Virus record (IMG/VR): IMGVR_UViG_3300040801_004793
Location: 57,017 to 121,016 of that record
Reading direction: 5' to 3' (one strand)
Length of the DNA stretch: 64,000 bases
Source: a virus
Part shown: piece by piece, positions 1 through 64,000 of the stretch
Layout: every line of letters starts with the position of its first letter
Position numbering within the stretch: the first letter of the stretch is position 1
Notes under the pieces: model-generated
What the model was told of the DNA's origin: nothing
Database searches by the model: none
Seen by the model: only the letters and a program-made list of their open reading frames with translations
Program-made: the position numbers and the translations under genes

Positions 1-462
1 AGAGGCTCTTGTAGAACAAATCTCAAGGGGGAGATTAATAGTTCTTGGGGAGAGTATAAAGGCCTTCCTTCTAAACCTTTCGATAAGTACCCCGCTATAA
101 TGGAAAAGTGGAGTATTTCTTGTTCCCCCTATGAAACAGCTCTAGCCAACTGCAATAAAGATTCTATTCTTCTTTTAGACCCACCGTATTTAAATACAGG
201 TAAAGTTTATGGTCGCCCCTCTTTTAATCTATCTCAAACAGAAAATCTATTAAAACTGACCTTAGATCATCAAGGTCCAATTATTGCAACTAATTCATAC
301 TGGTCAGAGGGTCTTGAACTCTATGCCGATTTTGGCTATACTATAATGAAAGCGGAGTCCAACCAGAGCTTTCATCACGGAAAAAATAAAGAAGGTAAAG
401 CTTCAGAGCTTTTAGCCTTTAAAAATGTAAACCTGCCATCACAATTATTAGATAATGTCTAG
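1..462 (+). CDS. D12-class DNA adenine N6-methyltransferase (C-terminal part, 5' end outside window)
   Basis: The frame is open from base 1, so the gene begins before the window and only about 153 codons are visible. The visible part contains the catalytic LLLDPPY motif (motif IV of N6-adenine methyltransferases). Just before it is an R-x-N-x-KG-x-x-N-x-x-xG stretch like the one that precedes the catalytic region in Dam-type (D12/MethyltransfD12) enzymes. Family knowledge: such enzymes transfer methyl from SAM to adenine N6 in short sites, often GATC, and phages use them to evade restriction or mark their own DNA. An internal ATG at 100 exists, but starting there would remove conserved Dam-like sequence. 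It overlaps the next gene by 8 bases, so the two are probably co-transcribed. Target specificity cannot be read from this fragment. Confidence 0.8.
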   Translation, partial: RGSCRTNLKGEINSSWGEYKGLPSKPFDKYPAIMEKWSISCSPYETALANCNKDSILLLDPPYLNTGKVYGRPSFNLSQTENLLKLTLDHQGPIIATNSYWSEGLELYADFGYTIMKAESNQSFHHGKNKEGKASELLAFKNVNLPSQLLDNV

Positions 463-1105
463 AATTTCTTCTTCGTACACTGAGGGTCTTTCCAACGGAG
501 ACCTGGGTTTTAGTAATCTTTTAGTGGGAGATACAATTTCTAAGGGCTCTCATTTTAGTTCGGTATATTCTTCTATTGAATGGCTTCAGCATCGCCTTCA
601 AAATATATCTTATAATGAGCCCTCTTTTGTAGATAATTTTCCAAGAGATGCTGCTTTTATATCCTGGCTCTATGAAGCTCTGTATAGTCTAAGTTCCTTT
701 TGTTATCTAAAAGGAATAACTGACGTGAATTATGGACACGTTCCACCTCAAGAATCTATAGAATTTTTAAAAACCCGAATATCTGAACTAAAAGATTTAG
801 AGGAAAACCTTACAGGAAAGAAGGCTGAATCTGATTTTGTAACTCTATCGGGATCTCTTAACACTATTCGTTTGTCAGTAAGAGATGTGGAAAGACACTT
901 TGTAGGCTGGTTTCACAACGAAAGAGTAATAACTCACGAGATTGCAAAGAATCCCGAAATATTAGAAGGTATCTATAGATACGAAACATTTCTAAATAGA
1001 CTCAGTAGTTATTTCTACTGGCTATCCCGAGTTTACATTATTAAAAATACTGGCGTTCAGGCTCTTAAGCCTTGGAATGCTAAGATCCCACCTTTTAACG
1101 TATAA
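455..1105 (+). CDS. PduO-type cob(I)alamin adenosyltransferase-like protein
   Basis: This 216-residue protein carries scattered but ordered PduO/MMAB-type signatures. Near residues 14-30 there is NGDLGFSNLL followed by VGD and a lysine, matching the family pattern GDxGxTxL-xG-xxxxK. Around residues 140-148 there is R-x-x-x-R-D-x-E-R, comparable to the catalytic RxxxRRxER helix, with one arginine replaced by aspartate. Near residue 178 FLNRLSSYFYWLSR corresponds to the YLNRLSD-x-LFxLAR signature. Length fits the family's four-helix-bundle subunit (about 180-220 residues). Known family members move the adenosyl group of ATP to cobalamin. The altered residue means activity is uncertain and another ATP- or nucleotide-linked role is possible. 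The gene overlaps the methylase by 8 bases and is followed 8 bases later by another nucleotide-metabolism-like gene. Confidence 0.55.
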   Translation: MSRISSSYTEGLSNGDLGFSNLLVGDTISKGSHFSSVYSSIEWLQHRLQNISYNEPSFVDNFPRDAAFISWLYEALYSLSSFCYLKGITDVNYGHVPPQESIEFLKTRISELKDLEENLTGKKAESDFVTLSGSLNTIRLSVRDVERHFVGWFHNERVITHEIAKNPEILEGIYRYETFLNRLSSYFYWLSRVYIIKNTGVQALKPWNAKIPPFNV

Positions 1106-1113
1106 AAAATACT

Positions 1114-1695
1114 ATGCTTCCTAAAGAAATTCAGCAATTACTATCTATGCCCGGTACTGTAATCTCTTCCTCGTATCAACCTATTGAAATTTACTTAGGC
1201 GGGCCTGTAATGTCTCTAATTGCAGAAACTCCTTCGTATGCTCTTCAGTGGAGACAAGTTTTCTTTCCTAAGATGTTGAATACTTTTTTAGAGGAAGAAA
1301 ATATTATAGATCCCCCTCTTTTTAAATTTCATAATCCTTGCGAGGGAATGTCTACTAAGGAAAATAGTTTCTCCCTAAATGAGAGTAATTCTTTTCTCTA
1401 CAATAGTAAATTTATTTTTGAAAAATGTATTTGGCAAATTGAAAGAAGTTCTATTCTTCTTTTTAATTTTCTAGAAGACGGGGGCTCTAGTTCTCTAGGT
1501 TCTATTTGGGAAGCTGGATTAGGGTACGGGACAGATAAAACAATTATCTATATAATTCCAGAAGAATCTGAGATGAGGTCACATCCCATGATTGAACACT
1601 CAGCAGATTTTATCTGCCCCGATTTAAAAACAGCTTGTAGAGCTTTACTCTTTTCTGCCCTAAAGATACAAAACTCTAATGAAAGTTTTATCTAG
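1114..1695 (+). CDS. Nucleoside 2-deoxyribosyltransferase-like protein
   Basis: The 193-residue product has the layout of the nucleoside 2-deoxyribosyltransferase (NDT) superfamily. A first strand IYLGGPV (residues 26-32) is followed by W46-R47. Later comes a strand RSSILLFNF (about 111-119) and then SSLGSIWEAGLGYG (about 126-139), with E133 at the position of the family's catalytic glutamate in the S-x-G-x-x-x-E-x-G pattern, followed by a hydrophobic strand TIIYII. Members exchange bases between deoxynucleosides or hydrolyse deoxynucleotide glycosidic bonds, so a role in the phage nucleotide pool or in DNA base modification is plausible. Its 3' end overlaps the next gene by 17 bases. Overall similarity is moderate, so the substrate is unknown. 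Confidence 0.55.
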   Translation: MLPKEIQQLLSMPGTVISSSYQPIEIYLGGPVMSLIAETPSYALQWRQVFFPKMLNTFLEEENIIDPPLFKFHNPCEGMSTKENSFSLNESNSFLYNSKFIFEKCIWQIERSSILLFNFLEDGGSSSLGSIWEAGLGYGTDKTIIYIIPEESEMRSHPMIEHSADFICPDLKTACRALLFSALKIQNSNESFI

Positions 1696-2773
1696 TGATC
1701 TAATTCCCGCTCTAAATACACTTGTTAGTTTTAGTAATACTAAAGATTATTTGTACTTTTTGTATGACTTAAATAATCCGGGTACTTTACTTTTGGAGAA
1801 AAAAGATAGTTGGGAATTTCCCGGCCACTTTTGCTTTTATATTCCAGTAGAAGAGCGAGAGGGGGAAACTTTTTCAAGTTGTAAAATAACTTTTGAAAAT
1901 ATCAAACCGATATCTGCTCTTAAAGCTAGTGTGTTGGAAGAACACGTTTATCTATTCTCTCAAAATAACTCTGTTAGAGTGGAGTCTGCTGTAGTCTATA
2001 ATATCCCTTCAGAGGCCGCCACAAGCCAACAGACAGCGCCTAGTGTAACCAGTAGCCCGGTAGTAAGTAACGACAAGATTACTGCTCTCAGTAAGCTTCT
2101 AGCCCGCTTTAAGAAAGATAATTTTAAAGGTTGTTTTACTGTTTTACCAAACAGAATATACTGTCCGGGCACCTATCACCTATCTATTATTGAAGTAGAG
2201 GGTCTTTCTAGTACATGGGACGGAGCGTATTCTTGTAATACTACCCAATTTAATAAACTAACTAAGTTGGGTTTTGATCTTTCTTTTGGAAGTTCTGGTT
2301 GTATTTTAGGAGTTCAAGGGGAAACTATTAGGTATGTAATTTCATTACCATCTGTGTCCTCTTCTGTCTTAAATTCTATAGATTTTATAGATAGCGAAAG
2401 AAAACTCAGAGTTTTACATGAAGATAATACGCCTCCTTTAAAGATACAAAACTGTAAAAGATTTACGTCTTTATTGAACTCGGCTTCTGCTGATACGAAG
2501 TATGATTTATGTCAAGTAGAAACAGACCCTAGTTTATCTAGAATAGCTATCAGCTTTTATCAGGGTAAGCAAAAAACAAATTCTTTTGTCTATGACGAAG
2601 TAGAAATCTCACCAAAATATATTTGTTGTTATTTACAAACCAAACAACTTATTGCAGTAAGTCAACTTTGTGAGAAAGGAGATTTAGTTCTTAAGATTGT
2701 TTCCTCTTTCGATCCCGTTGAAGCTCAGACTCTTTACGGCACGACTTATTTGATGCAAGGCCTAGTAAGATAG
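1679..2773 (+). CDS. Unknown protein, possible divergent DNA sliding clamp
   Basis: This 364-residue protein is not recognised with confidence. Three weak hints point to a processivity clamp: its length is almost exactly that of bacterial beta clamps (about 366 residues); the N-terminus SSDLIPALNTLVSF looks like the opening helix of a clamp domain; and the C-terminus ends in TTYLMQGLVR, comparable to the short terminal strand (Y-L/I-M-P-M/L-R) of beta clamps. A Ser/Thr/Pro-rich linker near residues 113-128 divides the protein. It lies between a nucleotide-metabolism gene and ruvC, a setting compatible with replication or recombination. No catalytic motif is visible. A structural non-enzymatic role is equally possible. 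Confidence 0.35.
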   Translation: MKVLSSDLIPALNTLVSFSNTKDYLYFLYDLNNPGTLLLEKKDSWEFPGHFCFYIPVEEREGETFSSCKITFENIKPISALKASVLEEHVYLFSQNNSVRVESAVVYNIPSEAATSQQTAPSVTSSPVVSNDKITALSKLLARFKKDNFKGCFTVLPNRIYCPGTYHLSIIEVEGLSSTWDGAYSCNTTQFNKLTKLGFDLSFGSSGCILGVQGETIRYVISLPSVSSSVLNSIDFIDSERKLRVLHEDNTPPLKIQNCKRFTSLLNSASADTKYDLCQVETDPSLSRIAISFYQGKQKTNSFVYDEVEISPKYICCYLQTKQLIAVSQLCEKGDLVLKIVSSFDPVEAQTLYGTTYLMQGLVR

Positions 2774-2804
2774 AGTAGGTTACAATATAGTCAGGATTTA
2801 AATC

Positions 2805-3290
2805 GTGACTATGAAAATACTAGGCTTTGATGTTGGCTCTAAAAATTTAGGATATTCTATTTGTGAGTTTGAGAAAGAAAGGTGTAGCTTACTTTTAGCA
2901 GGCACTCTTGTTATGACTCACCCTGAAATATCCCAAAGACTTGTAGTAGCAAACAATCTAATAAGTAATCTGATTAAAGACTATTCTATAGAAGCTATAG
3001 GATATGAGGCTCCGTATATGAACAAAGGGGCTAACGCTATGGGTTTATACTTTGTAGCTGGTTTAATTAACCTTAAGGCAGGTCAATTTAATTTACCCGT
3101 AGTTCCTTTGAGTCCAGCCACCGTAAAAAAAGAAGTTACGGGAAGTGGAAAAGCTGAAAAAGTTCAAGTCGAGAAAAAAGTAAAAGAATTATTGCAGCCT
3201 TTTACTTCAGAAACTATCTCTTTCAATACAGATCACGAAAGTGATGCTGCTGCAATCTGTATAACTACCAGTAAAAAACTATTAAAATAA
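2805..3290 (+). CDS. ruvC: RuvC-family Holliday junction resolvase
   Basis: The 161-residue protein matches RuvC in order and spacing of its acidic catalytic residues. GFDVGSKNLG near the N-terminus carries the first Asp, IGYEAP near residue 68 carries the Glu, and DHESDAAA near 145-152 carries the final Asp pair. The segment SPATVKKEVTGSGKAEK corresponds to RuvC's conserved P-x-x-VK-x-x-x-TG-x-G-x-A-x-K. RuvC enzymes cleave four-way junctions, which in phages supports recombination-dependent replication and resolves branched DNA before packaging. The GTG at 2805 has an AGGA about 8 bases upstream. An ATG at 2811 is the alternative start, two codons later. Confidence 0.85.
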   Translation: MTMKILGFDVGSKNLGYSICEFEKERCSLLLAGTLVMTHPEISQRLVVANNLISNLIKDYSIEAIGYEAPYMNKGANAMGLYFVAGLINLKAGQFNLPVVPLSPATVKKEVTGSGKAEKVQVEKKVKELLQPFTSETISFNTDHESDAAAICITTSKKLLK

Positions 3291-3294
3291 ATCT

Positions 3295-3543
3295 ATGCCT
3301 ATTCAATTTCTTATCAACCGCAGTTCTGGAGCTAAATTTAGAATTGAAGCAGTAAATAAAACTGCTTTGGATAAAGGTCTTATCCCGCCTTTTGTCATTG
3401 ACGAGAAAGGTCTTATCCAGACTATTAAAAATAGTCAAAACTACCGCTTTGTTACTAAATTTACTTGGAGCTGGCCTACTCCTAAATTTGAAGTTATTTA
3501 TAAACCGGGTTCTGAGGAAGAAGTAAACTTAGGAATTTTCTAA
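3295..3543 (+). CDS. Small hypothetical protein
   Basis: This 82-residue protein begins 4 bases after the RuvC stop codon, so it is probably translationally coupled to it. No domain is recognised. Its first segment (PIQFLINRSSGAKFRIEAVN) and later TKFTWSWPTPKFEVIYKPG suggest a small beta-rich fold. It is the last gene of this plus-strand group, since a strong intrinsic terminator follows 28 bases downstream. Function unknown. Confidence 0.55.
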   Translation: MPIQFLINRSSGAKFRIEAVNKTALDKGLIPPFVIDEKGLIQTIKNSQNYRFVTKFTWSWPTPKFEVIYKPGSEEEVNLGIF

Positions 3544-3570
3544 TTAAAACCGGAAAAAGAGTTTATTCTG

Positions 3571-3599
3571 GCCCCCTAGATATTTAGGGGGCTTTATTT
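3571..3599 (+). terminator. Rho-independent terminator
   Basis: A perfect 8-bp stem, GCCCCCTA at 3571-3578 with TAGGGGGC at 3585-3592, closes a 6-base loop and is followed by TTTATTTG. It ends the gene group containing the methylase to the 82-residue ORF. Confidence 0.85.
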
Positions 3600-3619
3600 G
3601 TCTTCTATACAAAAAAGTC

Positions 3620-4468
3620 ATGAATCACACCTTTATTCTTAACACTCCCTCAAAAGCACCCGATCTTTACATTGGTGACTTGGTAGAAAATACAAATGCT
3701 TTGAGAGACGATATTGGACCCTTTCTTATAAATCTGGTTAATCAAAAGAAAGCTAGACTTAGAACAGATTTAAATCACTTTTATTTCCCTGCGATGAGGG
3801 AAACTTTTCTTTATACTGCTAGAAGCACTAGTGTTATTAATCTAGGATCTAGTAGTGTTGTCTATTACCTTTCAGAAGAAGATCTAGAAAACGATCATCT
3901 TCAGTGGCTTTTAAAAGTTTCCGGGAAAAGTGTGTCGGACCTTTTAACAGAACGGCGAACTAATACTACTGAGTATTCATTAGAGAGGCTGTATAGTTCT
4001 AATCCTGGTGCTCAGTATGGCCTTTATTATATACTTAGGAAATTTTATAATTTTTCTAATTTTTATAACGAGGAGCCGGGTCAAATTAATTTTCCGCAAA
4101 GGGGTTTAAAAGTACTTAGTACTTTGTTTCCATCTTTAAATTTTCAGCGTATCAGTATTACGAATTACTACGGTGTGTATAAATTTTTGTCTGCTCTATT
4201 TGCACTTATTTCCCCACGAGGAATCTACTACCTTTCTGAAGGCAACTTTTTAGAGGGGAAAAGAGAAATGTCTAACAGCCTCTTACTTTTTAGTAAGACG
4301 AGGGGCATATCAAAACTAGGTTATGACTTTTCTAAATTAGAATATGACAGCTTTCCAAATAGTCAAAGAGCAGTTGTGACTTTAGCCCAAAAATTAAAAA
4401 TACCAGTCTATAACCTCTACTACCCTGTAGATAGAAAACACATTATTCGTAATGTGTTCTATTGCTGA
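3620..4468 (+). CDS. Hypothetical protein (unknown function)
   Basis: The 282-residue protein is not recognised. It contains aromatic-rich segments such as YGLYYILRKFYNFSNFY. Its C-terminal portion ends in SQRAVVTLAQKLKIPVYNLYYP, a helix-then-strand pattern seen at the ends of many Rossmann-like folds, but no catalytic motif is visible. It follows the terminator at 3571-3599, so it needs its own promoter. Its 3' end overlaps the end of the oppositely transcribed portal gene by 10 bases, making it convergent with the structural operon. No signal peptide or clear membrane helix is seen. Confidence 0.6.
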   Translation: MNHTFILNTPSKAPDLYIGDLVENTNALRDDIGPFLINLVNQKKARLRTDLNHFYFPAMRETFLYTARSTSVINLGSSSVVYYLSEEDLENDHLQWLLKVSGKSVSDLLTERRTNTTEYSLERLYSSNPGAQYGLYYILRKFYNFSNFYNEEPGQINFPQRGLKVLSTLFPSLNFQRISITNYYGVYKFLSALFALISPRGIYYLSEGNFLEGKREMSNSLLLFSKTRGISKLGYDFSKLEYDSFPNSQRAVVTLAQKLKIPVYNLYYPVDRKHIIRNVFYC

Positions 4469-5910
4469 TTTTCTTCTGGCACTTCTGTAGCTTGCGTGTC
4501 TACGGCTGAAGGTTCTTGTCCACTAGAATCAGGTGGGGGAGTATAACTAGTGCCTAACATAGGATGTACTCCCTGATAAACCTGATTTTCGTAGTAAGAC
4601 TTAAGAAGTTGTTCTTGGAGATAAGTCTGAGATTCTTCTTTAGTAACTGTAGGAAGTCCAAGACTATCATACAGAGCATTTTGAATATTAATATTTTGTG
4701 CCGGTAATATTTGACTACTTACTGCACTAATAATATTTTGAACTCTCAAAGAGATCGACTCTTGATCTTCAATTTCGTCCATCTTAAAGGTGCCAAAGTT
4801 TTTGGTAACACCAAAGTTCCAAATAAGAAGGGGTTTTACTATTTTTTCTACTAGTTGATCTCTAATTTGAGCAACTACACTTTCAATTTGAGCATCTAGT
4901 ATAGTTTTTTTCTGTCGAGAAAGATTACTAAAAGAGACACCTTCTCTAAAAGTCATTTCTGGAATTCCATAACTTTTCATAATTCCGTTTTCAAGAATTG
5001 TAATATACATCTGCCAAGTAGCTTCTTTGGTTGTAGGGATGAGAGGCATTACTTGGTTTTTATTATCTGTTACAAGAACGGAATTATTTTCAAGATTTAA
5101 AAGTTGTTGAGCTAGAGCGTGAACGGCGGACTGAACCATTGGAGTGCCGTCAGAGTTAAAACGAGGATTTCCCTGGGAATCAACAATTTGTACAGTTTCA
5201 TTTGAGTCTGCTTTTCCAAGCCACATACCAGAAGCACTATTTTTTGCAGAGATCATCATCTCTGTAAGAATTGCTTGTTTGGCTTTATAGTATTGATAAG
5301 CTGTACCGGATTCAGGATCTCCATAAACCATGTCGTGTTCTCCGATATTCGAAGAAAAACCATTTACGACATGAATAATTTTAGGGTATGGAATTTTTTT
5401 AACTTTTCCAGTAGATTCTCTATAACGAAGAAAAAAGATCTCACCGTTTTTACCTTCAAAAGAGATACGAGTTTGATCTAAAATGTTTATATTCTTTAGA
5501 CGCCACTGACCTAAAATTTCATCTGTAAAAACAATTTCCCCACCAGAAAACCCCAAAGCCATAGCGGAAGCTAAACGACCTACAATATGAGTCAGGCTTC
5601 CCCTCATTCCATCAAAATTTTCTTGCACCCATCTTTCTATAAAAGCATCTTCATGGCTATATTTCCCCAACATTAAAGCAGCTCGTAAACACTTTAATTC
5701 TATGCAACTTCTAACAAGAGGATCTTTTCTAGCCATCTTGAGATAGTCAATAAGTTTAGGATCATTATTAGAAACTTCTTGTAAAAAAGTTTGAGTAATA
5801 GAATTTAAACTCGAACTGATTTGACCCGAAACAGGAGCCATTAAGCTAGGATTCCAAGTTTTTACTTTGTCTTGTTTTTGTGTGTATAAATTTTTAAAGT
5901 TAGGGGCCAT
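4459..5910 (-). CDS. Portal protein (Mu gp29/DUF935-like)
   Basis: The 483-residue protein has portal features: a first helix-rich region with ARKDPLVRSCIELKCLRAAL (portal proteins typically begin with a D-P-x-V-x-S/A-C-I pattern); a central region with GFSGGEIVFTDE and PKIIHVVNGF; then EATWQMYITILENGIMKSYGIPEMTFRE, like the portal region where an Asn/Arg-rich helix precedes the stem. It has a disordered Pro/Ser/Glu-rich C-terminus. Portals form the dodecameric ring through which DNA is packaged and ejected. Oddly, it is the last gene of the minus-strand structural operon, far from terL (about 42 kb) and after the tail fibres, whereas portal is usually next to the terminase. It overlaps the upstream fibre gene by 11 bases. 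Confidence 0.8.
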   Translation of the reverse strand: MAPNFKNLYTQKQDKVKTWNPSLMAPVSGQISSSLNSITQTFLQEVSNNDPKLIDYLKMARKDPLVRSCIELKCLRAALMLGKYSHEDAFIERWVQENFDGMRGSLTHIVGRLASAMALGFSGGEIVFTDEILGQWRLKNINILDQTRISFEGKNGEIFFLRYRESTGKVKKIPYPKIIHVVNGFSSNIGEHDMVYGDPESGTAYQYYKAKQAILTEMMISAKNSASGMWLGKADSNETVQIVDSQGNPRFNSDGTPMVQSAVHALAQQLLNLENNSVLVTDNKNQVMPLIPTTKEATWQMYITILENGIMKSYGIPEMTFREGVSFSNLSRQKKTILDAQIESVVAQIRDQLVEKIVKPLLIWNFGVTKNFGTFKMDEIEDQESISLRVQNIISAVSSQILPAQNINIQNALYDSLGLPTVTKEESQTYLQEQLLKSYYENQVYQGVHPMLGTSYTPPPDSSGQEPSAVDTQATEVPEENQQ

Positions 5911-7897
5911 CGTTAATACTTATTGCTAGTACTTCAATTTTTTCAAATTGGTTTTCGGGTAAGTTATTGAGTGTCTCAAGATTCGTATCGGGAATTAAAT
6001 CTATTAAAGCTGGAATACTAACTCTCTTCGTCATGTCAGTATCTAAAGCTAGGTTGTCTGTGTAATTAGTATTGTCTAAATTACTAATTGGGTAAAAGCC
6101 ATATTTTAATTCTACCCCATGAAAGAAGAAGCCTTCTGTTGGTACATCATCGGTTCTCCAATGAAAGAAAGGAAGACTGCTTTCGTCTGTAAAAATTAGG
6201 TGATCTCCTTCTGTACTATAGCCTAAACAGTTTCTTTGCCATGCTCCTCTCACTCTCTGATAAAGGGTAAAAGCTACACTTTTAGGAGTATTAGGATATT
6301 TGTCTACCCAGTTTACTTCATTTTCATAATCATCCGTCATAAAAAGAGATGAAAGAAAATCAAAGGGACCTAGTACTACTTCTGGGTATATAGCAGCGTC
6401 AATTAAAGATGTACTAACATCTGCAATACTTCCAGGAAGTAAATTCCCTTCTACAACTCTATTTCTTTCGTAGACAAGAGTTACTCCATTTTCAGAAATT
6501 TCGAAGATGCCTATAATCCAAGGTTGATCTAAATCAAAATAAGTCTCAGGATCTTGATTTCTGTCGATATCACCAAAAGATCCCCCAACGTGAAAAACAA
6601 CGTAGGCTTTTTCAGAATTGTTAAAAAGTAAAAACTGACCTTCATCTAGAGGACCTTCTCCAGACCAACTAGCTATAAAAGCTTTTGGAAATTTATGTAC
6701 TTTTCCTTTCCAAAAAGCATAGTATTCTACAAAGGGTTGGTCCCAGGAGGGATGTATGGGAAGTAAACTTTCGTTTGGAGCTACGTAAGGAGAATTTCCA
6801 TCAAAAACAGTTACAGAAGAAGAGTAGTTGCCACTAGTACTTCCAGGTATAATATTCCCTGTTAATGTTCCCGTAAAAATTATATTGCCTCCTGAGTATA
6901 AATTTAAGATTGGATCAGGAGAAATAGAACTTGGAGAATCACAGCTTACTGAACTTGAGCTGTTATAGGCCCAAGCTTGAGTGAGATCGTTGATGTCTTT
7001 AGTGTATACTATTCCGGGCCAAACTCTAGTCCAACCATCCGCACTAGAGTCGGGGTTAATTATAGGAGGCCCTTCTGTTATTCCCCCGGTATACCAAAAA
7101 GTCTCTGTATAGTTTACGTACCTATCTCTAGGGGGTTGAGGTGGAGAGACTGCATCGTTATAAGGCAGAGTAATATTTCTAGGGCCATACTCTCTTAGAG
7201 AGCCACAAGTGCAGGATTCTGGAGTACAAGGAGAAGGAATCCAACCTATAGCCTCTGGAGGTGGATTATAAAAAGAGTTGGCTAAAACATTATCTTCACC
7301 AAAAAAGTTATAGCTTCTATTTTCCGCAACTAACCCTGTACTAGGATAGTAAGAATCTAATCTAGGAGAAACACATGCGGGATTTGGATATCTATCAAAA
7401 CTTGCATCTGAGGGTCTACTTTCAAGTCTAAAACTTCTCGCACCAAGATAGAGACCTTGAGGATGAGTATAAAAATTTTCACTTCCGGGCCAATGCTTTC
7501 CGGCAGCTAATACTTTCTCTGTGTCGATGTCTCTTGTATTGTAGTCAAAAAACTCTACAACGCTTGGACTTCTTCTATTTGGATTTAAATATTCTAGGCT
7601 AAAAAGAATACAAACTTGAGTATCTGCTCTTGTTACAGGATTAGGAAGGGGTACCGTTTGTCGATCTAATAAAATAGTTTCGTTGGTTTCTCTTTCTATT
7701 TCTTGCCCTATGGCTATACCATTTGTAAGAAGAACATTCTGTCCAGGAAAAATATTATTTTGACACCGGTACTCTTTACTTAAGTGGCTAATTACTTGTC
7801 CAGGAAGATATTCTTTCGTGGCTCTGTAAAGACTTGCCCCGGAAGTAATATTCAGTAAATTATTTCCAAAAGAATTAAAAAGATTTTGACTGCTCAT
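5900..7897 (-). CDS. Large tail fibre/virion surface protein
   Basis: The 665-residue protein is rich in Asn, Ser, Gly, Tyr and Pro with few charged helices, typical of beta-structured phage fibres. Its N-terminus (MSSQNLFNSFGNN) resembles the N-termini of the next three upstream fibre genes, suggesting a shared virion-docking segment. The body contains a Cys-rich patch (SPCTPESCTCGS), and later globular aromatic segments such as SWDQPFVEYYAFWKGKVHKFPKAF. The gene lies at the downstream end of the fibre cluster and overlaps the portal gene. No enzymatic motif (lyase, lysozyme or amidase) is seen. Adhesin or decoration function is inferred from context. Confidence 0.6.
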   Translation of the reverse strand: MSSQNLFNSFGNNLLNITSGASLYRATKEYLPGQVISHLSKEYRCQNNIFPGQNVLLTNGIAIGQEIERETNETILLDRQTVPLPNPVTRADTQVCILFSLEYLNPNRRSPSVVEFFDYNTRDIDTEKVLAAGKHWPGSENFYTHPQGLYLGARSFRLESRPSDASFDRYPNPACVSPRLDSYYPSTGLVAENRSYNFFGEDNVLANSFYNPPPEAIGWIPSPCTPESCTCGSLREYGPRNITLPYNDAVSPPQPPRDRYVNYTETFWYTGGITEGPPIINPDSSADGWTRVWPGIVYTKDINDLTQAWAYNSSSSVSCDSPSSISPDPILNLYSGGNIIFTGTLTGNIIPGSTSGNYSSSVTVFDGNSPYVAPNESLLPIHPSWDQPFVEYYAFWKGKVHKFPKAFIASWSGEGPLDEGQFLLFNNSEKAYVVFHVGGSFGDIDRNQDPETYFDLDQPWIIGIFEISENGVTLVYERNRVVEGNLLPGSIADVSTSLIDAAIYPEVVLGPFDFLSSLFMTDDYENEVNWVDKYPNTPKSVAFTLYQRVRGAWQRNCLGYSTEGDHLIFTDESSLPFFHWRTDDVPTEGFFFHGVELKYGFYPISNLDNTNYTDNLALDTDMTKRVSIPALIDLIPDTNLETLNNLPENQFEKIEVLAISINDGP

Positions 7898-7909
7898 TAA
7901 AGAATAAAT

Positions 7910-8341
7910 TTAAACTGTCCAAAAATCAAAATAACCCCATCCGTTCATACCTATTGATCCAGATGGATCTATACCGAGATAAACTTTATAGCTTTCTTGT
8001 TGGGTGTGATAGAAGAGTTTAAGTTCTCCTACTTGTGCTGGTGGACCTGGATCTATATCATTTTCTTCATAGCTAGCTACTGCAACACCTCCACCACCGC
8101 TGCTTCCAGCAAAAAGAAGTGCTCTACCACCAGAAGTAATTTCTACTACGTCAGGTAAAGATTCTGCCTCTACACTGTTCTCGTCAAAAATATACCAAGC
8201 CGCTTGTCCACTGCCATCACTTAAATCAGAATTGTCTTTAACATAGATAGGTTGACCTGGTAAAAGATTTGTTCTAGCTTTTAATGTAGTAAAGTTAGTG
8301 GAAGAATAAATTTGGCTGAATGCTGTGGTTAGACTGCTCAT
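7910..8341 (-). CDS. Small tail fibre-associated protein
   Basis: This 143-residue protein starts with MSSLTTAFSQIYSSTNF, similar to the N-terminal segment shared by neighbouring fibre genes. A PGQPIYVKD segment and a Gly-rich turn (AGSSGGGGVAVAS) follow, then a beta-rich C-terminus ending in GMNGWGYFDFW. Size and position suggest a short fibre, a collar/head fibre or a decoration subunit. It sits in the same minus-strand cluster, 12 bases upstream of the 665-residue fibre gene. No recognised family. Confidence 0.5.
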   Translation of the reverse strand: MSSLTTAFSQIYSSTNFTTLKARTNLLPGQPIYVKDNSDLSDGSGQAAWYIFDENSVEAESLPDVVEITSGGRALLFAGSSGGGGVAVASYEENDIDPGPPAQVGELKLFYHTQQESYKVYLGIDPSGSIGMNGWGYFDFWTV

Positions 8342-8360
8342 AATTTTTTTGTGTTAGTTA

Positions 8361-9227
8361 TTAATAGTCTGAATAAGTAGAATTACCTGATACAATACCA
8401 TTTGTACTTCCAGGAATTTTATAAATGGTTCGATCTCGTACACTACAATTTTGGTCTAGGTTAACTCTTGGTCCTGAAGCACTTCCCGTTATAGTTACTC
8501 CTAGACCCGCGAAATCTGCTATAGATCCTAATCTACCTAAAATAAAACAGGTACCCCAGACGGGATTTCCTACAAGAGTTAAAGTTCGGGTTTCTTCATT
8601 AGGCACAAAGTAATCTAAAACACTACCATACCCAAGATTAAAAAAGTATGAAAAGTTACCCTCAATAGTAATTCCAGAAATAATTTTACAGATTGCTTGG
8701 TTGTGAGCCTGTATTCCAGTAGGACCTACAGGAGTAGAGGGGTCTAGTACAAAAGATAGATTATCAATTTGTACGAAAGAGTTGTCTATAAATATTCTTC
8801 CTAGGTTAATTACTCTGACTTTAAAATCTTTCAGTACTATTTTTTTTACTCTTTCACCTTTAAAAAGATATCTTGAACCATCATTTTGAAAAGTACTATC
8901 AGAAGCAGTAGAGCTAAAACCTTGTATGGTAACTAGACCAGATCCAACGGGGTCTTTTAATTCTATAGTATTTGCTCCTAAATCCCAAGTTTCCGCTAGA
9001 CCTGCTTTAATAGTAACATTATATACACCTAAATCTAAACTAGAAACATAATCTATAGCTGCTTGCCAAGTAGCAAAAGCTCCTTCTGCACTATTTGAGG
9101 TTCCAGAATTTAAATCATTGCCATCAGACCGGACATAATAAATTTTATCTTCCGTAAGAAGAGTCCGTCCAACTTTAACTCCTTCAGTTCCAGATTTATT
9201 ATTATATAGACTTTGTAGTGTACTCAT
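8361..9227 (-). CDS. Tail fibre/tailspike with parallel beta-helix-like domain
   Basis: The 288-residue protein opens with MSTLQSLYNNKSGTEG, the same N-terminal motif as the fibre at 9630-10442 (LYNN[KR]xG). It then has YYVRSDGNDLNSGTSNS, followed by AFATWQAAIDYV. This resembles the pattern YV-x-x-xG-x-D-x-NSG-T...F-x-T-x-x-x-A-I that opens many pectate-lyase-like or tailspike beta-helix domains. The remainder is made of short hydrophobic strands separated by polar turns, consistent with beta-helix rungs. Probable role: receptor binding or polysaccharide recognition at the tail tip. No catalytic residues can be assigned from sequence alone. Confidence 0.6.
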   Translation of the reverse strand: MSTLQSLYNNKSGTEGVKVGRTLLTEDKIYYVRSDGNDLNSGTSNSAEGAFATWQAAIDYVSSLDLGVYNVTIKAGLAETWDLGANTIELKDPVGSGLVTIQGFSSTASDSTFQNDGSRYLFKGERVKKIVLKDFKVRVINLGRIFIDNSFVQIDNLSFVLDPSTPVGPTGIQAHNQAICKIISGITIEGNFSYFFNLGYGSVLDYFVPNEETRTLTLVGNPVWGTCFILGRLGSIADFAGLGVTITGSASGPRVNLDQNCSVRDRTIYKIPGSTNGIVSGNSTYSDY

Positions 9228-9228
9228 T

Positions 9229-9630
9229 TTAAGTTAGATTGTAGTTTGTTAAAGCTTCTAAAAGAGTTTGTAAGTTGTAATAATTTAAAGCTTGTATTAT
9301 TTCTAATTCTAGTTGTTCAGATATAGATCCCAATGTTTTGAGTTCATTCCAGACTAAACTGGCACTATTAAAATCTCCCTTGTCGATATCGGACTCTAGA
9401 GCCATAACCAGCCCCGGTTCAGTCCGAAGAAGATTCCGGTAAGCAGAATTGCCCCGCCGCCACTGGCGAAACCCAGCCCAGTCTGGGGGAGTAGGTTGCC
9501 ACTGGGGGAAATCGGCAGGGGTGATCTGTACCCGGCTAATTTCATTCCCTGCTGAATCTAGCGTTATGCCCCAATTGGTAAGGGTGCCACCAATGGCGCG
9601 ATCGTCAACAATGCAAATTTTTTTTCTCAT
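9229..9630 (-). CDS. Tail fibre assembly-like small protein, copy 1
   Basis: A protein of about 133 residues. I place the start at the ATG at 9630, which overlaps the stop of the upstream fibre gene as TAATG, rather than at a longer start (9660) inside that gene. From DWAGFRQWRRGNSAYRNLL onward it is closely related to the protein at 10444-10857 (same central motif, then EPGLVMALE, then a helical C-terminus ending in EALTNYN), while the N-terminal 40 residues differ. Gene pairs of fibre plus small helper are typical of phage tail fibre assembly chaperones. Its N-terminal half lies in GC-rich DNA and its C-terminal half in AT-rich DNA, an exchange junction within the gene. Confidence 0.6.
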   Translation of the reverse strand: MRKKICIVDDRAIGGTLTNWGITLDSAGNEISRVQITPADFPQWQPTPPDWAGFRQWRRGNSAYRNLLRTEPGLVMALESDIDKGDFNSASLVWNELKTLGSISEQLELEIIQALNYYNLQTLLEALTNYNLT

Positions 9631-10080
9631 TAGAACGCTCCCAAAACTCTGATATTCCAATCAGCCGCCAGTACTGTTGCAGAAGCGCCACCATTGGCGG
9701 GAATGACAATTGGACCGTATCTGGCGATATTTATATTAACGTAAGTCGCGTCTGAACTGGATTGGAATCCATAGTCTGTGTATGCGACGCCTGTTGTGTT
9801 TATCTCTTTCCCCACAGACCAGCCGTGATTGCTAGGACCATTTTTGCAAACAAGCCGGACCTCAATTAATTTTGCAGCCTCCCCCTGCCCATGAGCGATC
9901 TGGATATCTCCCCCCGCTACCCATGATGTGATCGTTGTATCTAAATTCCAGTTAATGATCCCATTAGCACCAGGCAGACCGGCGGGGCCTTGTAGGTCTA
10001 CCGGGCTCGTATCAGAAAGGCCGTTCCCCGTCAGGTCAAAGCTTAGGGATGTTCCGTCCCAGATTGGTGTGGGGGTAAAA
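9370..10080. other. GC-rich exchanged segment, fibre tip plus helper N-terminus, copy 1
   Basis: This stretch is visibly GC-rich against an AT-rich background. It starts in the middle of the helper gene and ends in the fibre gene just before the collagen-like link, so its borders fall inside coding sequence at positions conserved with the second cassette. Borders are approximate. Inferred to be horizontally exchanged receptor-binding sequence. Confidence 0.55.
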
Positions 10081-10442
10081 CTTAAATTATCAACAAAACT
10101 ATTAGCTGAGACGAGAATCCAGATTCCACTAGAATAAACTAACTCTAAATAAGCAAAATCACTATTTAAAGTAAAAGTTGTATTCACCTCATCTATAATA
10201 GTGTTTGTCCCGCTTCTTTCAATAATTAAATTGTTAGTAGAAAAGTTGCCTTTTTTATCCGTGAATTTAATTCTAGACCCCTCTAGTGGGCTATTTGGAA
10301 GAGTAGCTGTTATAGCTCCCGTTGTAGTATCTACTAGATAGACAGTATTTACTAAAGCAGTAAAAGAAGTACTTTGAGAAACAATCCTGTCTACCCAAGT
10401 AATTCCTTGTCTATTATTATAGAGATTTTGAATAAGTGTCAT
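9630..10442 (-). CDS. Tail fibre with collagen-like link and variable tip, copy 1
   Basis: The 270-residue protein begins MTLIQNLYNNRQG. It has a central domain (VYLVDTTTGAITATLPNSP ... IWDGTSLSFDLTGNGLSD) that is nearly repeated near the C-terminus of the 1494-residue fibre. A short collagen-like GPAGLPGANG link leads to a C-terminal domain of about 100 residues (from IINWNLDTT on). The DNA for this tip (about 9655-10080) is much richer in GC than the rest. It is followed directly by a fibre-assembly-like gene. Interpretation: a receptor-binding fibre whose tip has been exchanged with another source. This domain order also occurs in the next fibre upstream, indicating duplication of the whole fibre/helper cassette. 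Confidence 0.65.
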   Translation of the reverse strand: MTLIQNLYNNRQGITWVDRIVSQSTSFTALVNTVYLVDTTTGAITATLPNSPLEGSRIKFTDKKGNFSTNNLIIERSGTNTIIDEVNTTFTLNSDFAYLELVYSSGIWILVSANSFVDNLSFTPTPIWDGTSLSFDLTGNGLSDTSPVDLQGPAGLPGANGIINWNLDTTITSWVAGGDIQIAHGQGEAAKLIEVRLVCKNGPSNHGWSVGKEINTTGVAYTDYGFQSSSDATYVNINIARYGPIVIPANGGASATVLAADWNIRVLGAF

Positions 10443-10443
10443 T

Positions 10444-10857
10444 TTAAGAAGCGTTATAGTTTGTTAGAGCTTCGGCTAACTCGTTTAAGTTGAAGTTCAG
10501 TAAAGCTTGGCTTATTTCTATTTCTAATATATCAGATATAGCGCCTAAATTTTTTAGTTCACCCCAAAGAAGAGATGCACTAATAAGGTCTTTCTGTTCT
10601 ATATCATTTTCTAAGGCCATAACCAACCCTGGTTCAGCCCGCAGAAGATCGCGATAGCTGGCATTAGATCGTCGCCACTGGCGAAACCCAGCCCAGTCTG
10701 GTAGTGCGGGTGGATCTGCCCACGCCACAAACGCGCCATCCTCATCCAGTACCGCATGGCTAGCGCCGGGGGGCGGTGTGTTAGGGGCGGCAAAGTCGTT
10801 AGTTCCAAAACGCAAATCGCCACCGTAAATCTCGCCTGTCGCGGCATCAATCCACAT
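10444..10857 (-). CDS. Tail fibre assembly-like small protein, copy 2
   Basis: This 137-residue protein is a paralogue of the product of 9229-9630. Both share PDWAGFRQWRR, YR[ND]LLR[TA]EPGLVMALE and a helical C-terminus ending in EALTNYN. The N-terminus here (MWIDAATGEIYGGDLRFG, followed by a Pro-rich linker) differs from copy 1. The start codon follows the stop of the 1494-residue fibre without a gap (TAAATG), so translation is coupled. As in copy 1, the 5' half is GC-rich and the 3' half AT-rich. A role as chaperone or tip-attached cap for the upstream fibre is inferred from this arrangement. Confidence 0.6.
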   Translation of the reverse strand: MWIDAATGEIYGGDLRFGTNDFAAPNTPPPGASHAVLDEDGAFVAWADPPALPDWAGFRQWRRSNASYRDLLRAEPGLVMALENDIEQKDLISASLLWGELKNLGAISDILEIEISQALLNFNLNELAEALTNYNAS

Positions 10858-11740
10858 TTAGAAAAACCTCCAAGCTACGGCGTAGCAATCTACGCCAGAA
10901 TTAACCTCACTTGTGGTCGTTGTTCCGCCCGCGCCATTTACCCCAGCGCCAGCTTCGTTCCAACCTAAAATTACGTGGTTAGATCCGGTCCTAAACCGGA
11001 TCACCCCAGGGATCCCTGAATACCCTGCGGACAATCCAGCCCGAACAAACGCCGAGCCTGCTGCGGCTTGCTCAGCGTGTCCGCCTGAGAGCAACACCCA
11101 AGCAACAGCCCCTGGCTGTCTGGCGAATACTTGCATGCCTGCCTCTGGGACACCTAGATGAGCGTTCAGGGAATATAGGGTGTTGGCATTAATTGAAATC
11201 ACCCCGCTTTGATAGCGCCCGTTGTACGCATACTGCACTACAGCAGTGACCCCGCTGCCGTCCGTGGTTGCCTGCCCCACGTATACCCGAGGGGCATCAA
11301 CCCATGCCGCCCCATCCCAGGAAAACCCTTTGTAATTAACGGTGTCGAACCACCATTGCCCTGAAGCTGGAGATGTAGGGGCAGTGGCACCATAGGCAGG
11401 CTCCAGGGTGCTGTGCCCGGTGGTGACGGTGGTGCCATCCCACTCCACCCACAGGTAGCAGATATCGCTGGCGGTGAGCGAACCCCAGGACGTAGCGCTG
11501 GGGATTTCAAAAATATCGTCGATCGCCCCTGCCCCGCCCCAACCTTTAGCAATTGTGGCGATCGCACTGCCACTTGAAACCACCTGTAAGCCCGTCCCTA
11601 CCGTCAGCCAAGACGGTGGGCCATTTAATACCACTTGCCTTACTCCCCCGGTGGCTGCCCCCGATGGTCCTCGCAGATTCACCGGGGCGATATCTGCTGA
11701 TCCATCTCCAGTAGTATCCCAACCAAGACTGCTACCATCC
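10600..11740. other. GC-rich exchanged segment, fibre tip plus helper N-terminus, copy 2
   Basis: A second GC-rich block that covers the N-terminal half of the helper at 10444-10857 and the C-terminal tip of the 1494-residue fibre. Like copy 1, it begins within the helper gene and ends near a collagen-like GPSG link in the fibre. It contains a HIP1 octamer. Borders are approximate. Confidence 0.6.
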
Positions 11741-14700
11741 CACACGGGATTAGGAGTAAGGCCTTTATTGTCTAGAAAAGAGTTACCTCCTGCAAGACTC
11801 CAAATACCATCAAAGTAGGCTAATTCTATGTTAGCAAAATCGCTATTCAACTCTAAAGAGGTTAATGTTCCATCCGTAAGAGTGTTTGTACCACTTCTAT
11901 TAATGGTTAGAGAGTTTGTTCCAAAGCTTCCCACTTTATCCACAAATCTAATTCTACTTCCGTTAGTAGGACTGTTAGGTAGAGTTGCTGTAATAGAAGT
12001 CGCAGTCGTATCTACTAAATAGAGGTTTTCTGGTTCAGCGGTAAAAGAAATGTTTGTACTTTGAATAGTAAGACTACTTCCTCCTTCACTAGAGCCAACA
12101 GAAATAGATGTATTTTCTATTCGAGAAATTTGGAAAAAACTTTCTACTCTGTAAGTATTAGCCTCAAAGCAAACTACTTTAATCTGGTCTCCTGAAGAAA
12201 GACTTACAATTTTTGTAAAATTAGCAGATGAGGCTCCAGTCGTTTCTGAAAAAGGGTGGTCTATAGTAGCCTCTCTAACACCGTTGATTTCTAGACCAAA
12301 AACAATTCTGCTATTAGTATTTTGTCTAACGTGGACACTGATCAAAACGCTTTCATCTTGAGGAGCTGTATAAACACCTCCCACTAAGTTGGTGTTATTT
12401 AGACTGTCTGTATCCCAAGTTACAGTGTCCGAACTAGCAAATGCTGTATCTACACTTAAACTAGCATCTACTAAAGGAACTAACTGCTTAACACTTGTTG
12501 TGCCAACATTGGCGGGATTTACAGTAATTTCTTTATACCCTAAAACTTCCCAGCTAGAACCCGCAATAAAGTTATCACCTTGAGTTATCTCAATACTCTG
12601 TATCGCTTCGGTGTTTTTCCAAATAATATTCCCGAGTCTAAGACTATCATCTACGTTTGTAGAGTCTCTAGGTACTACTCCATAGACTTCAAGATTTTTA
12701 TACTTAGAAGTACTTCCGGGATCTAAAACTTTGATAAAAAGGCTACCAAACGTATATATTTCAGAATTAGATCCTGGTATCGGAAAACCAACATTACTCC
12801 CCACTCCCTCTAATAAAGCGGGTGTACTGTCAAGGTTTAATAAGTACTTATCGTAGTTAGAGACATTTGAATCTCCGTTAATTCTGATTTCTGGGAAAGT
12901 TCTTGTAGCAGAATCCGAGCGAAGACTATAATTAAGTTCTAATTTTTCATAAGAATTGGCATCTAAATTAGAGGCCAAAAGGCTATTACTTGAAGAAGAA
13001 AGCGTACCCCCCGCTACTTTAATAGCCGTATAAATAGTATTCGAACCAAAACTTCCCCCCACGGTATTTTTTCGCCACCCTAACAACGAAAAGAATCCTC
13101 TTCCAGCATGAAAGTTAATTACCGTATTAGGAAGACCAGACCCCTGATGAGCTAGGATTCTAATTCTTTCTCCCGCAACTAAAGAGAGGTTTGAAGAAAT
13201 TACAGGTATAGTTTCAGCGTCACTATATGTTCCTCTAGCTACTTCAGACCTTCCTACTTCTATATAGGTAGAGTCTAATAGCTTTTTTTCTAGAATGATA
13301 ATACATCTCCCACTTACTGGAGTATTATCTTCATTATCAAAGTGAATGGCAGCAGAAACCTGAAGGTAGCAATCCTCTTGAGCTTCCCATTCATTGTTTA
13401 CAGGGTCCCAGGCGACCTCGGTATCGCTTGTAGGTGTGTCCCAATCAACAAGGACGTTTGATCCAGAAGCTATCGTCTGACCACCATCCTTAGTAGCATA
13501 GAAGTGAATGCTTTGAAAAGAAGTGCCTCCAGTCCCACCAGATCCAATTTCTGTTTCTACTCCACCACTATTACGGTAGTACAGTTTTCCATCGGTACCA
13601 GCATATACAGTAGTATTTGTACCTCCAGGATCAGCGACACTTCCAGGAACTTGTTGAACTAGATTGAGTGTATCTGAACTACCTCCTCCCGCAGGAGGAT
13701 CACCGTAGACTAAATTACTACCAACCTTCTTTAATACCTGCCCTTCAGTAGCCGCATCAAAACCGGAGACTATTGAGGAAAGTTTAGAAGAATAAGGCTG
13801 AACTTCAGTACCGGGCCGTAAAGAGAGTGTGGCTTGCATAGCAGCTACATCAACGCCAGATAAAAGAGTTCTACCTAAAGCTGATATCGTACTACTCGCA
13901 AAGGTAGTAGCTCCAGTACTGTAAATAATTTGATTCGCAGACAGAGTAAGGCTTGATAGAGATTCAAGAATAGTACTGAAACTTTGAATGGTCGAACCTA
14001 TATCTGATGCTTGTAAACTAGAGTCTGCTAAAGCTAAAGAAGCTAAAGTAGCAGCGGTTAAAGAAATCGTGATATTTGTAGAAAGAGCTCCTCCTCCTTC
14101 TAACCCAAGTTCGGTAGAAACTGTTCTACTAGGAGGAACACTTTCAGCAATGTCTATTACAGTTTGATTTAAAATATCATCATCTGTAATTGTAACTCCA
14201 CCACCAGTAAAATTTAAAGCACTTCTATAAGTTTGAGAAATCCCCTGAAAAAGAATACCTCTATTAACTTGAGAGCCTTCTTGAATACTATCTAGTTTAA
14301 TCTTAAGAGCAGAAGACATTAATCCAGCTAAAGTGTTTGTAACACTACCTATGGATATATTTTGTCCTCCAGTATTATTAATCTCTAAATTTGTGTCGGT
14401 GTGATTAATTACACTTAAATCTACACTGGCACTACCACTCGGTCCCTGTGGTCCTCGGGATGCGAAAGAAAAAGTAATATTACCAGATAGAGTTCCATTA
14501 CTTCCAAGATGAGCAACGGTAAGGTCTCTATAATTTACATTGTCTACAACAGAGTCTAAACGATAAAAAGAATACGAAGTAGAATCACTTTCATCAATTA
14601 GCATTAGAATGCTACCTAAAGTTAGCTCATCTAAAACTAAATCTGTAGCATTGCCATTTCGATCTATCTCAGAAATATAAATATTTGTAGCAAGAGAAGG

Positions 14701-15342
14701 AGTAGCGTTATTTAATCTAATTTCACCAGCAGCCGGAGAAGTACTAGTAGAAGTACTAAATGTATGTCTTAATCCAAACCCCGTTATACCATTAACTCCG
14801 GGATTACCCTGTTCTCCTTGAATACCCTGAGGCCCTCTTACAGAAGCCCCAAGTGTAGTATTTCCTGCAATAGTGCCGTTTCCATAAAGATGGGTTACGT
14901 TATAAGTTCTATCCGTACCGTTATCAACTTGACTATTTAACGAAAAGAAGTGGTAATTAGAAGTGTCTGACTCGTCTACTACGGCTAGAACAGAATTTAA
15001 CTGAATAAAATCTAAGAGACCAGAAGTATTTGCTGCATTCCTATCTGTTTCTGAAACGTAAATTTCTGTGGCTAGAGAAAGATTAGAGTTATTTAATCTT
15101 ATTTCTCCGTTAGCTGGAGAACTCGTAGTTGTGGGACTAAAAATATACTTAGCCCCAAAAACAACGGCATCCCCGGATACAATAGAAACTGTAACCTCCT
15201 GACCCGTACCCGTAGCAGTTACGCTGGCCCCTTCAATATTAATAGAGTTTATATTCGAACCTAAAGATACGCCCTCATCTTTTACAGTCAAAGCTCCGGC
15301 GTCTTTAATTAGTTGTACAGCTTTATCGCTAGAAACGGGCAT
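10858..15342 (-). CDS. Giant tail fibre protein with internal repeats and collagen-like links
   Basis: The 1494-residue protein has a modular fibre structure. Near the N-terminus a domain of about 105 residues occurs twice in tandem, each copy with SP[AP]xGEIRLNN, S-LAT-x-IY-[VI]-SE-x-DRN and a VDESD segment. The copies end with collagen-like links (GPQGIQGEQGNPG and GPQGPSG). A long beta-rich middle follows, including a C1q/TNF-like or lectin-like stretch near FQSIHFYATKDGGQTI. Then comes the LYLVDTT...WDGSSL domain shared with the 270-residue fibre, a GPSG link and a GC-rich tip (from about residue 1200) that ends in GVDCYAVAWRFF. Large size, repeats and collagen-like spacers suggest a long trimeric side or central fibre. 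A helper gene follows directly. Confidence 0.7.
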   Translation of the reverse strand: MPVSSDKAVQLIKDAGALTVKDEGVSLGSNINSINIEGASVTATGTGQEVTVSIVSGDAVVFGAKYIFSPTTTSSPANGEIRLNNSNLSLATEIYVSETDRNAANTSGLLDFIQLNSVLAVVDESDTSNYHFFSLNSQVDNGTDRTYNVTHLYGNGTIAGNTTLGASVRGPQGIQGEQGNPGVNGITGFGLRHTFSTSTSTSPAAGEIRLNNATPSLATNIYISEIDRNGNATDLVLDELTLGSILMLIDESDSTSYSFYRLDSVVDNVNYRDLTVAHLGSNGTLSGNITFSFASRGPQGPSGSASVDLSVINHTDTNLEINNTGGQNISIGSVTNTLAGLMSSALKIKLDSIQEGSQVNRGILFQGISQTYRSALNFTGGGVTITDDDILNQTVIDIAESVPPSRTVSTELGLEGGGALSTNITISLTAATLASLALADSSLQASDIGSTIQSFSTILESLSSLTLSANQIIYSTGATTFASSTISALGRTLLSGVDVAAMQATLSLRPGTEVQPYSSKLSSIVSGFDAATEGQVLKKVGSNLVYGDPPAGGGSSDTLNLVQQVPGSVADPGGTNTTVYAGTDGKLYYRNSGGVETEIGSGGTGGTSFQSIHFYATKDGGQTIASGSNVLVDWDTPTSDTEVAWDPVNNEWEAQEDCYLQVSAAIHFDNEDNTPVSGRCIIILEKKLLDSTYIEVGRSEVARGTYSDAETIPVISSNLSLVAGERIRILAHQGSGLPNTVINFHAGRGFFSLLGWRKNTVGGSFGSNTIYTAIKVAGGTLSSSSNSLLASNLDANSYEKLELNYSLRSDSATRTFPEIRINGDSNVSNYDKYLLNLDSTPALLEGVGSNVGFPIPGSNSEIYTFGSLFIKVLDPGSTSKYKNLEVYGVVPRDSTNVDDSLRLGNIIWKNTEAIQSIEITQGDNFIAGSSWEVLGYKEITVNPANVGTTSVKQLVPLVDASLSVDTAFASSDTVTWDTDSLNNTNLVGGVYTAPQDESVLISVHVRQNTNSRIVFGLEINGVREATIDHPFSETTGASSANFTKIVSLSSGDQIKVVCFEANTYRVESFFQISRIENTSISVGSSEGGSSLTIQSTNISFTAEPENLYLVDTTATSITATLPNSPTNGSRIRFVDKVGSFGTNSLTINRSGTNTLTDGTLTSLELNSDFANIELAYFDGIWSLAGGNSFLDNKGLTPNPVWDGSSLGWDTTGDGSADIAPVNLRGPSGAATGGVRQVVLNGPPSWLTVGTGLQVVSSGSAIATIAKGWGGAGAIDDIFEIPSATSWGSLTASDICYLWVEWDGTTVTTGHSTLEPAYGATAPTSPASGQWWFDTVNYKGFSWDGAAWVDAPRVYVGQATTDGSGVTAVVQYAYNGRYQSGVISINANTLYSLNAHLGVPEAGMQVFARQPGAVAWVLLSGGHAEQAAAGSAFVRAGLSAGYSGIPGVIRFRTGSNHVILGWNEAGAGVNGAGGTTTTSEVNSGVDCYAVAWRFF
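11558..11565. other. HIP1 octamer (GCGATCGC)
   Basis: GCGATCGC is the highly iterated palindrome typical of many cyanobacterial genomes. It occurs here within the GC-rich fibre tip, supporting a cyanobacterial or cyanophage origin for that segment. One copy alone is weak evidence. Confidence 0.6.
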
Positions 15343-15345
15343 TTC

Positions 15346-18300
15346 TTATAATAATCTCCAGGTTGTTGTATCCCACATGACTAAGGCTTGTTCTCCAGGA
15401 TTTAGTACAGATAGGGATACACTACTCTCATTTACTACATCTAAAGTATTAGTGGTTGAGGTGTTAATAATAAAGTGATGTTGAAATTGACTACCTCCAT
15501 TATACAGGTTTACCAAATAGTCGCTAGCCGTATCAAAAACACAATAGTAGGGGTCAGAAGCATCTAGTGTACGATTACCCAGAAGAGTTTCTTTCGTACC
15601 TTTTGACTTTAAATTTGCATGAATTGTGTTTCCTATATCATCGTAGCTAAAAACGATGTCTCCTAGAGTACCATCATCTAAAATTCCACCTACGGCGTCT
15701 TGAGCTTGTTCTACTGTAAAACCAGGAATCTCAATTTGAGTATCGGGATTTGCATCCGTAACTGTTACACCACCGCCAACAAAATTTAGACTACTTCTAG
15801 TTGTAAGGGTAGAACCTTCATCTTTAATAGAATGACCACTACTTCCTCCACCAAAAAAGCCTCCTAAAATAGTGGTGCCGTCTGGAGAATATAAATATAT
15901 AGTTGATTCCCAGCTATTAGCTACACCCCCAAAAGAAGGAATTCCATTTTCCCATCCCACTGAGACCGGCCAACCTGCAATAGTTCTTCCCCCTGTAGCA
16001 TCCTGTAAAACATAGACGGTAGCTTGAGAGCCAGCAACAAAATTCGTGAGATTAATAGTTGTGATATTCTCTGTCAGGGTAAGAATATAGTAATTTTGGT
16101 TGGGAGCATCAATAGTAATAGCCCCAGTGCTGATAGGTAAATTAGAAGGGGCTGTACTTCCTCCCCCCGATGGGAAATTAATAACTACTTCATCGCCAGA
16201 AACAGTAATAGCTCCAGAACCTTTAAAATTTAATCTCCCAACATTTTCCGAAACGACAATATCATCATCGGCTACAGATAGCCTATCGTCTACAGGAATT
16301 TCAATAGTCTCGGGAGTAGGTTCATTTACATAAACAACGTGTCCGTTGTGAGTCAGAACATTTCCATTATGAGTAACAATTCTTTCTGGTTCAAAAGTAA
16401 CGTTTAACCAGTCGTCTGGAGAAATAGTATCTTTAGAGAGATATACAAAATTTGAGAGAGTATCAGAGTAAAGAGTTCCGGCTGCCAATGGGGTCGTAGA
16501 CGGAGGGGTAGTTTGAAATTCTACATTTACAGTTCCTCCACCACCGCTACCTCCACTTTTTAACCATCTGCCCGGATTTTCAATTAAAATATCATCTGGT
16601 CTTAAAGTTATATTAGTCGTGTTGTCTGTACTCAATGCGTCAAAAACCCAGATCTCAGGGGGACGATTCTCTAGTACTAAACGAGTTTCAAAGTTTTGAA
16701 TGCTAGCTGAAGGTATAGCTGTAAGGGCTGCATACGTGTCTATTGAAGAAGACCAAATACCCCCTTCAAAACGAATCCATCTTCCCGGATCTACGCTTGT
16801 TATAGAGGCAGGCTTAATCGAATTGCTGCTGTTGTTAGTAGAAGCTTCAAACCAAGTCCAAAGGCAAAGGTTTTCATTTTCGAAAGTAAATCTTGTTTCA
16901 TAGTTAATTAAATTTGCTGGTACTAAAGTTTCCAGACTGCTTCGATTAGAAATAGGATACTGCCAAATTTGAGTACTCTCTGCAATATCCGCTAAATTTC
17001 TGGTAAGTTCTATAATACAGCCATCGTTAACAGAATGACTAATATCGGTTACGGCGTTACCGAGATACCTAAAAGAAACGCAAACTTCATAAACGTCGGT
17101 TCCCGTAGTCGTGGGAACAACAGAGCTCGGAGCTAGGGGAGTCCATAATCCAAAATAATCCGTATTTAAATTTGGAGTTACGGCCCCTTCAGCCCAAACA
17201 GCCGTAAAGGTATCACTCGTAGTATTCGTGGGTATAAAACCTAAAAACTTTCTAATCTCTACTCCGTTTTTACGAATAAAGAAAATAATTTCATCTACGT
17301 TAAAAACACCTCTGGAACTTCCAGCGATAACATCTGGATAATTTGACCGGATGCTGGAAGGGTAAGGAACTTGAATTGTAAAGTTTGGTGAAACATCAGC
17401 AGTTACAGAAGCCGCAAAAGCTCCACAGTGACTCTCTCCTGATACTGTACTAACTAAAGCTCTTTGAGCTTCGAAATCTTGAACGATATCAGAGGTATAA
17501 ACATCTCCGCTATTATTAATAATTACTTTTTGATTCGCTGTGTCTACATCTAAATTTAAAATATTGACTGAAGCTTTATCTTTAAAAAAGTAACCATTAA
17601 CAGTACCACTTCCTTCATCTACTAGTACCTCCAAAAGGGAAGAGGGATATACTCTTCGAAGTCCTGTAGGGTAAGGTAAAATTACATCTCCTACAATAGC
17701 GCTAGCGTCATTATACGTACCCGATTCTGCAAAGATGAAAGGGTAAATACTGATATCACTTAGATATGCTGGAAGGCTTTTTAGTTGGTAGCTATGAAAC
17801 TCTGGAAAAACTCTACACTGCCAGCAGTAATTAGGCTGAATATCTTTAGCTATTACTATATCGCTAGCTTCAAAAGTATATGGTTTTTCTACCCCAATAT
17901 CTTTTTGTGGGCTAACTTCATCTTCAGCCACTATATCTAACAGACCAGTAGCGGGGTTACTTATTCCTTCATAGACAATTTTTAGTAAACTTTCAAAGTC
18001 TTCCGAAGCAGGAACACCATTTACTGTAATTACAAAACCAACTCTTTCTCCTTTAGAAATAGGTTCAGAACTATTTTGATTTAATATCCAAAGCCTTCTA
18101 TATTTACCCTGACTTCCATCTAAGGCATATTTGTAAGGAAGAAGTTTGGAAGTGTCGGTAATTTCAAGTAAGGCCATATCAGCCCCATTTACAGTATTTG
18201 TGGTGTCAGTAATTGAATTATTAAATTCATCTAAATACTTCAACCATCTTCCTGTAGAAGCCCCTATAACCTCTACTCCATCTACAGTATCCGAGCTATT

Positions 18301-18768
18301 AGGATGATAACGATAAATATTTCCGTTAGCGTTGTACAGCCGTATCATTCCTTCTGTTAGATTTGCTCCAGAAGGAAAGGTGCTGACTCCTTCTCTAGAA
18401 AGATCTAGATGACTATCTTCTGTAATAGTTATTGTCTTAGGTAGCGTAATAGGTTCTTGTGTGCTGGCAATTACAGCATCAATTACGCAAATTACAGTAG
18501 AGGTAGAGTGGTCGTTTTCAGTTCCCGCAGAAATTACAAACTGCTGCCAGTTCTCCCCAGACCTATAACAATCGGCGGGAATCGTAATAGATATACCCTG
18601 TCCCGCAGTAACACTTACACTAGATACAATAGAAGGCAAATTAAAACCAATATCGTTTCTACCTTGAATCCAAAAATAGTATGTTTGGGGTACAGTAAGA
18701 TTGCCTGATGTTGTAGATACATTCAGGGCCGTAATTTGTGTTCTTCCACTAGCGTATTGTACTTTCAT
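15346..18768 (-). CDS. Large multi-domain tail fibre/tail-tip protein
   Basis: The 1140-residue protein starts within 1 base of the stop of the preceding gene (TAATG coupling). It begins with a fibronectin-like beta segment (TYYFWIQGRNDIGFNLPS). Three modules end in a common G-R-W-[LI]-[KR] motif: one near GASTGRWLKYL, one near SVDPGRWIRFEG and one near IENPGRWLKSGG. The last two are each preceded by an [YF]ETR-x-x-x-EN segment, so a domain has been duplicated. Further downstream is a tandem-like THNGNVLTHNGHVVYVNE strand repeat. These features fit a structural adhesin connecting the tail tip to fibres. No enzyme motif was recognised. It lies between tail-tip genes and the giant fibre. Confidence 0.6.
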   Translation of the reverse strand: MKVQYASGRTQITALNVSTTSGNLTVPQTYYFWIQGRNDIGFNLPSIVSSVSVTAGQGISITIPADCYRSGENWQQFVISAGTENDHSTSTVICVIDAVIASTQEPITLPKTITITEDSHLDLSREGVSTFPSGANLTEGMIRLYNANGNIYRYHPNSSDTVDGVEVIGASTGRWLKYLDEFNNSITDTTNTVNGADMALLEITDTSKLLPYKYALDGSQGKYRRLWILNQNSSEPISKGERVGFVITVNGVPASEDFESLLKIVYEGISNPATGLLDIVAEDEVSPQKDIGVEKPYTFEASDIVIAKDIQPNYCWQCRVFPEFHSYQLKSLPAYLSDISIYPFIFAESGTYNDASAIVGDVILPYPTGLRRVYPSSLLEVLVDEGSGTVNGYFFKDKASVNILNLDVDTANQKVIINNSGDVYTSDIVQDFEAQRALVSTVSGESHCGAFAASVTADVSPNFTIQVPYPSSIRSNYPDVIAGSSRGVFNVDEIIFFIRKNGVEIRKFLGFIPTNTTSDTFTAVWAEGAVTPNLNTDYFGLWTPLAPSSVVPTTTGTDVYEVCVSFRYLGNAVTDISHSVNDGCIIELTRNLADIAESTQIWQYPISNRSSLETLVPANLINYETRFTFENENLCLWTWFEASTNNSSNSIKPASITSVDPGRWIRFEGGIWSSSIDTYAALTAIPSASIQNFETRLVLENRPPEIWVFDALSTDNTTNITLRPDDILIENPGRWLKSGGSGGGGTVNVEFQTTPPSTTPLAAGTLYSDTLSNFVYLSKDTISPDDWLNVTFEPERIVTHNGNVLTHNGHVVYVNEPTPETIEIPVDDRLSVADDDIVVSENVGRLNFKGSGAITVSGDEVVINFPSGGGSTAPSNLPISTGAITIDAPNQNYYILTLTENITTINLTNFVAGSQATVYVLQDATGGRTIAGWPVSVGWENGIPSFGGVANSWESTIYLYSPDGTTILGGFFGGGSSGHSIKDEGSTLTTRSSLNFVGGGVTVTDANPDTQIEIPGFTVEQAQDAVGGILDDGTLGDIVFSYDDIGNTIHANLKSKGTKETLLGNRTLDASDPYYCVFDTASDYLVNLYNGGSQFQHHFIINTSTTNTLDVVNESSVSLSVLNPGEQALVMWDTTTWRLL

Positions 18769-18959
18769 TATCTATTTAATAGTTCTCTGGAGGATCTTTC
18801 ATAGCTGGGTCTAGACTTAAAAGTATAAGCTTCATTATTTATAGTAAGTTCGACCTCATGAGAACTTACTTGTTTAGCTGACAGCTTTTTACTATTTACG
18901 TATTGCAAAAATTTGTCTACTAATACTCTTTTCTGTTGGTAATCAAAAACTCTTTTCAT
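18768..18959 (-). CDS. Small hypothetical protein in tail-tip operon
   Basis: I place the start at the ATG at 18959, 4 bases after the stop of the upstream 841-residue gene (63 residues, MKRVFDYQQKRVL...). A longer reading from 19046 would overlap that gene by 83 bases. The protein is short, basic and lysine-rich (VNSKKLSAKQVSSHEVELTINNEAY). Its last base overlaps the start of the next gene. Function unknown. Tight coupling on both sides argues for a real gene. Confidence 0.5.
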   Translation of the reverse strand: MKRVFDYQQKRVLVDKFLQYVNSKKLSAKQVSSHEVELTINNEAYTFKSRPSYERSSRELLNR

Positions 18960-18963
18960 TCTA

Positions 18964-21489
18964 TTATACGGGTATAGGGTTAGGGCTGTTAGGATCTGCT
19001 CTGTTACGTCTCGTACGCACGTTTGCAAAGACATTTTTAGTGCCAAGATTACTGCTACTTGAGTTATACGTAGCTGCCATATCTAGGCCATCTAATTGCT
19101 TTTCAAACTTTTTATTTATCTTAATATCTGATCTACTCGGAATGTTCCACACTCCCAAACTTACAGACGTACCATCACAAGTGACTAACAACTCACCGTC
19201 TACAAAACCCTGGTAGTTTAAGGTAAAGCTAACATTCTTTGCTCTTTTAGGGTGTTTATTAAAAGTATCAACTGTAGTTACAAAATCCCCCGGTGTAAGT
19301 TCGGGATAAAACCAAGCTAGAGTAATACTCTCTTCGCTAGCTTGCAGAAAATTTTGAACCGCTAATTGATACCTAGCTGAGTCAATAGCAGTATCTAATA
19401 AACTTGTATTTACAGAAATACTGTCTAGAGTGTTATAAAACTTAGAAGTGTCTTTCCCCGAAATGTAATAACTAGTTAAAGTATTTACGTACCTACTATT
19501 TAATCCGAAGGGTGTTCTTACTCTATTAAGTTCACTTCTTCTAGCGTATCTATCTTGTAATACGTCGGGAGAAGATGGCCTGCCTAAATTTTCACTAAAT
19601 TTTATCTTCTGCAAACTATGTTGGAATTTATAATCCTGGCTGCTTGCGGAAGAAGAATACTCCATAAAGCTATCTTCTTCAATGTCTCTATTTCTTTCTA
19701 CTTTTTTTCTAGTCCAACGAGAAGGTTGAACTTCTCTTTTTACGAAAGAATAAGTATCCTCCCCCGTACTAAGGTCTTCTTGCAATCTAAGAAGTCTAAG
19801 TTCTTCAGCTTTTTGCTCGTCTGTTAGATTGGGATTTTCAGATATTTTCTTTCGTTCATCACGAATAATAATGTTTTCGGGATTATCCATGCTATTAAAA
19901 GCATGAGTCTGATTTACTTCAGATATTACCATCATTGGGTAAATATAAGTTCTTGAAGGAGTTGCTACGATTACTTCTTGTTTTCCGTCAAGACCAATAT
20001 CTTGAAGAGTGGCTTTTTGAGTTTCAAAAGGAACATCTTCACTAGGATCATAATAATCTAGCGGATCTTCTAGATAACTAAGTTTTTGTTCTTTAAGCGG
20101 CATTTTTCTAAATTGAATTGCCTCCCAGAGTCTTTCAAAATACTCAAGATCAATGCCAGTGTTTTCTCCACTATCTATCTCTTCTCTCAGTATTCGACTA
20201 TCTGTATTACCATCGTTTAATTGTTCCTGACTAAATCTTCCCAATTTCCAACCTGTAGTTAGTACTTCAACTAGGTACTTATTTTTAAAAGTTGTACTAA
20301 TAGGTCTTCCTACCTCGTCTCTATAAACTACAGTAAAAACTTTCTTTGTCTTTTTATCTCTCACGAGTAAACGTGCAGAAGCTTCGAGCTTTTTATAGAT
20401 ATATTTAGTTTTTCTGTATTCAATTAAAGTCCAGAAAGATTGTGGATTTTGGCTTAAAAGAGGAGGAGTGTCAGTGGGAGCATCTGGTAGTTCAGCTAGA
20501 GGGTTGTGAATTTCCACAGCTAGGTAGGCCAGGCCATATTGAAAACTCTCTTCTTCAATTAACTTATTGTTTATATACTTAGTTCTTCTAAAACTTTTTC
20601 TCGGTCCACTACTGTCAAAGTTTAAGTCTAGTGTTGTAATAGTTCTAAGATCTCTGGGAACAATAGTGGGATTGTCATCACCTTCTATTAGAGTTCTTTT
20701 AAGAGGTGGTCTCTTAATAACCGGGTCATTTCCGAAAAAGTTTTTTCTGCGAAGAGATCTTACCGCAGCCTCACTTTCCCCGATAACGCCGCCTTTTCCT
20801 TCCAGTCTAGTATTTAAAAATTGAGATGGTTTTTGTACACTACTTTGAATACTATCTAATATTTCATTTGTGGTAAACTTAAATGTTTTACCTTGATCTA
20901 AATCTTTTAGACGAATAGTTTTACCACTGTAGTCTATAAATTTTTTATCTTCTCTCAAAGTCTTACCTAGTTCTCCAGAAACAGTTAAAGCAAACTCTGT
21001 TCCTTGATCACTAGGAATTGTAATTTCTCGATCATTACCTGCGTAACTAATACCACCTCTTTCTGCAAGGTTTTTGAGACTAATAGTACTCGCTAGAGAA
21101 ATTCTATTTAAATCGTTTTCATCATAACGTTTTACATAGACTGGTTTTTCTAGAGCCGTAACATTATAACCTTCTAGATTTACAGAAACAGAGTAAGTCG
21201 TAAGAGCGGTTTGCAGACCAGGACCCTCTAGAGTATCTCTTGTTTCTGCATAGTTCGAGATTCTAAACCAATAATCGTAAATTCTTAATTCTCTACCGAG
21301 GTTATTAAGTTCTTTTCGATACAGATTAATTTCGGATTCTGGTATTGCTGTAATACTAATAGAGCCCGAAGGATGCTGTTCAAATCCACACTCGACATTA
21401 ACTGAACCTTCTATAATGGGAACGGGAAGTTCAGGTAGATTAGTTACTCTATTAGAAATAGGTGTGTAAACTCGGGCTAGTGCAGGCAT
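18964..21489 (-). CDS. Tail-tip/baseplate hub-like protein
   Basis: The 841-residue protein opens with MPALARVYTPISNRVTNLPE, and its first 130 residues (ECGFEQHPSGSISITAIPE ... VSVNLEGYNV) resemble the first beta domain of tail hub proteins (tail-associated lysin or gp27-like type). These typically begin with such a beta barrel describing a position and orientation. The middle is charged and lysine/glutamate-rich. The C-terminal third (SLLDTAIDSARYQLAVQNFLQ ... FYPELTPGDFV) again looks like a hub domain, where tail proteins often carry an L-x-PGD motif. It lies between small tail proteins downstream of the tape measure and the fibre genes, the usual place for the hub. No peptidase or lysozyme motif seen. 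Confidence 0.55.
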   Translation of the reverse strand: MPALARVYTPISNRVTNLPELPVPIIEGSVNVECGFEQHPSGSISITAIPESEINLYRKELNNLGRELRIYDYWFRISNYAETRDTLEGPGLQTALTTYSVSVNLEGYNVTALEKPVYVKRYDENDLNRISLASTISLKNLAERGGISYAGNDREITIPSDQGTEFALTVSGELGKTLREDKKFIDYSGKTIRLKDLDQGKTFKFTTNEILDSIQSSVQKPSQFLNTRLEGKGGVIGESEAAVRSLRRKNFFGNDPVIKRPPLKRTLIEGDDNPTIVPRDLRTITTLDLNFDSSGPRKSFRRTKYINNKLIEEESFQYGLAYLAVEIHNPLAELPDAPTDTPPLLSQNPQSFWTLIEYRKTKYIYKKLEASARLLVRDKKTKKVFTVVYRDEVGRPISTTFKNKYLVEVLTTGWKLGRFSQEQLNDGNTDSRILREEIDSGENTGIDLEYFERLWEAIQFRKMPLKEQKLSYLEDPLDYYDPSEDVPFETQKATLQDIGLDGKQEVIVATPSRTYIYPMMVISEVNQTHAFNSMDNPENIIIRDERKKISENPNLTDEQKAEELRLLRLQEDLSTGEDTYSFVKREVQPSRWTRKKVERNRDIEEDSFMEYSSSASSQDYKFQHSLQKIKFSENLGRPSSPDVLQDRYARRSELNRVRTPFGLNSRYVNTLTSYYISGKDTSKFYNTLDSISVNTSLLDTAIDSARYQLAVQNFLQASEESITLAWFYPELTPGDFVTTVDTFNKHPKRAKNVSFTLNYQGFVDGELLVTCDGTSVSLGVWNIPSRSDIKINKKFEKQLDGLDMAATYNSSSSNLGTKNVFANVRTRRNRADPNSPNPIPV

Positions 21490-22268
21490 AGGGCTATTTT
21501 ACTAAGTCTATTAAATAAGAGACTTCCTGAAGTTATAGAAGTAGACGAATAAAAAGACTTATTTGAATACTGCAAATAATCTATAAAATCAATATTTAGA
21601 TCTGAAGGGTAGGTAAAAGACCACACATCAAATCTTTCTGCATACGATGTAAAGTCTATATCTAATTTTAACAGTAAGCTTTGATTTTCCGTAGCTCCGA
21701 AAGCATAAGATGATTGAATAGTGAGGTTTTTTGAATTAACATCATAATAAAACTCACTATCTCCAAGAGCTTCTGAGTTCTGTTTGCTAAAAGCAAAACC
21801 ACCAGATTCTACTGAACTTATATCACTAAAAGAATAAATAGAATCTACGAAAGAAAAAGTTAAATTAAAGTAGTCGTCCTCTAAAACTTCTACAAATTCA
21901 GAATAATTGTACTCTAAATCCAAAGTACCCAAAAAACTTGTTTCTGTCTTATCTACAACTAAATAAGTAAAATTTGTGAGAAGATCTATAAAGTAACAAT
22001 TTTTTTCTAGATAGAAAAGACTCGTTTTCTCCGTCAGTGTGGGAAATCTAACTGCTCCCTTAAAAATGTATAAGTATAAATTTTCTGGTATGGGATCTTC
22101 AATAAGCGCAGACTGATAAGGTAAAGGTGCAGAACTACTACTCTTCGCCTGAGGGTCAGCTTTAAAAAAGAAAGTGGGGTTTTCTCCCGATACGAAAAGA
22201 TTGACTCCTTTAGAAGAGAGCCGAGTATAACTTTCTAAGGGTAAAGCAGAACTTTCTAATTTAAACAT
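21477..22268 (-). CDS. Tail-tip protein of unknown function (distal-tail position)
   Basis: This 263-residue protein is rich in Ser, Phe, Tyr and acidic residues with alternating hydrophobic strands (YLYIFKGAVRFPTL, FIDLLTNFTYLVV, SLLLKLDIDF), suggesting an all-beta fold. Genes between the tape measure and the hub often encode distal tail (Dit-like) proteins, and the size fits, but no clear Dit signature is visible. It overlaps the hub gene by 13 bases and follows a 140-residue gene with no gap, so all are in one operon. Confidence 0.5.
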   Translation of the reverse strand: MFKLESSALPLESYTRLSSKGVNLFVSGENPTFFFKADPQAKSSSSAPLPYQSALIEDPIPENLYLYIFKGAVRFPTLTEKTSLFYLEKNCYFIDLLTNFTYLVVDKTETSFLGTLDLEYNYSEFVEVLEDDYFNLTFSFVDSIYSFSDISSVESGGFAFSKQNSEALGDSEFYYDVNSKNLTIQSSYAFGATENQSLLLKLDIDFTSYAERFDVWSFTYPSDLNIDFIDYLQYSNKSFYSSTSITSGSLLFNRLSKIALCLH

Positions 22269-22691
22269 CTAAAACCACTTTAAGCTATTTGCATATATTT
22301 CAATTACGACTTCTTCGAAATACTCAGTTTCATCTGTATCAATATAACTACCTGCCGGGGTGTCAATCATTTTAATAACTCCACCTTGAATGGTATGGCC
22401 TGCTAAATTTAAATTTATACCACCATCAAAAGTGTTGTAATACTCATTGAGTCTTTGAGTAGCAAAATCAACAATACTTTCGTAAACGCTTCTTTCTACT
22501 TGAGTTAGTGTAACGGAGTACTTAAGCCTCACGGATGTAATGTTGTCTACAAAAGTTCCAATTTTAACTGATATTCTTTTATCTCCCCCTTCTTTAGAGA
22601 CTTTTACGTCATCTGGACTTAGGGGGAAATTGCCGATTCCCGGAATAGTGAGAGCATTACTATAAGCGTGTCCGCAGTCTGTAGCAGGCAT
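22269..22691 (-). CDS. Small tail protein downstream of tape measure
   Basis: The 140-residue protein starts immediately after the tape measure stop. It has a mixed beta/alpha sequence: SVKIGTFVDNITSVRLKYSVTLTQVERSVYES suggests strands followed by a helix. The segment RLNEYYNTFDGGINLNLAGHTIQGGVIKMID continues with strands. It resembles small tail-tip subunits that sit between tape measure and distal tail genes. No family recognised. Assignment rests on position. Confidence 0.5.
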   Translation of the reverse strand: MPATDCGHAYSNALTIPGIGNFPLSPDDVKVSKEGGDKRISVKIGTFVDNITSVRLKYSVTLTQVERSVYESIVDFATQRLNEYYNTFDGGINLNLAGHTIQGGVIKMIDTPAGSYIDTDETEYFEEVVIEIYANSLKWF

Positions 22692-25600
22692 TTAGGTTCC
22701 TCCTCTTCTTCTAACTTCATCGAGAAACTCATTCCATCCTTGATAAGTAGACGTTCTAATTTCTTCCTGTAGTTGTCTAATATCTACGTTGTCTGTATTG
22801 CCCTCAATACTAACATTAATGTTTAAGTTGCCTTCAAAGGCTGACGGAATACGATTAATTGGTTCCACAGCAGGGGCAAATGAGTTCACAGCGGCTCTAT
22901 TTGGATTAGTGATAGTAGGACTCGTAAAACCACTTGTGGCCGCTGGAGAGCTCTGTAGGCCTCTTAAAAAGCTTTCTCCTAGAACTTCGAATTCTTCCTG
23001 TCCTTGTCGGGCTCTTAATAAAGCTCTATCTGCAATTTCCCTATCATCACTGCTTCTTCTCGTAGTTTGAGCCACAGCAAATTCAGCTTGTAAAAGATCA
23101 TTTCCTTGTTGTTCTCTAAACTGGAGGTCTCTTAGGCCAGCAAACCTTTGTTGATTTTCTCTTTGCCTCCCCAAACCTACAAGTTGAGCTTCATTTGCTG
23201 CTAAAGAAGCTTCTGCTGCTGTAATTTGAAGAAGTGCGGCTTCTTTTTGTTCTTGCGTGGATGTTTTATCTGCAAGTACTTTGCTAGCTTCGGCTTCTGC
23301 TATAGCAATATTAGCTTTAGCTTGCTCTCTTGCAGCGTTAAGTTCTATCTCCCTAATTTCTAGAGACAGTTCTTTTTGCAACTCATTAATTTTAAAGATC
23401 TCGTACTCAATTTTTTGTTGAGTTTCAAGAGCTTTTAATTTAGCCCTGGCAGCTTCTTCCTCAATTCTTCTTCTTCTCAATTCATTTCTTTGGCCGCTAG
23501 CAGCTAAAGAGTAGTTTTGTTGAGATAGGTCAGAAGCTTTCTGAATTAGTTTCTGCTGCTCTTCTAGAATACTAGTTTGACTTTCCATAATAGAAGTGGC
23601 CGTATCAAGTCCTACTTTGCGAACTTGATTTGTAACTTCTACCTCTTTGGCCTGTAGTTTAATCTTCTCTATCTGCTTATCGTAAGAAGCTAGAATTTCT
23701 CTATTTCTAGCAAGTTCTAGTTCTACTTCAGCAGTTTCTCTTCTAGCTCTGCTTTGAGCATCGAGAGCTTCGAGTTGCTCTTGATTTAGAACTTCTTGCT
23801 TTTCACCAAACTCAATTAGCTGTTCCCCGGTGTTTCTTAGAAGGTCAACCTGTTGATTGAGAGAAACATTTTGAGCTTCTAAAGCCTCCATCTCTTCTTT
23901 AGTGAGGTTTAACTTATCTGCTTGAGCTAGCCTAGAGTTATTTTCCGCAACTTGAGCTTCTGTTTCAGCAGTGCGAATTCTCAACTCAATTTGCTCTCTC
24001 TCCATAGCTAGAGCATTAAGCTCTTGTTGAAAGAGAATATTCTGCTTCTCAAATTCAATCTCTCTTTCTGTAATTTCTAATCTCTGCTCTGCAAGTTCAA
24101 CTTCAATTTGAGCTCTTTCTTCAACGTCCCCCGTTAGTTTGAGTTTATTTTGAAGAGCATTCTGTTCGTAGTCTGCAATAGCCTTAGTAAGACTTTGCTT
24201 ACTACCCATGGCTTTTTGCTCAAACTGAGCAGCTTTCTCAATAAGCTGCATTTCGTTTAGCGTCTCTTGATTAGAGTTACGAATTAAAGCAACCTCGTTA
24301 TCAAGTCGTTGTTTTAAAAGATTGAGATTACTTTCAACAATCTTCCTTCTTCCATTAACTACTCGAAGTTCTGATTCTAATTCAAACTGTTCTATTTCTC
24401 TTCTAACAGATTGAGCTGCTGCACTCTCTTGCCCTTTTAAATCAATGACATTTTGAAGACGCCTCTTCATGCCCGCTAGTTGTTCATCATCAATTTCTCT
24501 TTGAGCGTCTGCTGCTATTTCAGCTTCTTCTACAATATTGATTCGATTTAATTGTTGAAGTGTAGAGACTTGCTCTAGAGCTCTTTTTTGAGCTTTCGTT
24601 CTTTGTTCTACTTCTTGATTAATTAGTTCTGTTTGTAACTCTAACAACTCTTCTATCTGTTTAGCTGTAAGAGCGTCTTTTACTTGACCACTAAAAAATT
24701 CAGAATCAATTTCCGTATCAAGCATGTTTTTAATTAACTCATTACCTGCTTCTGCGTAAGTAGGATCTTCCTCAATACCTTTTCTTACAGCTTCAATAGC
24801 AGTAAATAAATTCTGGGCTATAATATCCTGAGTAATTTTAGCGTCGGGATTTGGAATCTCTGCAATAGTATTTGAGAGATTCTCCATAGTTGCGTTAATA
24901 GCTGCTTGAGCCCTTCTTCCCGCTTGAGAAGCTTGATTTACCGTATTTTCAGAGATAAACTCGATCTCTCCGTTTTCTTGGACTTCCTCTCGAATACCCA
25001 TGATATTGCTAAAAATATCGTAGGTCCTATCTCCTTCAGCTTGAGCTTCTTTTAAAGACTCGACTGTACTTTGAAAAGCATCGTTAGCAGCCTCCTGACT
25101 TTGAGCTGCTTGATTATTTGCGATAGTAGAAGCTATAGCATTTTGATTGCGAAGAAAATCGGTTTGTAATTGAATACCTCTTTCAAGCTCACTTGTTTGT
25201 TCTTGAAGTAATTCTAGTTCTCTTTGTAAAGCTTCTTTGGATTGTGGATCTTTAGTTTTTTCAATTTTTTCTTCTAAACTTGCAATTACATCGTTGTTAG
25301 CTTGCAACTGAAGCCTAGCTGCCCCGGTCTCAGCAGCAATAGTTTCTTCTAGTTCACTTCCTGTAAGAGCCCTTCTTTGTTCTTCTGCTTGACGAATAAG
25401 CTCTTCACCTCTCTCGGTAATCATTTTGCCCTGTTGTTGAGCAATAGTAATTTTTTTACCTTCAAGCCAAAGCTGTCCTAGCAGCTCTGTAGTTTGTTGA
25501 ACTTCTTCTCTTACGCCTGCGGCTAAAAAGTCTTGAGTAGTGCGTTTAACATTATTGACAAAACCTCTTTGGCCTTCACTCACACCAAAGAAAAAGTCAT

Positions 25601-28600
25601 CTATTAATTCTCGGGCTTTTCCTACTTGGTTTGCTATAAATTTAAAAGGAGCTCCAATAATAGGAATTTTGGAAAGTAAGTCATTGATGCCTTGAGTAAT
25701 TCTAAGAGGTAGGTCAATTATAAATTTAATTACATTCCTACCAGTCATTACCATTGCATCTAAAACATTAATAATTCCTCCAATTACACCCTGAGTATAT
25801 TCTAATTCATCAAGTTTTTTTATTTCCTCGTCTACTTCTCCTAAAGCATCAGCAGCTTCTAAAGCGCTTTCTTTCATATCTTTGAAAGTTCGCTGAGCTC
25901 CATCTTCATCTTTAAAACTATCAACGTCTTCTCGGTATTGCTGTACCAGACCAATAGTAACAGAGAGTTCTTTGTTTGTTTCCCCTAGACTATAAGCTAA
26001 TTTTCTATTGCCGTCTGCAAACTGACTTGAAGCTGGAATTAGTTGCTGGAATAATCTTACTAGAACAAAACCTGCCGCAGCAACAGCCGCACCAAGAGCA
26101 ATAAAAGGTGCAGCAGCAGTTATAAAACTTCCTATTACGGTACCCGCTGTTCCCACGGCTCCACTTAAAGCAGCAAAACCCGCCCCGGCTTTAGCGCTTA
26201 GTACACCTAGAGTGGTACTAGCACCACCGGCTTTAATGGCCGCTAAAGAGTAAGTTTTAGCTCCTTTAGATCCTAGTGTTATATTTGCATTTAATAGTTG
26301 TTGAATTCCAGCTAACTTACCCTGTTCTTTAGCTGTAGTAGAGGCAATTCTTCCAGTTTGTCCTAGGGTAGCGTTAAACTTTTCAGTGGTTTGAGTAATG
26401 ACTCTTTGACTTTCTGACAGCTTGCCTGTATTTTTAGACATAGAGCTAAAGACTTCACTCGCTCCTTCAGACAGTTCTCTAGAACTATAGAAGAACCTTG
26501 TGACTCCATCAAGTGCAGAAGCCGCAGCAGGATTTATCCCATATAATAGACCGCTTAAACCATCTAATGAGTTTGCAATTCCATTTACAGCCTTTTGACC
26601 TGAAGTAGATATCTTAGAAGCTTTTTTATCTAAACCTACAGCCGTGTCATTTATTTGACTACTGATGATATTTAAATTAGTTCTTACTCTATCAGCGGTT
26701 TCTTTATCCCCAATTTTGCTGAGCTCTCTATTTGCTACCTCTTGGGCTCTTTCAAATTGTCTTCTAAAGTCTTCATAAAGAATATCTCCATTAATAAAAG
26801 ATCTCAAAGAGTTATTTAAATCATCCGATAACTCTTGTAAATTACCTTTGATCTCCGCAGATAATTTTTCATCTCCCAGAATACCTTTGAAAGCAGCAAG
26901 AACTTTTTGTTTTTTCTTTCCTAGCGTGGTAGATAACTTTTCACCAAAAGTTTCTACCGCTTGAGGTAATTCATTACTAGCTTTTTCTATACTCTGCACT
27001 CCCCTTCTAAGACCTAAAGCTGTTGCCATAACTGCATCAGAAATAGAGTCTCTTCCTTCTAAAGGAGCTTCTAGAGTTTTAGTAAGTTCTTGAATTGCTA
27101 CTTTAATGGAACCTGCCTGAACCCGAATGTCCTTAGGAACATCCTTAAACATATTTGCAAAAGCTACATTAAACTCTGCAATTCTTTTTTGTATGTTTCC
27201 TCTTGAACTGTCTAATAGTTTGTTTACTTCTTTAGCAAGAGGATTCCTATATTTTCTAACACTGTCGGGCATTGCGGCAAAAGTCTCATCAAAGATTTTA
27301 CCTAATGCTACTTTTCTAGTTGATAAATCAGATTCTAAATCTAGTAGTCCACTTTTATTTCGTTGAATAGCCTCAGCGTACGCCTCTTTTACAGAAGCAG
27401 GCATCTGACTAAGAATCGAAGAGTTCATACTAGTGAGAAGTTTCTCAAACTTTTCTGATTGTTTAGAAATTCTTCCCATACCACTTAGAATCTCTTTTTC
27501 AACATCTCCTAAGTATCCTCTTATAGAGGGGCTAGCTTTTGCTCTTAACTGATCAAAAGTACTACCAATTCTACCAACCTTTTCTTCTACGGTTAGATTT
27601 AAATTGGTTAAAGTATCTCCGAATAAACCTTCAATTTCTTTTTGAAGCATAGCAGAGTCACCTCTTACTAGCTGAGGACTCACCATGCCTTTAACAAGAT
27701 TTTTAAAGGTATTTATTTTTTCTTTTGCTGAGAGATTAGATTCAGATAGAGCTTTGTCTATCGTAATCTTAATATCCTTTAGTGCCTGAACTCTAGCTAC
27801 TTTAAGTTGTGAGATGGCTATATTAACCGACTTCATAGCCGCTTTAATACTATCCATTTCTCTCTTAAATCCTTCGGGATCTACTAATTTGAGAGGCGAT
27901 TTATCTAGCTCTTCTTTTTTCTTTTTTAGTTTTTCTAGAGCTTTATTAAAATTGTGAATTGTAGCGTCTTCAAAGTTAATACTCTCACCTTGTTTTTTAA
28001 GTTCTTCTAGAGCTACTTTAGTGCTGTTCATGGAGCGACTTAGTTGAACAGAACTTGTACTTAATTTTTCATTTAATCCTAAAAGTCTAGAAATGCCTCC
28101 GGCCCAGTCTTTTTCTACGAAAATAAGTTGTTTAAGAACTTCCAGCTCTACACCTAGCTGTCCACTTAAAGCTTTACCAGCAAGTCTCATCAAAGCGTAA
28201 CTTACTAGTAACTGACCTATAGAAGCTACAACCGATAGAACAGCTCCTCCGATATTACTAAAAGCTGTTTGAGCTATGACAATTGTGCCTATAACATTTT
28301 TAAGGGGTTCTGGTAACTGCTGTAAAGTTTCTAGAATGTTTCTAAGAATATCAATACCGGGCTGTAGCATTGGAAGAGTTCTTCTACCAAAGTCTACCAT
28401 CACCTCATTAAAACCATTAGCGATAGCCGTAAATTGTTTAATTGTGGATTGATTACCTGCTCCAAACACCCTTTCTAAGTTTGTTCCGTCTGCAATCTCT
28501 CCCATGTTTTGCAGAGTTCCTTGAACAGAGGTAGCGGCTGCTCCGGTAAGAGCAAGTGCGGTACGGAAGGCTAATTGGTCAGGAAGAATCTTTTTAAGAG

Positions 28601-30593
28601 TCTCTTGGTTTCCTCCGGTAGCTTCCATTAATTCTTTTAGAGAAGCATTTAAACCTTTGGCTCTAACAGAGTTAGCGTCAAATCGAATACCCAGAGAAGC
28701 AATCTCTTCTTTAGCTTGAGCTCCTTGACCTGCAATCGCCGACAACAGAGAGGCTACACCAGTAGTAGCTTCTGCGGTACTCGGGCTCACTTTCGTATAA
28801 CCAGCAACAGTAGCAAGAATTTCATCTAGCTCAATACCTAAAGACTGAGCTTGCGGAATTACATCCGGTAAGCTAGAAGCTAGTTCGCCAAATGTAGTCA
28901 CACCCTCTTCTACAACCTGATTTAATTTAGAAGCTGTAGTAGCTGCCTCAGATGCAGATAGTTTATAAATTGTAGTTGTTTTTGATAGGAGGTTTAGTGT
29001 TTCAGCTGCATTAGCTCCTGTACCAGAAGATAATTTAAGAGAAGATTCTAGAAACTTTTGCTGCGAAGCTAAATCAGAAGTGCCATCAATAGCAACACCA
29101 ATACCGGCAGAAAGTGTTTGGTACATAGCTTCTGCTGCTTGTACGCTAGTAACTGTGTTATTAAGCTCGTTTGCTAATTGGGATGTAAAAGCGGCTACGG
29201 ATTCTGTACCGGCTGCTAACCCTTCCATCTGAGTTCTAGCACCTACTCCGAGTGTTGTTACAAAGGCGGCAGCATCTTCTGTTTGAGCAAAAGCTGTTAC
29301 AGCCTGTTTTCCAAATTCTTTAGCAGCTTCCGCACTAAAAAGGAGTTTTTCTCCCATAATGCCAAACTGAAAAGCCATCTCCGCAGCAGAGGTGTCAATT
29401 CCAAGAGCCTGCATCTGGGCAAATACATCCGAAAGACCCGTAGCTTGAATAACTGCTTGATGTAATGTAGAAACTAATTTTTTGAAGCTTTCAAGAGTAG
29501 CTACTAAAGCAGTGTATTTAGTAAGAGTAAGAGCGGCTGTCTTAGCTAACTGACTTCCAGTAACAGTAGCTACTCCTTTTAAGGAGGACTGTATTAGGGA
29601 CATCTTCTGGGAGACCAAAAGAGCTCTACCATTAGTCTTTTCTAAAACAGTGTTACCTAAAGTAAAGGTTTCTTCAAAAGATTCTTTAGTATCTTCAACT
29701 CTCTGCTTTAAATTAACAAAAGCTAAAACAGAGCTACCGATTAAACCTCCTAAAGCTACCTTTTTACCTAAGCCGTCGAAAGTCTTGGAAAGACCATTAA
29801 AGGTCTTACTCATTTTTTCTCCAGCACTATCGACTCTTTCTAATTTTTTAGGATCTAGATTATCACCAAACTCTTTTGCAGCTTGTGAACCACTTTGAAG
29901 ACCCGAGCTAAGATTTCTCATAGAGTTACCAACTTTTTCACTGATAACTCCAATTTGAACTAGTTTTTGAGCAAGAAAATCAAAAACTTTTCCTAAAGTA
30001 TCTACTGCTTTAACTACTAAGTTAATGCCTGTTTTTGCAAGTCCGACTAAAACAAATTCTAGATTTTTAAAAAAGTTAGAAACTTTTTGTAACTTGTCTT
30101 CTACAAAACCGAGGGCTACGCTTAAAGGCTTAGCTACTTTACTTAGAATTACAAGACCTTTTCCGGCTACACCACTAGCATCAGAAATATCACGAAATAA
30201 AGAAGCAGGTCCATCTAAAGCCGTCTCTAAAAACGTGCTTTGTTTGTGTAGGCCTAGAAATCGAATACCCAAGCCCGAGATGCCTTTATTAGTTTCATAT
30301 AAAGCGTCATTAAGCTTTACTGCGTTAGAAGCTGAACCTAAGAAAAAATTTGTGGTATTTTTAGTTTTACGGCCAAAGAGTTGTAGCCCTTCTACCGTAT
30401 CGCTAATTCCCTTAGCCATGTTTTTAAAGTTTGTTGCGGAATCTTTAGTATGTTTATTTAAAGATTCCGCCGCTTCACTACCTTTTTTGGTAGAGACACC
30501 AAACTCTTTAACAGACTTGTTGAGTTTTTCTAATATTTTTCCTAGATTTCCGCCACCTTCAAAGGAAATTGAGGCTCGGGTATTCTTTTCCAT
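22692..30593 (-). CDS. Tail tape measure protein
   Basis: The 2633-residue protein has the expected tape measure architecture. The N-terminal 400 residues are helical with Lys/Glu-rich segments. Around residues 440-740 is a TP901-type tape measure domain (recognisable by ASEAATTASKLNQVV, then DVIPQAQSLG and EILATVAGY). Hydrophobic, Gly/Ala-rich segments lie near 760-805 and 1470-1520. A very long charged coiled-coil region (Gln, Glu, Leu-rich) covers about 1750-2520, then a short Pro-containing C-terminus. Tape measure proteins set tail length and are ejected with DNA. At roughly 1.5 angstrom per residue this predicts a tail near 390 nm, unusually long. It lies downstream of the tail chaperone genes, as expected. 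Confidence 0.9.
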   Translation of the reverse strand: MEKNTRASISFEGGGNLGKILEKLNKSVKEFGVSTKKGSEAAESLNKHTKDSATNFKNMAKGISDTVEGLQLFGRKTKNTTNFFLGSASNAVKLNDALYETNKGISGLGIRFLGLHKQSTFLETALDGPASLFRDISDASGVAGKGLVILSKVAKPLSVALGFVEDKLQKVSNFFKNLEFVLVGLAKTGINLVVKAVDTLGKVFDFLAQKLVQIGVISEKVGNSMRNLSSGLQSGSQAAKEFGDNLDPKKLERVDSAGEKMSKTFNGLSKTFDGLGKKVALGGLIGSSVLAFVNLKQRVEDTKESFEETFTLGNTVLEKTNGRALLVSQKMSLIQSSLKGVATVTGSQLAKTAALTLTKYTALVATLESFKKLVSTLHQAVIQATGLSDVFAQMQALGIDTSAAEMAFQFGIMGEKLLFSAEAAKEFGKQAVTAFAQTEDAAAFVTTLGVGARTQMEGLAAGTESVAAFTSQLANELNNTVTSVQAAEAMYQTLSAGIGVAIDGTSDLASQQKFLESSLKLSSGTGANAAETLNLLSKTTTIYKLSASEAATTASKLNQVVEEGVTTFGELASSLPDVIPQAQSLGIELDEILATVAGYTKVSPSTAEATTGVASLLSAIAGQGAQAKEEIASLGIRFDANSVRAKGLNASLKELMEATGGNQETLKKILPDQLAFRTALALTGAAATSVQGTLQNMGEIADGTNLERVFGAGNQSTIKQFTAIANGFNEVMVDFGRRTLPMLQPGIDILRNILETLQQLPEPLKNVIGTIVIAQTAFSNIGGAVLSVVASIGQLLVSYALMRLAGKALSGQLGVELEVLKQLIFVEKDWAGGISRLLGLNEKLSTSSVQLSRSMNSTKVALEELKKQGESINFEDATIHNFNKALEKLKKKKEELDKSPLKLVDPEGFKREMDSIKAAMKSVNIAISQLKVARVQALKDIKITIDKALSESNLSAKEKINTFKNLVKGMVSPQLVRGDSAMLQKEIEGLFGDTLTNLNLTVEEKVGRIGSTFDQLRAKASPSIRGYLGDVEKEILSGMGRISKQSEKFEKLLTSMNSSILSQMPASVKEAYAEAIQRNKSGLLDLESDLSTRKVALGKIFDETFAAMPDSVRKYRNPLAKEVNKLLDSSRGNIQKRIAEFNVAFANMFKDVPKDIRVQAGSIKVAIQELTKTLEAPLEGRDSISDAVMATALGLRRGVQSIEKASNELPQAVETFGEKLSTTLGKKKQKVLAAFKGILGDEKLSAEIKGNLQELSDDLNNSLRSFINGDILYEDFRRQFERAQEVANRELSKIGDKETADRVRTNLNIISSQINDTAVGLDKKASKISTSGQKAVNGIANSLDGLSGLLYGINPAAASALDGVTRFFYSSRELSEGASEVFSSMSKNTGKLSESQRVITQTTEKFNATLGQTGRIASTTAKEQGKLAGIQQLLNANITLGSKGAKTYSLAAIKAGGASTTLGVLSAKAGAGFAALSGAVGTAGTVIGSFITAAAPFIALGAAVAAAGFVLVRLFQQLIPASSQFADGNRKLAYSLGETNKELSVTIGLVQQYREDVDSFKDEDGAQRTFKDMKESALEAADALGEVDEEIKKLDELEYTQGVIGGIINVLDAMVMTGRNVIKFIIDLPLRITQGINDLLSKIPIIGAPFKFIANQVGKARELIDDFFFGVSEGQRGFVNNVKRTTQDFLAAGVREEVQQTTELLGQLWLEGKKITIAQQQGKMITERGEELIRQAEEQRRALTGSELEETIAAETGAARLQLQANNDVIASLEEKIEKTKDPQSKEALQRELELLQEQTSELERGIQLQTDFLRNQNAIASTIANNQAAQSQEAANDAFQSTVESLKEAQAEGDRTYDIFSNIMGIREEVQENGEIEFISENTVNQASQAGRRAQAAINATMENLSNTIAEIPNPDAKITQDIIAQNLFTAIEAVRKGIEEDPTYAEAGNELIKNMLDTEIDSEFFSGQVKDALTAKQIEELLELQTELINQEVEQRTKAQKRALEQVSTLQQLNRINIVEEAEIAADAQREIDDEQLAGMKRRLQNVIDLKGQESAAAQSVRREIEQFELESELRVVNGRRKIVESNLNLLKQRLDNEVALIRNSNQETLNEMQLIEKAAQFEQKAMGSKQSLTKAIADYEQNALQNKLKLTGDVEERAQIEVELAEQRLEITEREIEFEKQNILFQQELNALAMEREQIELRIRTAETEAQVAENNSRLAQADKLNLTKEEMEALEAQNVSLNQQVDLLRNTGEQLIEFGEKQEVLNQEQLEALDAQSRARRETAEVELELARNREILASYDKQIEKIKLQAKEVEVTNQVRKVGLDTATSIMESQTSILEEQQKLIQKASDLSQQNYSLAASGQRNELRRRRIEEEAARAKLKALETQQKIEYEIFKINELQKELSLEIREIELNAAREQAKANIAIAEAEASKVLADKTSTQEQKEAALLQITAAEASLAANEAQLVGLGRQRENQQRFAGLRDLQFREQQGNDLLQAEFAVAQTTRRSSDDREIADRALLRARQGQEEFEVLGESFLRGLQSSPAATSGFTSPTITNPNRAAVNSFAPAVEPINRIPSAFEGNLNINVSIEGNTDNVDIRQLQEEIRTSTYQGWNEFLDEVRRRGGT

Positions 30594-30600
30594 AGGTTAT

Positions 30601-31110
30601 TTATCCACCAAAAGTGTCTTCAAAAAGACGATTAAAACATTGAACAAAAGCGTCGTTCGTTAGATATGCAATTTTTAGATCAGGAAAACAAATTTTCATG
30701 ACAGGTAGAAGATAGCGAATTGCAGCTTCACTACTAAAAGCCGCGCTTAGAGTTTCTTGAGCTTTCTGTAACTCAGGACTTTCTGGATTAGTGGTATCTA
30801 AATTGGCAGTAGTACTACTTACAAATTCAAGAACGGAGGTAAAAACTTCATTTCTATTTTTTGTAGCTAGTTCTTCTGGAGAAAATAGAAGGTCTTTAAA
30901 CCCATCAATAATAAAACTAATGATAAAGCTTACTTGAGGCAAAGCTGGTTTAATATACCGAACTTTTTTCTCAAGAATCTCTACTGGTTGAATAATACGG
31001 TGTAAGCCTCTAATATCTTCATCGTACATTTCATGAGAATTTTCAAACTCATGATCTGTTAGAGGACTAAATACTGGAGGTGTAGTTTTTCTAGTAGTTT
31101 GTCGAGGCAT
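30601..31110 (-). CDS. Hypothetical protein between tail chaperone and tape measure
   Basis: This 169-residue protein ends 7 bases before the tape measure start. It has a basic Pro/Thr-rich N-terminus (MPRQTTRKTTPPVF). A helical core with EILEKKVRYIKPALPQVSFIISFIIDGFKDLLF follows, and the C-terminal half is an acidic helix (PELQKAQETLSAAF). Position and helical character fit an additional tail assembly chaperone or adapter, but no signature is visible. Co-transcribed with the frameshifted chaperone pair. Confidence 0.45.
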   Translation of the reverse strand: MPRQTTRKTTPPVFSPLTDHEFENSHEMYDEDIRGLHRIIQPVEILEKKVRYIKPALPQVSFIISFIIDGFKDLLFSPEELATKNRNEVFTSVLEFVSSTTANLDTTNPESPELQKAQETLSAAFSSEAAIRYLLPVMKICFPDLKIAYLTNDAFVQCFNRLFEDTFGG

Positions 31111-31124
31111 AATGTGTATTGTGA

Positions 31125-31945
31125 TTAGGAGTTTCTTTTTAATAATCCAGAGAAACGTTCCATAGCAGCTTTAGTTTCAGCGTCTATTTCAGTTTCACCA
31201 TTATTATTTTCCATTGTAGCACTAAATAGTTGTTGTCGTGCTTTCTCTGCCGCCGCATCCGCTTCTTTTCTCATTCTCTTCTCTCTTTCTTCAGTGGGAA
31301 GAGTGATTTCTACCCAAAAAGAATAAATTTTCTCTATCTTCGCAAGAGGGAATTCTTCCATAAGTTGTAGAACCCCTTGAACATTGCCATTTGATTTTTC
31401 AAATAACATTGCTAAAAAGTCAGCTTCAGCATCTCCTGACGAAACAAGTTTAGTTTTGATATCAACGAAGTACTCTATATCCTTCTTTTCGTTGACTACG
31501 CTAGACTCTCTTTCACTTCCATCAGGAGACGAATAAAATTTATACCATTTATCTTTGAAATTCTAGAGGGTCTAAGATAACCCAATGTAGGTTCAGGAAT
31601 TATAAAACCCGTATTTTCATCTCTCTGCTTTGTAGTAGTTACAAAAATCTCTAAAATCTCGTTCATATCTTCAATTCTATCAATGTCAATACCTTTTTCT
31701 TCGGTACCTACAAGAGGCATTAAATCAGCTAGCTTTCTAGCACTATCCCAAAAGTCTTTATTCTTAGGAGATAATAGATCTCCAGGACTTCCAGCTTTAG
31801 ATGCACAATTTTGAAGAATTTGAAATTGAAGAATCTGAACGTCATCAAGATATTTCCAGCTTACGGGTTTAACAATATCCTTACTCCCATCAGAATATGT
31901 TAAATCAAAAGTCTGAAAACCTAATTTTGTTGTGTCAATAGTCAT
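31125..31945 (-). CDS. Tail assembly chaperone, frameshifted long form (G-T type)
   Basis: Translating from 31945 and slipping -1 at 31535-31541 gives about 273 residues ending at 31125. After the slip the frame is continuously open (KFYSSPDGSERESS ... then DIEYFVDIKTK ... SGDAEADFLAMLFEKSNG) down to AMERFSGLLKRNS, and it has no start codon of its own with good context near the overlap. The -1 frame is closed upstream by a TAG at 31563-31565, so only the window between that stop and the zero-frame stop at 31496-31498 allows switching, and a slippery site lies in it. This is the arrangement of lambda G/G-T and many siphophage tail chaperones. The extension is charged and Ala/Glu-rich. Confidence 0.65.
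31496..31945 (-). CDS. Tail assembly chaperone, short form (G type)
   Basis: The zero-frame product has 149 residues (MTIDTTKLGFQTFDLTYSDGSKD...). It shows a beta-rich start, then a helical part (WKYLDDVQILQFQILQNCA ... DSARKLADLMPLVG), as in tail chaperones or tail tube-associated regulators. It lies upstream of the tape measure. Its stop is within a region where the -1 frame is open, so ribosomes that do not shift would make this short form, usually in large excess over the fused form. A different function cannot be excluded from sequence alone. Confidence 0.6.
   Translation of the reverse strand: MTIDTTKLGFQTFDLTYSDGSKDIVKPVSWKYLDDVQILQFQILQNCASKAGSPGDLLSPKNKDFWDSARKLADLMPLVGTEEKGIDIDRIEDMNEILEIFVTTTKQRDENTGFIIPEPTLGYLRPSRISKINGINFIRLLMEVKESLA
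31535..31541 (-). other. Programmed -1 ribosomal frameshift site (A AAT TTT)
   Basis: On the minus strand the heptamer reads A-AAT-TTT in the zero frame of the short chaperone, the canonical X-XXY-YYZ pattern. It lies inside the overlap where both frames are open, about 12 codons before the zero-frame stop. Slipping yields the codons AAA TTT TAT in the -1 frame. Confidence 0.65.
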
Positions 31946-32005
31946 GGAGCGTGTTTAGTGTAGAATAGGTATATAAATATCTTCGATTATAACACTAATG
32001 AGTAA

Positions 32006-32215
32006 TTAGGAACTGGGGGCAAAAGCAGCTACCATATTGATGCGGGTCAAGGAGTTGGTGTTGCAGCTAAAACTGGTGCTAGAGCCGTTGTTAAACCAGT
32101 AAAAAATAAATTAGAAAGAGATAGAGGAAAAACCGGAAGACTAATTCTTTCTGAGAGAGAAAAGAAAATTCTAAATGGAATTAAAGGCAAATTTTCTAGG
32201 AAAAAAGGTGCTTAA
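32006..32215 (+). pseudogene. Start-less basic ORF, possible gene remnant
   Basis: A plus-strand frame of about 69 codons encodes a coherent basic peptide (from GGKSSYHIDAGQGVGVAA to ILNGIKGKFSRKKGA) but has no ATG, GTG or TTG near its beginning, and an in-frame TAA (32003-32005) precedes it. Its composition (Gly/Ala then Arg/Lys-rich) resembles the set of small basic virion-region proteins nearby on the other strand. It may be a decayed or truncated plus-strand gene. It lies in the 336-base gap between the tail chaperone gene and the next gene, which otherwise holds a terminator. No other feature was seen in the gap. Confidence 0.3.
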
Positions 32216-32233
32216 TTAATTTTAGTTATATAA

Positions 32234-32263
32234 AAAAAGAGGGGTTTTTAGACCCCTCTTTTT
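32234..32263. terminator. Bidirectional rho-independent terminator
   Basis: AAAAAGAGGGG (32234-32244) pairs with CCCCTCTTTTT (32253-32263) around an 8-base loop. The A-rich and T-rich flanks make it work in both directions, ending the minus-strand transcript after the 208-residue gene and any plus-strand read of the remnant. Confidence 0.85.
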
Positions 32264-32281
32264 ATTTAACTACTTTTTAAC

Positions 32282-32908
32282 TTAAACAGATCTAGCGCTT
32301 CTTTGATTGGATAAAAATGTATCTGTACTTACACTAAAGCTACGATCTAAAATAGCATTTCCATAATCAGTATAAACAGATTCATCTGCCCCATCTCCGT
32401 TAGAATCAATATTTTTGGTGCCATCACTCAAAAACACTCTCACTCTAACTGTTAGAGTTCCTTCACTTTGAGTATAGTTTTTAACGATAGAAAATAACTT
32501 AGCATCATACGTGGGTGGCGTAATTACTAAGTCATTAATTGTTCCCGTTGCAGTGCTTACTACATCTAGAGTAAGCTGAGTTGGGCTATCAATAGAAGCT
32601 ACTTTAGCACCGACCCCGATACCTGTACCGGCTACAGAGTCTCCGACTCTAACATCATAATCTCCATTAGTACTACCAAACTTAAAGGTAGCACCTGTAA
32701 TTGTAATTACCGCAGAGGCATTTGTAGTGTCAATATTTTCTGTAATAGAGATGGATGCGGGAGAGGGAGCTACTCCTTCCATTGTTACGTATTCTACTGT
32801 CTGGTCTGTAGTATCGTTATGAACGGGAGCTACGGAACCCAAATTAACGTTAAGTACGTTTTTTGTTTCCGCTTTTGGTCTACTTCCTGTAAGTGTAATA
32901 TCCGGCAT
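32282..32908 (-). CDS. Virion surface/tail decoration-like protein
   Basis: The 208-residue protein has a strong ribosome binding site (AAGGAGA upstream on the minus strand) and is bounded downstream by a terminator, so it may be expressed as its own high-level unit. The sequence is Thr/Ser/Val/Asp-rich with short strands. It includes a domain of about 70 residues (PASISITENIDTTNASAVI ... TGTINDLVITPP) with bacterial Ig-like alternation: GDYDVRVGDSVAGTGIGVGAKV resembles carbohydrate-binding or repeat domains found in phage major tail proteins. A role as a tail tube or capsid decoration is inferred, not shown. Confidence 0.5.
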   Translation of the reverse strand: MPDITLTGSRPKAETKNVLNVNLGSVAPVHNDTTDQTVEYVTMEGVAPSPASISITENIDTTNASAVITITGATFKFGSTNGDYDVRVGDSVAGTGIGVGAKVASIDSPTQLTLDVVSTATGTINDLVITPPTYDAKLFSIVKNYTQSEGTLTVRVRVFLSDGTKNIDSNGDGADESVYTDYGNAILDRSFSVSTDTFLSNQRSARSV

Positions 32909-32919
32909 ATAATGTCTCC

Positions 32920-33225
32920 TTATTCCTTATAAGCTTTTGGTTTGGGTCCGTACCCTCGAAGTTTGTTTATATCGTAACCTTTTGGTCTAGCTCTAACCCA
33001 TTTACCTTTTTTAGCTAGATCTTCTTCTTTGGAAGAGAGATTTCTTGTTTGAATAACTTTATCTCCACCCCGTCTTTTCAACTTTCTAGCTTTAGAGATA
33101 GCTTCACTTCTAGATTCCGCGTTTACTAAGATAGGCGTTCTTCGACCTTCAAAAAAGACTGCTTTACCCCTTTTTTTACGGGGCTTTAGGTCTCTACTTC
33201 CTTTCTTTCTAGCGAAATTTATCAT
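32920..33225 (-). CDS. Small basic protein with FARKKGSRD N-terminal tag
   Basis: I take the start at the ATG at 33225 (101 residues, MINFARKKGSRDLKPRKK...). A longer GTG reading from 33267 would translate the terminator hairpin at 33234-33261, which is unlikely. The first 20 residues carry the motif F-A-R-K-[KR]-G-S-R-D shared by four other small basic proteins in this region. The rest is Lys/Arg-rich (RSEAISKARKLKRRGGDKVIQ ... KGYDINKLRGYGPK). Likely binds DNA or another acidic partner. It may be packaged in the virion. The homologues occur between head and tail genes. Confidence 0.6.
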   Translation of the reverse strand: MINFARKKGSRDLKPRKKRGKAVFFEGRRTPILVNAESRSEAISKARKLKRRGGDKVIQTRNLSSKEEDLAKKGKWVRARPKGYDINKLRGYGPKPKAYKE

Positions 33226-33233
33226 AATTAAAA

Positions 33234-33261
33234 AAGGGGGTAAATATACACTTACCCCCTT
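33234..33261 (-). terminator. Rho-independent terminator
   Basis: On the minus strand AAGGGGGTAA pairs with TTACCCCCTT (10 bp) across an 8-base loop, followed by a T run. It ends the major tail protein transcript before the next gene. Confidence 0.8.
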
Positions 33262-33294
33262 CCTCACCTAACCTACACACTATTCAAAATGAAA

Positions 33295-34089
33295 TTAAAT
33301 ACAAGCAACTTTCAAAGGTGTAGCATAGACATTCCAAGCGCTACATTCACCAGGAAGGTTGTTCAGGAATAGAGACATCTCTAGACCTTCTCCACCAAAG
33401 TCAATAGACTTACCTTCAACGTTAGGTGTAACGTTTCTAGCTTCGAAAATCGTAATTTGGTTTAGCGTATCCACCATGAGAGCGTAGACTTCGTGTGGTC
33501 CTACAAGAACATCACTCAGGGTAATACCTGTAACATTGTGGGGAATTAGCAAAGAAACTAGTTCATTTGCTGCCACTAGGTTGTTAGAGTACTTGAGAGC
33601 ACCGTCAGCGCCTAAAGCAAAACTGTCATCTGTAGTAGGATCAAAAGTATCGTAGTCTTGTCTAGTCAAAGCTGTGGACAACAGATTACGAGTCACAGAA
33701 GCAGAAACTCTAGCATCGTTAGCTACTACACCTTGCATAAGATATCCCGCAGCGTCTCCAGCAACTTCATTGCTAGAAACTTCCATCAACAGGGGAATAT
33801 AAGTATCGAAGGTACCAGCAGCTTGCTCGTTACCTACGTTGAAGCTTAACATTTCCGGTTGAATATAGTTGTACGAAATAGAAAGTTCTGGTGTAGTGCC
33901 AGCAACGTAAGATCCAGTTCTTACTTTACGGCCCTGTTTGTTTCTACCCATTTGAACTCTTTGTTCAATATTAGTTGCCAGAGTAAAGTTATCGGGGGTA
34001 GGCCAGTTTAACACTACGCCATCGCTCTTTCTTTTCATCTGGAGTGTACTAATACCAACATAGGTCCGTTGGTTAATACTAATAGTCAT
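33295..34089 (-). CDS. Major tail (tube) protein
   Basis: The 264-residue protein is of the expected size for a siphophage tail tube subunit, with a beta-rich, low-charge sequence: MTISINQRTYVGISTLQMKR, PELSISYNYIQPEMLSFNVG, VGPHEVYALMVDTLNQITIFEARNV. It lies between connector genes and the tail chaperones and tape measure, and is followed by a strong terminator, so it can be made in large amounts. No tail sheath gene is present next to it, supporting a non-contractile tail. Its family was inferred from position and composition. Confidence 0.65.
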   Translation of the reverse strand: MTISINQRTYVGISTLQMKRKSDGVVLNWPTPDNFTLATNIEQRVQMGRNKQGRKVRTGSYVAGTTPELSISYNYIQPEMLSFNVGNEQAAGTFDTYIPLLMEVSSNEVAGDAAGYLMQGVVANDARVSASVTRNLLSTALTRQDYDTFDPTTDDSFALGADGALKYSNNLVAANELVSLLIPHNVTGITLSDVLVGPHEVYALMVDTLNQITIFEARNVTPNVEGKSIDFGGEGLEMSLFLNNLPGECSAWNVYATPLKVACI

Positions 34090-34093
34090 TTAT

Positions 34094-34384
34094 TTACTCC
34101 TCGTTATTAGTTTCGGTTTGTTCTTCTACTTTCCTTCTTTTTCTAGGTTTAGCAGCAGAAGTAGTTGTTTCGATATTTGTTGGTTCGGTTTTGGTAATTT
34201 CTATTACGCTAGAGTCAACATCATATTCAAATTTAATTGTTCCTAATCTAGCTAAGTAATTAATCTCTTCAACTAAAAAATCATCTTTTAAGTATATCCC
34301 TGGAGTTATTACTCTTCTAGCTGTAACTCCGGGAGGGGCTGTATAACAATTTTGAATTACTCTAATTTTTTGTTTTAATTTCAT
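34094..34384 (-). CDS. Small protein with basic nuclear-signal-like tail (unknown)
   Basis: The 96-residue protein starts 4 bases inside the stop of the upstream gene (ATGA overlap). The first 60 residues alternate hydrophobic and polar residues (YLKDDFLVEEINYLARLGTIKFEY) like a small folded domain. The C-terminus is Thr/Glu-rich with a KPRKRRKVEEQ basic cluster. No family recognised. It lies directly upstream of the major tail protein gene and could be an accessory virion protein. Confidence 0.45.
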   Translation of the reverse strand: MKLKQKIRVIQNCYTAPPGVTARRVITPGIYLKDDFLVEEINYLARLGTIKFEYDVDSSVIEITKTEPTNIETTTSAAKPRKRRKVEEQTETNNEE

Positions 34385-34647
34385 AATTTTCTTCTAGGTA
34401 TTCTATTTCTATTTCTATTTTTATAAGAAATACGATTTTTTAAACCTGTAATTCTATTTCTAATTTTGTTTATTTCAGCCCCTTTTCTAATTGTAGCATC
34501 TGAGTTTTTAGCTGCAACTAAACCAGATCTAGCTTTTTGTTTCATCCCCTGTAACATCCCTGAAATTGTAGTAAAGCCTTGTTGACCTCGACCTCTCCGA
34601 AGTTTTGATCGCATGGCTCTTTTCATTTTTGTTATAGGGGAATCCAT
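34381..34647 (-). CDS. Very basic small protein (Arg/Lys-rich)
   Basis: This 88-residue protein is dominated by Arg, Lys and Asn (MKRAMRSKLRRGRGQQGF ... ISYKNRNRNRIPRRKL). The segment RNRITGLKNRISYKN looks like a short internal repeat. Its composition is protamine-like, fitting DNA or RNA binding. It lacks the FARK tag of its neighbours. It overlaps the next gene by 4 bases, so it is in the same operon. Confidence 0.5.
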   Translation of the reverse strand: MDSPITKMKRAMRSKLRRGRGQQGFTTISGMLQGMKQKARSGLVAAKNSDATIRKGAEINKIRNRITGLKNRISYKNRNRNRIPRRKL

Positions 34648-34678
34648 TTATATAACTAACCTTTTTTACTTCAGTCTC

Positions 34679-35146
34679 TTATTTTTTCCTGCGGAATCTA
34701 TTTCTTAAATCCGAAGTAGCGCCTTGAAGTCTAGCAGTATTTCTACCTAGACTCGAAGCTGCACTATTGAGAACTCCTTGTTTTCTAATATTAGAGATTC
34801 TCTGACGAGTGTTACCGACAAAACGACCTGCTCTAGTCGCTCCAGAAAGAGCCGCGTTGTTAGCAGAACGTCCGAGGCTTGACGCTCCTCTCCTAACTCT
34901 TGCAATTGGATCTCTTCTCACGGATGCACTCAAAGCAGAGGTCGGCATTGGAATACCTCCGTTTACTCTTTTAGGACCTTTTTTTCTTCCTCTAGCTGCC
35001 AAAGCAGCTCCTCCTAAACCGGCGGCTCCAGCAATAGCCCCCGCTGCAGCAAGCCCTCTTTTATTAACACTCACAGAACGTCTTCTTTTTTTTCTTCGAC
35101 CTTTATCTCTAGATCCTTTCTTTCTTGCAAATTCGTAATAACTCAT
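34679..35146 (-). CDS. Small basic protein with FARKKGSRD tag
   Basis: The 155-residue protein begins MSYYEFARKKGSRDKG, then a run of Arg/Lys. A Gly/Ala-rich hydrophobic segment follows (about residues 30-50, GLAAAGAIAGAAGLGGAALAA), then a basic C-terminal part with repeated S[LA]GR and RN motifs. The tag is nearly identical to that of the gene at 36078. The pattern of basic tag, hydrophobic glycine/alanine stretch and basic tail is shared with the next members. No known family. Inferred to be a virion-associated nucleic-acid or membrane interacting protein. Confidence 0.55.
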   Translation of the reverse strand: MSYYEFARKKGSRDKGRRKKRRRSVSVNKRGLAAAGAIAGAAGLGGAALAARGRKKGPKRVNGGIPMPTSALSASVRRDPIARVRRGASSLGRSANNAALSGATRAGRFVGNTRQRISNIRKQGVLNSAASSLGRNTARLQGATSDLRNRFRRKK

Positions 35147-35193
35147 TTTTATCTCCTTTTTTTATTACTTTATTTTTTAGTTTGTACTAAACG

Positions 35194-35538
35194 TTAAACA
35201 AAGTTAACTTTGTTTTTTTGGACTCTTCTAGCTCCGCTAGCAATTTTAGAATTTACAGCAAAAGGAGTAGCTCTTGCTAAACCTCTAGCTTGATTAGAAA
35301 CACCCCGAGCGTAGTATTTCGCTCGTCTTCTTTTGCTACCAGATACATCTTCTCTAGCTGCTCTTCTTTGGCCTTTCCCATAACCATATTGTGCTATACC
35401 TCTTAAAGCTCCAGGAGCCTGTCTAGATGCAGCCCTTGTTCGGTTGCGGTTAACTTTTTTAGCCACCCCTTTAATTCCACTGTTAGCTCTATTTGCTAAA
35501 CTCACTAGTCCATTCTTTTTTTTCTTTCTATTAAACAT
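35194..35538 (-). CDS. Very basic small protein (Arg/Lys/Ala-rich)
   Basis: The 114-residue protein starts MFNRKKKKNGLVSLANRANSG and continues with Ala-rich basic repeats (RNRTRAASRQAPGALRG, KGQRRAAREDVSGSKRRRAKYY). It has no FARK tag but matches the composition of the tagged set. Its coding region ends within a 20-base palindrome at 35196-35215. It lies between the tagged protein at 34679 and a likely tail completion gene. Confidence 0.5.
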   Translation of the reverse strand: MFNRKKKKNGLVSLANRANSGIKGVAKKVNRNRTRAASRQAPGALRGIAQYGYGKGQRRAAREDVSGSKRRRAKYYARGVSNQARGLARATPFAVNSKIASGARRVQKNKVNFV

Positions 35539-35542
35539 AGTA

Positions 35543-36040
35543 TTAATTTAAATCCTTAAATTGAAATTGAATACGAAGGAAAGGGTATACTACTTGCATT
35601 TGTTCATTTGCGGTTAACAGATAATTTACTGTGTAATCTCTGTTTTCTTGAGGAGGGGGCTGTAAATTTAAATCTCTTCTAGAATAACTATGAAGTCCTA
35701 TATTTAATTTTCTACCTATCCAATATAAAAGATCTGGAAGTTTATCTAGGTCAGGATACACTACAGAATAAGTTATTGCCCCTGTAGTAAAATCAGTAGT
35801 TTCGGTAGCTCTTTTAAAAGTATCTGTGAGTCTGTATACCTTTAGTATTGGAAACTCTGAAAGAGGTATGTTGACAGCATCATAATTTCTAATATTTCTA
35901 ATAACTAAACCATCTTTCAATTCAGGTCGAGTTTCTCGTAATTTAACGTATTCGTTGTTTACAAAGTCTCTCAAAAAACGAGCTAATTTTAAACAGTACT
36001 CGTTTTCTCCTATTAAGTAAATGGGGCTAGTATCACTCAT
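35543..36040 (-). CDS. Tail terminator/tail completion-like protein
   Basis: The 165-residue protein has a mixed alpha/beta pattern with a long N-terminal helix (YCLKLARFLRDFVNNEYVKLRE), then strands (IPLSEFPILKVYRLTD) and a C-terminal set of strands ending in YPFLRIQFQF. Size and location between connectors and the major tail tube resemble tail terminator proteins (lambda gpU/HK97 gp10 neighbourhood), which cap the tail and join it to the head. No strong signature motif. Assignment is by position. Confidence 0.45.
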   Translation of the reverse strand: MSDTSPIYLIGENEYCLKLARFLRDFVNNEYVKLRETRPELKDGLVIRNIRNYDAVNIPLSEFPILKVYRLTDTFKRATETTDFTTGAITYSVVYPDLDKLPDLLYWIGRKLNIGLHSYSRRDLNLQPPPQENRDYTVNYLLTANEQMQVVYPFLRIQFQFKDLN

Positions 36041-36077
36041 ATAAACTATTATACTTTATTCAAACTTTTTAATAACT

Positions 36078-36422
36078 CTAGCTTCTCTTTTTTCTTTGTT
36101 TCATTCGAGCTCTCTCTAAAAACTTTTTACTCCAGTATTTTTGACTACCGGGGTGAGCTTGTAAACCAGGAGCTCTATCTATCTCACTACCAAAACCTGT
36201 TACAAACCCGTCTAGTGGGGGAGCTTCTGTTCTCGGCTCTCTTTTTTTTACTTCTTTTCTAGCTTCTACTGTTTTTGCTAATTTTCTAGCAGCAAGACCA
36301 GTAAGACCTATACCAGTTAGTCCTATACCTACTTTTAGAGCAGTTTTCTTTTGAGAGATTCTTTTTTTACGCCTCTTTTTATCTCGGCTTCCTCTTTTTC
36401 TTGCAAATTCGTAATAACTCAT
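36078..36422 (-). CDS. Small basic protein with FARKRGSRD tag
   Basis: The 114-residue protein begins MSYYEFARKRGSRDKKRRKK, then an IGLTGIGLTGLAA hydrophobic glycine-rich stretch, then Lys/Arg-rich sequence and a Pro/Gly-containing C-terminus (APPLDGFVTGFGSEIDRAPG ... RARMKQRKKRS). The N-terminus matches that of the protein at 34679. It is co-oriented with, and 10 bases from, the next tagged gene, indicating duplication or cassette-like reuse of the tag. Confidence 0.55.
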   Translation of the reverse strand: MSYYEFARKRGSRDKKRRKKRISQKKTALKVGIGLTGIGLTGLAARKLAKTVEARKEVKKREPRTEAPPLDGFVTGFGSEIDRAPGLQAHPGSQKYWSKKFLERARMKQRKKRS

Positions 36423-36432
36423 TTTTTCTTGT

Positions 36433-36849
36433 TTAAAATATGTCGTCAGCTAGCTGACCCTTAGTTTTCCTTTTTCCTCGTCTCCTGTTAACGGTGATGC
36501 TAGGAGGTCCACCTCTTTGAGCATCTATTTCTTTAATAGCCTTGGAAACAAAATTGCCCGGTAAAACAAAATTGCCCGGAGGTCTAGATGTTTTTATTTC
36601 TGATATTGTATCGTTAGTTCTTTTTGCTTTTTGTTCAAAGGCCTGTTTAGACTTCTCTCTTCTTTTTTTAGCGATAGTTTTAATTCTGTTTCCAATTTTA
36701 TCGTGATTTGCAGTTAACCAAGCAGCCCCAGCTAAAGCTCCGGTTGCGGCAAGTCCTTTAAAATATTTTTTAGTTTTTTTAGGTATAGGTCTTCTTTTTT
36801 TCCTAGGTTTTTTATCCCTACTGCCTCTTTTTCTAGCAAATTCGTACAT
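36433..36849 (-). CDS. Small basic protein with FARKRGSRD tag
   Basis: The 138-residue protein begins MYEFARKRGSRDKKPRKKRR, then an Ala/Gly-rich hydrophobic segment (GLAATGALAGAAWLTANH), then basic and polar sequence, with PGNFVLPGNFVSKAI showing a short tandem repeat. Only the tag and charge pattern are shared with its neighbours; the rest differs, so the tag behaves as a separable module. Confidence 0.55.
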   Translation of the reverse strand: MYEFARKRGSRDKKPRKKRRPIPKKTKKYFKGLAATGALAGAAWLTANHDKIGNRIKTIAKKRREKSKQAFEQKAKRTNDTISEIKTSRPPGNFVLPGNFVSKAIKEIDAQRGGPPSITVNRRRGKRKTKGQLADDIF

Positions 36850-36854
36850 TACGT

Positions 36855-37247
36855 TTACCTAACTTTTTTTCTTTTTTTTGAATTTCCGTGTCCAAGTTCC
36901 TTAGATCTACTAACATAATACCCTGCAGCTCCCGTACCTAAAGCAGTTCCAACTATCCCAGGCATGTCCCTCTTTAGACCTGCTTTCAGCCTTCTAGGGA
37001 AATTTGTTTTAAGGGAATATCCTAAAGATCCTCCTATACTTTTTCCTGCTCTTCTACCTGCCCAGAAACCATCGCCAAGCTCCTCAAGAGCTGTACGAGA
37101 GATTTGTGCGCCAGCTCCAATCCCTAACCCTGCTGCAGCTCCTCTTAATCTATTTTTACTAGAAATATTTTTTTTCCTAGGTTTTTTATCCCTACTGCCT
37201 CTTTTTCTAGCAAAATTTAAATTGCTAGTTTGTCCTATAAATTTCAT
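36855..37247 (-). CDS. Small basic protein with FARKRGSRD tag
   Basis: The 130-residue protein begins MKFIGQTSNLNFARKRGSRD, the tag being displaced by 8 extra residues relative to the others. A glycine-rich stretch follows (GAAAGLGIGAGAQISRTALEE), then a basic C-terminus with GYYVSRSKELGHGNSKKRKK. It overlaps the connector gene upstream (37244-37756) by 4 bases, so it is embedded in the head-tail operon. Confidence 0.55.
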   Translation of the reverse strand: MKFIGQTSNLNFARKRGSRDKKPRKKNISSKNRLRGAAAGLGIGAGAQISRTALEELGDGFWAGRRAGKSIGGSLGYSLKTNFPRRLKAGLKRDMPGIVGTALGTGAAGYYVSRSKELGHGNSKKRKKVR

Positions 37248-37756
37248 TTTTTATCTTCTATCTTTAATTTATTATTTTCGGGTACCTCTAAGGCCCATTC
37301 TAAAAAAGTTTCTGATAGCTCTTCTAATAACTCATCGTGTAAAAATACAAGACTTCGCATTGAATCAAGTTTATCGGCATAGGCCACTCTAGTACCAAAA
37401 TTAAAGGTCATGCCCTCTTCAAAGTTCGCTATTAATTCAGGAGAATTTATATCAAAACTTCGCATTAGATTTCCCGTATCTATATATATTCTACCTTGAA
37501 CTCTATCCGGCCTACCTGCTAAGTAAGACTCGCTTAAAGCTTTCCACTGTACGTTTCCATGTACCATACCTCCTGAAGTGGTTGGTGGGCTGCTACCAAA
37601 TCTTTTTTCCATGTCTTTTGACATAACTTTAGTAAGCTCTTCTCTCAACTTTTCTTTTTGAGGTTCAGTAGCTTTATTAAACTTAGCTTGAATGGATTCC
37701 ACCCAATTCTCAAGCTCCTTAATGTTTTCTAAAGTTATTTTTAAATCTAAAGACAT
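37244..37756 (-). CDS. Head-tail connector/virion morphogenesis protein (Mu gpG/HK97 gp10-like)
   Basis: The 170-residue protein contains a pattern typical of phage virion morphogenesis and HK97 gp10-like connectors. VQWKALSESYLAGRP is followed by GRIYIDTGNLMRSFD, where W-x-x-L-S...TG-x-L-x-x-S is characteristic, then FGTRVAYADKLD. The N-terminal helix (NIKELENWVESIQAKF...) resembles the usual leading helix. Such proteins sit at the neck or tail completion site. Gene order (between the DUF1320-like protein and the tail proteins) fits. Confidence 0.6.
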   Translation of the reverse strand: MSLDLKITLENIKELENWVESIQAKFNKATEPQKEKLREELTKVMSKDMEKRFGSSPPTTSGGMVHGNVQWKALSESYLAGRPDRVQGRIYIDTGNLMRSFDINSPELIANFEEGMTFNFGTRVAYADKLDSMRSLVFLHDELLEELSETFLEWALEVPENNKLKIEDKK

Positions 37757-37762
37757 ACGGTA

Positions 37763-38401
37763 TTACCAATCCCCTGTAAAAGGATACCTTCTAGGTTCAA
37801 ATCCAGCCGTAGAATCACTTTCCCCAAAATAGTGTTTTCCCGGTAGTTTAGTTTTATTTTGTACTACAGTAGTGTTTTTAGTTACGTTATCAGGAATCTG
37901 ATCTCTACCTAGTAATCTCTCACCTGGTAGTCTAAGAGGCTGTCTTTCTCCATGTAGAGTTTTATGGTCTACTGGAGGACTAACTGCAATATAAATGTTA
38001 GAACCGGCAGTAATTTGTTGAAGCAATGACTTAGCATGAACATCTAAATTCATAGCTGTCTGACTAATATCCGAAGCTTGCATAATAGGGTTGCTGCCTT
38101 CAAAGTGAATCTGAATTAATCCAGCGATGGATAAAGATTCACTAATATCTGCCAGAATATTTCTAGTTACTTCATGACTCAAACGAAGAGGAGTTACGTA
38201 TATTTGAGAAAGAATTAAATCAATATAACCTTCTTTTCGTTCAGCTACGAGAGTAATAGTTTCCGGGTCAACAACATTTCCCGCTACTACGTTTCCATAA
38301 CCTAGCGCCTGAGTGAGAGCCGTATCAATGGGAGGAGTTTCTTCTATATTAAGTCTCCCCCGAAGTCTTCTAGCTATGTTCTCGACAGTAGTGTATTTCA
38401 T
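37763..38401 (-). CDS. Head-tail adaptor-like protein (Mu gp36/DUF1320-like)
   Basis: The 212-residue protein begins MKYTTVENIARRLRGRLNIEE, then an acid/hydrophobic pattern ending in KEGYIDLILSQIYVTPL. This is the signature order of DUF1320/gp36-like neck adaptors: first helix, then a helix with an I-D-x-x-L pattern, then a Y-x-x-P motif. The C-terminal half (about residues 140-212) is a Pro/Lys/Gly-rich extension unlike the core family. Adaptors attach to the portal to build the neck. Confidence 0.5.
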   Translation of the reverse strand: MKYTTVENIARRLRGRLNIEETPPIDTALTQALGYGNVVAGNVVDPETITLVAERKEGYIDLILSQIYVTPLRLSHEVTRNILADISESLSIAGLIQIHFEGSNPIMQASDISQTAMNLDVHAKSLLQQITAGSNIYIAVSPPVDHKTLHGERQPLRLPGERLLGRDQIPDNVTKNTTVVQNKTKLPGKHYFGESDSTAGFEPRRYPFTGDW

Positions 38402-39021
38402 TATCTTTTTCTAGATCTCCTAGATTTTCTTTTAGACCTCACAGAAGAAGACTTTTTCTTTCTAGTAAAGGGTTTTACTTTTTTACCATTACGAATATAA
38501 CCTTTTACTCTTACAGTTCCACCCTCTTTGTTTTCAGCTTCTTTCATTGCAAGCTGTCTTTCTTTAAGGTCTAACTGTCTTTTAATAAGGGGTCTTTTTC
38601 CTTTACTTTGGTCAATAGATTTTTCCCACAAGTCAGTACGTCTTGCGGTTTCTGCTAATTCAGCTTTTTTAGCTTCTAGCTTACTTTTATCGTAGTCTAA
38701 TCTTTTTCCTTCTGTTTTAATACCGGATATAGTTTTAGCTACGGCAGCTCCCCCTCTAGCAGCTTTGGTTCCCGTATGTACTACGTTTGCAATTTTTCCC
38801 GCAGTAGAAATAGCTCTATCTAACCTTTTAGCTCCAGTTTGACGTTTTTGATAGACCCCTTGACCTATAGAAGCTGCACCCGCAAGCTGTCTCAAAGCTT
38901 TTGTAGCTGGAACTGATCTAGCTAGAAATACGTCTAGTTCACTACGCTTTGCATAGTTGATAGTACTATTATTATATAAAAAATTTATTTTATTCTGAAG
39001 TTTGCTTAAAGAGTTTCTCAT
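38401..39021 (-). CDS. Basic helical protein in connector region
   Basis: The 206-residue protein is rich in Lys, Arg and Ala. The middle part (about residues 40-120) contains Ala/Gly-rich helix with TAGKIANVVHTGTKAA; the C-terminal half is charged (KEAENKEGGTVRVKGY) and ends in a basic tail (KKKSSSVRSKRKSRRSRKR). No known motif. Its N-terminal NYAKRSELD may weakly resemble the FARK tag of nearby genes. It overlaps the adaptor gene by 1 base. It may be part of the same basic protein set, perhaps an internal head protein. Confidence 0.45.
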   Translation of the reverse strand: MRNSLSKLQNKINFLYNNSTINYAKRSELDVFLARSVPATKALRQLAGAASIGQGVYQKRQTGAKRLDRAISTAGKIANVVHTGTKAARGGAAVAKTISGIKTEGKRLDYDKSKLEAKKAELAETARRTDLWEKSIDQSKGKRPLIKRQLDLKERQLAMKEAENKEGGTVRVKGYIRNGKKVKPFTRKKKSSSVRSKRKSRRSRKR

Positions 39022-39033
39022 ATTAAAAAACTC

Positions 39034-39342
39034 CTAAGACATAATTACGCTAGTTTCATTAGTCACTACTACTCCGTTTGGAATTGTACCGCTTTCTGAA
39101 GTAGTTACAATACTTTTCCTACCATTAATTTTTTTAGCAGCTACACTACCTTTTGCGTTCTTAAACTTTTTGGTAACAATCTTTTCTCCCTCGTCCCATG
39201 GATCAACTCCCACGGTAGAAGAAATATTTTTAATTACTAAACTGTTAGAAGAAGGAGCTCCTTTAATAGAACCTTGTACAGAAGAGGCATCAAAGCACTG
39301 TCCCGTACTAATTCCAGACGTATTTCTTTTATGTTGTAACAT
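39034..39342 (-). CDS. Small hypothetical protein
   Basis: This 102-residue protein is located between the HhH protein and the connector genes. Its sequence (SSNSLVIKNISSTVGVDPWDEGE) resembles a small beta-rich domain, followed by KKFKNAKGSVAAKKINGRKS. It has no recognised motif. It lies 12 bases from its upstream neighbour and 13 bases from its downstream neighbour, consistent with one operon. Confidence 0.4.
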   Translation of the reverse strand: MLQHKRNTSGISTGQCFDASSVQGSIKGAPSSNSLVIKNISSTVGVDPWDEGEKIVTKKFKNAKGSVAAKKINGRKSIVTTSESGTIPNGVVVTNETSVIMS

Positions 39343-39353
39343 TTATAATCTCC

Positions 39354-39878
39354 TTAAGAATTGAAGTCAATTTCAATAGAAGTCCAATCTTTACCAAAAG
39401 GTAAATTGACTCTTTCATTAAGATCTCTATAATCCGTAAAAGCAGACTTCTCTCTTAATCGAATTACTTTCTTTGCAGTTGCTTCTGAAATACCAGGTAA
39501 ACCTTGTAGAGTGTCTAAATCTACACTATTTACTTTTACCCCATTAGGCTTACTTTCTGTCTGAGTAGCTTTCAAAGAAATATTATCAGAGGGTCTAGTC
39601 TTAATAGAGACTTCTTCAGAGAGACCCGATCCTGGTTTTCCCTTAGAGACTTTTACCTCAGAAGTTTCAAACTTCCCTTCTCCTGCCATTTTTACTTCTT
39701 TTACCGCTTCTTTTACTTCAGGGATGTCTTCTTCAATTTCTTGAACAATATAGTAAGAAGTATAAGCCTTTTTAGGTAATTCTCCAGGATTATAAATACC
39801 GGGATAAAAAGTATTTCCTGATTTGCTAACAAAAACTCTTAATAGTTTTACTGGTTTGTCTTCTCTAAAATCTTCCAT
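39354..39878 (-). CDS. Protein with C-terminal ComEA-like helix-hairpin-helix
   Basis: The 174-residue protein has an N-terminal mixed domain (about 1-50), then an acidic linker, a Ser/Lys-rich spacer, and at about residues 115-165 a tandem HhH pattern. VNSVDLDTLQGLPGISEATAKKVI, with RLREKSAFTDYRDL following, is the typical ComEA/HhH order (N-x-A...L-x-x-LPGI-x-x-x-x-A-x-x-I-x-x-x-R-x-x-x-x-F-x-x-x-x-D-L). HhH domains bind DNA without sequence specificity. In the connector region such a domain may hold or guide packaged DNA, or the protein may link head and tail. Upstream of it, a terminator separates the major capsid gene. Confidence 0.6.
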   Translation of the reverse strand: MEDFREDKPVKLLRVFVSKSGNTFYPGIYNPGELPKKAYTSYYIVQEIEEDIPEVKEAVKEVKMAGEGKFETSEVKVSKGKPGSGLSEEVSIKTRPSDNISLKATQTESKPNGVKVNSVDLDTLQGLPGISEATAKKVIRLREKSAFTDYRDLNERVNLPFGKDWTSIEIDFNS

Positions 39879-39895
39879 TTTTCTCTTATTTATTA

Positions 39896-39931
39896 ATTAA
39901 AAAGGGGGTGGAGCAGTTAATCCCCACCCCC
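39896..39931 (-). terminator. Rho-independent terminator after major capsid gene
   Basis: On the minus strand GGGGGTGG (39931-39924) pairs with CCACCCCC (39911-39904) with a 12-base loop, followed by TTTTT. It lies between the capsid gene and the next gene, limiting readthrough and favouring high capsid expression. Confidence 0.8.
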
Positions 39932-39968
39932 TACACACAACACACCACTCGGATGTTAATTGTTAATT

Positions 39969-41081
39969 TTAGGTAGCGTCAGAAACTTGCTGAGAGAAAA
40001 ACAGCTTGGGATCTGCAAATACGGGAATAATAGTAGCCACGGCTTGGCTTACATCCACAGGGGGAACTTTTTGTTTTTCATAAGTAGTAACAAAAACACC
40101 TGCTTTACCATCATTCTCTAGAGTGGGACCCATTGCTCTTTCGCCCATGTTTTCTTTCATAAACACGAAACGATTATCATGCAGAAATCTAGAGTTAGCT
40201 AGACTTTGATCTCCCAATTCATTTCTGTACTTCTCGTCAAAAGTCTTGATTGTAGGTAGTCCACGAGCTTCTAAAATAGCAGCAAGCATTTTAGGACTCA
40301 CGGTTCCTACTTGAGTAACAGTTAAAGAAGAAGCAGCATCTTTGGTAGATTGCTGTTGCATTAGGTCGTTCAAGGTCTTACGGCTCATGTAGTTCACATC
40401 TGGAGAAAAACCATTTGTATCTACATAAGTATCAACTGCGTTGTAAAGGTCTTGAATACCGTTTGCAGTAGCATGTTCTGACCACCTCTCACCACCAACT
40501 TTAGCGTTGGGGAAGTGATTGTAATTACCGGATCTCTTATAATTCAGTTTTGTGACAACACCCGTACGAGGGTCAGTTCTGTTTAGTTCTCCGAATTGAA
40601 GAACCTGCCAAGTCATATGATTCAGCAGTTCCACTTGAGCCGCTGACAGTTTTTCGATTGTGCCGAAAATAAAGGAAGCTAAGTCTCCGTTAGAACCCTT
40701 AATCACTTTGCCATCTTTGGAAGCGTTTTGAATTTTAATACCTTTAGCTAGAGCCTCTGCACGAGCGTCTTTAATATGCCATTGATATTCTTCATCCCAA
40801 ACATAAGCAAGGCTGGATTTCATCATTTCAGCCGTGATTTTGGTAATGTTTCCTTGGTTTGTCACAGGTGGTTCTGCACCGTACGCCACCACCGAAGCGA
40901 TGACATTAATGTTTTCTACCACGTATGCCAGGAAGTTTCTACTCTCGTACGTTTTAAAAGGTACATAGGGGCCAAGAGCATTAGCATCTCTTCTTTTTAG
41001 ATCATCAAGGGTATCCTCAACAATCAGGTCGGCCATTTTATTTTGATGGGCTTCATTAAGCCACTGTGCGATTTGTGCCAT
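39969..41081 (-). CDS. Major capsid protein (lambda gpE-like)
   Basis: The 370-residue protein fits lambda-type major capsid proteins. Near the N-terminus is AEPPVTNQGNITKITAEMMK, like the region following the N-arm. A central helix is followed by a strongly characteristic segment TYVDTNGFSPDVNYMSRKTL, comparable to the gpE family motif A-x-D...Y-x-P-D-x-x-x-MS-x-x-x-x. Then comes FVFMKENMGERAMGPT and a C-terminal P-domain. It has a good ribosome binding site (AAGGAA) and a terminator, as expected for the most abundant virion protein. Confidence 0.8.
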   Translation of the reverse strand: MAQIAQWLNEAHQNKMADLIVEDTLDDLKRRDANALGPYVPFKTYESRNFLAYVVENINVIASVVAYGAEPPVTNQGNITKITAEMMKSSLAYVWDEEYQWHIKDARAEALAKGIKIQNASKDGKVIKGSNGDLASFIFGTIEKLSAAQVELLNHMTWQVLQFGELNRTDPRTGVVTKLNYKRSGNYNHFPNAKVGGERWSEHATANGIQDLYNAVDTYVDTNGFSPDVNYMSRKTLNDLMQQQSTKDAASSLTVTQVGTVSPKMLAAILEARGLPTIKTFDEKYRNELGDQSLANSRFLHDNRFVFMKENMGERAMGPTLENDGKAGVFVTTYEKQKVPPVDVSQAVATIIPVFADPKLFFSQQVSDAT

Positions 41082-41114
41082 TATTCTTTCCTTCGATATT
41101 TGTTATGTTTCTAA

Positions 41115-41984
41115 TTAACCTTCGAAAATCAGATTGGGGAATCTAGAAGCAAGCTCATCATCATAATAAGCAAGACCAGACTTGTAAACCCGATCACAAC
41201 GTTCGATAGCTTTTAGAGTTTCAGTTGGTTTGTTAGTAAAGTCGATACCATGATTATAAAGACCATAGATATCTTCTACCAAAGTACCCACTCTTGCGCC
41301 TTCGCCCAGATTAGCGGCAGAGTTACCCGTTAGAACAACTGTGCTATTTGCATAGTCCGTATGGGAAACTACACCCAGATAAACAGGAGTAGCACTAATC
41401 TCATTAGTGATAGCAACTGCTCCAGCTCCAGCGGTAACAGCAGAAGCTTCCACTGTAAACACTTTTCCACGAGTGAAGATTTTTAATTCTCCTGCACCAC
41501 CGGCTTCAAAACGAGCGTAAGAATGTAGAGGGTTAGTCGGGTCATTTAACGCTGTAACCAATTCAGGTAACAAAGCAGCCAGATCAGCCCCGACTTGAGT
41601 ATGCGTGTAAGAAATATTAATGCCCTGGCTGGGTTCAATAAATCTTAGAGTTAATTTATCTCCTGCGGCCCACACACTACTCAAAGTGACTAGGCCCTGA
41701 GGTTCTAGATGGTAAATTTCATCACCAGGCAAGAAAATCTCAGGCATCGTAACAGGCAGGTTTGCGGAAGCAGTTACAGCCGATTGAACAACGTCTCTGG
41801 GCAGAAAACGATTCACACCACCCACTTTAGCGAGAAATAAACCCGCTTTAGTTACTTTTTTACCTTCAGAGTTTAAACCGATATTTGTATTTTCCAGAGA
41901 GACACTTTTAGTAGCATTAAAGTGAATACTTCCTACTACGGCTTTGTCTGCTCTGTAAGTTTCTTGAATGTTCCAATTACTCAT
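41115..41984 (-). CDS. Capsid decoration/stabilisation-like protein
   Basis: The 289-residue protein lies directly upstream of the major capsid gene. Its strand-rich sequence contains AGLFLAKVGGVNRFLPRDVV and an EIFLPGDEIYHLEPQGLVTL segment. Such Ala/Val/Thr-rich proteins with F-x-PGD-x-x-Y-x-L patterns are found among phage head decoration proteins and capsid stabilisers. It has a ribosome binding site (GGAGA). A coat-associated function is inferred from gene order. Another possibility is a minor head protein. Confidence 0.5.
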   Translation of the reverse strand: MSNWNIQETYRADKAVVGSIHFNATKSVSLENTNIGLNSEGKKVTKAGLFLAKVGGVNRFLPRDVVQSAVTASANLPVTMPEIFLPGDEIYHLEPQGLVTLSSVWAAGDKLTLRFIEPSQGINISYTHTQVGADLAALLPELVTALNDPTNPLHSYARFEAGGAGELKIFTRGKVFTVEASAVTAGAGAVAITNEISATPVYLGVVSHTDYANSTVVLTGNSAANLGEGARVGTLVEDIYGLYNHGIDFTNKPTETLKAIERCDRVYKSGLAYYDDELASRFPNLIFEG

Positions 41985-42019
41985 TTATTTTTCTCCGATA
42001 TTTGATATTTATTATATGC

Positions 42020-42922
42020 CTAGTCTCTTTTTAGAAGTTCAAGCATTTCTCTGGCTTCGTCTTCTACCTCATCCTCATTAATAGAGAAATCATAGGTAGG
42101 TCTATCAGACATTTCTTGTTCTGCGATTGCGGAAAAATACATTTCATTTCCAGGTAGAGGGCCGATCTCATCAAAGAGTTCTAGAGCAAAAGCTACACAT
42201 TGCAGATAAGTAGCTGGATCTAGTTCAGACTCCTCTACGGCACTAGAGAAATTCATGTAATCATCTTGAGGCCGCTCACTAAACAAAAGAGCATATGCAT
42301 GAGGAGTAATACTCTTAGAAAACAGAAGTTCGTCCGCATAGTCTCTTAAAGTAGAAAGAGTATCGGTAATAACCATTCTAACTTCCATTTCTTCCATGGC
42401 TTCTGCATAACGACTAAAGTTTTCTGCACCTTCTAGAATAGCTTCTTCTAAATCTTCATCTTCTAGGTAATCTTCGATTTCAGTGTCATCTTCCTCGTCG
42501 TAGTACTCGTCTTCATCGTACTCGTCTTCATCGTACTCGTCTTCATCATACTCGTCGTCTTCATCGTACTCGTCGTCCTCGTCTTCTTCAGGATCTTCTT
42601 CTAAAGCTTCCACTAGATCATAAGCATCTTCAGCCGAGTTTACTAGTCTCAGTTGATCGAGTTCGCTATCAGGAGAGAGTTCCATTAGAAGTTCTACAGT
42701 TTCAACACTAGGAAGAACTTCTCCGGTTAAAAGACCAATAATGGTAGTCTCATCAGCCTCAAAGCCTTGACTTTCAAAAGTATCAACCAAGTCTTCTACG
42801 GCGGTGTCGATATCATCGTATTGATCTTCTAAAATACCCAGAAGAGCATGTCCAAAGGGGTTTTGAAGAGCAGAAGTAGAGAAATTAATAAGTCCCTCGT
42901 AATCGCCTCTATAAAAATCCAT
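42020..42922 (-). CDS. Acidic protein, scaffold candidate
   Basis: The 300-residue protein is extremely acidic, with a central run of tandem DEYDE-type repeats at about residues 112-143. Scaffolding proteins are often acidic, helical and Glu-rich and are encoded between protease and capsid genes, as here. Its ends are helical (GYEG-like start with ILEDQYDDIDTAVEDLVDTF; C-terminal AREMLELLKRD). It could instead be an internal head or acidic mimic protein. No catalytic motif. Confidence 0.5.
   Translation of the reverse strand: MDFYRGDYEGLINFSTSALQNPFGHALLGILEDQYDDIDTAVEDLVDTFESQGFEADETTIIGLLTGEVLPSVETVELLMELSPDSELDQLRLVNSAEDAYDLVEALEEDPEEDEDDEYDEDDEYDEDEYDEDEYDEDEYYDEEDDTEIEDYLEDEDLEEAILEGAENFSRYAEAMEEMEVRMVITDTLSTLRDYADELLFSKSITPHAYALLFSERPQDDYMNFSSAVEESELDPATYLQCVAFALELFDEIGPLPGNEMYFSAIAEQEMSDRPTYDFSINEDEVEDEAREMLELLKRD
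42495..42590 (-). repeat. Tandem repeat in acidic protein gene
   Basis: About six imperfect copies of a 15-base unit (TCGTACTCGTCTTCA on the plus strand), encoding the DEYDE repeats. It is prone to length variation by replication slippage. Confidence 0.75.
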
Positions 42923-42944
42923 AATTTTTCTTTTCCTTTTCTAT

Positions 42945-43895
42945 TTAGTAGTTTCTAATAAAACCGACGCTTTTCAGTTTTCTATGGTAATCAGTAGCGG
43001 ATAAACTAGGAGGGTAGGGTTTTCCACCAGAACCCTTAGTATTATTAGTTACTCGTAAATCCGTTTCTGTGTCATTTTCGTCAGAATCCTCTTCTGACTC
43101 TTGTAAATTAAACATTTCAGATACTTGATCTATAAAATGTTCAATTGCGTCATAGGAAGCTTTAATAGGATTAATTCCTTTTAACTCCTCCTCAGACGAA
43201 GTTCTTATATCGTAAAGAATTCTGAACAATCCTTCACTTAGTTTATCATAACTCTGTTTAAGTTCTGTTTTATCTTCGCTTAATTTTTTTAATTCCTCAA
43301 AACTAAAAGCTTTTCTTTCAAACTTTCTAGAAGATTCAGAATGAGATTGTTTATTATCCTGGTTAGCCGGGGTTAAGCTGCTTTCAAACAAGATAATATT
43401 ATCTTCAGTCGATCCAGCTCTACTAAATAAAGTGGGACCTATAATAGCGGGAACTGGAGTAGCACTAATTTCACAGAAACTTTCTGTCGCGGGATCAATA
43501 CCAGGAGAAAGAGTGCTAATACTTTTACTTTTAATTTTTTGTACTACGTCTTCCCCTCTAGCTACAATGCTGTCAACAAAGACTCCAAGTTTTCCTACTA
43601 AGTGTTGAAATTTACTATTAGGTAAATCTTGTTCTGTAATTACTTTTGTGTAGAATTCAGATTCTACATCTCCAATATTATTTCCCTGGTCTTTTTTATG
43701 ATCTAATTGAAAGGGAATTCTTCTTCCTTGACGAAGAAAATTATTTGAATTTTCTACAATTTTTTTAATTCTATCGGGGCCAAAAAAATGAGTACGTTTT
43801 TGAGAGTCCGTGTGCTCTCCCTCTATAAATACGAGAGCAGGTCTAGCTAAAGTACTTACTCCATCTTCTTTTTGATTAAAACTAATAAACGACAT
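42945..43895 (-). CDS. Prohead protease with C-terminal scaffold-like extension
   Basis: The 316-residue protein fits the Mu-like I (protease-scaffold) architecture. The N-terminal about 150 residues hold RIPFQLDHKKDQGNNIGDVES, with the LDH histidine, then an SKSISTLSPGIDPATESF segment that may carry the catalytic Ser. The family ending pattern EISATPVPAIIGPTLF is present. The C-terminal half is charged and helical (FEELKKLSEDKTELKQS), like a scaffold. It lies directly before the acidic candidate and the capsid gene and overlaps the MuF gene by 1 base (TAATG). Confidence 0.65.
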   Translation of the reverse strand: MSFISFNQKEDGVSTLARPALVFIEGEHTDSQKRTHFFGPDRIKKIVENSNNFLRQGRRIPFQLDHKKDQGNNIGDVESEFYTKVITEQDLPNSKFQHLVGKLGVFVDSIVARGEDVVQKIKSKSISTLSPGIDPATESFCEISATPVPAIIGPTLFSRAGSTEDNIILFESSLTPANQDNKQSHSESSRKFERKAFSFEELKKLSEDKTELKQSYDKLSEGLFRILYDIRTSSEEELKGINPIKASYDAIEHFIDQVSEMFNLQESEEDSDENDTETDLRVTNNTKGSGGKPYPPSLSATDYHRKLKSVGFIRNY

Positions 43896-46800
43896 TACGA
43901 CTCCAGTTCAATAATTCTTTCAGCTAACTCTTTTCTTAATTGTAGCAGTTTTCTATAATACTCTAAAATTTCATTCCCGATAGTTACATTCATTCGGGTG
44001 AGTTGAGATTTATAATCTATTCTACCACTATGATTTTGAAGCTCTCTATAAGCTTGTTCTAATTCAGATAGGGTTAAGGAAAGATCTACCATATCTTCAA
44101 TTTTTCTGACTCTAAATTTTTTACCCGATTTTTCTATAAATTCTTCTTCTGCTTTAGAAACAGCTCTTTCCACTGTATTTAATAAGTACTCAGCCGTATC
44201 TATACTTTCTATAGAATCTGGAAGAATACTAAAGATATCTTCACCAGGCATTTTAGAACGAAAAGAATCGAGTACTTTAGAAGCTTCTCTATTGTATCTT
44301 TCAATTCCAGCTTCCATCTCTTTTACTCTTCTATAGCCAAAAGAATCTGCTTCGGCAGCGTTGTTTCTTATATTTTCTAAATTCTTAAGGTTTTTTACTC
44401 TCTCTAGAGATCTTATATTATTTAAACCTTTAAGAGACTCTAATCTAGAAATTTCTCTTTGTATGAAAGACTTCTGGATAGGATCTTTCTCTGTCTCTGC
44501 TAAATCTTGAAGAACCTTTTCTAGCTGATTAATTCTGTTAGAAGCTAATTCTAGTCTAGAGTCAAAAGACTTGTCACTAATAGTTTTTAGATACTTTTTA
44601 CCACTAAGTAAAGTAGGCTTTCTACCTGGAGTTCTAGAGAGGTAGTCGGGTTTATACTTAACAGAAATACTTCCGTTATAGTTAACAGAAATTTTATCAA
44701 TATTTTCTAAAGAAGTTGCTAGGCCAATGTCTCCTAATACCTCATTGGTAATGGATAGAACATCTCTTCTTATCTTGCTAGTTTCACTATTAATCTTTCT
44801 AAATAGCTCTTCTCTAATTTTTTCTCTATAAAGAGCATCTATCTTAGAACCCTGAGGGAGTAAAACCTTAGATAGGTCTTCTGTGGGTACCCCATTAATA
44901 GCCAAAGCTACAGCAGTTTCACCACGATTTAAAAGGGCATCTACTTCTTGACCTGACTTGCTAGTAATATCAACAATGAAGTCTTTATCTGAATTTTCTT
45001 TTTTAGTTAGTTCACCTACAACACCCGGAGGCAGAGCTTTTAGTTCACCTACAATTCCTTCTACGGCTCTTCTTACAGCTTCTTCCCCCATTTCTCCTAA
45101 AAAGTTTTTACCCTCTTCAACTTCTTCAGCCAGCCTTTCGCCTACGTACTCTTGTATTCCGTCTAGTAGTTTACTTTTGTGTAGTAAATACAATAGAGAC
45201 CCAGCACTAAAAATAGCTGCACCACCTAGAATAACTTTCATTAGGGGCTTATCATTTTTTTGTATTTCTTCTTTAGTAATAGTTTTGTTTCCATCGGAAT
45301 TTAATTTATTTACAAGAAAAGAAATACCCTGTTGATAGAGGTCTCCATATCTAAGAACGTTAAAAAGAGACCGTCTTAAACTAGGGCTACCTCTTTTTAG
45401 TCTGTAAATCAAAAGATCCACAGCTTTTTTCTTTACCTGATTTTTCTCTTTATTCTTAAAAGCTCTAGATTGTTTTTGTAATGACTCTAAAAGCCTAACA
45501 CTTTCTAAATCATTTTGTCCTGTATAAGGAATAACGTTTCCTAGTTTATCTGTCTTTACTCCTAGATCTCTTGCTAGGTATTTTTCATCTTCAGGTAGAT
45601 AGATTGGATGAAGGTAACTTCTGCATCTTGGATGTACCGGAGGAACCCAAACTCCGCTAGGAGACAATATTCTATTGCTAGGGTCTTCTGGAAGTGCTGT
45701 GGTATTTGGTATCGGTTGCATAGAAAGAATTACGTTTCTTACTTCTTCTATTTTGAAAACTCTTCCATTCATGCCCTGACAGAATTCGCTAGTTCTGTCA
45801 TCTAAAACTGAAACCCAAGTAACATACTTGACACCTTCTTCATAGAAAGCTTCAATTCTGCCTAAGTTATAAGCGGCACTTACTTCTGTAATAGCAACGG
45901 CCTCTGCCTGTTTTGTTACACGCTCATCAAAATAAATAGATCCTTTTCTTTCAGCAACCCCAATCAACCTGCGAAGATCTGCCCCTGACATTTCTTTATC
46001 TAAGCTTCTAATAGCTCCTTCAGATTTATAGCCTAGAGAATCGGCTAGCATTCTTTTTTCTTGATCTGAAAGCTTTACTTTTTTAGGATCAATAGTAATT
46101 GAAAAATCTTCTTGATCTATTCTTCTTTGTAACTCAGTAACACGAGATGTAGCTCTTTCTAGTATTTTAGTTTCAGACGCAATTCTCTGATTTATGAGAC
46201 TTCTGGCGGCAGATCTCATCTCCAGTTGTTGGGCCTTACTTGCACCTGCTGGCGGAGGAGTTAAATTTACAATGGAAAATATGTCGCTATCTTTGGATTT
46301 TAAAGCTTCTTTTAAGTTAAAGATTTCTCGGCTTTTTGAATTTACTAGATTAGATTGATTCTCTAAATCTTTTTGAGTTCTTCTTTCTACCTTTTCCATT
46401 TTTTTCTTGATAGAAGGAGGGTAGGGAACTTCAGACAAGCCCGCGTTTCTTCTTACCTCTCTTAATTTTTCTCGGTATTGAGTTTTTAAATCTCTTAGTC
46501 CATTTGTTTCTAAAACAAGTTTATTATACCTTTGTTTTTCTTCTCCTTTTAAAGAGGCGGACCTTCTTCCATTTAGTAATTTCGATACCTCTTGAGCTGT
46601 AGCCGCTATATCTTCAGAGAGGTCGTTTAGTTCATCATCTTGAGAGGGATCAAAACTAGCCGAGGCATCTAATTGTTTTTGGGTGATAACAGTCTTTCTC
46701 GACTCTAATTTCCCTCTAAGCAAATCTACAGCTTCTCTTGTTTTTTCAGCTCTTGGATCTGGGTCTAGATCTCGAATTAAGTTATTTAATAAGTCTTCTT

Positions 46801-47872
46801 GGTTTTTGGGTTTCTTCTGGGATCTTACGTATTCTGATACTTTTAGTTTGATAGTGCTTTGCAAATTATCATTCATGGAAGAACTTATTTGCTCTCCCCT
46901 TTTTTGTGTATAAACTCTAGCAAAATACGAGTCTTCTTTTACAGAAGAATATCTATTTGAATAATTTCGGCGAATCTCTCTTTGGGTTGTCAAGTTTAAA
47001 GAAGCGAGAGCTTTTTCTACAGAGTCCGCGTTTTCTTTTTCGTACTGATCTCGCTCTCTCTGTTTTGCTGTTAGGTAAGAAGGTGTAAGCTCTTGTCTCT
47101 TTTTAGATGCCCAATTAACTCTTCTTTGTTTTTTCTGTTTTTCTCGGGCTTCTTTTGCTAATATCTTGTCCGCCTCAGAAGTAGTTTCTTTTTGTTGTTT
47201 TTGTTCTTGATACTGTCTAATTAACTCTAAGTCTTCTGGGCTTACTGCTCTTCCAGTCTGTTTAGCCTCATTCGCTCTTTCTATAGCTTCTTTGCCTTTT
47301 TCCGTAACTTCTCTTTTTTGTCTTTCTCTAGTTGAGCGCTTCTCTTTTTCTTTATTTAAAGAGTCATAGCGAATAGAGGCTTGATAAGCCCGGTCACTAA
47401 TCATATCTCTAAAGTCTTGCCTCATCTGGTCCGTGACTTTAGATTTTTTAACTCCGAAGTACTTACTTACTAAAGGGTCATTGTCTTGGTTATCTCGACC
47501 TAAAATAATCTTAGCCCCTTCAATTTCTTTAGCCAGAGAGTCTAATTCATCATTTACATCTTTTTTAGAAGCAAACTCAATTATGTCAGAGACACCATAA
47601 CTTAAAGCAAAATCTGATTTTTTTTGTGACTTAACTTCTTTTTCACAATCCTTTATGCCCCCTACTACAGCTTGTTGCCATACAAAGGACCAAACATTTT
47701 GGGCTGCAACGTAGATGTTAAAATTTTTAGCTATGTCTTCTGGCTTTTTTGCCGTACGAAGAGAATTCCTCAAGCTTTCCTGAAAGGCTCTCTTGATGTT
47801 GGAAACGTAGATATCTTTGAGGGTATCTTGAAACTGGCCGATTTTTTTAGGGGTAACTTGTGGGGTGAACAT
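43895..47872 (-). CDS. Giant MuF-domain minor head protein
   Basis: The 1325-residue protein has a MuF/SPP1 gp7 domain at about residues 655-760. It is recognisable by AVAITEVSAAYNLGRIEAFYEEG, WVSVLDDRTSEFCQGMNGRVF and the Cys/His end HPRCRSYLHPIY. N-terminal about 600 residues are charged, coiled-coil rich. After MuF there is a hydrophobic segment near residues 875-897 (VILGGAAIFSAGSLLYLL) that may be membrane-embedding, then about 430 residues of charged coiled coil. MuF proteins are minor head components attached to the portal. The very long C-terminal part is unusual, although MuF proteins in other phages are often fused to extra domains including effectors. No toxin motif was recognised. 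Confidence 0.7.
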   Translation of the reverse strand: MFTPQVTPKKIGQFQDTLKDIYVSNIKRAFQESLRNSLRTAKKPEDIAKNFNIYVAAQNVWSFVWQQAVVGGIKDCEKEVKSQKKSDFALSYGVSDIIEFASKKDVNDELDSLAKEIEGAKIILGRDNQDNDPLVSKYFGVKKSKVTDQMRQDFRDMISDRAYQASIRYDSLNKEKEKRSTRERQKREVTEKGKEAIERANEAKQTGRAVSPEDLELIRQYQEQKQQKETTSEADKILAKEAREKQKKQRRVNWASKKRQELTPSYLTAKQRERDQYEKENADSVEKALASLNLTTQREIRRNYSNRYSSVKEDSYFARVYTQKRGEQISSSMNDNLQSTIKLKVSEYVRSQKKPKNQEDLLNNLIRDLDPDPRAEKTREAVDLLRGKLESRKTVITQKQLDASASFDPSQDDELNDLSEDIAATAQEVSKLLNGRRSASLKGEEKQRYNKLVLETNGLRDLKTQYREKLREVRRNAGLSEVPYPPSIKKKMEKVERRTQKDLENQSNLVNSKSREIFNLKEALKSKDSDIFSIVNLTPPPAGASKAQQLEMRSAARSLINQRIASETKILERATSRVTELQRRIDQEDFSITIDPKKVKLSDQEKRMLADSLGYKSEGAIRSLDKEMSGADLRRLIGVAERKGSIYFDERVTKQAEAVAITEVSAAYNLGRIEAFYEEGVKYVTWVSVLDDRTSEFCQGMNGRVFKIEEVRNVILSMQPIPNTTALPEDPSNRILSPSGVWVPPVHPRCRSYLHPIYLPEDEKYLARDLGVKTDKLGNVIPYTGQNDLESVRLLESLQKQSRAFKNKEKNQVKKKAVDLLIYRLKRGSPSLRRSLFNVLRYGDLYQQGISFLVNKLNSDGNKTITKEEIQKNDKPLMKVILGGAAIFSAGSLLYLLHKSKLLDGIQEYVGERLAEEVEEGKNFLGEMGEEAVRRAVEGIVGELKALPPGVVGELTKKENSDKDFIVDITSKSGQEVDALLNRGETAVALAINGVPTEDLSKVLLPQGSKIDALYREKIREELFRKINSETSKIRRDVLSITNEVLGDIGLATSLENIDKISVNYNGSISVKYKPDYLSRTPGRKPTLLSGKKYLKTISDKSFDSRLELASNRINQLEKVLQDLAETEKDPIQKSFIQREISRLESLKGLNNIRSLERVKNLKNLENIRNNAAEADSFGYRRVKEMEAGIERYNREASKVLDSFRSKMPGEDIFSILPDSIESIDTAEYLLNTVERAVSKAEEEFIEKSGKKFRVRKIEDMVDLSLTLSELEQAYRELQNHSGRIDYKSQLTRMNVTIGNEILEYYRKLLQLRKELAERIIELES

Positions 47873-47891
47873 AAAAGAGTTGGTTTAGTTG

Positions 47892-47900
47892 TGCTATAAT
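47892..47900 (+). promoter_or_regulatory. Extended -10 promoter of the HU gene
   Basis: TGCTATAAT (47892-47900) is an extended -10 (TGn plus TATAAT). There is no good -35, which such promoters do not need. It lies 46 bases before the HU start and drives this gene against the surrounding minus-strand operon. Confidence 0.6.
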
Positions 47901-47946
47901 TAAATTCAGGCATTAGCCTAATAAACACATTATAGGACAAAACAAA

Positions 47947-48252
47947 ATGAATAAAAGTGAACTGACCCGAGTGCTTTACACTCTGATTAACAAGAACGTT
48001 TCTGGTGGTTACATTACTCTTAATGGAGCAGCTTCCGTTCTGGAAGATCTTGTGGATACTGTTTTTGCCAGCGTAAAAGATGGTGGAGAAGTGAGACTGC
48101 CTAAACTAGGTAAGCTTTATACTACTCAGTGTGCCGGACGTACTATTCCCCACCCTCATATTGAAGGTCAAGCATTGCAAGTGCCTCCGTTTAAACAGAT
48201 TCAGTTTAAAGCTTTTGATAGCGCTAAGAAAGTTCTTAACAGCAGAGACTAA
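47947..48252 (+). CDS. HU/IHF-family DNA-binding protein
   Basis: The 101-residue protein matches HU/IHF along its length. MNKSELTRVLYTL is the opening helix. A second helix follows. The stretch VKDGGEVRLPKLGKLYTTQCAGRTIPHPHIEGQALQVP corresponds to GD-x-V-x-L-x-GFG-x-F plus the DNA-intercalating arm with its conserved proline region (RTIPHP instead of R-x-x-R-N-P). It ends in QFKAFDSAKKVLN. HU bends and compacts DNA, assisting packaging, replication or transcription control. It is the only small gene on the plus strand within the packaging genes and has its own promoter. It overlaps the end of terL by 4 bases. Confidence 0.85.
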   Translation: MNKSELTRVLYTLINKNVSGGYITLNGAASVLEDLVDTVFASVKDGGEVRLPKLGKLYTTQCAGRTIPHPHIEGQALQVPPFKQIQFKAFDSAKKVLNSRD

Positions 48253-50972
48253 TTAAATAGATCTCTTAATGTTCGAACGCTATTAGCATTAACAACTGAT
48301 CTAGAAGGCTTGGAGAAATCTCTAATTGGGGTTTCTCCTTTTTTATGTTCTGATAATAGATTCGAGTTTGGCCTTTCTACCCGGTTGTTTAGATTTCCAT
48401 AAGATTGGTCAAGTAGTTGTCTTATATGATTCTCGTTAATTATCATTGAGGAGACATTAGATGCCTTATAAGCAAACCAGTTTAAAGCTTGAGACGTTGC
48501 ATCTACCGCGTCGTCATACTTTGCTTTAGGAAAGCTAACTAATTCATGTATATACTTTTCTACCCAGTCAAATAGATTGGTAGATGGAATATAAATGTTA
48601 CCCGCTTCAAAATCTACAGAGCAAGCAGAAAGTCTTACTGTTTTATCTCCCCCGCCTATTTCTCTAGGTTCAATTCCAATTAAACCGGGAATTTCTTTTT
48701 TTAGAACATCTAGAGCTGCTCGGCCATTAGCTTTATCCTCTACAAGAACACTGCGGGTCATAGGCCACTTAGCTCTTAGATTGCGAATAGCTTGAATCTG
48801 ATTTGTAAAAACCCATTTACCAGAAACTTGATCTAGTAGAAACTTGTCTGTTCCTTTTTTACCCCACACTTGTCCACAGGTGTAATCTCCAGTATCCCCA
48901 AAAGAAAGATCCCAGGATTGAATTACCATATCGAAATTTCTAAGAGTATGTATATTAAAGGGAACTGCGTAGTGTTTAATCCAGTCTCTTTTTATAATTC
49001 CACCTTCTTTAGCAGCAGGCCTTTGTTGGTACTGTGCAGCATAACCATAGCTACCTAATTCCCTTTTAAGTCTTTTAACTTCATACTCGGGAAATCTTTC
49101 AGGCCATAAAATCTCGCCTTCTTTTTGCCGTGGATCTTTCCATCCTATACTAGTGAAGTATTTTACAGGTTCATATTCCATTGGTAGAGAAACAACTTCC
49201 CAACTCTCACTATCGTTCTCTCGAATAAAACCAATCAAGTCTTCATCGGATAATCTTTGGTGCATAACTACTCTACGGCTGTCAGGGGAATTTTTACGAG
49301 AAGTCATTGTTCCTGTCCACCACTCAATTACGGCTTGAATTGCAGGTTTCGAGTTTATTTCTTTTGGTTTGTGAGGGTCATCTACAATAAGAATGTCATA
49401 GCCCTCACCAACGGCTCGGCCTGAGATAGAAGTTGCAATACGATAGCCGTTGGATGTGTTCTCATATTTACTCTTTTGATTTGAACCTGGTTTGAGTGCA
49501 ACAAGTTTACCCCAATTTTTTTGAAACCAAGGAGACTCTATTAGCTGTCTACTCTTCACCGAGTCTCTTACAGCTAGAGAATCTCCATGAGCACAGGTAA
49601 TAAACTTTAGTGCAGGTTTCTGTATCCAGCTCCACACAGGAAAAGCAATGTTGATAATAGAACTGTTATGAGTAGGTATGAGATTTTTTCCGCAGAGATA
49701 CATTCCGTCTTCTGCTTCTACTGTGATACAGTTTCCAATTTCCCAGTCTTCTTCGGGAAGGTATTCAATTTTCTTAAAACCAATTTTAGGCTGAAGACAT
49801 AAACGAGATATTTTCTTTCGTGGTATAGCTGTTGGAAAAGGAATTGTTGGTTGGAAAGCTAGAGTGTAGACTTTTAGTTTTCCTTGAATGTTCCAGTTTC
49901 CGTAGTTATTTATAGAAGGTTCTGCTTCATAGATATGCGGTCTTTGTCCTAGAGACAGAAGAATCTCATAGGCTCCCTCTATGATTTGCCAGTTAGTATT
50001 TACAATGCGTACTCTATCTCTTGCCCCTACATGACCATCAGAATCAATGAGTCCAGCTATTAATTCACATCTCTGTTCTATAGAAGAATGAATATAAATT
50101 TCTGGTATGTGTTTGTTTCCCCAAACATTTAGCTCTTTAAGTTTTCGCGGTAGATCCTGATGTCCGAAGTAACTATCTATTGCATCAACCCCTTTGTTTT
50201 GATTCGAAGTTACGGAGAAACCTAACTCGGCTAATCTTTCTATAGACTGAAGATCAGCTGCGTGGTGTGTAATTCTAGGAGCTTTGCTATGTCCGTCTCC
50301 TAGCCATAGACCTAAAAAGTAAGGATGAAGAGGAAGATTTGCAGAGGGTTTTTCTAGAGCACTAATGTTAGGTAATTGGAATCTACTTCTATCTTGATTA
50401 GACTGATTCCATAAATCTATTAGTGTTTTAGTATCATAATTTTTTACGGTGTTTCTATGTCTGTATCTATCATATACAGCCCAAATATGATCTTCATTAC
50501 ACTTAATAGATTCTCCATTGGTAAAGGTAATTAGAATATTGGCAACATCATTCGGGTGTCTACTAATTACTTTTGTGGTGTTTCCTGAAGAGTGATAAAC
50601 TAAGTCTCCTTCTTTTAGTTGACCATGTGTAGTCCAGCCTTGAGGAGTTAGTATAGGTGTGCTACTAGCTAATAGTTTAGAGTGTCTAGGTGGACATTCA
50701 AAAATAATGTTTTGTATGTCTCCATGAAAGACAGCTTCTAGATGTTCGCAGATACATTGAAGATGCCAGTTACCTAAAAAAGGAACCGTTTCAAAAACAT
50801 CCCAGGAGTTTTGATAGAAATGGTATAGACTTTTTTGACTGTTTTCTACGGCTTCTTCTGTAAGCATACTTTGAAGTAAAGAAGAAGTTTCTTCATACTC
50901 TTCCATTAGTGTTTGAAGTTGAAGTTGTAAGTCTAATGCAGCCTTTGTAAGGGAAGGGTCTGAAAAGTTCAT
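48249..50972 (-). CDS. terL: Terminase large subunit interrupted by an intein
   Basis: The 907-residue precursor contains an intein at residues 100-436. Without it the terminase is 570 residues. The split Walker A is PPRHSK (residues 94-99), rejoined with SS (437-438). Walker B lies near residues 523-532 (ILIVDDPHKP). The nuclease domain has WDLSFGDTGDYT near 690, VEDKANGRAAL, and a final DDAVDATSQAL with the metal-binding acids. TerL is the ATP-driven motor and nuclease that fills the prohead. The intein must splice for ATP hydrolysis because it interrupts the nucleotide-binding loop. It lies between the HU gene and the PAS gene, each on the opposite strand. Confidence 0.9.
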   Translation of the reverse strand: MNFSDPSLTKAALDLQLQLQTLMEEYEETSSLLQSMLTEEAVENSQKSLYHFYQNSWDVFETVPFLGNWHLQCICEHLEAVFHGDIQNIIFECPPRHSKLLASSTPILTPQGWTTHGQLKEGDLVYHSSGNTTKVISRHPNDVANILITFTNGESIKCNEDHIWAVYDRYRHRNTVKNYDTKTLIDLWNQSNQDRSRFQLPNISALEKPSANLPLHPYFLGLWLGDGHSKAPRITHHAADLQSIERLAELGFSVTSNQNKGVDAIDSYFGHQDLPRKLKELNVWGNKHIPEIYIHSSIEQRCELIAGLIDSDGHVGARDRVRIVNTNWQIIEGAYEILLSLGQRPHIYEAEPSINNYGNWNIQGKLKVYTLAFQPTIPFPTAIPRKKISRLCLQPKIGFKKIEYLPEEDWEIGNCITVEAEDGMYLCGKNLIPTHNSSIINIAFPVWSWIQKPALKFITCAHGDSLAVRDSVKSRQLIESPWFQKNWGKLVALKPGSNQKSKYENTSNGYRIATSISGRAVGEGYDILIVDDPHKPKEINSKPAIQAVIEWWTGTMTSRKNSPDSRRVVMHQRLSDEDLIGFIRENDSESWEVVSLPMEYEPVKYFTSIGWKDPRQKEGEILWPERFPEYEVKRLKRELGSYGYAAQYQQRPAAKEGGIIKRDWIKHYAVPFNIHTLRNFDMVIQSWDLSFGDTGDYTCGQVWGKKGTDKFLLDQVSGKWVFTNQIQAIRNLRAKWPMTRSVLVEDKANGRAALDVLKKEIPGLIGIEPREIGGGDKTVRLSACSVDFEAGNIYIPSTNLFDWVEKYIHELVSFPKAKYDDAVDATSQALNWFAYKASNVSSMIINENHIRQLLDQSYGNLNNRVERPNSNLLSEHKKGETPIRDFSKPSRSVVNANSVRTLRDLFN
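49665..50675 (-). other. Intein with LAGLIDADG endonuclease, class 3 features
   Basis: 337 residues from L100 to N436 of the TerL precursor. The first residue is Leu, not the Cys or Ser of class 1 inteins, while LASSTPILTP fits block A. Block B carries DHIW (W164), block F GNCITVE (C415) and block G PTHN (T434-H435-N436) followed by Ser, the WCT triad of class 3 inteins. Homing endonuclease blocks are GLWLGDG (about 221-227) and AGLIDSDG (306-313). Insertion in the Walker A of terL targets a highly conserved sequence. Confidence 0.75.
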
Positions 50973-50990
50973 GGGGTTATATTTGCTAGA

Positions 50991-51015
50991 ATAAGAATGA
51001 ATTTATTCTTATAAT
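50991..51015 (+). promoter_or_regulatory. Promoter with overlapping inverted repeat, upstream of PAS gene
   Basis: The consensus -10 TATAAT (51010-51015) is only 5 bases before the ATG at 51021, so the transcript may be leaderless. The inverted repeat ATAAGAAT (50991-50998) / ATTCTTAT (51005-51012) overlaps the -10, as an operator would. The region also lies just upstream of terL on the other strand. Confidence 0.4.
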
Positions 51016-51020
51016 AACAG

Positions 51021-53195
51021 ATGTCCCCTAATCCATTACAAAATACAAATCTTGGTTCTGAATTAGTGAAGTATTTACCTTTTCCTCTCTTTGTAAAAAA
51101 CGTAAAAGGTAAATACGTTTACTTAAATCCTATACTTTTGGAACAAGCGAATAAAAATCTTAAGGATTTCCTAGATAGAGGAGATGAAGCTTTAGATAGA
51201 GACTCTCTGAGATGGTTAGCAAATGATCTTCGAGTCTTAGAAACAGAAGAGAGTATTCAAAAAGACTTTATCATTAAAGGTAAAAGCTATACAGTTATTA
51301 AGTTTGCTTTTAGAGATAGAAATGGTGATAAGTTTTTAGCTGGTTTTGCCATTGATCATAGTGATTCAGTAAAAGCTTTACATCAGCTTTCTATTTTTAA
51401 GAAGATCATTTTTTCTATGCATGATAGTTTAATGGTAGTCACTAATAGAAAAAATGGTAACTATCCTATATCTTATATAAACAAGTCCTTTACAGAGCTA
51501 ACACATTATAACTTCTCGGATATTCATCGAAAGTCTTACACTCTATTACAGGGGATAGATACAGATTCTTCTGTAATAGCAAATATAAATAGAACTCTTC
51601 TTTCTGAGATTGATGGTAGTTTTGTTTGTCAGTTGTACAGAAAGGATCGTACCTCTTTTTGGGCTCATTTAAAGATACTTCCTATTTATATAGATAGTAC
51701 GGATAAAGTGGGTTTTTTTGTTTTTCTGATAAGAGATATTAGTGAGGTTTTAGGTAAGAGAGAAGCTTTAGAAGCTAGTGAGAGAAGATACTCCAGTATT
51801 GTAGAAGATCAAACAGATTTAGTTTGTAGGTTTAGTTCTACGGGTTCTCTCACTTACTGTAATAGAGCTTTTAAAGATTTCTTTGGTTTAAAAGAGGATT
51901 CTACTGAATCTTTAAATTTTTATGATCTACTTAGTAAGGAAAGTCAAGAAACTATTGATGTATTAAAGAACAGCATTGACTTTCATACACCCGTAGTAAC
52001 ACATACACAAAAGACTTCTAATAAAGTAATTTCTTGGGTAATTAAGGGTCTGTATCATACCAAAAGTCAGAAGTTATTTGAGTATCAATGTATTGGTAGA
52101 GATATTACAGATTTACAGGAAACTCAACTAGCTTTAAGTAGCTTTGAAGAAAAGTATAAATCTATTTATCATAATACTCCTGCTCTATTACAGAGTCTTG
52201 ATGAGAATGGAATTATTGAAAAAGTGTCCAATCACTGGTTAAAGGTGTTGGGATATGAGTATCACGATGTTGTGGGTAAGAGTTTCTCTATCTTTTTAGA
52301 TGCTGAAAGTAGGCATAAGTTTAATAACGAAATTTGGCCTACTTATAAAAGAGAAGGTGAATGTCTTAATGTGGAATTGAGGGTATTAGATAAACATAGT
52401 AAATTACGTACTTTTCTAGTTTCCTTTGTACATAATGGAGAACTCGGTACGGTTACTAGTGTTTTATCTGATATTGATGAATTGCAAGAGACTAAGAATC
52501 GTTTGATAAAGAGCCAAAAACAATTTTCTACTCTGTTTTATAACAGTTATAGTTTATTAGTTTTATTAGATAGCTCAGGTAAGATACGAGATCTAAATAA
52601 TAGATTTTCTAGTGTATTTGGTGTAGAAAAAAAATCGGTATTACATACGATTTTGTGGGAAGCCTTTTGGTTAAAGTTGAATGAACAAAATCGAGAGTCT
52701 CTAGAAAAAAACTTTAAATACTCTGTAGCTGTAGAAAACGAACCTCAAACTTTTGAATTAGAGACTACGAATAAAGATGGTAGAGATCTTGTTTTAGATG
52801 TCACAATTAAGTCTATACGAGATCATTCGGGTAATGTTAGTTATGTCATATTTGAAGCTCGTGATATAACTTCTACTAAATTAAAGAATAAATCTTTAGA
52901 GAGTCACGCTAAGTTAGGTAAGGCTTTAGAAAATAAATTTCAAGTTTCAAAAAGAAAAGACTATGCTTCTTTAAATGAAGAGCAGATGGAAGAGCTTCTA
53001 CAAAACATCCTTACAAATAAAGCTCGTAGATTAATAGGTATACTTTGGCAAAGCATACCTAAAAAGAACGTTATTCTATTTCTAGGTCTTGTTTTAGCAG
53101 GTAGTCTTTTAGGTAATGGTCTGGTAAATGATATATACCAAGTGATTACTAATCCTATCTCAGTCTTTGAGAGAAACGTGGAACCTAAGAATTAG
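51021..53195 (+). CDS. Five-PAS-domain membrane protein without output domain
   Basis: The 724-residue protein contains five consecutive PAS-type domains, at about 14-114, 127-244, 253-372, 375-490 and 499-622. Each ends in the typical D-I-[ST]-x-x / DID-E-L C-terminal strand. A short charged linker follows, then one transmembrane helix (about 683-703, ILFLGLVLAGSLLGNGL) near the C-terminus. PAS2 has LOV-like features (LLQGIDTD, YRKDRTSFWAHLKILPI) but the photoactive Cys position is Tyr and other flavin residues are changed. No kinase, cyclase, GGDEF/EAL or DNA-binding domain is present. The domain order suggests a sensor or scaffold in the membrane. It lies on the opposite strand between the two terminase genes; its end overlaps terS by 11 bases. 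Confidence 0.75.
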   Translation: MSPNPLQNTNLGSELVKYLPFPLFVKNVKGKYVYLNPILLEQANKNLKDFLDRGDEALDRDSLRWLANDLRVLETEESIQKDFIIKGKSYTVIKFAFRDRNGDKFLAGFAIDHSDSVKALHQLSIFKKIIFSMHDSLMVVTNRKNGNYPISYINKSFTELTHYNFSDIHRKSYTLLQGIDTDSSVIANINRTLLSEIDGSFVCQLYRKDRTSFWAHLKILPIYIDSTDKVGFFVFLIRDISEVLGKREALEASERRYSSIVEDQTDLVCRFSSTGSLTYCNRAFKDFFGLKEDSTESLNFYDLLSKESQETIDVLKNSIDFHTPVVTHTQKTSNKVISWVIKGLYHTKSQKLFEYQCIGRDITDLQETQLALSSFEEKYKSIYHNTPALLQSLDENGIIEKVSNHWLKVLGYEYHDVVGKSFSIFLDAESRHKFNNEIWPTYKREGECLNVELRVLDKHSKLRTFLVSFVHNGELGTVTSVLSDIDELQETKNRLIKSQKQFSTLFYNSYSLLVLLDSSGKIRDLNNRFSSVFGVEKKSVLHTILWEAFWLKLNEQNRESLEKNFKYSVAVENEPQTFELETTNKDGRDLVLDVTIKSIRDHSGNVSYVIFEARDITSTKLKNKSLESHAKLGKALENKFQVSKRKDYASLNEEQMEELLQNILTNKARRLIGILWQSIPKKNVILFLGLVLAGSLLGNGLVNDIYQVITNPISVFERNVEPKN

Positions 53196-53859
53196 ACTTA
53201 ATTTCTTCTAATTGTTTTTTAATAACTTCTATATTCTTAGCGTTTTGTTCTCTTTTTTCAATAAGTTTAGAGATACGCTTTTCTCTTTGAAGGGCCTCTT
53301 CTGGATCATTAGAGTTGCCAATAAAGATCTCTTCAGCCAGAGACTTGTAAGCTTCAGCATCTCCATGTAGAGGTTCTCCTACGGTACGCCTAACAAGAAT
53401 TTGAGCTTTATCGAGAGTCTCTACTAGACTTTTAAGTTCATGAACTTTGATTGCTGGTAGAGACTCCCTATCTTCTTCTGATAGATCACGAATAGACACT
53501 GTTCCATCTGGATTAGACTCAAGAATATCGTACTGGTCAAAGAAAGCTTCTATAAGCCGATACATCTTTTTCATAGCAATGATCGTCATAGCGTCAAAAT
53601 GAGCGCTATCGGATATGTAACTATGTAGTGTGTTTTGAGCTGTCTTTTCTTTTAGTTTGGCTTGTAGGGCCTCACGTCTACTACTCCAACGCTCTTTCTG
53701 GCCTTTCTTACGTAGGTAGTCTAAATTCATACCATACTTCTTGTGAAGATCCTCATATGTGGGATACCAGTGTTTCTTGGTAAACGTTTCGGGATCTGTC
53801 ACAAAATAGCCAGTGATGTATTCGGTTGCTATCTGTTCCCAGGGATATTTCTCGTTCAT
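53185..53859 (-). CDS. Terminase small subunit-like protein
   Basis: The 224-residue protein begins MNEKYPWEQIATEYITGYFVTD. It continues with YPTYEDLHKKYGMNLDYLRKKGQKERWSSRREALQ, which resembles the small terminase helix-turn-helix: DL-x-x-KY-G, then helix, then E-x-W-x-x-R-x-x. A long helix with many Lys/Glu residues follows. It would recognise packaging sites and hand DNA to TerL. It lies upstream of terL in transcription order but is separated from it by the oppositely oriented PAS gene. Confidence 0.6.
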   Translation of the reverse strand: MNEKYPWEQIATEYITGYFVTDPETFTKKHWYPTYEDLHKKYGMNLDYLRKKGQKERWSSRREALQAKLKEKTAQNTLHSYISDSAHFDAMTIIAMKKMYRLIEAFFDQYDILESNPDGTVSIRDLSEEDRESLPAIKVHELKSLVETLDKAQILVRRTVGEPLHGDAEAYKSLAEEIFIGNSNDPEEALQREKRISKLIEKREQNAKNIEVIKKQLEEIKSNS

Positions 53860-53868
53860 AGATAGGGT

Positions 53869-54249
53869 TTATGGGTGATCTACTAATGTAGTGTATTTGA
53901 CGTTGTGTGGTAGGTAAGAAGGGTCACGTACGATAAAAGTAGTGTCTAAATCACATATAGAAGCATAGTCTTCTAGAGTAGTTTGTAATAGACGTGTTTC
54001 TGTCTCTCCTTTAGGTGAGAGGAGGTAAACGTGTTTTCCTAAGTCGAGAAGATGTAAAGCTGAGATTAGTAATTCTGTAGTACGTCCAGTTTGGGAAAAG
54101 ACATCTTCAGAATTAATGGGCTTCGCGTTATTTCGACTTTTGAGAATCATCAACATTTGACAAGGGTTTGACCACTTTGATCTGCGATTGATATAGACGT
54201 TGTGTGGCATCAAACCTAATTTTCTTCTAAACGTAGCTGTGTTATCCAT
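53869..54249 (-). CDS. Small protein with GRTT motif (unknown)
   Basis: This 126-residue protein shows two different parts. The N-terminal third contains HNVYINRRSKWSNPC, reminiscent of DUF4326-type (VYIGR-x-SKWGNPF) sequences. The middle has SQTGRTTELLISALHLLDLGKHVYLLSPKGETE, comparable to a TGRTT...A...GKHVY segment in small phage P-loop-like proteins. The two together are unusual, but neither is complete. It lies 9 bases before terS, in the same operon, and could act in packaging. Confidence 0.4.
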   Translation of the reverse strand: MDNTATFRRKLGLMPHNVYINRRSKWSNPCQMLMILKSRNNAKPINSEDVFSQTGRTTELLISALHLLDLGKHVYLLSPKGETETRLLQTTLEDYASICDLDTTFIVRDPSYLPHNVKYTTLVDHP

Positions 54250-54547
54250 TAGGATGTGGTCCTTAATTTAAGGTGTACTTAAACATTCTAACATGATGAA
54301 AAAATGTATCACAGTGGTATAGGGTGACTTGTGTAGGGTAGTGATAGCAGGTAGTGAGGTAGTGAGAGAGAGCAGTATAAGAAGGGTAGGGTAGGAAGAA
54401 GGCTAGTTTTGGTAAATGGTGGAGAGAATGGTTTGTAGTCATAGAACACCCTCCATCCCATATACCGCAAGCGATCCAGCCATTTTTCGCGGTGTTATAC
54501 TGTGTTCAACAGGGAGAGAAATATCCCGCTCGGTTGAGACCTATCGG
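54250..54547. other. Non-coding region at junction of AT-rich and GC-rich parts
   Basis: This region has no convincing gene. Its first half is purine-rich (repeated GTAGG/GTAGTGA motifs), and base composition changes to GC-rich toward its end. A possible -10 (TATACT near 54496) lies about 50 bases before the long structured RNA described next. A 76-codon frame (54416-54646) covers both but reads through the hairpin and is not supported. Confidence 0.4.
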
Positions 54548-54628
54548 TTTCCTGAGTCCCGAATAGTAAACCGCCTATATAGAGGGAAGGAACCTCTATC
54601 GGCAAACTACTATAAAGGACTCAGGAAA
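54548..54628 (+). ncRNA. Long multi-stem RNA hairpin upstream of the GC-rich gene array
   Basis: A strongly nested structure. The outer 12-bp stem is TTTCCTGAGTCC (54548-54559) with GGACTCAGGAAA (54617-54628). Inside it are ATAGTA (54563-54568) with TACTAT (54608-54613), GCC/GGC, then ATAGAGG (54579-54585) with CCTCTAT (54593-54599) around a 7-base loop. It ends 28 bases before the ATG of the first gene in the array. It may be a leader for that gene or a processed small RNA. Confidence 0.6.
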
Positions 54629-54656
54629 TCCAAACCACATAATTGAGGATCAAATC

Positions 54657-55508
54657 ATGACAACTTCAATGTTAGCGCTCCGTAAAACGGAGCTTAACCC
54701 CGATATGGTTGCCGCCTTTAACGAAGGCAAGCTGATTGGCTACGCTACCACCGCTAGCGGCAATTTTAAGGGTGCTGCCGTGGGGAAGTTACACCGGGCA
54801 CTTAATAGCACGCTACCCCAAAGGGTCAAGCCGTTTAGTCACAGTGTCAACTGTGACACCCTCCCGGTGTCCTTGAGTGCTGGGGTGTCGTATCGCCTCG
54901 CCCTGGAATTTAAGGTGGAATCTGTCAGCGATACAAGCGAGGGCGCGGGCTTTAGCTTTAGCCTCCTCTATCGGCCTAATCAGGCTAAAGATCAGGGTAC
55001 CCTAGTGCGGGAACTCACCCGCCATGGTTATCCCGTTGAGGGTACCTTGAAAGTCTCCGTTTCCAATCTTGATAGTCCGTTCCCGAATTATTCGGCTCAG
55101 CTATCCGACACGGAATCGGTCGATAATACGTCGGAAACTAAGTTGGCACAATGGGTCAAAGTCCTGACCCCCATGGCAGAAAAGATCTACGATAAGGCGC
55201 TAGGGGTGACCCTAGCGCTCCCCTTAATGGAGTTCTATCTCGGGGGAACCATGTCTCTCAAAACCGTGTCTAAACTGGCATGGTCCGTATTCGTAGCGCG
55301 GTATAGCCGCGAAAGCCCTAATATTTTCCTAACTACGGAGGCCGCATATACAATGTGTTCCCTGCTAGGACGATTCCTAGCTACGTCCCCTTACTCTAGC
55401 GTCGAGCCTACACGGGCTCTCGTTAGTACCCTAGAAGTCGATTGGGACTTCCTCACAAAATACAGCTATTCGTTGGATGAAAATACGGACGAATTCGAGG
55501 TAATGTAA
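54657..55508 (+). CDS. Hypothetical protein, first gene of GC-rich array
   Basis: The 283-residue protein is unknown. It has a Ser/Val/Leu-rich first half with segments such as PVSLSAGVSYRLALEFKVES, suggesting beta strands. The C-terminal half contains helices (KLAQWVKVLTPMAEKIYDKAL, KTVSKLAWSVFVARYS). A ribosome binding site TTGAGGAT precedes the ATG. It uses many GC-rich codons (GCC, CTC, CCC), unlike the structural genes left of 54 kb. It is preceded by a structured RNA and followed by the first pseudoknot leader. No enzyme motif seen. Confidence 0.55.
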   Translation: MTTSMLALRKTELNPDMVAAFNEGKLIGYATTASGNFKGAAVGKLHRALNSTLPQRVKPFSHSVNCDTLPVSLSAGVSYRLALEFKVESVSDTSEGAGFSFSLLYRPNQAKDQGTLVRELTRHGYPVEGTLKVSVSNLDSPFPNYSAQLSDTESVDNTSETKLAQWVKVLTPMAEKIYDKALGVTLALPLMEFYLGGTMSLKTVSKLAWSVFVARYSRESPNIFLTTEAAYTMCSLLGRFLATSPYSSVEPTRALVSTLEVDWDFLTKYSYSLDENTDEFEVM

Positions 55509-55513
55509 TCTAT

Positions 55514-55551
55514 ACCGGGGGGGTTACTAACCCGGTAAAACCACAGTAACC
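55514..55551 (+). promoter_or_regulatory. Leader pseudoknot (variant with 7-bp second stem)
   Basis: Stem 1 is ACCGGG (55514-55519) with CCCGGT (55531-55536). The loop has GGTTACT (55522-55528), which pairs with AGTAACC (55545-55551), an H-type pseudoknot. The Shine-Dalgarno is a G-rich GGGGGGAGG (55570-55578) before the ATG at 55584, and GTAG/CTAC flank it. It differs in sequence from the other leaders but shares topology. Confidence 0.5.
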
Positions 55552-55583
55552 ATAACTAAGTAGAGTGTAGGGGGGAGGCTACG

Positions 55584-56276
55584 ATGGACCCGATTCATTT
55601 TAATCACTTAAGCTGTGAACAAATCACAGCAGCTACAGACCGAATTGTGGTCTATCGCAGCACCGCTAAGGTGGAATGGCTTGAACTTCATGCCGTACGG
55701 TCCCCCTATGGGGATGTTACAGGGTGGACCGTCACTAGACACAAATCCTGTGCTTTGACTCTGGAGACCGATAGTACCGGAATCCATAAAGGGTATGGCG
55801 AGGAGCCTACCTTAGATCATCGGGGTTACCTGACCCATAGTGCCAATATAGGAACCATTAAGGATGGGTTCCCGTTTGAACCATCATCCGACTATTTTTC
55901 CTTCTCCGATCGGGAAAATGCCTGGATTCCCGGTTGCCTTGGCAGAGCCCGGTCTGCCTTAGCTGAAGGCACCCTGTTTATAGCCGTCGAAGGCCATGGG
56001 GCTATGATCGGCTCCGTAGCCTATCAGTATCTCACGGGCATGATGCCCAAAGGGTCCGAGTCCATAGCCTTAACCCGTGCTATCGGGAAGGCACGTAAGC
56101 TAGAGCCTATTCCCGGCTCCGTAGACTGCCCTCTATACCACTATCGGGGTAGGGTAGCTACCGGCTCCAAGATCCCGAAACGGGATCTGCTAATCTATAA
56201 GCTGGCTCAGGATGAGTCGGTCTGGGGATTTTATATTCCCCAGGGAATAAATTTTGCCCGCAAGCGTAGGCGTTAA
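55584..56276 (+). CDS. Hypothetical protein (GC-rich array)
   Basis: The 230-residue protein is unknown. It begins MDPIHFNHLSCEQITAATDR and has beta-like segments (IVVYRSTAKVEWLELHAV). The centre has FIAVEGHGAMIGSVAYQYL, then KARKLEPIPGSV. It ends NFARKRRR, which looks like the FARK tag but lies at the C-terminus and is probably coincidental. The gene is followed by a strong terminator. Upstream leader described above. Confidence 0.55.
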   Translation: MDPIHFNHLSCEQITAATDRIVVYRSTAKVEWLELHAVRSPYGDVTGWTVTRHKSCALTLETDSTGIHKGYGEEPTLDHRGYLTHSANIGTIKDGFPFEPSSDYFSFSDRENAWIPGCLGRARSALAEGTLFIAVEGHGAMIGSVAYQYLTGMMPKGSESIALTRAIGKARKLEPIPGSVDCPLYHYRGRVATGSKIPKRDLLIYKLAQDESVWGFYIPQGINFARKRRR

Positions 56277-56305
56277 CGCTGCGGGATCGTATTCTATATT
56301 TTTTC

Positions 56306-56333
56306 CCGAAGGAATTTCTTCGGTATTTTTTTT
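56306..56333 (+). terminator. Rho-independent terminator
   Basis: CCGAAG (56306-56311) pairs with CTTCGG (56318-56323) with a 6-base loop, followed by TA and a run of eight T. It ends the unit with the 230-residue gene. Confidence 0.85.
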
Positions 56334-56417
56334 GTCTCTGAAAGTCTGCATTTTTATGTAGGCTCTTTTTTTGTACCCTTTTAGGGGGTGTCAAAAAAAC
56401 TGAGAGAGACACGGGTT

Positions 56418-56455
56418 AAGAAATTCTCCCTGGTGACAGTACCTAAAAATTTCTT
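56418..56455 (+). ncRNA. Structured leader element, copy 1
   Basis: AAGAAATT (56418-56425) pairs with AATTTCTT (56448-56455), and inside it GGTG (56432-56435) pairs with TACC (56440-56443) around ACAG. An internal loop separates the stems. The same element recurs at 63470-63508, where changes keep the pairing (G-T wobble in stem 1; GGTA/TACC in stem 2). It is followed by the leader pseudoknot at 56472 and the gene at 56507. Confidence 0.6.
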
Positions 56456-56471
56456 TTCGTAACACACTTTT

Positions 56472-56501
56472 GGGCTGGCATCCCGATATCACTGCTAGGA
56501 G
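56472..56501 (+). promoter_or_regulatory. Leader pseudoknot plus Shine-Dalgarno (variant TGGCA/TGCTA)
   Basis: GGG (56472-56474) pairs with CCC (56482-56484). The loop TGGCA (56476-56480) pairs with TGCTA (56493-56497) (one G-T wobble). AGGAG (56497-56501) follows, spaced normally to the ATG at 56507. Belongs to the leader family by topology while its stem 2 differs from the common GCGC version. Confidence 0.5.
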
Positions 56502-56506
56502 AAACC

Positions 56507-56761
56507 ATGGAATCTAACACCACGTTCAAGAAAGTTGTCGGTGAAGGGAAAGGGGGGTGGATCCCCTACTCCACCCTGTCCTGCAACGGACAAACCCGGG
56601 AGGGTGCCCAACTGTGGGTACCCATATCACAGTACGGGAGGGACTACTGGGATCTTACCCAGGCCCTCGACTACGGGGGAGTCCTCCTTTCGGAGGAGGA
56701 CACCATGGCGGCCCTAGCCGTTGGGGAGGGTTCCCCAGTCACAGGGGGTAACCTGTATTAG
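56507..56761 (+). CDS. Small hypothetical protein
   Basis: The 84-residue protein (MESNTTFKKVVGEGKGGW...) is not recognised. It has a Trp/Tyr-containing middle (LWVPISQYGRDYWDLTQALDYG), then LSEEDTMAALAVGEG. Two other frames are open across it because the DNA is GC-rich, but this frame has the Shine-Dalgarno and leader. It has the same 5' leader architecture as the gene at 63556, but their proteins are not evidently related. Confidence 0.5.
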   Translation: MESNTTFKKVVGEGKGGWIPYSTLSCNGQTREGAQLWVPISQYGRDYWDLTQALDYGGVLLSEEDTMAALAVGEGSPVTGGNLY

Positions 56762-56779
56762 ACCCCCAAACACAACTAG

Positions 56780-56810
56780 GGGTACTGTTCACGAGAGCAC
56801 GGCAGTACCC
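56780..56810 (+). other. Intercistronic hairpin
   Basis: GGGTACTG (56780-56787) pairs with CAGTACCC (56803-56810) with a 15-base loop. A related motif GCAGTACCCACAC followed by TCAC recurs near 60288. It may shield the 3' end of the preceding message or act as a weak terminator; no T run follows. Confidence 0.45.
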
Positions 56811-56837
56811 ACACCTCACACACTGTAAAACATACTA

Positions 56838-56863
56838 GGGGAGCGCCCCATACAGCGCAGGAG
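56838..56863 (+). promoter_or_regulatory. Leader pseudoknot plus Shine-Dalgarno (copy A)
   Basis: GGG/CCC hairpin with GCGC in its loop, able to pair with GCGC at 56855-56858, directly before AGGAG (56859-56863). From the hairpin to the ATG it is nearly identical to the leader at 58168-58193. Gene start at 56869. Confidence 0.55.
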
Positions 56864-56868
56864 AAATC

Positions 56869-57504
56869 ATGGGTTGGTTAATGCAGCGATCTGTTACTGT
56901 CGATGGGTTGAAAGTGGAGCTAGATTCCGTCAACTCGACGGATATAGAGGGAGGGACAGCACCTCCCCAGCCAAAGGTTTTCGTAGTAGAAGCACCCCTC
57001 CCCATGGGGCTAAATGACCACAAAGGATTTATTCTCTGCAAGGTAGGAGATGAATTACTATACTCCTACGGCCCCCGCCGGGAGGTGATAGAAGTGGTCG
57101 CCTTTGCATTTGAAGGTGACTGCCAGTGGACTCCCGTTGACGTTTGGAAGAAGCGCTGGGATCTTGCTAGATTCGTGGTCCCTTTGGGCCATGAATATTT
57201 TGAAGACGAGGAGTACGGAGAGTGGGTCCAAGGCGACTACAAGGGGATTGAGTTTATCCCCTCACCCGAAAAGGAGGGAAGACGTGCACGATATGTTCGA
57301 TGGGTCTGCACGGGATACCGTCAGGACGAAGGGTACTGGTGCCCTTGGGATGAAGCAGGGGCACACCCTTGCCAATGGGAAGACGTTGTTGCCCTGGTTG
57401 CGGACAAAAGGGGCGGGAAGCATCCCTTCGCTATCGCGGAGGCAGTGACAGTCCTCCCTGAGGGAGACTGCACGTTTTTGGAGGGAGTTGAGGCCGTCGC
57501 TTGA
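56869..57504 (+). CDS. Hypothetical protein (211 aa)
   Basis: The start at 56869 is set by the leader and Shine-Dalgarno. The product is acidic and Trp/Gly-rich, with segments such as VVEAPLPMGLNDHKGFILCK and PVDVWKKRWDLARFVVPLG. WVCTGYRQDEGYWCPWDEAG contains Cys and Trp but no known metal-binding pattern. Function unknown. It is one of several leader-carrying genes. Confidence 0.5.
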   Translation: MGWLMQRSVTVDGLKVELDSVNSTDIEGGTAPPQPKVFVVEAPLPMGLNDHKGFILCKVGDELLYSYGPRREVIEVVAFAFEGDCQWTPVDVWKKRWDLARFVVPLGHEYFEDEEYGEWVQGDYKGIEFIPSPEKEGRRARYVRWVCTGYRQDEGYWCPWDEAGAHPCQWEDVVALVADKRGGKHPFAIAEAVTVLPEGDCTFLEGVEAVA

Positions 57505-57526
57505 CCCTTTTTCACTAACCCCACAC

Positions 57527-57550
57527 CCCCGCCCTGGCTCACTACCGGGG
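57527..57550 (+). other. Intercistronic C-rich/G-rich hairpin
   Basis: CCCCG (57527-57531) pairs with CGGGG (57546-57550). Equivalent hairpins (CCCC, 10-14 bases, GGGG) follow most genes of the array. Here no T run follows, so termination would be weak. Confidence 0.4.
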
Positions 57551-57570
57551 CACCTCACACATAAACTTTA

Positions 57571-57598
57571 GGGACGCGCCCCCGTAATAGCGCAGAGG
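57571..57598 (+). promoter_or_regulatory. Leader pseudoknot plus Shine-Dalgarno (copy B)
   Basis: GGG at 57571-57573 pairs with CCC (57581-57583). The loop GCGC can pair with GCGC at 57590-57593. GAGG at 57595-57598 follows. Gene start at 57604. Confidence 0.5.
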
Positions 57599-57603
57599 AT
57601 AGG

Positions 57604-58110
57604 ATGGAAAATACTTTAACCAAGCTGCAACTTCGACGCTATTCCGTTCAAGAAGTGAAAAGCCTATTGAACCTAAACGGATTCTCCAACGGGCAGCATT
57701 ACGCTGCCTGGAGCAAGGTCAAAATGGACTCCGTAGACTGGAATTTTGCGGAAGAGGCGATGCGATGCTTTGAGTCCATTGACCCATCTACGCTTGATGG
57801 GATGGAGGATCTGCTCCGCTTTATGAAAAGGGGTGGGCGAGAATCCTGCTCCGCCATATCCCTTGTTAAGGGAGCGAGTTCGTTTTCTGTTCGGGTGGCT
57901 CCTAGCATCGCCACCGGGCGGCTTGATGACACCGCATGGACTTCCGTATCCACCTGCTGGGATGCGGGACAGTACAGCCTCGCATTTGCCCAATTGGGCA
58001 CTAAGGGCAGCGCACCTTGGGGCTGCGTCTGCTCCCAAGTGCGGTTTATCCGTTTAGGCAATACCCCGGAATTAAGTCACAAGGCCGTAGACATCATGCG
58101 TACGGCTTAG
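57604..58110 (+). CDS. Hypothetical protein (168 aa)
   Basis: The 168-residue protein is unknown. It begins MENTLTKLQLRRYSVQEVKSL with a helical N-terminus and has a Ser/Trp-rich middle (SCSAISLVKGASSFSVRVAPS). Several other long frames exist on both strands because of the GC content, but only this one has a Shine-Dalgarno and leader. It ends before a C-rich/G-rich hairpin with T run near 58120-58155. Confidence 0.5.
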   Translation: MENTLTKLQLRRYSVQEVKSLLNLNGFSNGQHYAAWSKVKMDSVDWNFAEEAMRCFESIDPSTLDGMEDLLRFMKRGGRESCSAISLVKGASSFSVRVAPSIATGRLDDTAWTSVSTCWDAGQYSLAFAQLGTKGSAPWGCVCSQVRFIRLGNTPELSHKAVDIMRTA

Positions 58111-58167
58111 CCTCGCATCCCACCTCCGCTCGGGCTAACCACTGGGGCTTTTTGCACCAAAACTCTA

Positions 58168-58193
58168 GGGGAGCGCCCCTTACAGCGCAGGAG
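58168..58193 (+). promoter_or_regulatory. Leader pseudoknot plus Shine-Dalgarno (copy C)
   Basis: GGG/CCC hairpin (58168-58170 with 58177-58179) whose loop GCGC can pair with GCGC (58185-58188), before AGGAG (58189-58193). One base differs from copy A over the leader. Gene start 58199. Confidence 0.55.
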
Positions 58194-58198
58194 AAATC

Positions 58199-58537
58199 AT
58201 GACCATTCGTATCGTTCACGCATTACCAAACTCTTGGTTCCCCATACCGGGGGCTAAGGTGACCATGGCGGGGTTGACCGCTGCACAGGTTTCCGAAATC
58301 TGTCATCGGCATGAGGTCATTTCACACGTCAGGTACCCGGATCATGCCGAGAATATCAGCAAGGAACTGGGGGTTGACCTCCCAGTAGGAGTTGAAAACG
58401 CCCCGTCCCCTGCTGGTAGTGCTGACACGTTTATCGTGGCTTCCCGTCGCTTTGATGGGGGCATTGATTACGTCCATGTCTGGGACGCAAATCCGGACTA
58501 TGCAGAACTTGAGTTTCTGCATGAACAATCATTTTAA
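58199..58537 (+). CDS. Possible DUF1874/B116-like protein (viral ring-nuclease superfamily, inactive-looking)
   Basis: The 112-residue protein may belong to the DUF1874 superfamily (which includes the viral ring nuclease AcrIII-1). The alignment is a segment ISHVRYPDHAENISKELG followed by VDLPV. It fits the family pattern S-x-[IV]-x-x-x-x-x-A-E-x-[LI]-S-x-x-LG-V-x-x-PV and comes after a helix (GLTAAQVSEICHRH). The family's catalytic His position is Tyr46 here, although nearby His43 and His49 exist. If related, it may bind cyclic oligoadenylate without cleaving it, or do something else. It is short, single-domain, and encoded within the accessory array where anti-defence genes are common. Confidence 0.4.
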   Translation: MTIRIVHALPNSWFPIPGAKVTMAGLTAAQVSEICHRHEVISHVRYPDHAENISKELGVDLPVGVENAPSPAGSADTFIVASRRFDGGIDYVHVWDANPDYAELEFLHEQSF

Positions 58538-58543
58538 GGGGAC

Positions 58544-58999
58544 ATGGATATAGACTTAGAGTGGCTTGCTAGACTTAGCGAAGCTATAGAGGCCTGGCAC
58601 ACCTCGGGAAACCAAGAGACAGAGTGGATTGAAGTGTCGCTCTGGACTGACCCCCCACAAGAGTTTCTAGATTACGAGCAGTTGTGTCTAAAAGGGGGTC
58701 TGGGGTCTCTTTTGGATTATGGAAGCGGGTGCGACCTCTTGGAAAATTTTCAGGATTGTTTAGCCCAGAGCCTAGATCCTTCACAGGGTTGGAGATTTAA
58801 GCTAGCCGTTGCTCTTAACTCCCTATCTTGGGAACAACGGTACCGGACTGGCAAAAAACCATTCATCTGGGAATATATAGCCCGGACCTCTTATAAGCAA
58901 ACACCAGAAGAGTGTGAAAAATTTCTCCGGCAATTTTGCATCTCTGTAGGAGAGTGGCAAAAAGATGACCGTGGGAACTTCTGTGAAATTGCTTATTAA
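58544..58999 (+). CDS. Hypothetical protein (151 aa), coupled to the previous gene
   Basis: It starts 6 bases after the stop of the previous gene, with an AAGGGG ribosome binding site and no pseudoknot leader. Its sequence is acidic and helical with many Trp (MDIDLEWLARLSEAIEAW, WRFKLAVALNSLSWEQRY). No motif recognised. It is the only gene pair in this part of the array that shares a single leader. Confidence 0.5.
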   Translation: MDIDLEWLARLSEAIEAWHTSGNQETEWIEVSLWTDPPQEFLDYEQLCLKGGLGSLLDYGSGCDLLENFQDCLAQSLDPSQGWRFKLAVALNSLSWEQRYRTGKKPFIWEYIARTSYKQTPEECEKFLRQFCISVGEWQKDDRGNFCEIAY

Positions 59000-59044
59000 G
59001 ACAGAGTACCTCCACGCCCAGACTAACCCCCATAAAAAACATAA

Positions 59045-59070
59045 GGGTCGCGCCCTGTACAGCGCGGAGG
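59045..59070 (+). promoter_or_regulatory. Leader pseudoknot plus Shine-Dalgarno (copy D)
   Basis: GGG (59045-59047) pairs with CCC (59053-59055). The loop CGCG can pair with CGCG at 59063-59066. GGAGG (59066-59070) follows. Gene start 59076. Confidence 0.5.
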
Positions 59071-59075
59071 ATAAC

Positions 59076-59912
59076 ATGACTTCAGTGTGTGCATTCAAGA
59101 TACAGTACGAAAAAGTGTCGAACAACACCGCCCGCTGGGTGAAATCCAGCTTTGAAGAGGCGGAGTATATCGAAGCCGAGACCAACCACCCCGACGGGAT
59201 ACACTCGTCTTGCGCCGTTCGGCGTATAGATGAGGAAACCCGGCGCTTTCTCATCAAACACCGGGAGGGCAGACAGTTAGGTCGGGTTTCCTACGTATCC
59301 CTTTGCAGAAAGATAACTGCAAGGGAGTTAACAGAGGATCAAATACCTCTGTTAATTCGACGATGTATGAAAGCGAAAGGCCTTGAGGCCGTACGTCGAT
59401 ACGGCAGCAATAACAAGTATGTCCTCGACTGGGGATACGACGTAATGGCCGGATTAGAAGTGGAACCTCTAATCGAGTCATCTCCACTGCCGGACCTCCG
59501 GCCAAAGCTATTTGAAAAGACGAAAAAGGGCTTTACGTTTAAGGCTCCAAAGGGGTGTACCCATCCCAAGAATCTGGAGCATCTACCGAATTGGCTTACA
59601 GTAAAGGTAGAGCCTTACAATAGTCTGTCAGATTATGTGACGGAACTAACTATCAAGAAGCCCATCACTCCAGGGCTAGTCGAGGAGCTTAATAAACTTG
59701 CTAAGGAGGTCGATCACTCTTTGAGGAATAGTGATCGACGGATTGCGGGGGAGGACGTGCTCATGTGCTCCACCCTCTACTTTATTTACAAAAGTGCCAT
59801 GTTTAGTGTCTCTAAAGCTCTAGACCTGGCGCTTAAAGATACAAAAGGCGATGTTAGCAAGGCTACCGCCTTATTAAACTCGGGTACGCCGCCCGATTAT
59901 CGCGTCGATTAA
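59076..59912 (+). CDS. Hypothetical protein (278 aa)
   Basis: The start at 59076 lies after the leader, so a longer reading from 58965 is rejected. The protein (MTSVCAFKIQYEKVSNNT...) has a charged helical layout: ELTEDQIPLLIRRCMKAKGLEAVRRYG, a Pro-rich part, then EELNKLAKEVDHSLRNSDRR. It ends with ALDLALKDTKGDVSKATALLN, a helix suggestive of a DNA-binding Fis-like pattern, but this is not established. Function unknown. Confidence 0.5.
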   Translation: MTSVCAFKIQYEKVSNNTARWVKSSFEEAEYIEAETNHPDGIHSSCAVRRIDEETRRFLIKHREGRQLGRVSYVSLCRKITARELTEDQIPLLIRRCMKAKGLEAVRRYGSNNKYVLDWGYDVMAGLEVEPLIESSPLPDLRPKLFEKTKKGFTFKAPKGCTHPKNLEHLPNWLTVKVEPYNSLSDYVTELTIKKPITPGLVEELNKLAKEVDHSLRNSDRRIAGEDVLMCSTLYFIYKSAMFSVSKALDLALKDTKGDVSKATALLNSGTPPDYRVD

Positions 59913-59960
59913 TCTAGTTGACCCCCCGGCTAACCACTGGGGCATCTCACAACAACTTTA

Positions 59961-59988
59961 GGGGAGCGCCCCCGTAAGAGCGCGGAGA
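59961..59988 (+). promoter_or_regulatory. Leader pseudoknot plus Shine-Dalgarno (copy E)
   Basis: GGG (59961-59963) pairs with CCC (59971-59973). The GCGC of the loop can pair with GCGC (59980-59983). GGAGA (59984-59988) follows. The start is a GTG at 59995. Confidence 0.5.
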
Positions 59989-59994
59989 GTCACA

Positions 59995-60237
59995 GTGTTT
60001 GAATCCTTCGAAACTTTTATCGCCCAAGTAAACGAATGCTTTCCGGGCGCAGAGTGCATTATGTACTCCCCCGGTTTGTACATCGGAAGGCGGCAGGGGG
60101 TCGAAATTAGATACGACGAGGACGGCTGGTACGCCGAACTTGTAGGAGTCGGTGGGAAGGGGGACACTCTAGAGTTGGCGATTGCCGATTCTATTGCAGT
60201 GTCCGAAGAACACTGGCAAGCGCAGCAAGACCGTTAA
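59995..60237 (+). CDS. Small hypothetical protein (80 aa)
   Basis: The GTG start lies directly after the leader. The protein MFESFETFIAQVNECFPGAE... has helix-strand-strand pattern (CIMYSPGLYIGRRQGVEIRYDEDGWYAELVG), then a C-terminal helix (DTLELAIADSIAVSEEHW). This resembles a small antitoxin-like or dsRNA-binding-like fold but no motif is specific. Ends before an intrinsic terminator. Confidence 0.5.
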   Translation: MFESFETFIAQVNECFPGAECIMYSPGLYIGRRQGVEIRYDEDGWYAELVGVGGKGDTLELAIADSIAVSEEHWQAQQDR

Positions 60238-60257
60238 CCTTAAGTCAGTTTGCACCC

Positions 60258-60283
60258 GCCCCGGTGGTTTGCAGGGGCTTTTT
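60258..60283 (+). terminator. Rho-independent terminator
   Basis: GCCCC (60258-60262) pairs with GGGGC (60274-60278), followed by TTTTT. It separates the 80-residue gene from the pentapeptide-repeat gene. Confidence 0.7.
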
Positions 60284-60315
60284 GTGGGCAGTACCCACAC
60301 GTCACGTAAAAATAA

Positions 60316-60341
60316 GGGATGCGCCCCGTACAGCGCAGGAG
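60316..60341 (+). promoter_or_regulatory. Leader pseudoknot plus Shine-Dalgarno (copy F)
   Basis: GGG (60316-60318) pairs with CCC (60325-60327). The loop TGCGC can pair with GCGCA (60333-60337), a fifth pair beyond the usual four, before AGGAG (60337-60341). Gene start 60347. Confidence 0.55.
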
Positions 60342-60346
60342 ATGAA

Positions 60347-60995
60347 ATGGAAAGAGTCAAGGGGTACGTTATTGGCCCTCGGGTTAATCTTCAGGGGGCC
60401 AACCTGGAGGAGGCTAACCTTCGGGATTCTGACCTTTGGGAGGCTAACCTTCGGGGGGCCAACCTCCTAAAGGCCAAACTTCAGCTGGCTATCCTTCGGG
60501 AAGCTGACCTTAGGAGGGTCAATCTTCAGGAGGCCAAACTTCAGGGGGGCTGACCTTCAGGAGGCAAATCTTCAGGGGGCTGACCTAATGCAGGCGGATC
60601 TGATCGGGGCGGACCTGCGCCATGCCAACCTGCGGGGGGCCAACCTGGTGGGCGCTGACCTGAGAAGGACCAGACTTCTGGGGGCGAATCTGAAAGGTGC
60701 AACCGGGATTAAGGAGGTTCCTCGGTCCCCCATCCCCGGCCTAGCCCAACAAGTGCTAGAGCAAATTACACAGAATCCCGAGTCTCTGAACCAAAAAGTT
60801 TGGCACTCATCCTGCGGAACTGCCCACTGCACGGCAGGGTGGACTGTGGTTTTATCTGGCCCAATCGGGCTAGCCGCAGAAAAACGGCTCGGGACAAGGG
60901 GAGCCGCCGAAATTCTACTGGGTGGATCTAATCACCCATTTGGGATCTACGATGATCCCATCCCTTGGTTGAAAGAGATGGCAGCCAATTCGTAG
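60347..60995 (+). pseudogene. Pentapeptide-repeat protein, frameshifted
   Basis: Two adjacent frames encode one protein. The first runs from the ATG at 60347 to a TGA at 60551-60553 and holds about 10 pentapeptide repeats (A[DN]LxX, for example ANLEEANLRDSDLWE). The second continues from about 60549 with ADLQEANLQGADL and about 7 more repeats, then a conserved C-terminal domain (LAQQVLEQITQNPESLNQ ... CGTAHCTAGW ... AAEILLGG). Removing one G from a run of six (60544-60549) restores a single frame of about 215 residues. The frameshift may be a mutation, phase variation, programmed +1 shift or sequencing error. Pentapeptide repeats form a right-handed beta helix and often mimic DNA. The leader upstream is intact. 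Confidence 0.7.
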
Positions 60996-61035
60996 GTCAA
61001 TTAATAGTCAGCCGGGAATTTTTGCACCACCACTA

Positions 61036-61061
61036 GGGACGCGCCCTGTACAGCGTGGAGG
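61036..61061 (+). promoter_or_regulatory. Leader pseudoknot plus Shine-Dalgarno (copy G)
   Basis: GGG (61036-61038) pairs with CCC (61044-61046). The loop CGCG can pair with CGTG (61054-61057) with one G-T wobble. GGAGG (61057-61061) follows. Gene start 61067. Confidence 0.5.
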
Positions 61062-61066
61062 ACGAG

Positions 61067-61495
61067 ATGGAAACGACAGTAGCCAAAATACTGAAAGGGG
61101 AGATCAAGGGTTATTTCTTGCCTCTCCATTCAGAATGTGAAGAAGGCATCCTCATCTACTCGGAGGGCCTGCGGGGGATCAACAAAATGGCTCTCATAGC
61201 AGCAGCCAAGGGTAATCTTCGTCACCCTACATCATGCTCAAGAATGAGGGTTCTACTTGAATCCGGGAAAGAACAAGTCCGGGTCTACTCTGGCTGGGAG
61301 GCAGCCCAGTCGGACGCTAATATTTGGGGGTCTTTCAAAAAAGAGTGTTACTTAGTAGCCTCTACAAGGGTAGCAGGAGGCGCAGGACTCACCTATTGGA
61401 AGGGAGGTCGTCCCCAAGGATCGGGGGGAAGCACTTTTGTTCTTAGCACATACCAAAGGCGTGACGGGAGCCTCAGAACAAAAGTCCTATATTAG
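61067..61495 (+). CDS. Hypothetical protein (142 aa)
   Basis: I choose the ATG at 61067, after the leader, over a GTG at 61055 inside the Shine-Dalgarno. The protein (METTVAKILKGEIKGYFLP...) is mixed alpha/beta, with EEGILIYSEGLRGINKMALIAAAKGN and a Gly-rich C-terminal part (VAGGAGLTYWKGGRPQGSGG). No motif recognised. Part of the leader-carrying array. Confidence 0.5.
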   Translation: METTVAKILKGEIKGYFLPLHSECEEGILIYSEGLRGINKMALIAAAKGNLRHPTSCSRMRVLLESGKEQVRVYSGWEAAQSDANIWGSFKKECYLVASTRVAGGAGLTYWKGGRPQGSGGSTFVLSTYQRRDGSLRTKVLY

Positions 61496-61562
61496 TTCAT
61501 CCCGTAGCAATGCTTACCCCCGACCTGGTTAATCACAGAACATTTCGAATCGTAGAATCATA

Positions 61563-61588
61563 GGGACGCGCCCTGTACAGCGCGGAGG
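61563..61588 (+). promoter_or_regulatory. Leader pseudoknot plus Shine-Dalgarno (copy H)
   Basis: GGG (61563-61565) pairs with CCC (61571-61573). The loop CGCG can pair with CGCG (61581-61584). GGAGG (61584-61588) follows. Almost identical to copy G. Gene start 61594. Confidence 0.5.
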
Positions 61589-61593
61589 ATGAG

Positions 61594-61815
61594 ATGATGG
61601 AAAGATTAGACCTTGGCGACAACGTTGGCGAAAGATGTACCGACCCTGGGTGGTATGTGGAGATTCAGTACACAAAAGACCAGGATGACGAGTGTTACAT
61701 CTTCTACTCCGAAGATGGGGTGGTGAGTTACAACCTCAACGATTACCAGTTTTTGGGTCCATTCGACTCAGAGCAGGAAGCTCTTTTCGTGAAAAAGAGA
61801 CATTACCCTGAATGA
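61594..61815 (+). CDS. Small hypothetical protein (73 aa)
   Basis: The 73-residue acidic protein (MMERLDLGDNVGERCTD...) has strands and aromatic residues (GWYVEIQYTKDQDDECYIFY, YNLNDYQFLGPFDSEQEALF). It may be a small beta-barrel-like or DNA-mimic-like protein given its acidity, but nothing specific is seen. A second ATG 3 bases later is an alternative start. Confidence 0.5.
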   Translation: MMERLDLGDNVGERCTDPGWYVEIQYTKDQDDECYIFYSEDGVVSYNLNDYQFLGPFDSEQEALFVKKRHYPE

Positions 61816-61816
61816 G

Positions 61817-61843
61817 TACCGCGCCCCCACAAGATCGAGGAGG
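61817..61843 (+). promoter_or_regulatory. Degenerate copy of leader element plus Shine-Dalgarno (copy I)
   Basis: CGCGCCCCC and a downstream TCGAGGAGG resemble the leader family, but the GGG strand and second pairing are mostly lost. The 5' end overlaps the previous stop codon. The Shine-Dalgarno is intact and the gene starts at 61849. Confidence 0.35.
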
Positions 61844-61848
61844 ATAGC

Positions 61849-62133
61849 ATGGACGAAGTAAAAGCGGGAATGTACGAGCTGATGATGGGGACATCACAAA
61901 CTGGGACACAAGCCCGCCGACTGATACGTTATCAAAAGGTTTCAAACATGCTTGTGTGGTGTAATTACACCAATGCCCAGTTTGAAAACGACAAGGTAAG
62001 GGTGTGGCCTTCGCCCCAAGGATTGAGTGTTGTGTTTCCAGGGAACAGCCAGGTTTTTGGCCTCATAGAGGTTGAAGCCTGGGAAGAGTTCATGGTCGAG
62101 TTAGAAAGCTGCTTGCCTTCTCTCTGGCCCTAG
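61849..62133 (+). CDS. Small hypothetical protein (94 aa)
   Basis: The 94-residue protein starts MDEVKAGMYELMMGTSQTG. It has a basic segment (QARRLIRYQKVSNMLVWCNY), then strands and an acidic C-terminal helix (AWEEFMVELESCL). Unknown family. It is followed by an intrinsic terminator. Confidence 0.5.
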   Translation: MDEVKAGMYELMMGTSQTGTQARRLIRYQKVSNMLVWCNYTNAQFENDKVRVWPSPQGLSVVFPGNSQVFGLIEVEAWEEFMVELESCLPSLWP

Positions 62134-62153
62134 GCAGTCTCAACACCCACCCC

Positions 62154-62178
62154 GCCCCAGGGATTAGTCGGGGCTTTT
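62154..62178 (+). terminator. Rho-independent terminator
   Basis: GCCCC (62154-62158) pairs with GGGGC (62170-62174) followed by TTTTG. It ends the transcription unit of the 94-residue gene. Confidence 0.6.
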
Positions 62179-62248
62179 GTCAATATTAAGGCGTTAGCGC
62201 AGACAGCCTTTAAGCGCCGTTAGTCCACGAGATGGCTTGGAAAGGTAT

Positions 62249-62551
62249 ATGGTTTTCGCAAGACACATTAACAAAATCGCACATCGGTCCGGCTACGCTT
62301 GCCAGATTGATGAGTTACCCAGCGATAGCAATTTAGTAGTGATTGAGGAGGATGACACAGGACGCATCCTCAAGGGACCGAGCGGCAAAATATATGAGCA
62401 CATCTACGCAGGTAAGCGTAGACGTTCTCCGGGTTTGCCGCCTAACCCCGAACAGTTTTTCCTCCTCATCCCTGAGGAGGTGATGGGTGTAATGATGGGC
62501 ATGATGCCCAAACGGTCATCCCTGGCCGTTAAATACGGCTACCAGAAATAA
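62249..62551 (+). CDS. Hypothetical protein (about 100 aa)
   Basis: The ATG at 62249 follows GGAAAGG. A TTG at 62237 and an out-of-frame ATG at 62232 are weaker alternatives, so the start is uncertain. The product (MVFARHINKIAHRSGYACQ...) is mixed, with EEDDTGRILKGPSGKIYEHIY and a C-terminal PEEVMGVMMGMMPKRSSLA segment. The region before it lacks the GGG/CCC leader and instead has a different palindrome-like GCGTTAGCGC / AAGCGCCGTTAG arrangement. Function unknown. Confidence 0.45.
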   Translation: MVFARHINKIAHRSGYACQIDELPSDSNLVVIEEDDTGRILKGPSGKIYEHIYAGKRRRSPGLPPNPEQFFLLIPEEVMGVMMGMMPKRSSLAVKYGYQK

Positions 62552-62565
62552 TCGGAGAGCTGAAA

Positions 62566-63189
62566 ATGAGAAATCTGATTGTGACTAAAGAAAATCGTCA
62601 GCCTCTTGAGGGCGGGCGCGTTTCGTTCGGTGAGCAATATTTTAGCTGCCGTGGTGGTAGCTACCGCACGTATGAGGTGCGCCTGTCTGCCAAAGCAGCA
62701 GCTTATCTTGAGGACGGAGATGAGTTGCGATGGTGGGACGGCCCCAGCGAGTTGCCGTACATTGCGTGTGGGGGCGAGATCATCAAAGCTGATGGTCGTC
62801 GCATTCAGCTTAGAGGTAGCCGTGATGTTGGGATCGACACAGGCCACCCGCCTCGTTTAACCCTAAAAATGAGAAGTCGCAGGGGAGTCACCTGGGAATG
62901 GGATGGAAAGGGTGGAAGATCCTATCAGGCTGTCAAAGCGCCCTGGGGAACGTGGTACAAATTTGACCACTGTCCGCCCGGTATTTGGGGTGTTAAATCC
63001 CACGAAGAATTCATGACATGGGCAACAAACGCCCAAGTCTTTGATGGGAAGACCGAGTACATCTCGTCGAATCGCAGACTGCATCTAGTTACCCGCCCCA
63101 AAGATCAGGAGGGTTGGATTTCCGGTTCGCTGACACCTCAAATAAAGGTGATTGGCGACATCGCCACTGATGAGCCTTTGATACTGTAG
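62566..63189 (+). CDS. Hypothetical protein (207 aa)
   Basis: It starts 14 bases after the previous stop, with a GGAGAG ribosome binding site and no pseudoknot leader, so it is probably co-transcribed with the previous gene. The product has strands with Arg/Gly (PLEGGRVSFGEQYFSCRGGS, IIKADGRRIQLRGSRDVG) and a Trp-rich part (RRGVTWEWDGKGGRSYQAVK). No motif recognised. Confidence 0.5.
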   Translation: MRNLIVTKENRQPLEGGRVSFGEQYFSCRGGSYRTYEVRLSAKAAAYLEDGDELRWWDGPSELPYIACGGEIIKADGRRIQLRGSRDVGIDTGHPPRLTLKMRSRRGVTWEWDGKGGRSYQAVKAPWGTWYKFDHCPPGIWGVKSHEEFMTWATNAQVFDGKTEYISSNRRLHLVTRPKDQEGWISGSLTPQIKVIGDIATDEPLIL

Positions 63190-63208
63190 CAAACGCATAG
63201 CTTGACAG

Positions 63209-63226
63209 CCCTGTACATTGCGGAGG
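63209..63226 (+). promoter_or_regulatory. Half copy of leader element plus Shine-Dalgarno (copy J)
   Basis: The CCCTGTACA and GCGGAGG parts match the common leader, but the upstream GGG strand is replaced, so the hairpin is lost. GGAGG is intact. The gene starts with GTG at 63232. Confidence 0.35.
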
Positions 63227-63231
63227 ATAAA

Positions 63232-63414
63232 GTGACAGTCTATCTAGTTCAAGAATGGGACACGGAACCCATGCTGCTGAAAATCCTAAGCAGCATGGAC
63301 GGTGCTGTTGACTATGCAAAGTCACTGGCACAAACAGAAAACAATAGCTGGTTTTCTGTCACCGCCTGGACTATAGACGGTGAGGAGGGGGATATGATTT
63401 ACAGGAGTTGTTGA
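63232..63414 (+). CDS. Small hypothetical protein (60 aa)
   Basis: The GTG at 63232 is preceded by GGAGG at the same spacing as in the other leaders, so I reject a longer frame from 63202 that reads through it. The protein MTVYLVQEWDTEPMLLKI... has a compact strand-helix-strand pattern (MDGAVDYAKSLAQTENNSWF). Unknown function. It ends before a C-rich/G-rich hairpin. Confidence 0.5.
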   Translation: MTVYLVQEWDTEPMLLKILSSMDGAVDYAKSLAQTENNSWFSVTAWTIDGEEGDMIYRSC

Positions 63415-63421
63415 CACCCCA

Positions 63422-63440
63422 CCCCATCTAATCAATGGGG
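63422..63440 (+). other. Intercistronic C-rich/G-rich hairpin
   Basis: CCCCAT (63422-63427) pairs with ATGGGG (63435-63440). A T-rich stretch (CTTTTG) comes about 10 bases later, so it could be a weak terminator. Confidence 0.4.
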
Positions 63441-63469
63441 CGTCTAATCTTTTGTGACTAGCATGGGTT

Positions 63470-63508
63470 AAGAAGTTATCCCTGGTAATAGTACCTAAAA
63501 ATTTCTTT
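63470..63508 (+). ncRNA. Structured leader element, copy 2
   Basis: AAGAAGTT (63470-63477) pairs with AATTTCTT (63501-63508), including a G-T pair. GGTA (63485-63488) pairs with TACC (63493-63496) around ATAG. Compared with copy 1 at 56418 the differences preserve both stems. Flanking sequences are also similar (GGGTTAAG before, TCGTAA and CACCTTTGGG-like sequence after). Confidence 0.6.
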
Positions 63509-63524
63509 TCGTAATACACCTTTG

Positions 63525-63551
63525 GGTTAGTACCCCGTATAGTACTGGAGA
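63525..63551 (+). promoter_or_regulatory. Leader pseudoknot plus Shine-Dalgarno (variant AGTAC/GTACT)
   Basis: GGG (63525-63527) pairs with CCC (63535-63537). AGTAC (63530-63534) pairs with GTACT (63543-63547). The following TGGAG (63547-63551) is the Shine-Dalgarno. Pairing is retained although the sequence differs from the GCGC form. Gene start 63556. Confidence 0.5.
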
Positions 63552-63555
63552 AAAA

Positions 63556-63978
63556 ATGGACGTTACCAAGATCATGCAGAAAGCGTTAAATCCCGCAGAT
63601 TGGGAAGTGAACGAGGTAATGCAGAAGGTAAATCCTCTGGTTTACTATTGGAAGAAGGCAGAGGGCATTCCTTCCCCCATAGAGGTCTACCCCGACCTCT
63701 CAAGGGGGGTGGTTATTTTCCAAATCACTCCCGTTCTAGGGGAGGATAACGCCTTTGAAGGGTACTTTCAGGGGGTAGAAATAACTCTCGAAAGTATCCC
63801 TTTCTGGAAGGCCACTTTTAAGGTTATTTTCCTGGGCCGGAGTGCTCTCTGGGGAGACCCAGTAGTATCCCAGGAATGGGAAAAATCGGGTCTGACCTGG
63901 AATCAGTGGGTGAAACAGGTCCACCAGAGATATCTCCACTTGATGGAGAATATGGGTTACTACTTACCTCAGGGCTAG
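63556..63978 (+). CDS. Hypothetical protein (140 aa)
   Basis: The 140-residue protein (MDVTKIMQKALNPADWEVNEV...) is Trp/Tyr-rich with helices at both ends and strands in the middle (VVIFQITPVLGEDNAFEGYFQ). The C-terminus contains WNQWVKQVHQRYLHLMENMGYYL. No family recognised. It is preceded by the same two-part leader as the gene at 56507, suggesting shared regulation. The last 22 bases of the window hold no further gene. Confidence 0.5.
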   Translation: MDVTKIMQKALNPADWEVNEVMQKVNPLVYYWKKAEGIPSPIEVYPDLSRGVVIFQITPVLGEDNAFEGYFQGVEITLESIPFWKATFKVIFLGRSALWGDPVVSQEWEKSGLTWNQWVKQVHQRYLHLMENMGYYLPQG

Positions 63979-64000
63979 GGAGTAACTAAAAGGAGCCCTA

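What the first reader, a model, noticed from the sequence alone, without database searches (positions are those of the whole stretch)
32920..37247. Five unrelated small basic proteins share an N-terminal FARK[KR]GSRD tag
Seen directly: the proteins at 32920-33225, 34679-35146, 36078-36422, 36433-36849 and 36855-37247 begin with [YLN]-x-FARK[KR]GSRD followed by a Lys/Arg run. Beyond this they differ, except that four follow the tag with a Gly/Ala-rich hydrophobic stretch and a basic tail. They lie between head-tail connectors and tail genes, with three more very basic proteins (34381, 35194, 38401) that lack the tag. Such a set is unusual for a siphophage head-tail region. Inference: the tag could direct these proteins into the capsid, be cut by the prohead protease encoded at 42945, or bind DNA, so that the bodies act as internal or ejected proteins. 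Cyanobacterial peptides or membrane effectors are another option.
Basis: partly seen in the sequence, partly recalled or inferred. Interest (0 to 1): 0.8.

Follow-up and report, generated by a model that had tools for sequence, protein, structure and literature searches.

The report
Phage capsid-cargo tag on many proteins
Five otherwise unrelated small proteins of this phage start with the same short peptide, which turns out to be a shared module found across a whole group of uncultured phages and most likely works as an address label that loads proteins into the growing virus head, where the label is cut off before the proteins are injected into the host.

Summary
In detail: five genes (and nowhere else in the 121 kb phage record) carry an N-terminal FARK[KR]GSRD tag; tag codons differ mainly synonymously, bodies are unrelated. 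The tag is not private to this phage. A profile built only from a sister clade recovers all five window proteins above every shuffled control, and tag-pattern searches of IMG/VR bring back contigs that encode the same major capsid protein and maturation protease. On a capsid-protein tree all tagged phages form one clade; the Pam2/PA-SR01 branch lacks it. In a 55%-capsid-identity relative the tag sits after leaders of up to about 55 residues, including in a full-length ortholog of window protein 32920. Its first residues, [hydrophobic]-[N/E/T]-F-[A/S], are the same short motif that is enriched in the scaffold proteins of the lineage and recurs in the MuF-like head protein. Best reading: a T4-CTS-like capsid-targeting leader whose junction (...F|A) is the prohead-protease site, followed by a basic, DNA-binding mature N-terminus on internal/ejected head proteins. 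Cleavage, virion location and ejection are inferred, not shown. It works like the T4/P1 targeting systems but has no sequence relation to them: a new variant of a known kind.

The parts
32920..33225 (-). Tagged protein 1 (MINF|ARKKGSRDLKPRKKR...), tag at 33190-33216; the only one with a full-length ortholog (L016:14805-15173, tag after a 22-residue leader)
34679..35146 (-). Tagged protein 2 (MSYYEF|ARKKGSRDKGRRKKRRR + Gly/Ala stretch), tag at 35105-35131
36078..36422 (-). Tagged protein 3 (MSYYEF|ARKRGSRDKKRRKKR), tag at 36381-36407
36433..36849 (-). Tagged protein 4 (MYEF|ARKRGSRDKKPRKKRR), tag at 36814-36840; tag DNA identical to that of protein 5
36855..37247 (-). Tagged protein 5 (MKFIGQTSNLNF|ARKRGSRDKKPRKK), tag at 37188-37214; its leader matches the sister-clade leader xxFIGSTNSSY
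34381..34647 (-). Very basic untagged small protein, candidate internal protein
   Evidence: no relatives
35194..35538 (-). Very basic untagged small protein, candidate internal protein
   Evidence: no relatives
38401..39021 (-). Basic protein with a degenerate INYAKRSELD and a C-terminal VKGYIRNGKKVKPFTR motif; candidate internal protein
42945..43895 (-). Head maturation (prohead) protease, proposed to cut the leaders; invariant His65 and Ser143 (E-x-S-x4-P-A-I)
42020..42922 (-). Scaffold protein; top-ranked ORF of the phage for [NEDQ]F[AS] sites (LINF|S, AENF|S, YMNF|S, TYDF|S)
43895..47872 (-). MuF-like minor head protein with an IIEF|ASKKD site near residue 100; orthologs have VIEFAT and LITFAI there
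39969..41081 (-). Major capsid protein used to define the lineage

Best explanation
The tag is the junction of an N-terminal capsid-targeting module. During prohead assembly a short (3-12 residues, in relatives up to about 55) lineage-specific leader brings each tagged protein to the scaffold core. The maturation protease (42945) then cuts scaffold, the MuF-like head protein and all tagged cargo at the same minimal site, [hydrophobic]-[N/E/T]-F|[A/S]. This frees cargo whose new N-terminus, ARK[KR]GSRDKKxRKKR, is a strongly basic arm that holds it on the packaged DNA; the Gly/Ala-rich helical stretch may later insert in the host membrane or form part of an ejection conduit when the cargo leaves with the genome. 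Shown: the tag, its lineage-wide distribution, co-occurrence with this capsid and protease, variable leaders in front of it, and the shared F[AS] motif in scaffold. Inferred: targeting, cleavage, DNA binding, ejection.
For: (1) Same module in other phages at the same place: G001 (MCP 55%) has at least 4 strict tags plus variants; L130 (MCP 48%) has 9 in 14.8 kb; sister clade xxFIGSTNSSYxRGKDKxKRKxR; cross-clade HMM hits far above shuffles. (2) Tag-pattern retrieval, which used no capsid sequence: of 41 loci with an N-terminal tag 32 encode this MCP/protease, of 52 without one only 1 does (loci related, so p is nominal); at least three of the nine exceptions are pieces of contigs known to carry the MCP. 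(3) Tagged phages form one clade on the MCP tree. (4) The conserved tag begins after leaders of very different length and sequence, incl. the 32920 ortholog and the five hydrolase-like orthologs, where I7 and F9 of I-x-F-[AS] are invariant. (5) Scaffold proteins: [NE]F[SA] 25 observed vs 4.0 expected, 0/400 shuffles; MCP, tube, tape measure, connector not clearly enriched; scaffold is the top ORF for such sites in G000, G004, Pam2, L029, L038. (6) Leaders resemble each other within a lineage more than between lineages (0/5000 permutations, hand-picked leaders). (7) Precedent: T4 CTS plus L/I-x-E cut by gp21 (PMC9026906), P1 DarB/DarA (PMC9024508, PMC12810830), SPN3US A-x-E with Ser preferred at P1' (PMC10052503).
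Against: No virion proteomics or cleavage data. F[AS] is a short motif, total counts over the whole proteome are near expectation (51 vs 52.9 in G000), and scaffold sites are shared by descent. The extended basic part is much longer than a protease site needs. In sister phages P1 is often Y and P1' is G, K or F. The window protease lacks a clear C-terminal F[SA] site that many orthologs have. The protease model found no PDB match. MCP shows no obvious N-terminal cleavage site.
Confidence: 0.66

Rival explanations
1. The tag is an uncleaved DNA-binding or scaffold-binding arm: a basic N-terminal anchor for internal proteins, with no role for the protease.
For: The most conserved part is basic (RxxGSxDKKxRKKR) and lies after the supposed cut; all bodies are basic.
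Against: Does not explain the invariant F with [NET] before and A/S after it, the same motif in acidic scaffold, or the long variable leaders in front of the tag.
Confidence: 0.17
2. The shared N-terminus reflects only recent duplication or recombination of 5' gene ends (a cassette hot spot), without a function of its own.
For: Tags of 36433 and 36855 are identical in all 11 codons while bodies and upstream DNA differ.
Against: Other pairs differ mostly synonymously and the peptide is conserved between clades whose capsids share about 40% identity: protein-level selection.
Confidence: 0.05
3. The tagged proteins are tail or head-tail parts or early membrane effectors expressed in the cell, and the tag addresses another partner (membrane, host nucleoid, tail).
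For: Genes lie between connectors and tail genes; Gly/Ala stretches look membrane-active (by reading).
Against: Related tagged genes also lie beside protease and scaffold genes (L136, L142); the link to the capsid/protease lineage and to the scaffold motif is not explained.
Confidence: 0.09

Closest known systems
Phage T4 internal proteins IPI-III and Alt with the capsid targeting sequence, cut by gp21 (PMC9026906)
   Same: Unrelated cargo proteins share a short N-terminal leader; a two-to-three-residue site used in both scaffold and cargo (phi-x-E in T4, phi-x-F here); fast-changing cargo set
   Different: Siphophage-type gene order, different capsid and protease family; proposed P1 residue Phe not Glu; conservation extends into the mature basic N-terminus; no sequence similarity; not tested in virions
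Phage P1 Dar system (DarB N-terminal targeting signal, DarA processed by Pro; PMC9024508, PMC12810830)
   Same: N-terminal signal for capsid loading; propeptide removal; DNA-facing basic internal proteins
   Different: P1 lacks a separate scaffold; signals not known to be shared by a large protein set
phiKZ/SPN3US inner-body and ejection proteins (S/A-x-E or A-x-E; PMC7411985, PMC10052503)
   Same: Many head proteins with N-terminal propeptides; Ser preferred at P1'; protease C-terminal processing
   Different: Giant myophages, long propeptides, Glu specificity
Pseudanabaena phages Pam2 and PA-SR01 (Siphoviridae)
   Same: Nearest isolates by capsid (31%), protease and scaffold with F[AS] sites
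   Different: Lack the FARKKGSRD-type tag

Membership tests
T4-type capsid targeting sequence / internal proteins | Several unrelated proteins share an N-terminal signal | tested here: met
T4-type capsid targeting sequence / internal proteins | Leader removed by the prohead protease at a motif also used in scaffold | tested here: inconclusive
   shared [NE]F[AS] motif in scaffold and tag; cleavage itself not testable here
T4-type capsid targeting sequence / internal proteins | Glu at P1 (L/I-x-E) | tested here: not met
   conserved residue is Phe (Tyr in sister phages)
T4-type capsid targeting sequence / internal proteins | Signal sufficient to load a foreign protein into heads | not testable with these tools
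   needs fusion experiment
T4-type capsid targeting sequence / internal proteins | Present in virion and ejected with DNA | not testable with these tools
   needs proteomics and ejection assay
Tailed-phage head maturation protease (PHROG_976) | Profile match | tested here: met
   12 of 18 orthologs, best 2.5e-8; window copy itself only 0.031
Tailed-phage head maturation protease (PHROG_976) | Conserved catalytic His and Ser | tested here: met
   invariant H65, S143 in 18 sequences; catalytic role inferred
Tailed-phage head maturation protease (PHROG_976) | Fold match to a solved prohead protease | tested here: inconclusive
   pLDDT 60, no Foldseek hit with E<=0.001
ADP-ribosyltransferase cargo as in T4 Alt (for relatives' 280-626 aa tagged proteins) | Profile or fold match to an ART | tested here: not met
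   no Pfam, NCBIfam or PDB sequence match; model pLDDT 43

The most novel reading that the evidence does not exclude
A whole clade of uncultured siphophages uses a modular, previously undescribed head-loading code (leader + phi-x-F|A/S + basic arm) recognised by a Phe-specific prohead protease, to load and inject a fast-changing arsenal of up to about ten proteins per phage, including enzyme-sized cargo.
Probability: 0.4. Interest if true: 0.8.

Novelty: new variant of a known kind. Interest (0 to 1): 0.66.

Why it matters
If right, the tag is a sequence label that predicts, from DNA alone, which unknown phage proteins are carried in the head and injected at infection. Such early-acting proteins are usually undetectable by homology. 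It extends capsid-targeting signals, known from T4 and P1, to a broad siphophage clade, gives a testable new protease specificity, and could serve as a protein-delivery handle.

Tried and rejected
Close-relative searches with a tagged protein or with its DNA found nothing; the tail-tube protein gave no relatives. A GTDB genome scan with the capsid profile found none. Capsid profile against PDB: none. Protease fold search: nothing reliable. The resemblance of the relatives' 280-626 aa tagged proteins to ADP-ribosyltransferases and of the 360-455 aa ones to alpha/beta hydrolases was only my reading of motifs; no library or model supported it, so it is not claimed. A DNA-level repeat explanation was rejected on codon differences. 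Recurrent hits such as ...MAKNQKRGKDKSKRKQR (position 182 of a 240-aa protein) are chance matches without this capsid. A first HMM run failed for a program option and was repeated.

Full report
OBSERVATION. The window is bases 57,017-121,016 of a 121 kb virus record. The five ORFs exist and start with FARK[KR]GSRD after 3 to 11 residues; six-frame translation of the entire record shows no sixth exact copy. Beyond the tag the five do not match each other in BLASTP. Very basic proteins are concentrated here: 8 of 12 in the phage. Tag codons differ mainly at synonymous positions, so the peptide rather than the DNA is kept; the exception is 36433/36855, whose tags are identical in 11 of 11 codons, a sign of recent copying of the tag alone.

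RELATIVES. Nearest isolates by capsid are Pseudanabaena phages Pam2 and PA-SR01 at 31%. A degenerate DNA pattern for FARK[KR]GSRDK found exactly one other IMG/VR stretch. It lies in a 44.8 kb phage (G001) whose capsid protein is 55% identical and which has the same gene order around homologs of window 37763 (45%) and, by my reading of the ORFs, 37244, 35543 and 33295. G001 carries the tag in several proteins in this region, usually not at the very start but after a leader...GVDSYEF|ARKRGSRDKQKRKRK (33 residues)...AAYNLLEF|ARTRGSRDKKPRRRRK (about 55, the first 42 matching DUF6496, E 3.9e-7), MIGLIEF|ARTKGAKDRRKR, and ...SSFVNF|ARTLGAKDKKPRKRK, the last in a full-length ortholog of window 32920 (53% over the shared part). 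Neighbours there carry looser variants and a NUMOD3 DNA-binding motif (E 1.6e-6).

A CLADE-WIDE MODULE. A capsid-profile scan of IMG/VR gave 66 loci. A sister clade (capsid about 40%) has families of small basic Gly/Ala-rich proteins beginning xxFIGSTNSSYxRGKDKxKRKxR, e.g. MIKFIGNTSSNYARGKDKKKRKRR, MRDITFMGSTNNIEFNRKRGSKDKKKRKRK; window 36855 (MKFIGQTSNLNFARKRGSRDKKPRKK) bridges both forms. An HMM built only from that clade finds all five window proteins (E 3.7e-9 to 5e-3; best shuffled 0.17), and the reciprocal HMM finds many of the sister-clade proteins; no hit of comparable strength occurs outside the head-tail region of the phages whose other parts were fetched. A second tag pattern, chosen without capsid information, retrieved 95 stretches. 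Of the 93 newly fetched loci, 41 have an N-terminal tag; 32 of those also encode this capsid protein and/or protease, against 1 of the 52 without (related contigs, so the nominal p of 1e-15 overstates independence). At least three of the nine exceptions are pieces of lineage contigs cut off from their capsid gene (compare). L130 (capsid 48% identical) has nine tagged ORFs in 14.8 kb. On a capsid tree all tagged phages form one group; the Pam2, L028/L029 and L058 branches have none. L007/L008, nearest to the window, end before the region, so they are uninformative.

LINK TO HEAD MATURATION. The residues at the tag's start, [ILVY]-[NET]-F-[AS], recur elsewhere in head proteins. In nine scaffold proteins [NE]F[SA] occurs 25 times against 4.0 expected (0 of 400 shuffles), while capsid, pre-capsid, tail-tube, tape-measure and connector proteins show no comparable excess. 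Ranking all ORFs by [NEDQ]F[AS] sites puts the scaffold first in G000, G004, Pam2, L029 and L038. Single-genome p-values are modest (2e-4 to 9e-3) and the genome-wide total is not raised. In scaffold the residue before is more often hydrophobic than in background (22/31 vs 130/348, p 4e-4). The MuF-like protein has IIEFAS, VIEFAT or LITFAI at residues 100-144, and many protease orthologs end in an F[SA] or FN site plus basic tail, as T4 gp21 and phiKZ gp175 undergo C-terminal processing (PMC9026906). In five orthologs of a larger cargo protein the alignment begins at an invariant I-x-F-[AS] although the preceding leader varies from 5 to over 50 residues. The protease is assigned by family (PHROG_976) and invariant His/Ser.

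MECHANISM. In T4 a 10-19 residue leader targets cargo to the core and gp21 removes it at L/I-x-E, the same motif that it cuts in the scaffold (PMC9026906). Substituting Phe for Glu, the same scheme accounts for the shared motif, the variable leaders, the lineage-specific leader sequences (within-lineage similarity 0.405 vs 0.266 between, 0/5000 permutations; leaders were picked by hand), the basic mature N-terminus, and the gene neighbourhood. Targeting, cleavage, DNA binding and ejection are inferences.

WHAT IS NOT CLAIMED. I read T4-Alt-like ADP-ribosyltransferases and alpha/beta hydrolases into two larger cargo families, but Pfam, NCBIfam, PDB sequence search and a poor model (pLDDT 43) do not support it. 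Host identity was not established; the cyanobacterial link rests on distant Pseudanabaena phages only. Papers searched contained no description of this tag that I could find, within an open-access library only.

VERDICT. Real, selected, clade-wide; most likely a capsid-targeting and processing module, analogous to but not a member of the T4 CTS system (Glu at P1 tested and not met).

Noticed in passing
window 48249-50972 (-): Large terminase gene (907 aa) contains an internal LAGLIDADG homing-endonuclease region (PF14528 2.6e-6, PF05204 1.3e-4), so probably an intein after ...CPPRHSK.
   Followed up: partly
L008:280-5457 versus L007:594-4841: The MuF-like head protein has an intein-splicing domain in L008 (PF14890, 6.4e-9) inserted at HIN|CRSF, where the near-identical L007 has none.
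   Followed up: partly
L007:8949-10010 and L008:9501-11507: GIY-YIG-like endonuclease ORFs with repeated domains sit directly downstream of the capsid gene in both relatives (my reading of the sequences).
   Followed up: no
window 36433 and 36855: The two adjacent tag sequences are identical in 11 of 11 codons while upstream DNA and bodies differ, suggesting recent copying of the tag alone.
   Followed up: yes
window 38401-39021 C-terminus; L016:6079, 10200, 11930; L023:5208; L136; L142: A second recurrent motif VK[GS][YH]xRKGKxV[RK]xxxR occurs in many head-region proteins of the clade, often near the F[AS] site or at the C-terminus.
   Followed up: no
L016:10200 and L016:11163: NUMOD3 DNA-binding motifs at the N-termini of basic, Gly/Ala-rich head-region proteins that are not evident endonucleases (PF07460, 0.0021 and 1.6e-6).
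   Followed up: no
L016:7452, L016:8333, L023:18666, L021:18487, L021:20102, L136:2385: Conserved 280-626 aa family (RLESHSTS...GGSDxYFxxNF) with an N-terminal [EQ]F[KN]K in most members; no database match; function unknown.
   Followed up: partly
L130:5365-6105: Protein-kinase-like domain (PF00069, 7e-9) in a basic protein inside the tagged cluster, next to the capsid gene.
   Followed up: no
window 55584-56276 (+): Unrelated early-region protein ends in GINFARKRRR at its very C-terminus, resembling the tag; probably chance (E 0.29).
   Followed up: no
window 39354-39878 and relatives downstream of the capsid gene: A small protein with a helix-hairpin-helix-like repeat (LQGLPGISEATAKKVI) follows the capsid gene in most relatives examined (my reading).
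   Followed up: no

Follow-up and report, generated by a model that had tools for sequence, protein, structure and literature searches.

What is a membrane-anchored array of PAS domains doing between the two terminase genes of a phage? Lytic phages borrow metabolic genes; a sensor array that carries no output domain is an odd phage cargo and must act through partners. Here, we analysed this locus in a window of 64,000 nucleotides, the whole stretch of DNA under study, which corresponds to positions 57017-121016 of a virus record of 121,016 bases. The record begins and ends with the same 117 bases and is therefore a complete circular assembly of ~120.9 kb, so that statements on absent genes cover the whole genome.

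The gene and its place in the terminase junction

The frame at 51021-53195 (plus strand) starts with ATG, spans 724 codons and is a real gene, the product of which (724 aa) we call P0001. None of the other five frames over the same bases holds more than 76 open codons, the codon-position bias of the gene is strong, and a frame of 724 codons would arise at the local base composition with a chance probability of ~1.7e-28. Its GC content of 31% is the lowest among the genes compared, the neighbours having 38-39%. The codon usage resembles that of the phage structural genes, which argues that the gene is settled in the phage and not a fresh accident. On a larger scale, we observed a ~20-kb block (54300-64000 of the window plus record 1-11000 across the circle) with 42-53% GC against ~36% elsewhere and a GC3 of ~55% in its window part, which is compositionally foreign within the complete genome.

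On the left of the PAS gene lies terL, the large terminase gene (48249-50972, minus strand), assigned by PHROG and Pfam matches and containing an intein with a LAGLIDADG domain at about 49665-50675. By eye, this intein lacks the N-terminal Cys and is possibly of class 3. ThyX of the same phage is split by an HNH/NUMOD4 intein (L003 17265-19001), and the Mu-F-like head protein of a relative (L006 280-5457) carries an apparent intein-like insert ('HPILTTNGF...IVAHN'), with an endonuclease-like frame at 2665-3534 of L006 on the strand opposite to the head gene. On the right lies a gene at 53185-53859 (minus strand), for the product of which no convincing family match was found. We assign it as terS, the small terminase gene, because its homologs precede terL in two other genomes: in the 127-kb record L042, which has a TerL at 43% to that of this phage, the homolog (27% over 227 aa, E=1.5e-21) stands one gene before terL, and in Methanobacterium virus Drs3 it lies 84 bp before it. 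The other opposite-strand gene in this region encodes an HU-like DNA-binding protein (47947-48252, plus strand) and flanks terL; it runs against the packaging and head genes, an orientation shared by its counterparts in L005 and L042.

This confirmed that the PAS gene is placed on the opposite strand, between the two terminase genes, as proposed by a first-pass annotation of the window. The same annotation had described an overlap with the terminase genes from end to end. This is correct on the side of terS, where both genes overlap tail to tail by 11 bp at their 3' ends, and incorrect on the side of terL, where a gap of 48 bp separates the two gene starts. Since terS overlaps terL in Aeromonas phage 56 and in Roseobacter phage CRP-901, and the two sit within 84 bp of each other in Drs3, the PAS gene is an extra gene in the junction; like phage morons, it stands between genes that adjoin each other in these three. 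The nearest relative, L042, carries a different gene at this place.

The gap contains a 9-bp inverted repeat (50991-51012, z -2.3) that overlaps a TATAAT sequence (51010-51015), a possible promoter or operator 5 nt before the ATG of the PAS gene. If used, the TATAAT could give the gene a leaderless start. The earlier suggestion that the gene has its own promoter finds this element in its favour and, against it, the lack of any -35 element and a number of promoter-like matches around the gene that does not exceed chance. A terminator scan of the PAS gene found none. Separately, a candidate phage-wide promoter motif derived from TTATTCTTATAAT was rejected, as its match count was no higher than chance.

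Architecture of the encoded protein

The first-pass annotation had read five tandem PAS domains, one transmembrane helix and no output domain from the letters of the sequence. Profile, single-domain and hydropathy scans agree with this architecture, which we regard as well supported. On P0001, the S-box profile TIGR00229 matches in four stretches with E=6e-45 (152 bits, cut-off 22.9) and PF13426 with E=3e-36 (124 bits, cut-off 27). When scanned as single domains, PAS2 (51435-51746, aa 139-242), PAS3 (51786-52103, aa 256-361), PAS4 (52149-52475, aa 377-485) and PAS5 (52521-52868, aa 501-616), all on the plus strand, gave E values of 9e-13, 5e-6, 2e-8 and 5e-10, respectively. The putative PAS1 (51075-51356, plus strand, aa 19-112) is weak: its PAS_4 match (E=0.0024) is below the curated cut-off, no PDB sequence match was found for it, and its assignment rests mainly on its position within the repeat.

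Fold modelling by domain covered PAS5 alone. Its AlphaFold2 model reached a pLDDT of 80.8 with an alignment made of PAS3 and PAS4 only, and all 50 PDB matches listed were PAS/LOV or PAS-containing entries, the best being the PAS domain of NifL (E=1.9e-7). For full-length P0001 with no alignment, the AlphaFold2 model was uninformative (pLDDT 32.7).

The hydropathy profile of P0001 has one peak, at aa 683-702 (53067-53126, plus strand), with a Kyte-Doolittle value of 2.23, compared to a maximum of no more than 1.46 in a comparison set of seven other phage proteins. With this helix, followed by a tail of 22 aa, and a soluble N-terminal part, P0001 is predicted to be a tail-anchored protein. Searches against Pfam and NCBIfam found no kinase, cyclase, phosphodiesterase, chemoreceptor, DNA-binding or other output domain on P0001, and no convincing family match for its C-terminal 96 aa. 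The protein therefore falls outside the class of sensor histidine kinases, PAS-GGDEF-EAL proteins and chemoreceptors, for want of an output domain. A kinase or cyclase output and a wide occurrence as a known phage virion gene were the two findings that the first-pass annotation had named as speaking against its reading; neither appeared.

Relatives in other phages and in the same junction

Do other phages carry such proteins? We found no close relative of P0001 in phage, viral-contig or genome collections. Among 50,697 phage records searched by tblastn, detectable relatives occur in only two phages (three records) and four Listeria contigs, in line with the earlier remark that multi-PAS proteins are rare in phages. 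The four matches labelled 'Listeria phage' are short unannotated contigs and probably represent host LOV genes. The two phages are the jumbo phages Atu_ph07 (Agrobacterium) and Phosso (Sinorhizobium), with 28-31% identity to P0001. Their PAS proteins are related to each other (31%), and the two phages are therefore counted as one lineage. In both, the PAS gene is preceded by a gene for an 81-aa protein with a single transmembrane helix (Phosso, L007 2874-3119; Atu_ph07, L008 2559-2801); these small proteins are 37% identical and occur in no other phage record. The record name of the Atu_ph07 protein gp049, 'multi-sensor signal transduction histidine', is misleading, as no kinase part was found. 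In the open literature, we found no account of phage multi-PAS or PAS-only proteins; PAS goes unmentioned in the main texts of the Atu_ph07 paper (PMC6102473), of a related rhizobiophage paper (PMC11242549) and of a jumbo-phage survey (PMC7824862).

Searches for relatives of the phage itself via TerL, PolA and the GGDEF-EAL protein described below found none at close range, and a capsid search recovered two short contigs only, both ending before terL. Matches to the class II RNR (L010-L013) led to phages with neither a PAS nor a TerL match and were set aside. L042 and this phage have in common terS, the opposite-strand HU gene and a related head protein. We also observed in both many small basic proteins that start with FARKKGS(R/K)DK (34679-39021 of the window; L042 9723-11054). 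Neither PAS nor EAL was found in the L042 record. Between its terS and terL, and on the same strand, it encodes a 268-aa protein with an N-terminal transmembrane helix and a domain with an FHNG motif. Relatives of this protein occur in the Microcystis phages Ma-LMM01 and MaMV, Synechococcus phage B23 and Nonlabens phage P12024S, and the gene is solitary and on the opposite strand in Ma-LMM01 and B23. Since just one of four members of the family matches GAF (E=0.009), we call it GAF-like only tentatively.

The FHNG family is found mostly in cyanophages, and Nodularia siphophages are among the sources of the nearest named DNA polymerases that match over a long stretch; on both grounds, the host is likely a cyanobacterium. 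The first-pass annotation took the PAS gene as probably acquired from the host. In 146 cyanobacterial genomes, for each of which the best seven candidates were scored, the best matches to P0001 spanned one to four PAS domains at 22-34% identity, and the best genome reached 24% over two to three. As no donor was identified among these genomes, and with the codon usage being that of phage structural genes, host acquisition is unproven. A match in the cyanobacterium Adonisia (L009) proved to be a chance match of 15 residues with no corresponding frame.

Possible modes of action and known systems

The first-pass annotation had suggested that P0001 interacts with or blocks a PAS sensor of the host, or else reports a state to the phage. 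This is plausible and gains two clues, one from the junction protein of L042, membrane-anchored and possibly GAF-like, and one from a signalling enzyme of the phage itself. Just left of the window (L004 14090-16057, which is record 54090-56057), a gene encodes a 655-aa GGDEF-EAL protein with an SGDEF motif, the sole EAL enzyme of the genome. Its EAL catalytic motifs are intact, the RxxD inhibitory site is absent just before GGDEF, the N-terminus is weakly PAS-like (E 0.009-0.02), and a 104-aa gene with a single transmembrane helix precedes it. In the whole genome, we found no histidine-kinase ATPase (HATPase_c), no PilZ domain, no tyrosine integrase and no second S-box PAS protein. Two further gene groups were observed outside the window. 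About ten paralogous FGE-sulfatase/SUMF1-like genes, most of which end in FGF, stand in tandem (L002 4557-12381, record coordinates), and a cluster at L003 12093-16054 (record 32093-36054) encodes a weakly matching JAB-like protein of 465 aa, a ThiF/E1-like protein with PRTRC_ThiF as its nearest family (below cut-off) and two unassigned proteins; this cluster is possibly a phage-borne system of ubiquitin-like or PRTRC type.

Because the complete genome is without HATPase_c, there is no phage kinase for P0001 to serve, and because P0001 has no catalytic or output part either, it can act only via contact. We therefore favour, tentatively and with somewhat less than even confidence, the reading that P0001 is an accessory, membrane-tethered sensor array that acts on a signalling enzyme of host or phage by PAS-PAS contact. 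Its C-terminal helix, as predicted by hydropathy, would insert in the inner (or thylakoid) membrane of the host and leave the PAS array in the cytoplasm. There, the PAS domains could pair with PAS domains or coiled-coil linkers of the enzyme, tether it to the membrane and alter its activity, perhaps depending on a ligand or redox state read by at least one of them. The likeliest targets would be a host multi-PAS kinase, a host c-di-GMP enzyme or the phage GGDEF-EAL protein. Consistent with this are the PAS architecture with no output, the PAS5 model and its PDB matches, the membrane helix, the phage-like codon usage, the GGDEF-EAL enzyme with its EAL motifs and weakly PAS-like N-terminus, the L042 junction protein, and the multi-PAS proteins of Atu_ph07 and Phosso, likewise output-less, on the opposite strand and behind an 81-aa single-helix gene. 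However, the PAS and GGDEF-EAL genes lie ~52 kb apart, PAS domains often merely self-dimerise, and the GAF assignment in the L042 junction is weak.

The main rival, which we consider rather unlikely, is that the gene is a moron-like passenger, i.e. a PAS array from the host that was inserted between the terminase genes and is retained with little effect on infection. The solitary, opposite-strand position between genes that adjoin or overlap in other phages, the lowest GC of the block and the failure to find a homolog in the relatives recovered would fit a passenger. However, its 724-codon frame has stayed intact with a phage-like codon usage, neither a terminator nor a convincing promoter of its own was found, and L042 also holds a membrane protein at this place; a lysogenic benefit is not evident either, because no integrase was found.

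An unlikely possibility is that P0001 regulates specifically the phage GGDEF-EAL enzyme, the two forming a split c-di-GMP sensor of a membrane PAS array and a cytosolic enzyme. Both genes occur together in this complete genome and the L042 record has neither, the EAL residues of the enzyme are intact, and a small membrane protein is encoded before it. Yet the co-occurrence amounts to one genome in which the genes are far apart, the enzyme matches PAS only weakly at its N-terminus, and no PilZ effector was found in the phage. It is more doubtful still that P0001 times the infection, controlling lysis or exclusion according to what it reads of superinfection or of the redox or energy state. The membrane anchor, the small single-helix proteins next to the PAS proteins of Atu_ph07 and Phosso, and a peptidase M15 gene adjoining the FHNG-family gene in P12024S are compatible with such a role, but the PAS gene lies in the packaging block and away from the DPBB lytic-transglycosylase gene (record 24419-25003), and the small membrane proteins match lysis families no better than E~0.1.

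A light sensor of the LOV or another flavin type is very improbable, even if the best matches of PAS2 are the LOV domains of YtvA, PpSB1-LOV and phototropin. As noted from the letters before and now seen in alignment with YtvA, PAS2 is LOV-like and has lost the photoactive Cys of the GXNCRFLQ motif, which is replaced by Tyr. In the same motif, Asn is changed to Ser and Arg to Thr; FWN reads FWA, and Ile stands in place of the beta-5 Gln, which leaves the motif Gln as the only flavin-contact residue kept. The roles of these residues in flavin contact are those known from YtvA and phototropins. Having lost four flavin-contact residues in addition to the photoactive Cys, PAS2 is not a LOV photoreceptor.

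If functional, P0001 may enable the phage to tap into host signalling or to disturb it, and both phage sensing of host physiology via its own membrane receptors and phage rewiring of host c-di-GMP or kinase signalling become directly testable. The membrane protein in the L042 junction and the PAS-only genes of two jumbo phages hint at something beyond a single chance event. We speculate, with low confidence, that some phages have, as solitary accessory genes, a class of PAS or GAF-like proteins that are tethered to the membrane and lack an output; these would read the state of the host at the membrane, act by contact on second-messenger enzymes of host or phage, and tune the infection to the host condition.

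How does P0001 compare to known systems? By sequence, PAS2 belongs to the class of the LOV photoreceptors (YtvA, the short LOV proteins PpSB1 and PpSB2), but it differs from them by the missing photoactive Cys and the loss of most flavin contacts. The short LOV proteins PpSB1 and PpSB2 likewise have no output domain. Bacterial multi-PAS proteins (S-box, TIGR00229), such as c-di-GMP phosphodiesterases and sensor kinases, contain the same class of PAS repeat, whereas members of these families terminate in an output domain, be it a kinase, GGDEF/EAL or another, that P0001 does not have. The FHNG family is also membrane-anchored, with a possibly sensory fold, and occupies the same junction in L042; however, its helix is N-terminal and its domain single, and the likeness seen is one of slot and anchor. 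In BFVD, uncultured Caudovirales phages and Cellulophaga phage phi19:1 have PAS-fold proteins of uncharacterised function, with 165-240 aa and thus space for about one PAS domain, in contrast to the multi-PAS P0001. The closest parallels are Atu_ph07 gp049 (536 aa) and the PAS S-box protein of Phosso (434 aa), which are PAS-only, output-less and encoded opposite to their surrounding genes, as here, yet have fewer PAS domains and no clear transmembrane helix, belong to phages of 470-490 kb, and share their 28-31% identity with P0001 over one or two domains only. Phage PAS-only proteins were thus already known, yet uncharacterised; new here are the five domains, the membrane anchor of their own and the place between terS and terL.
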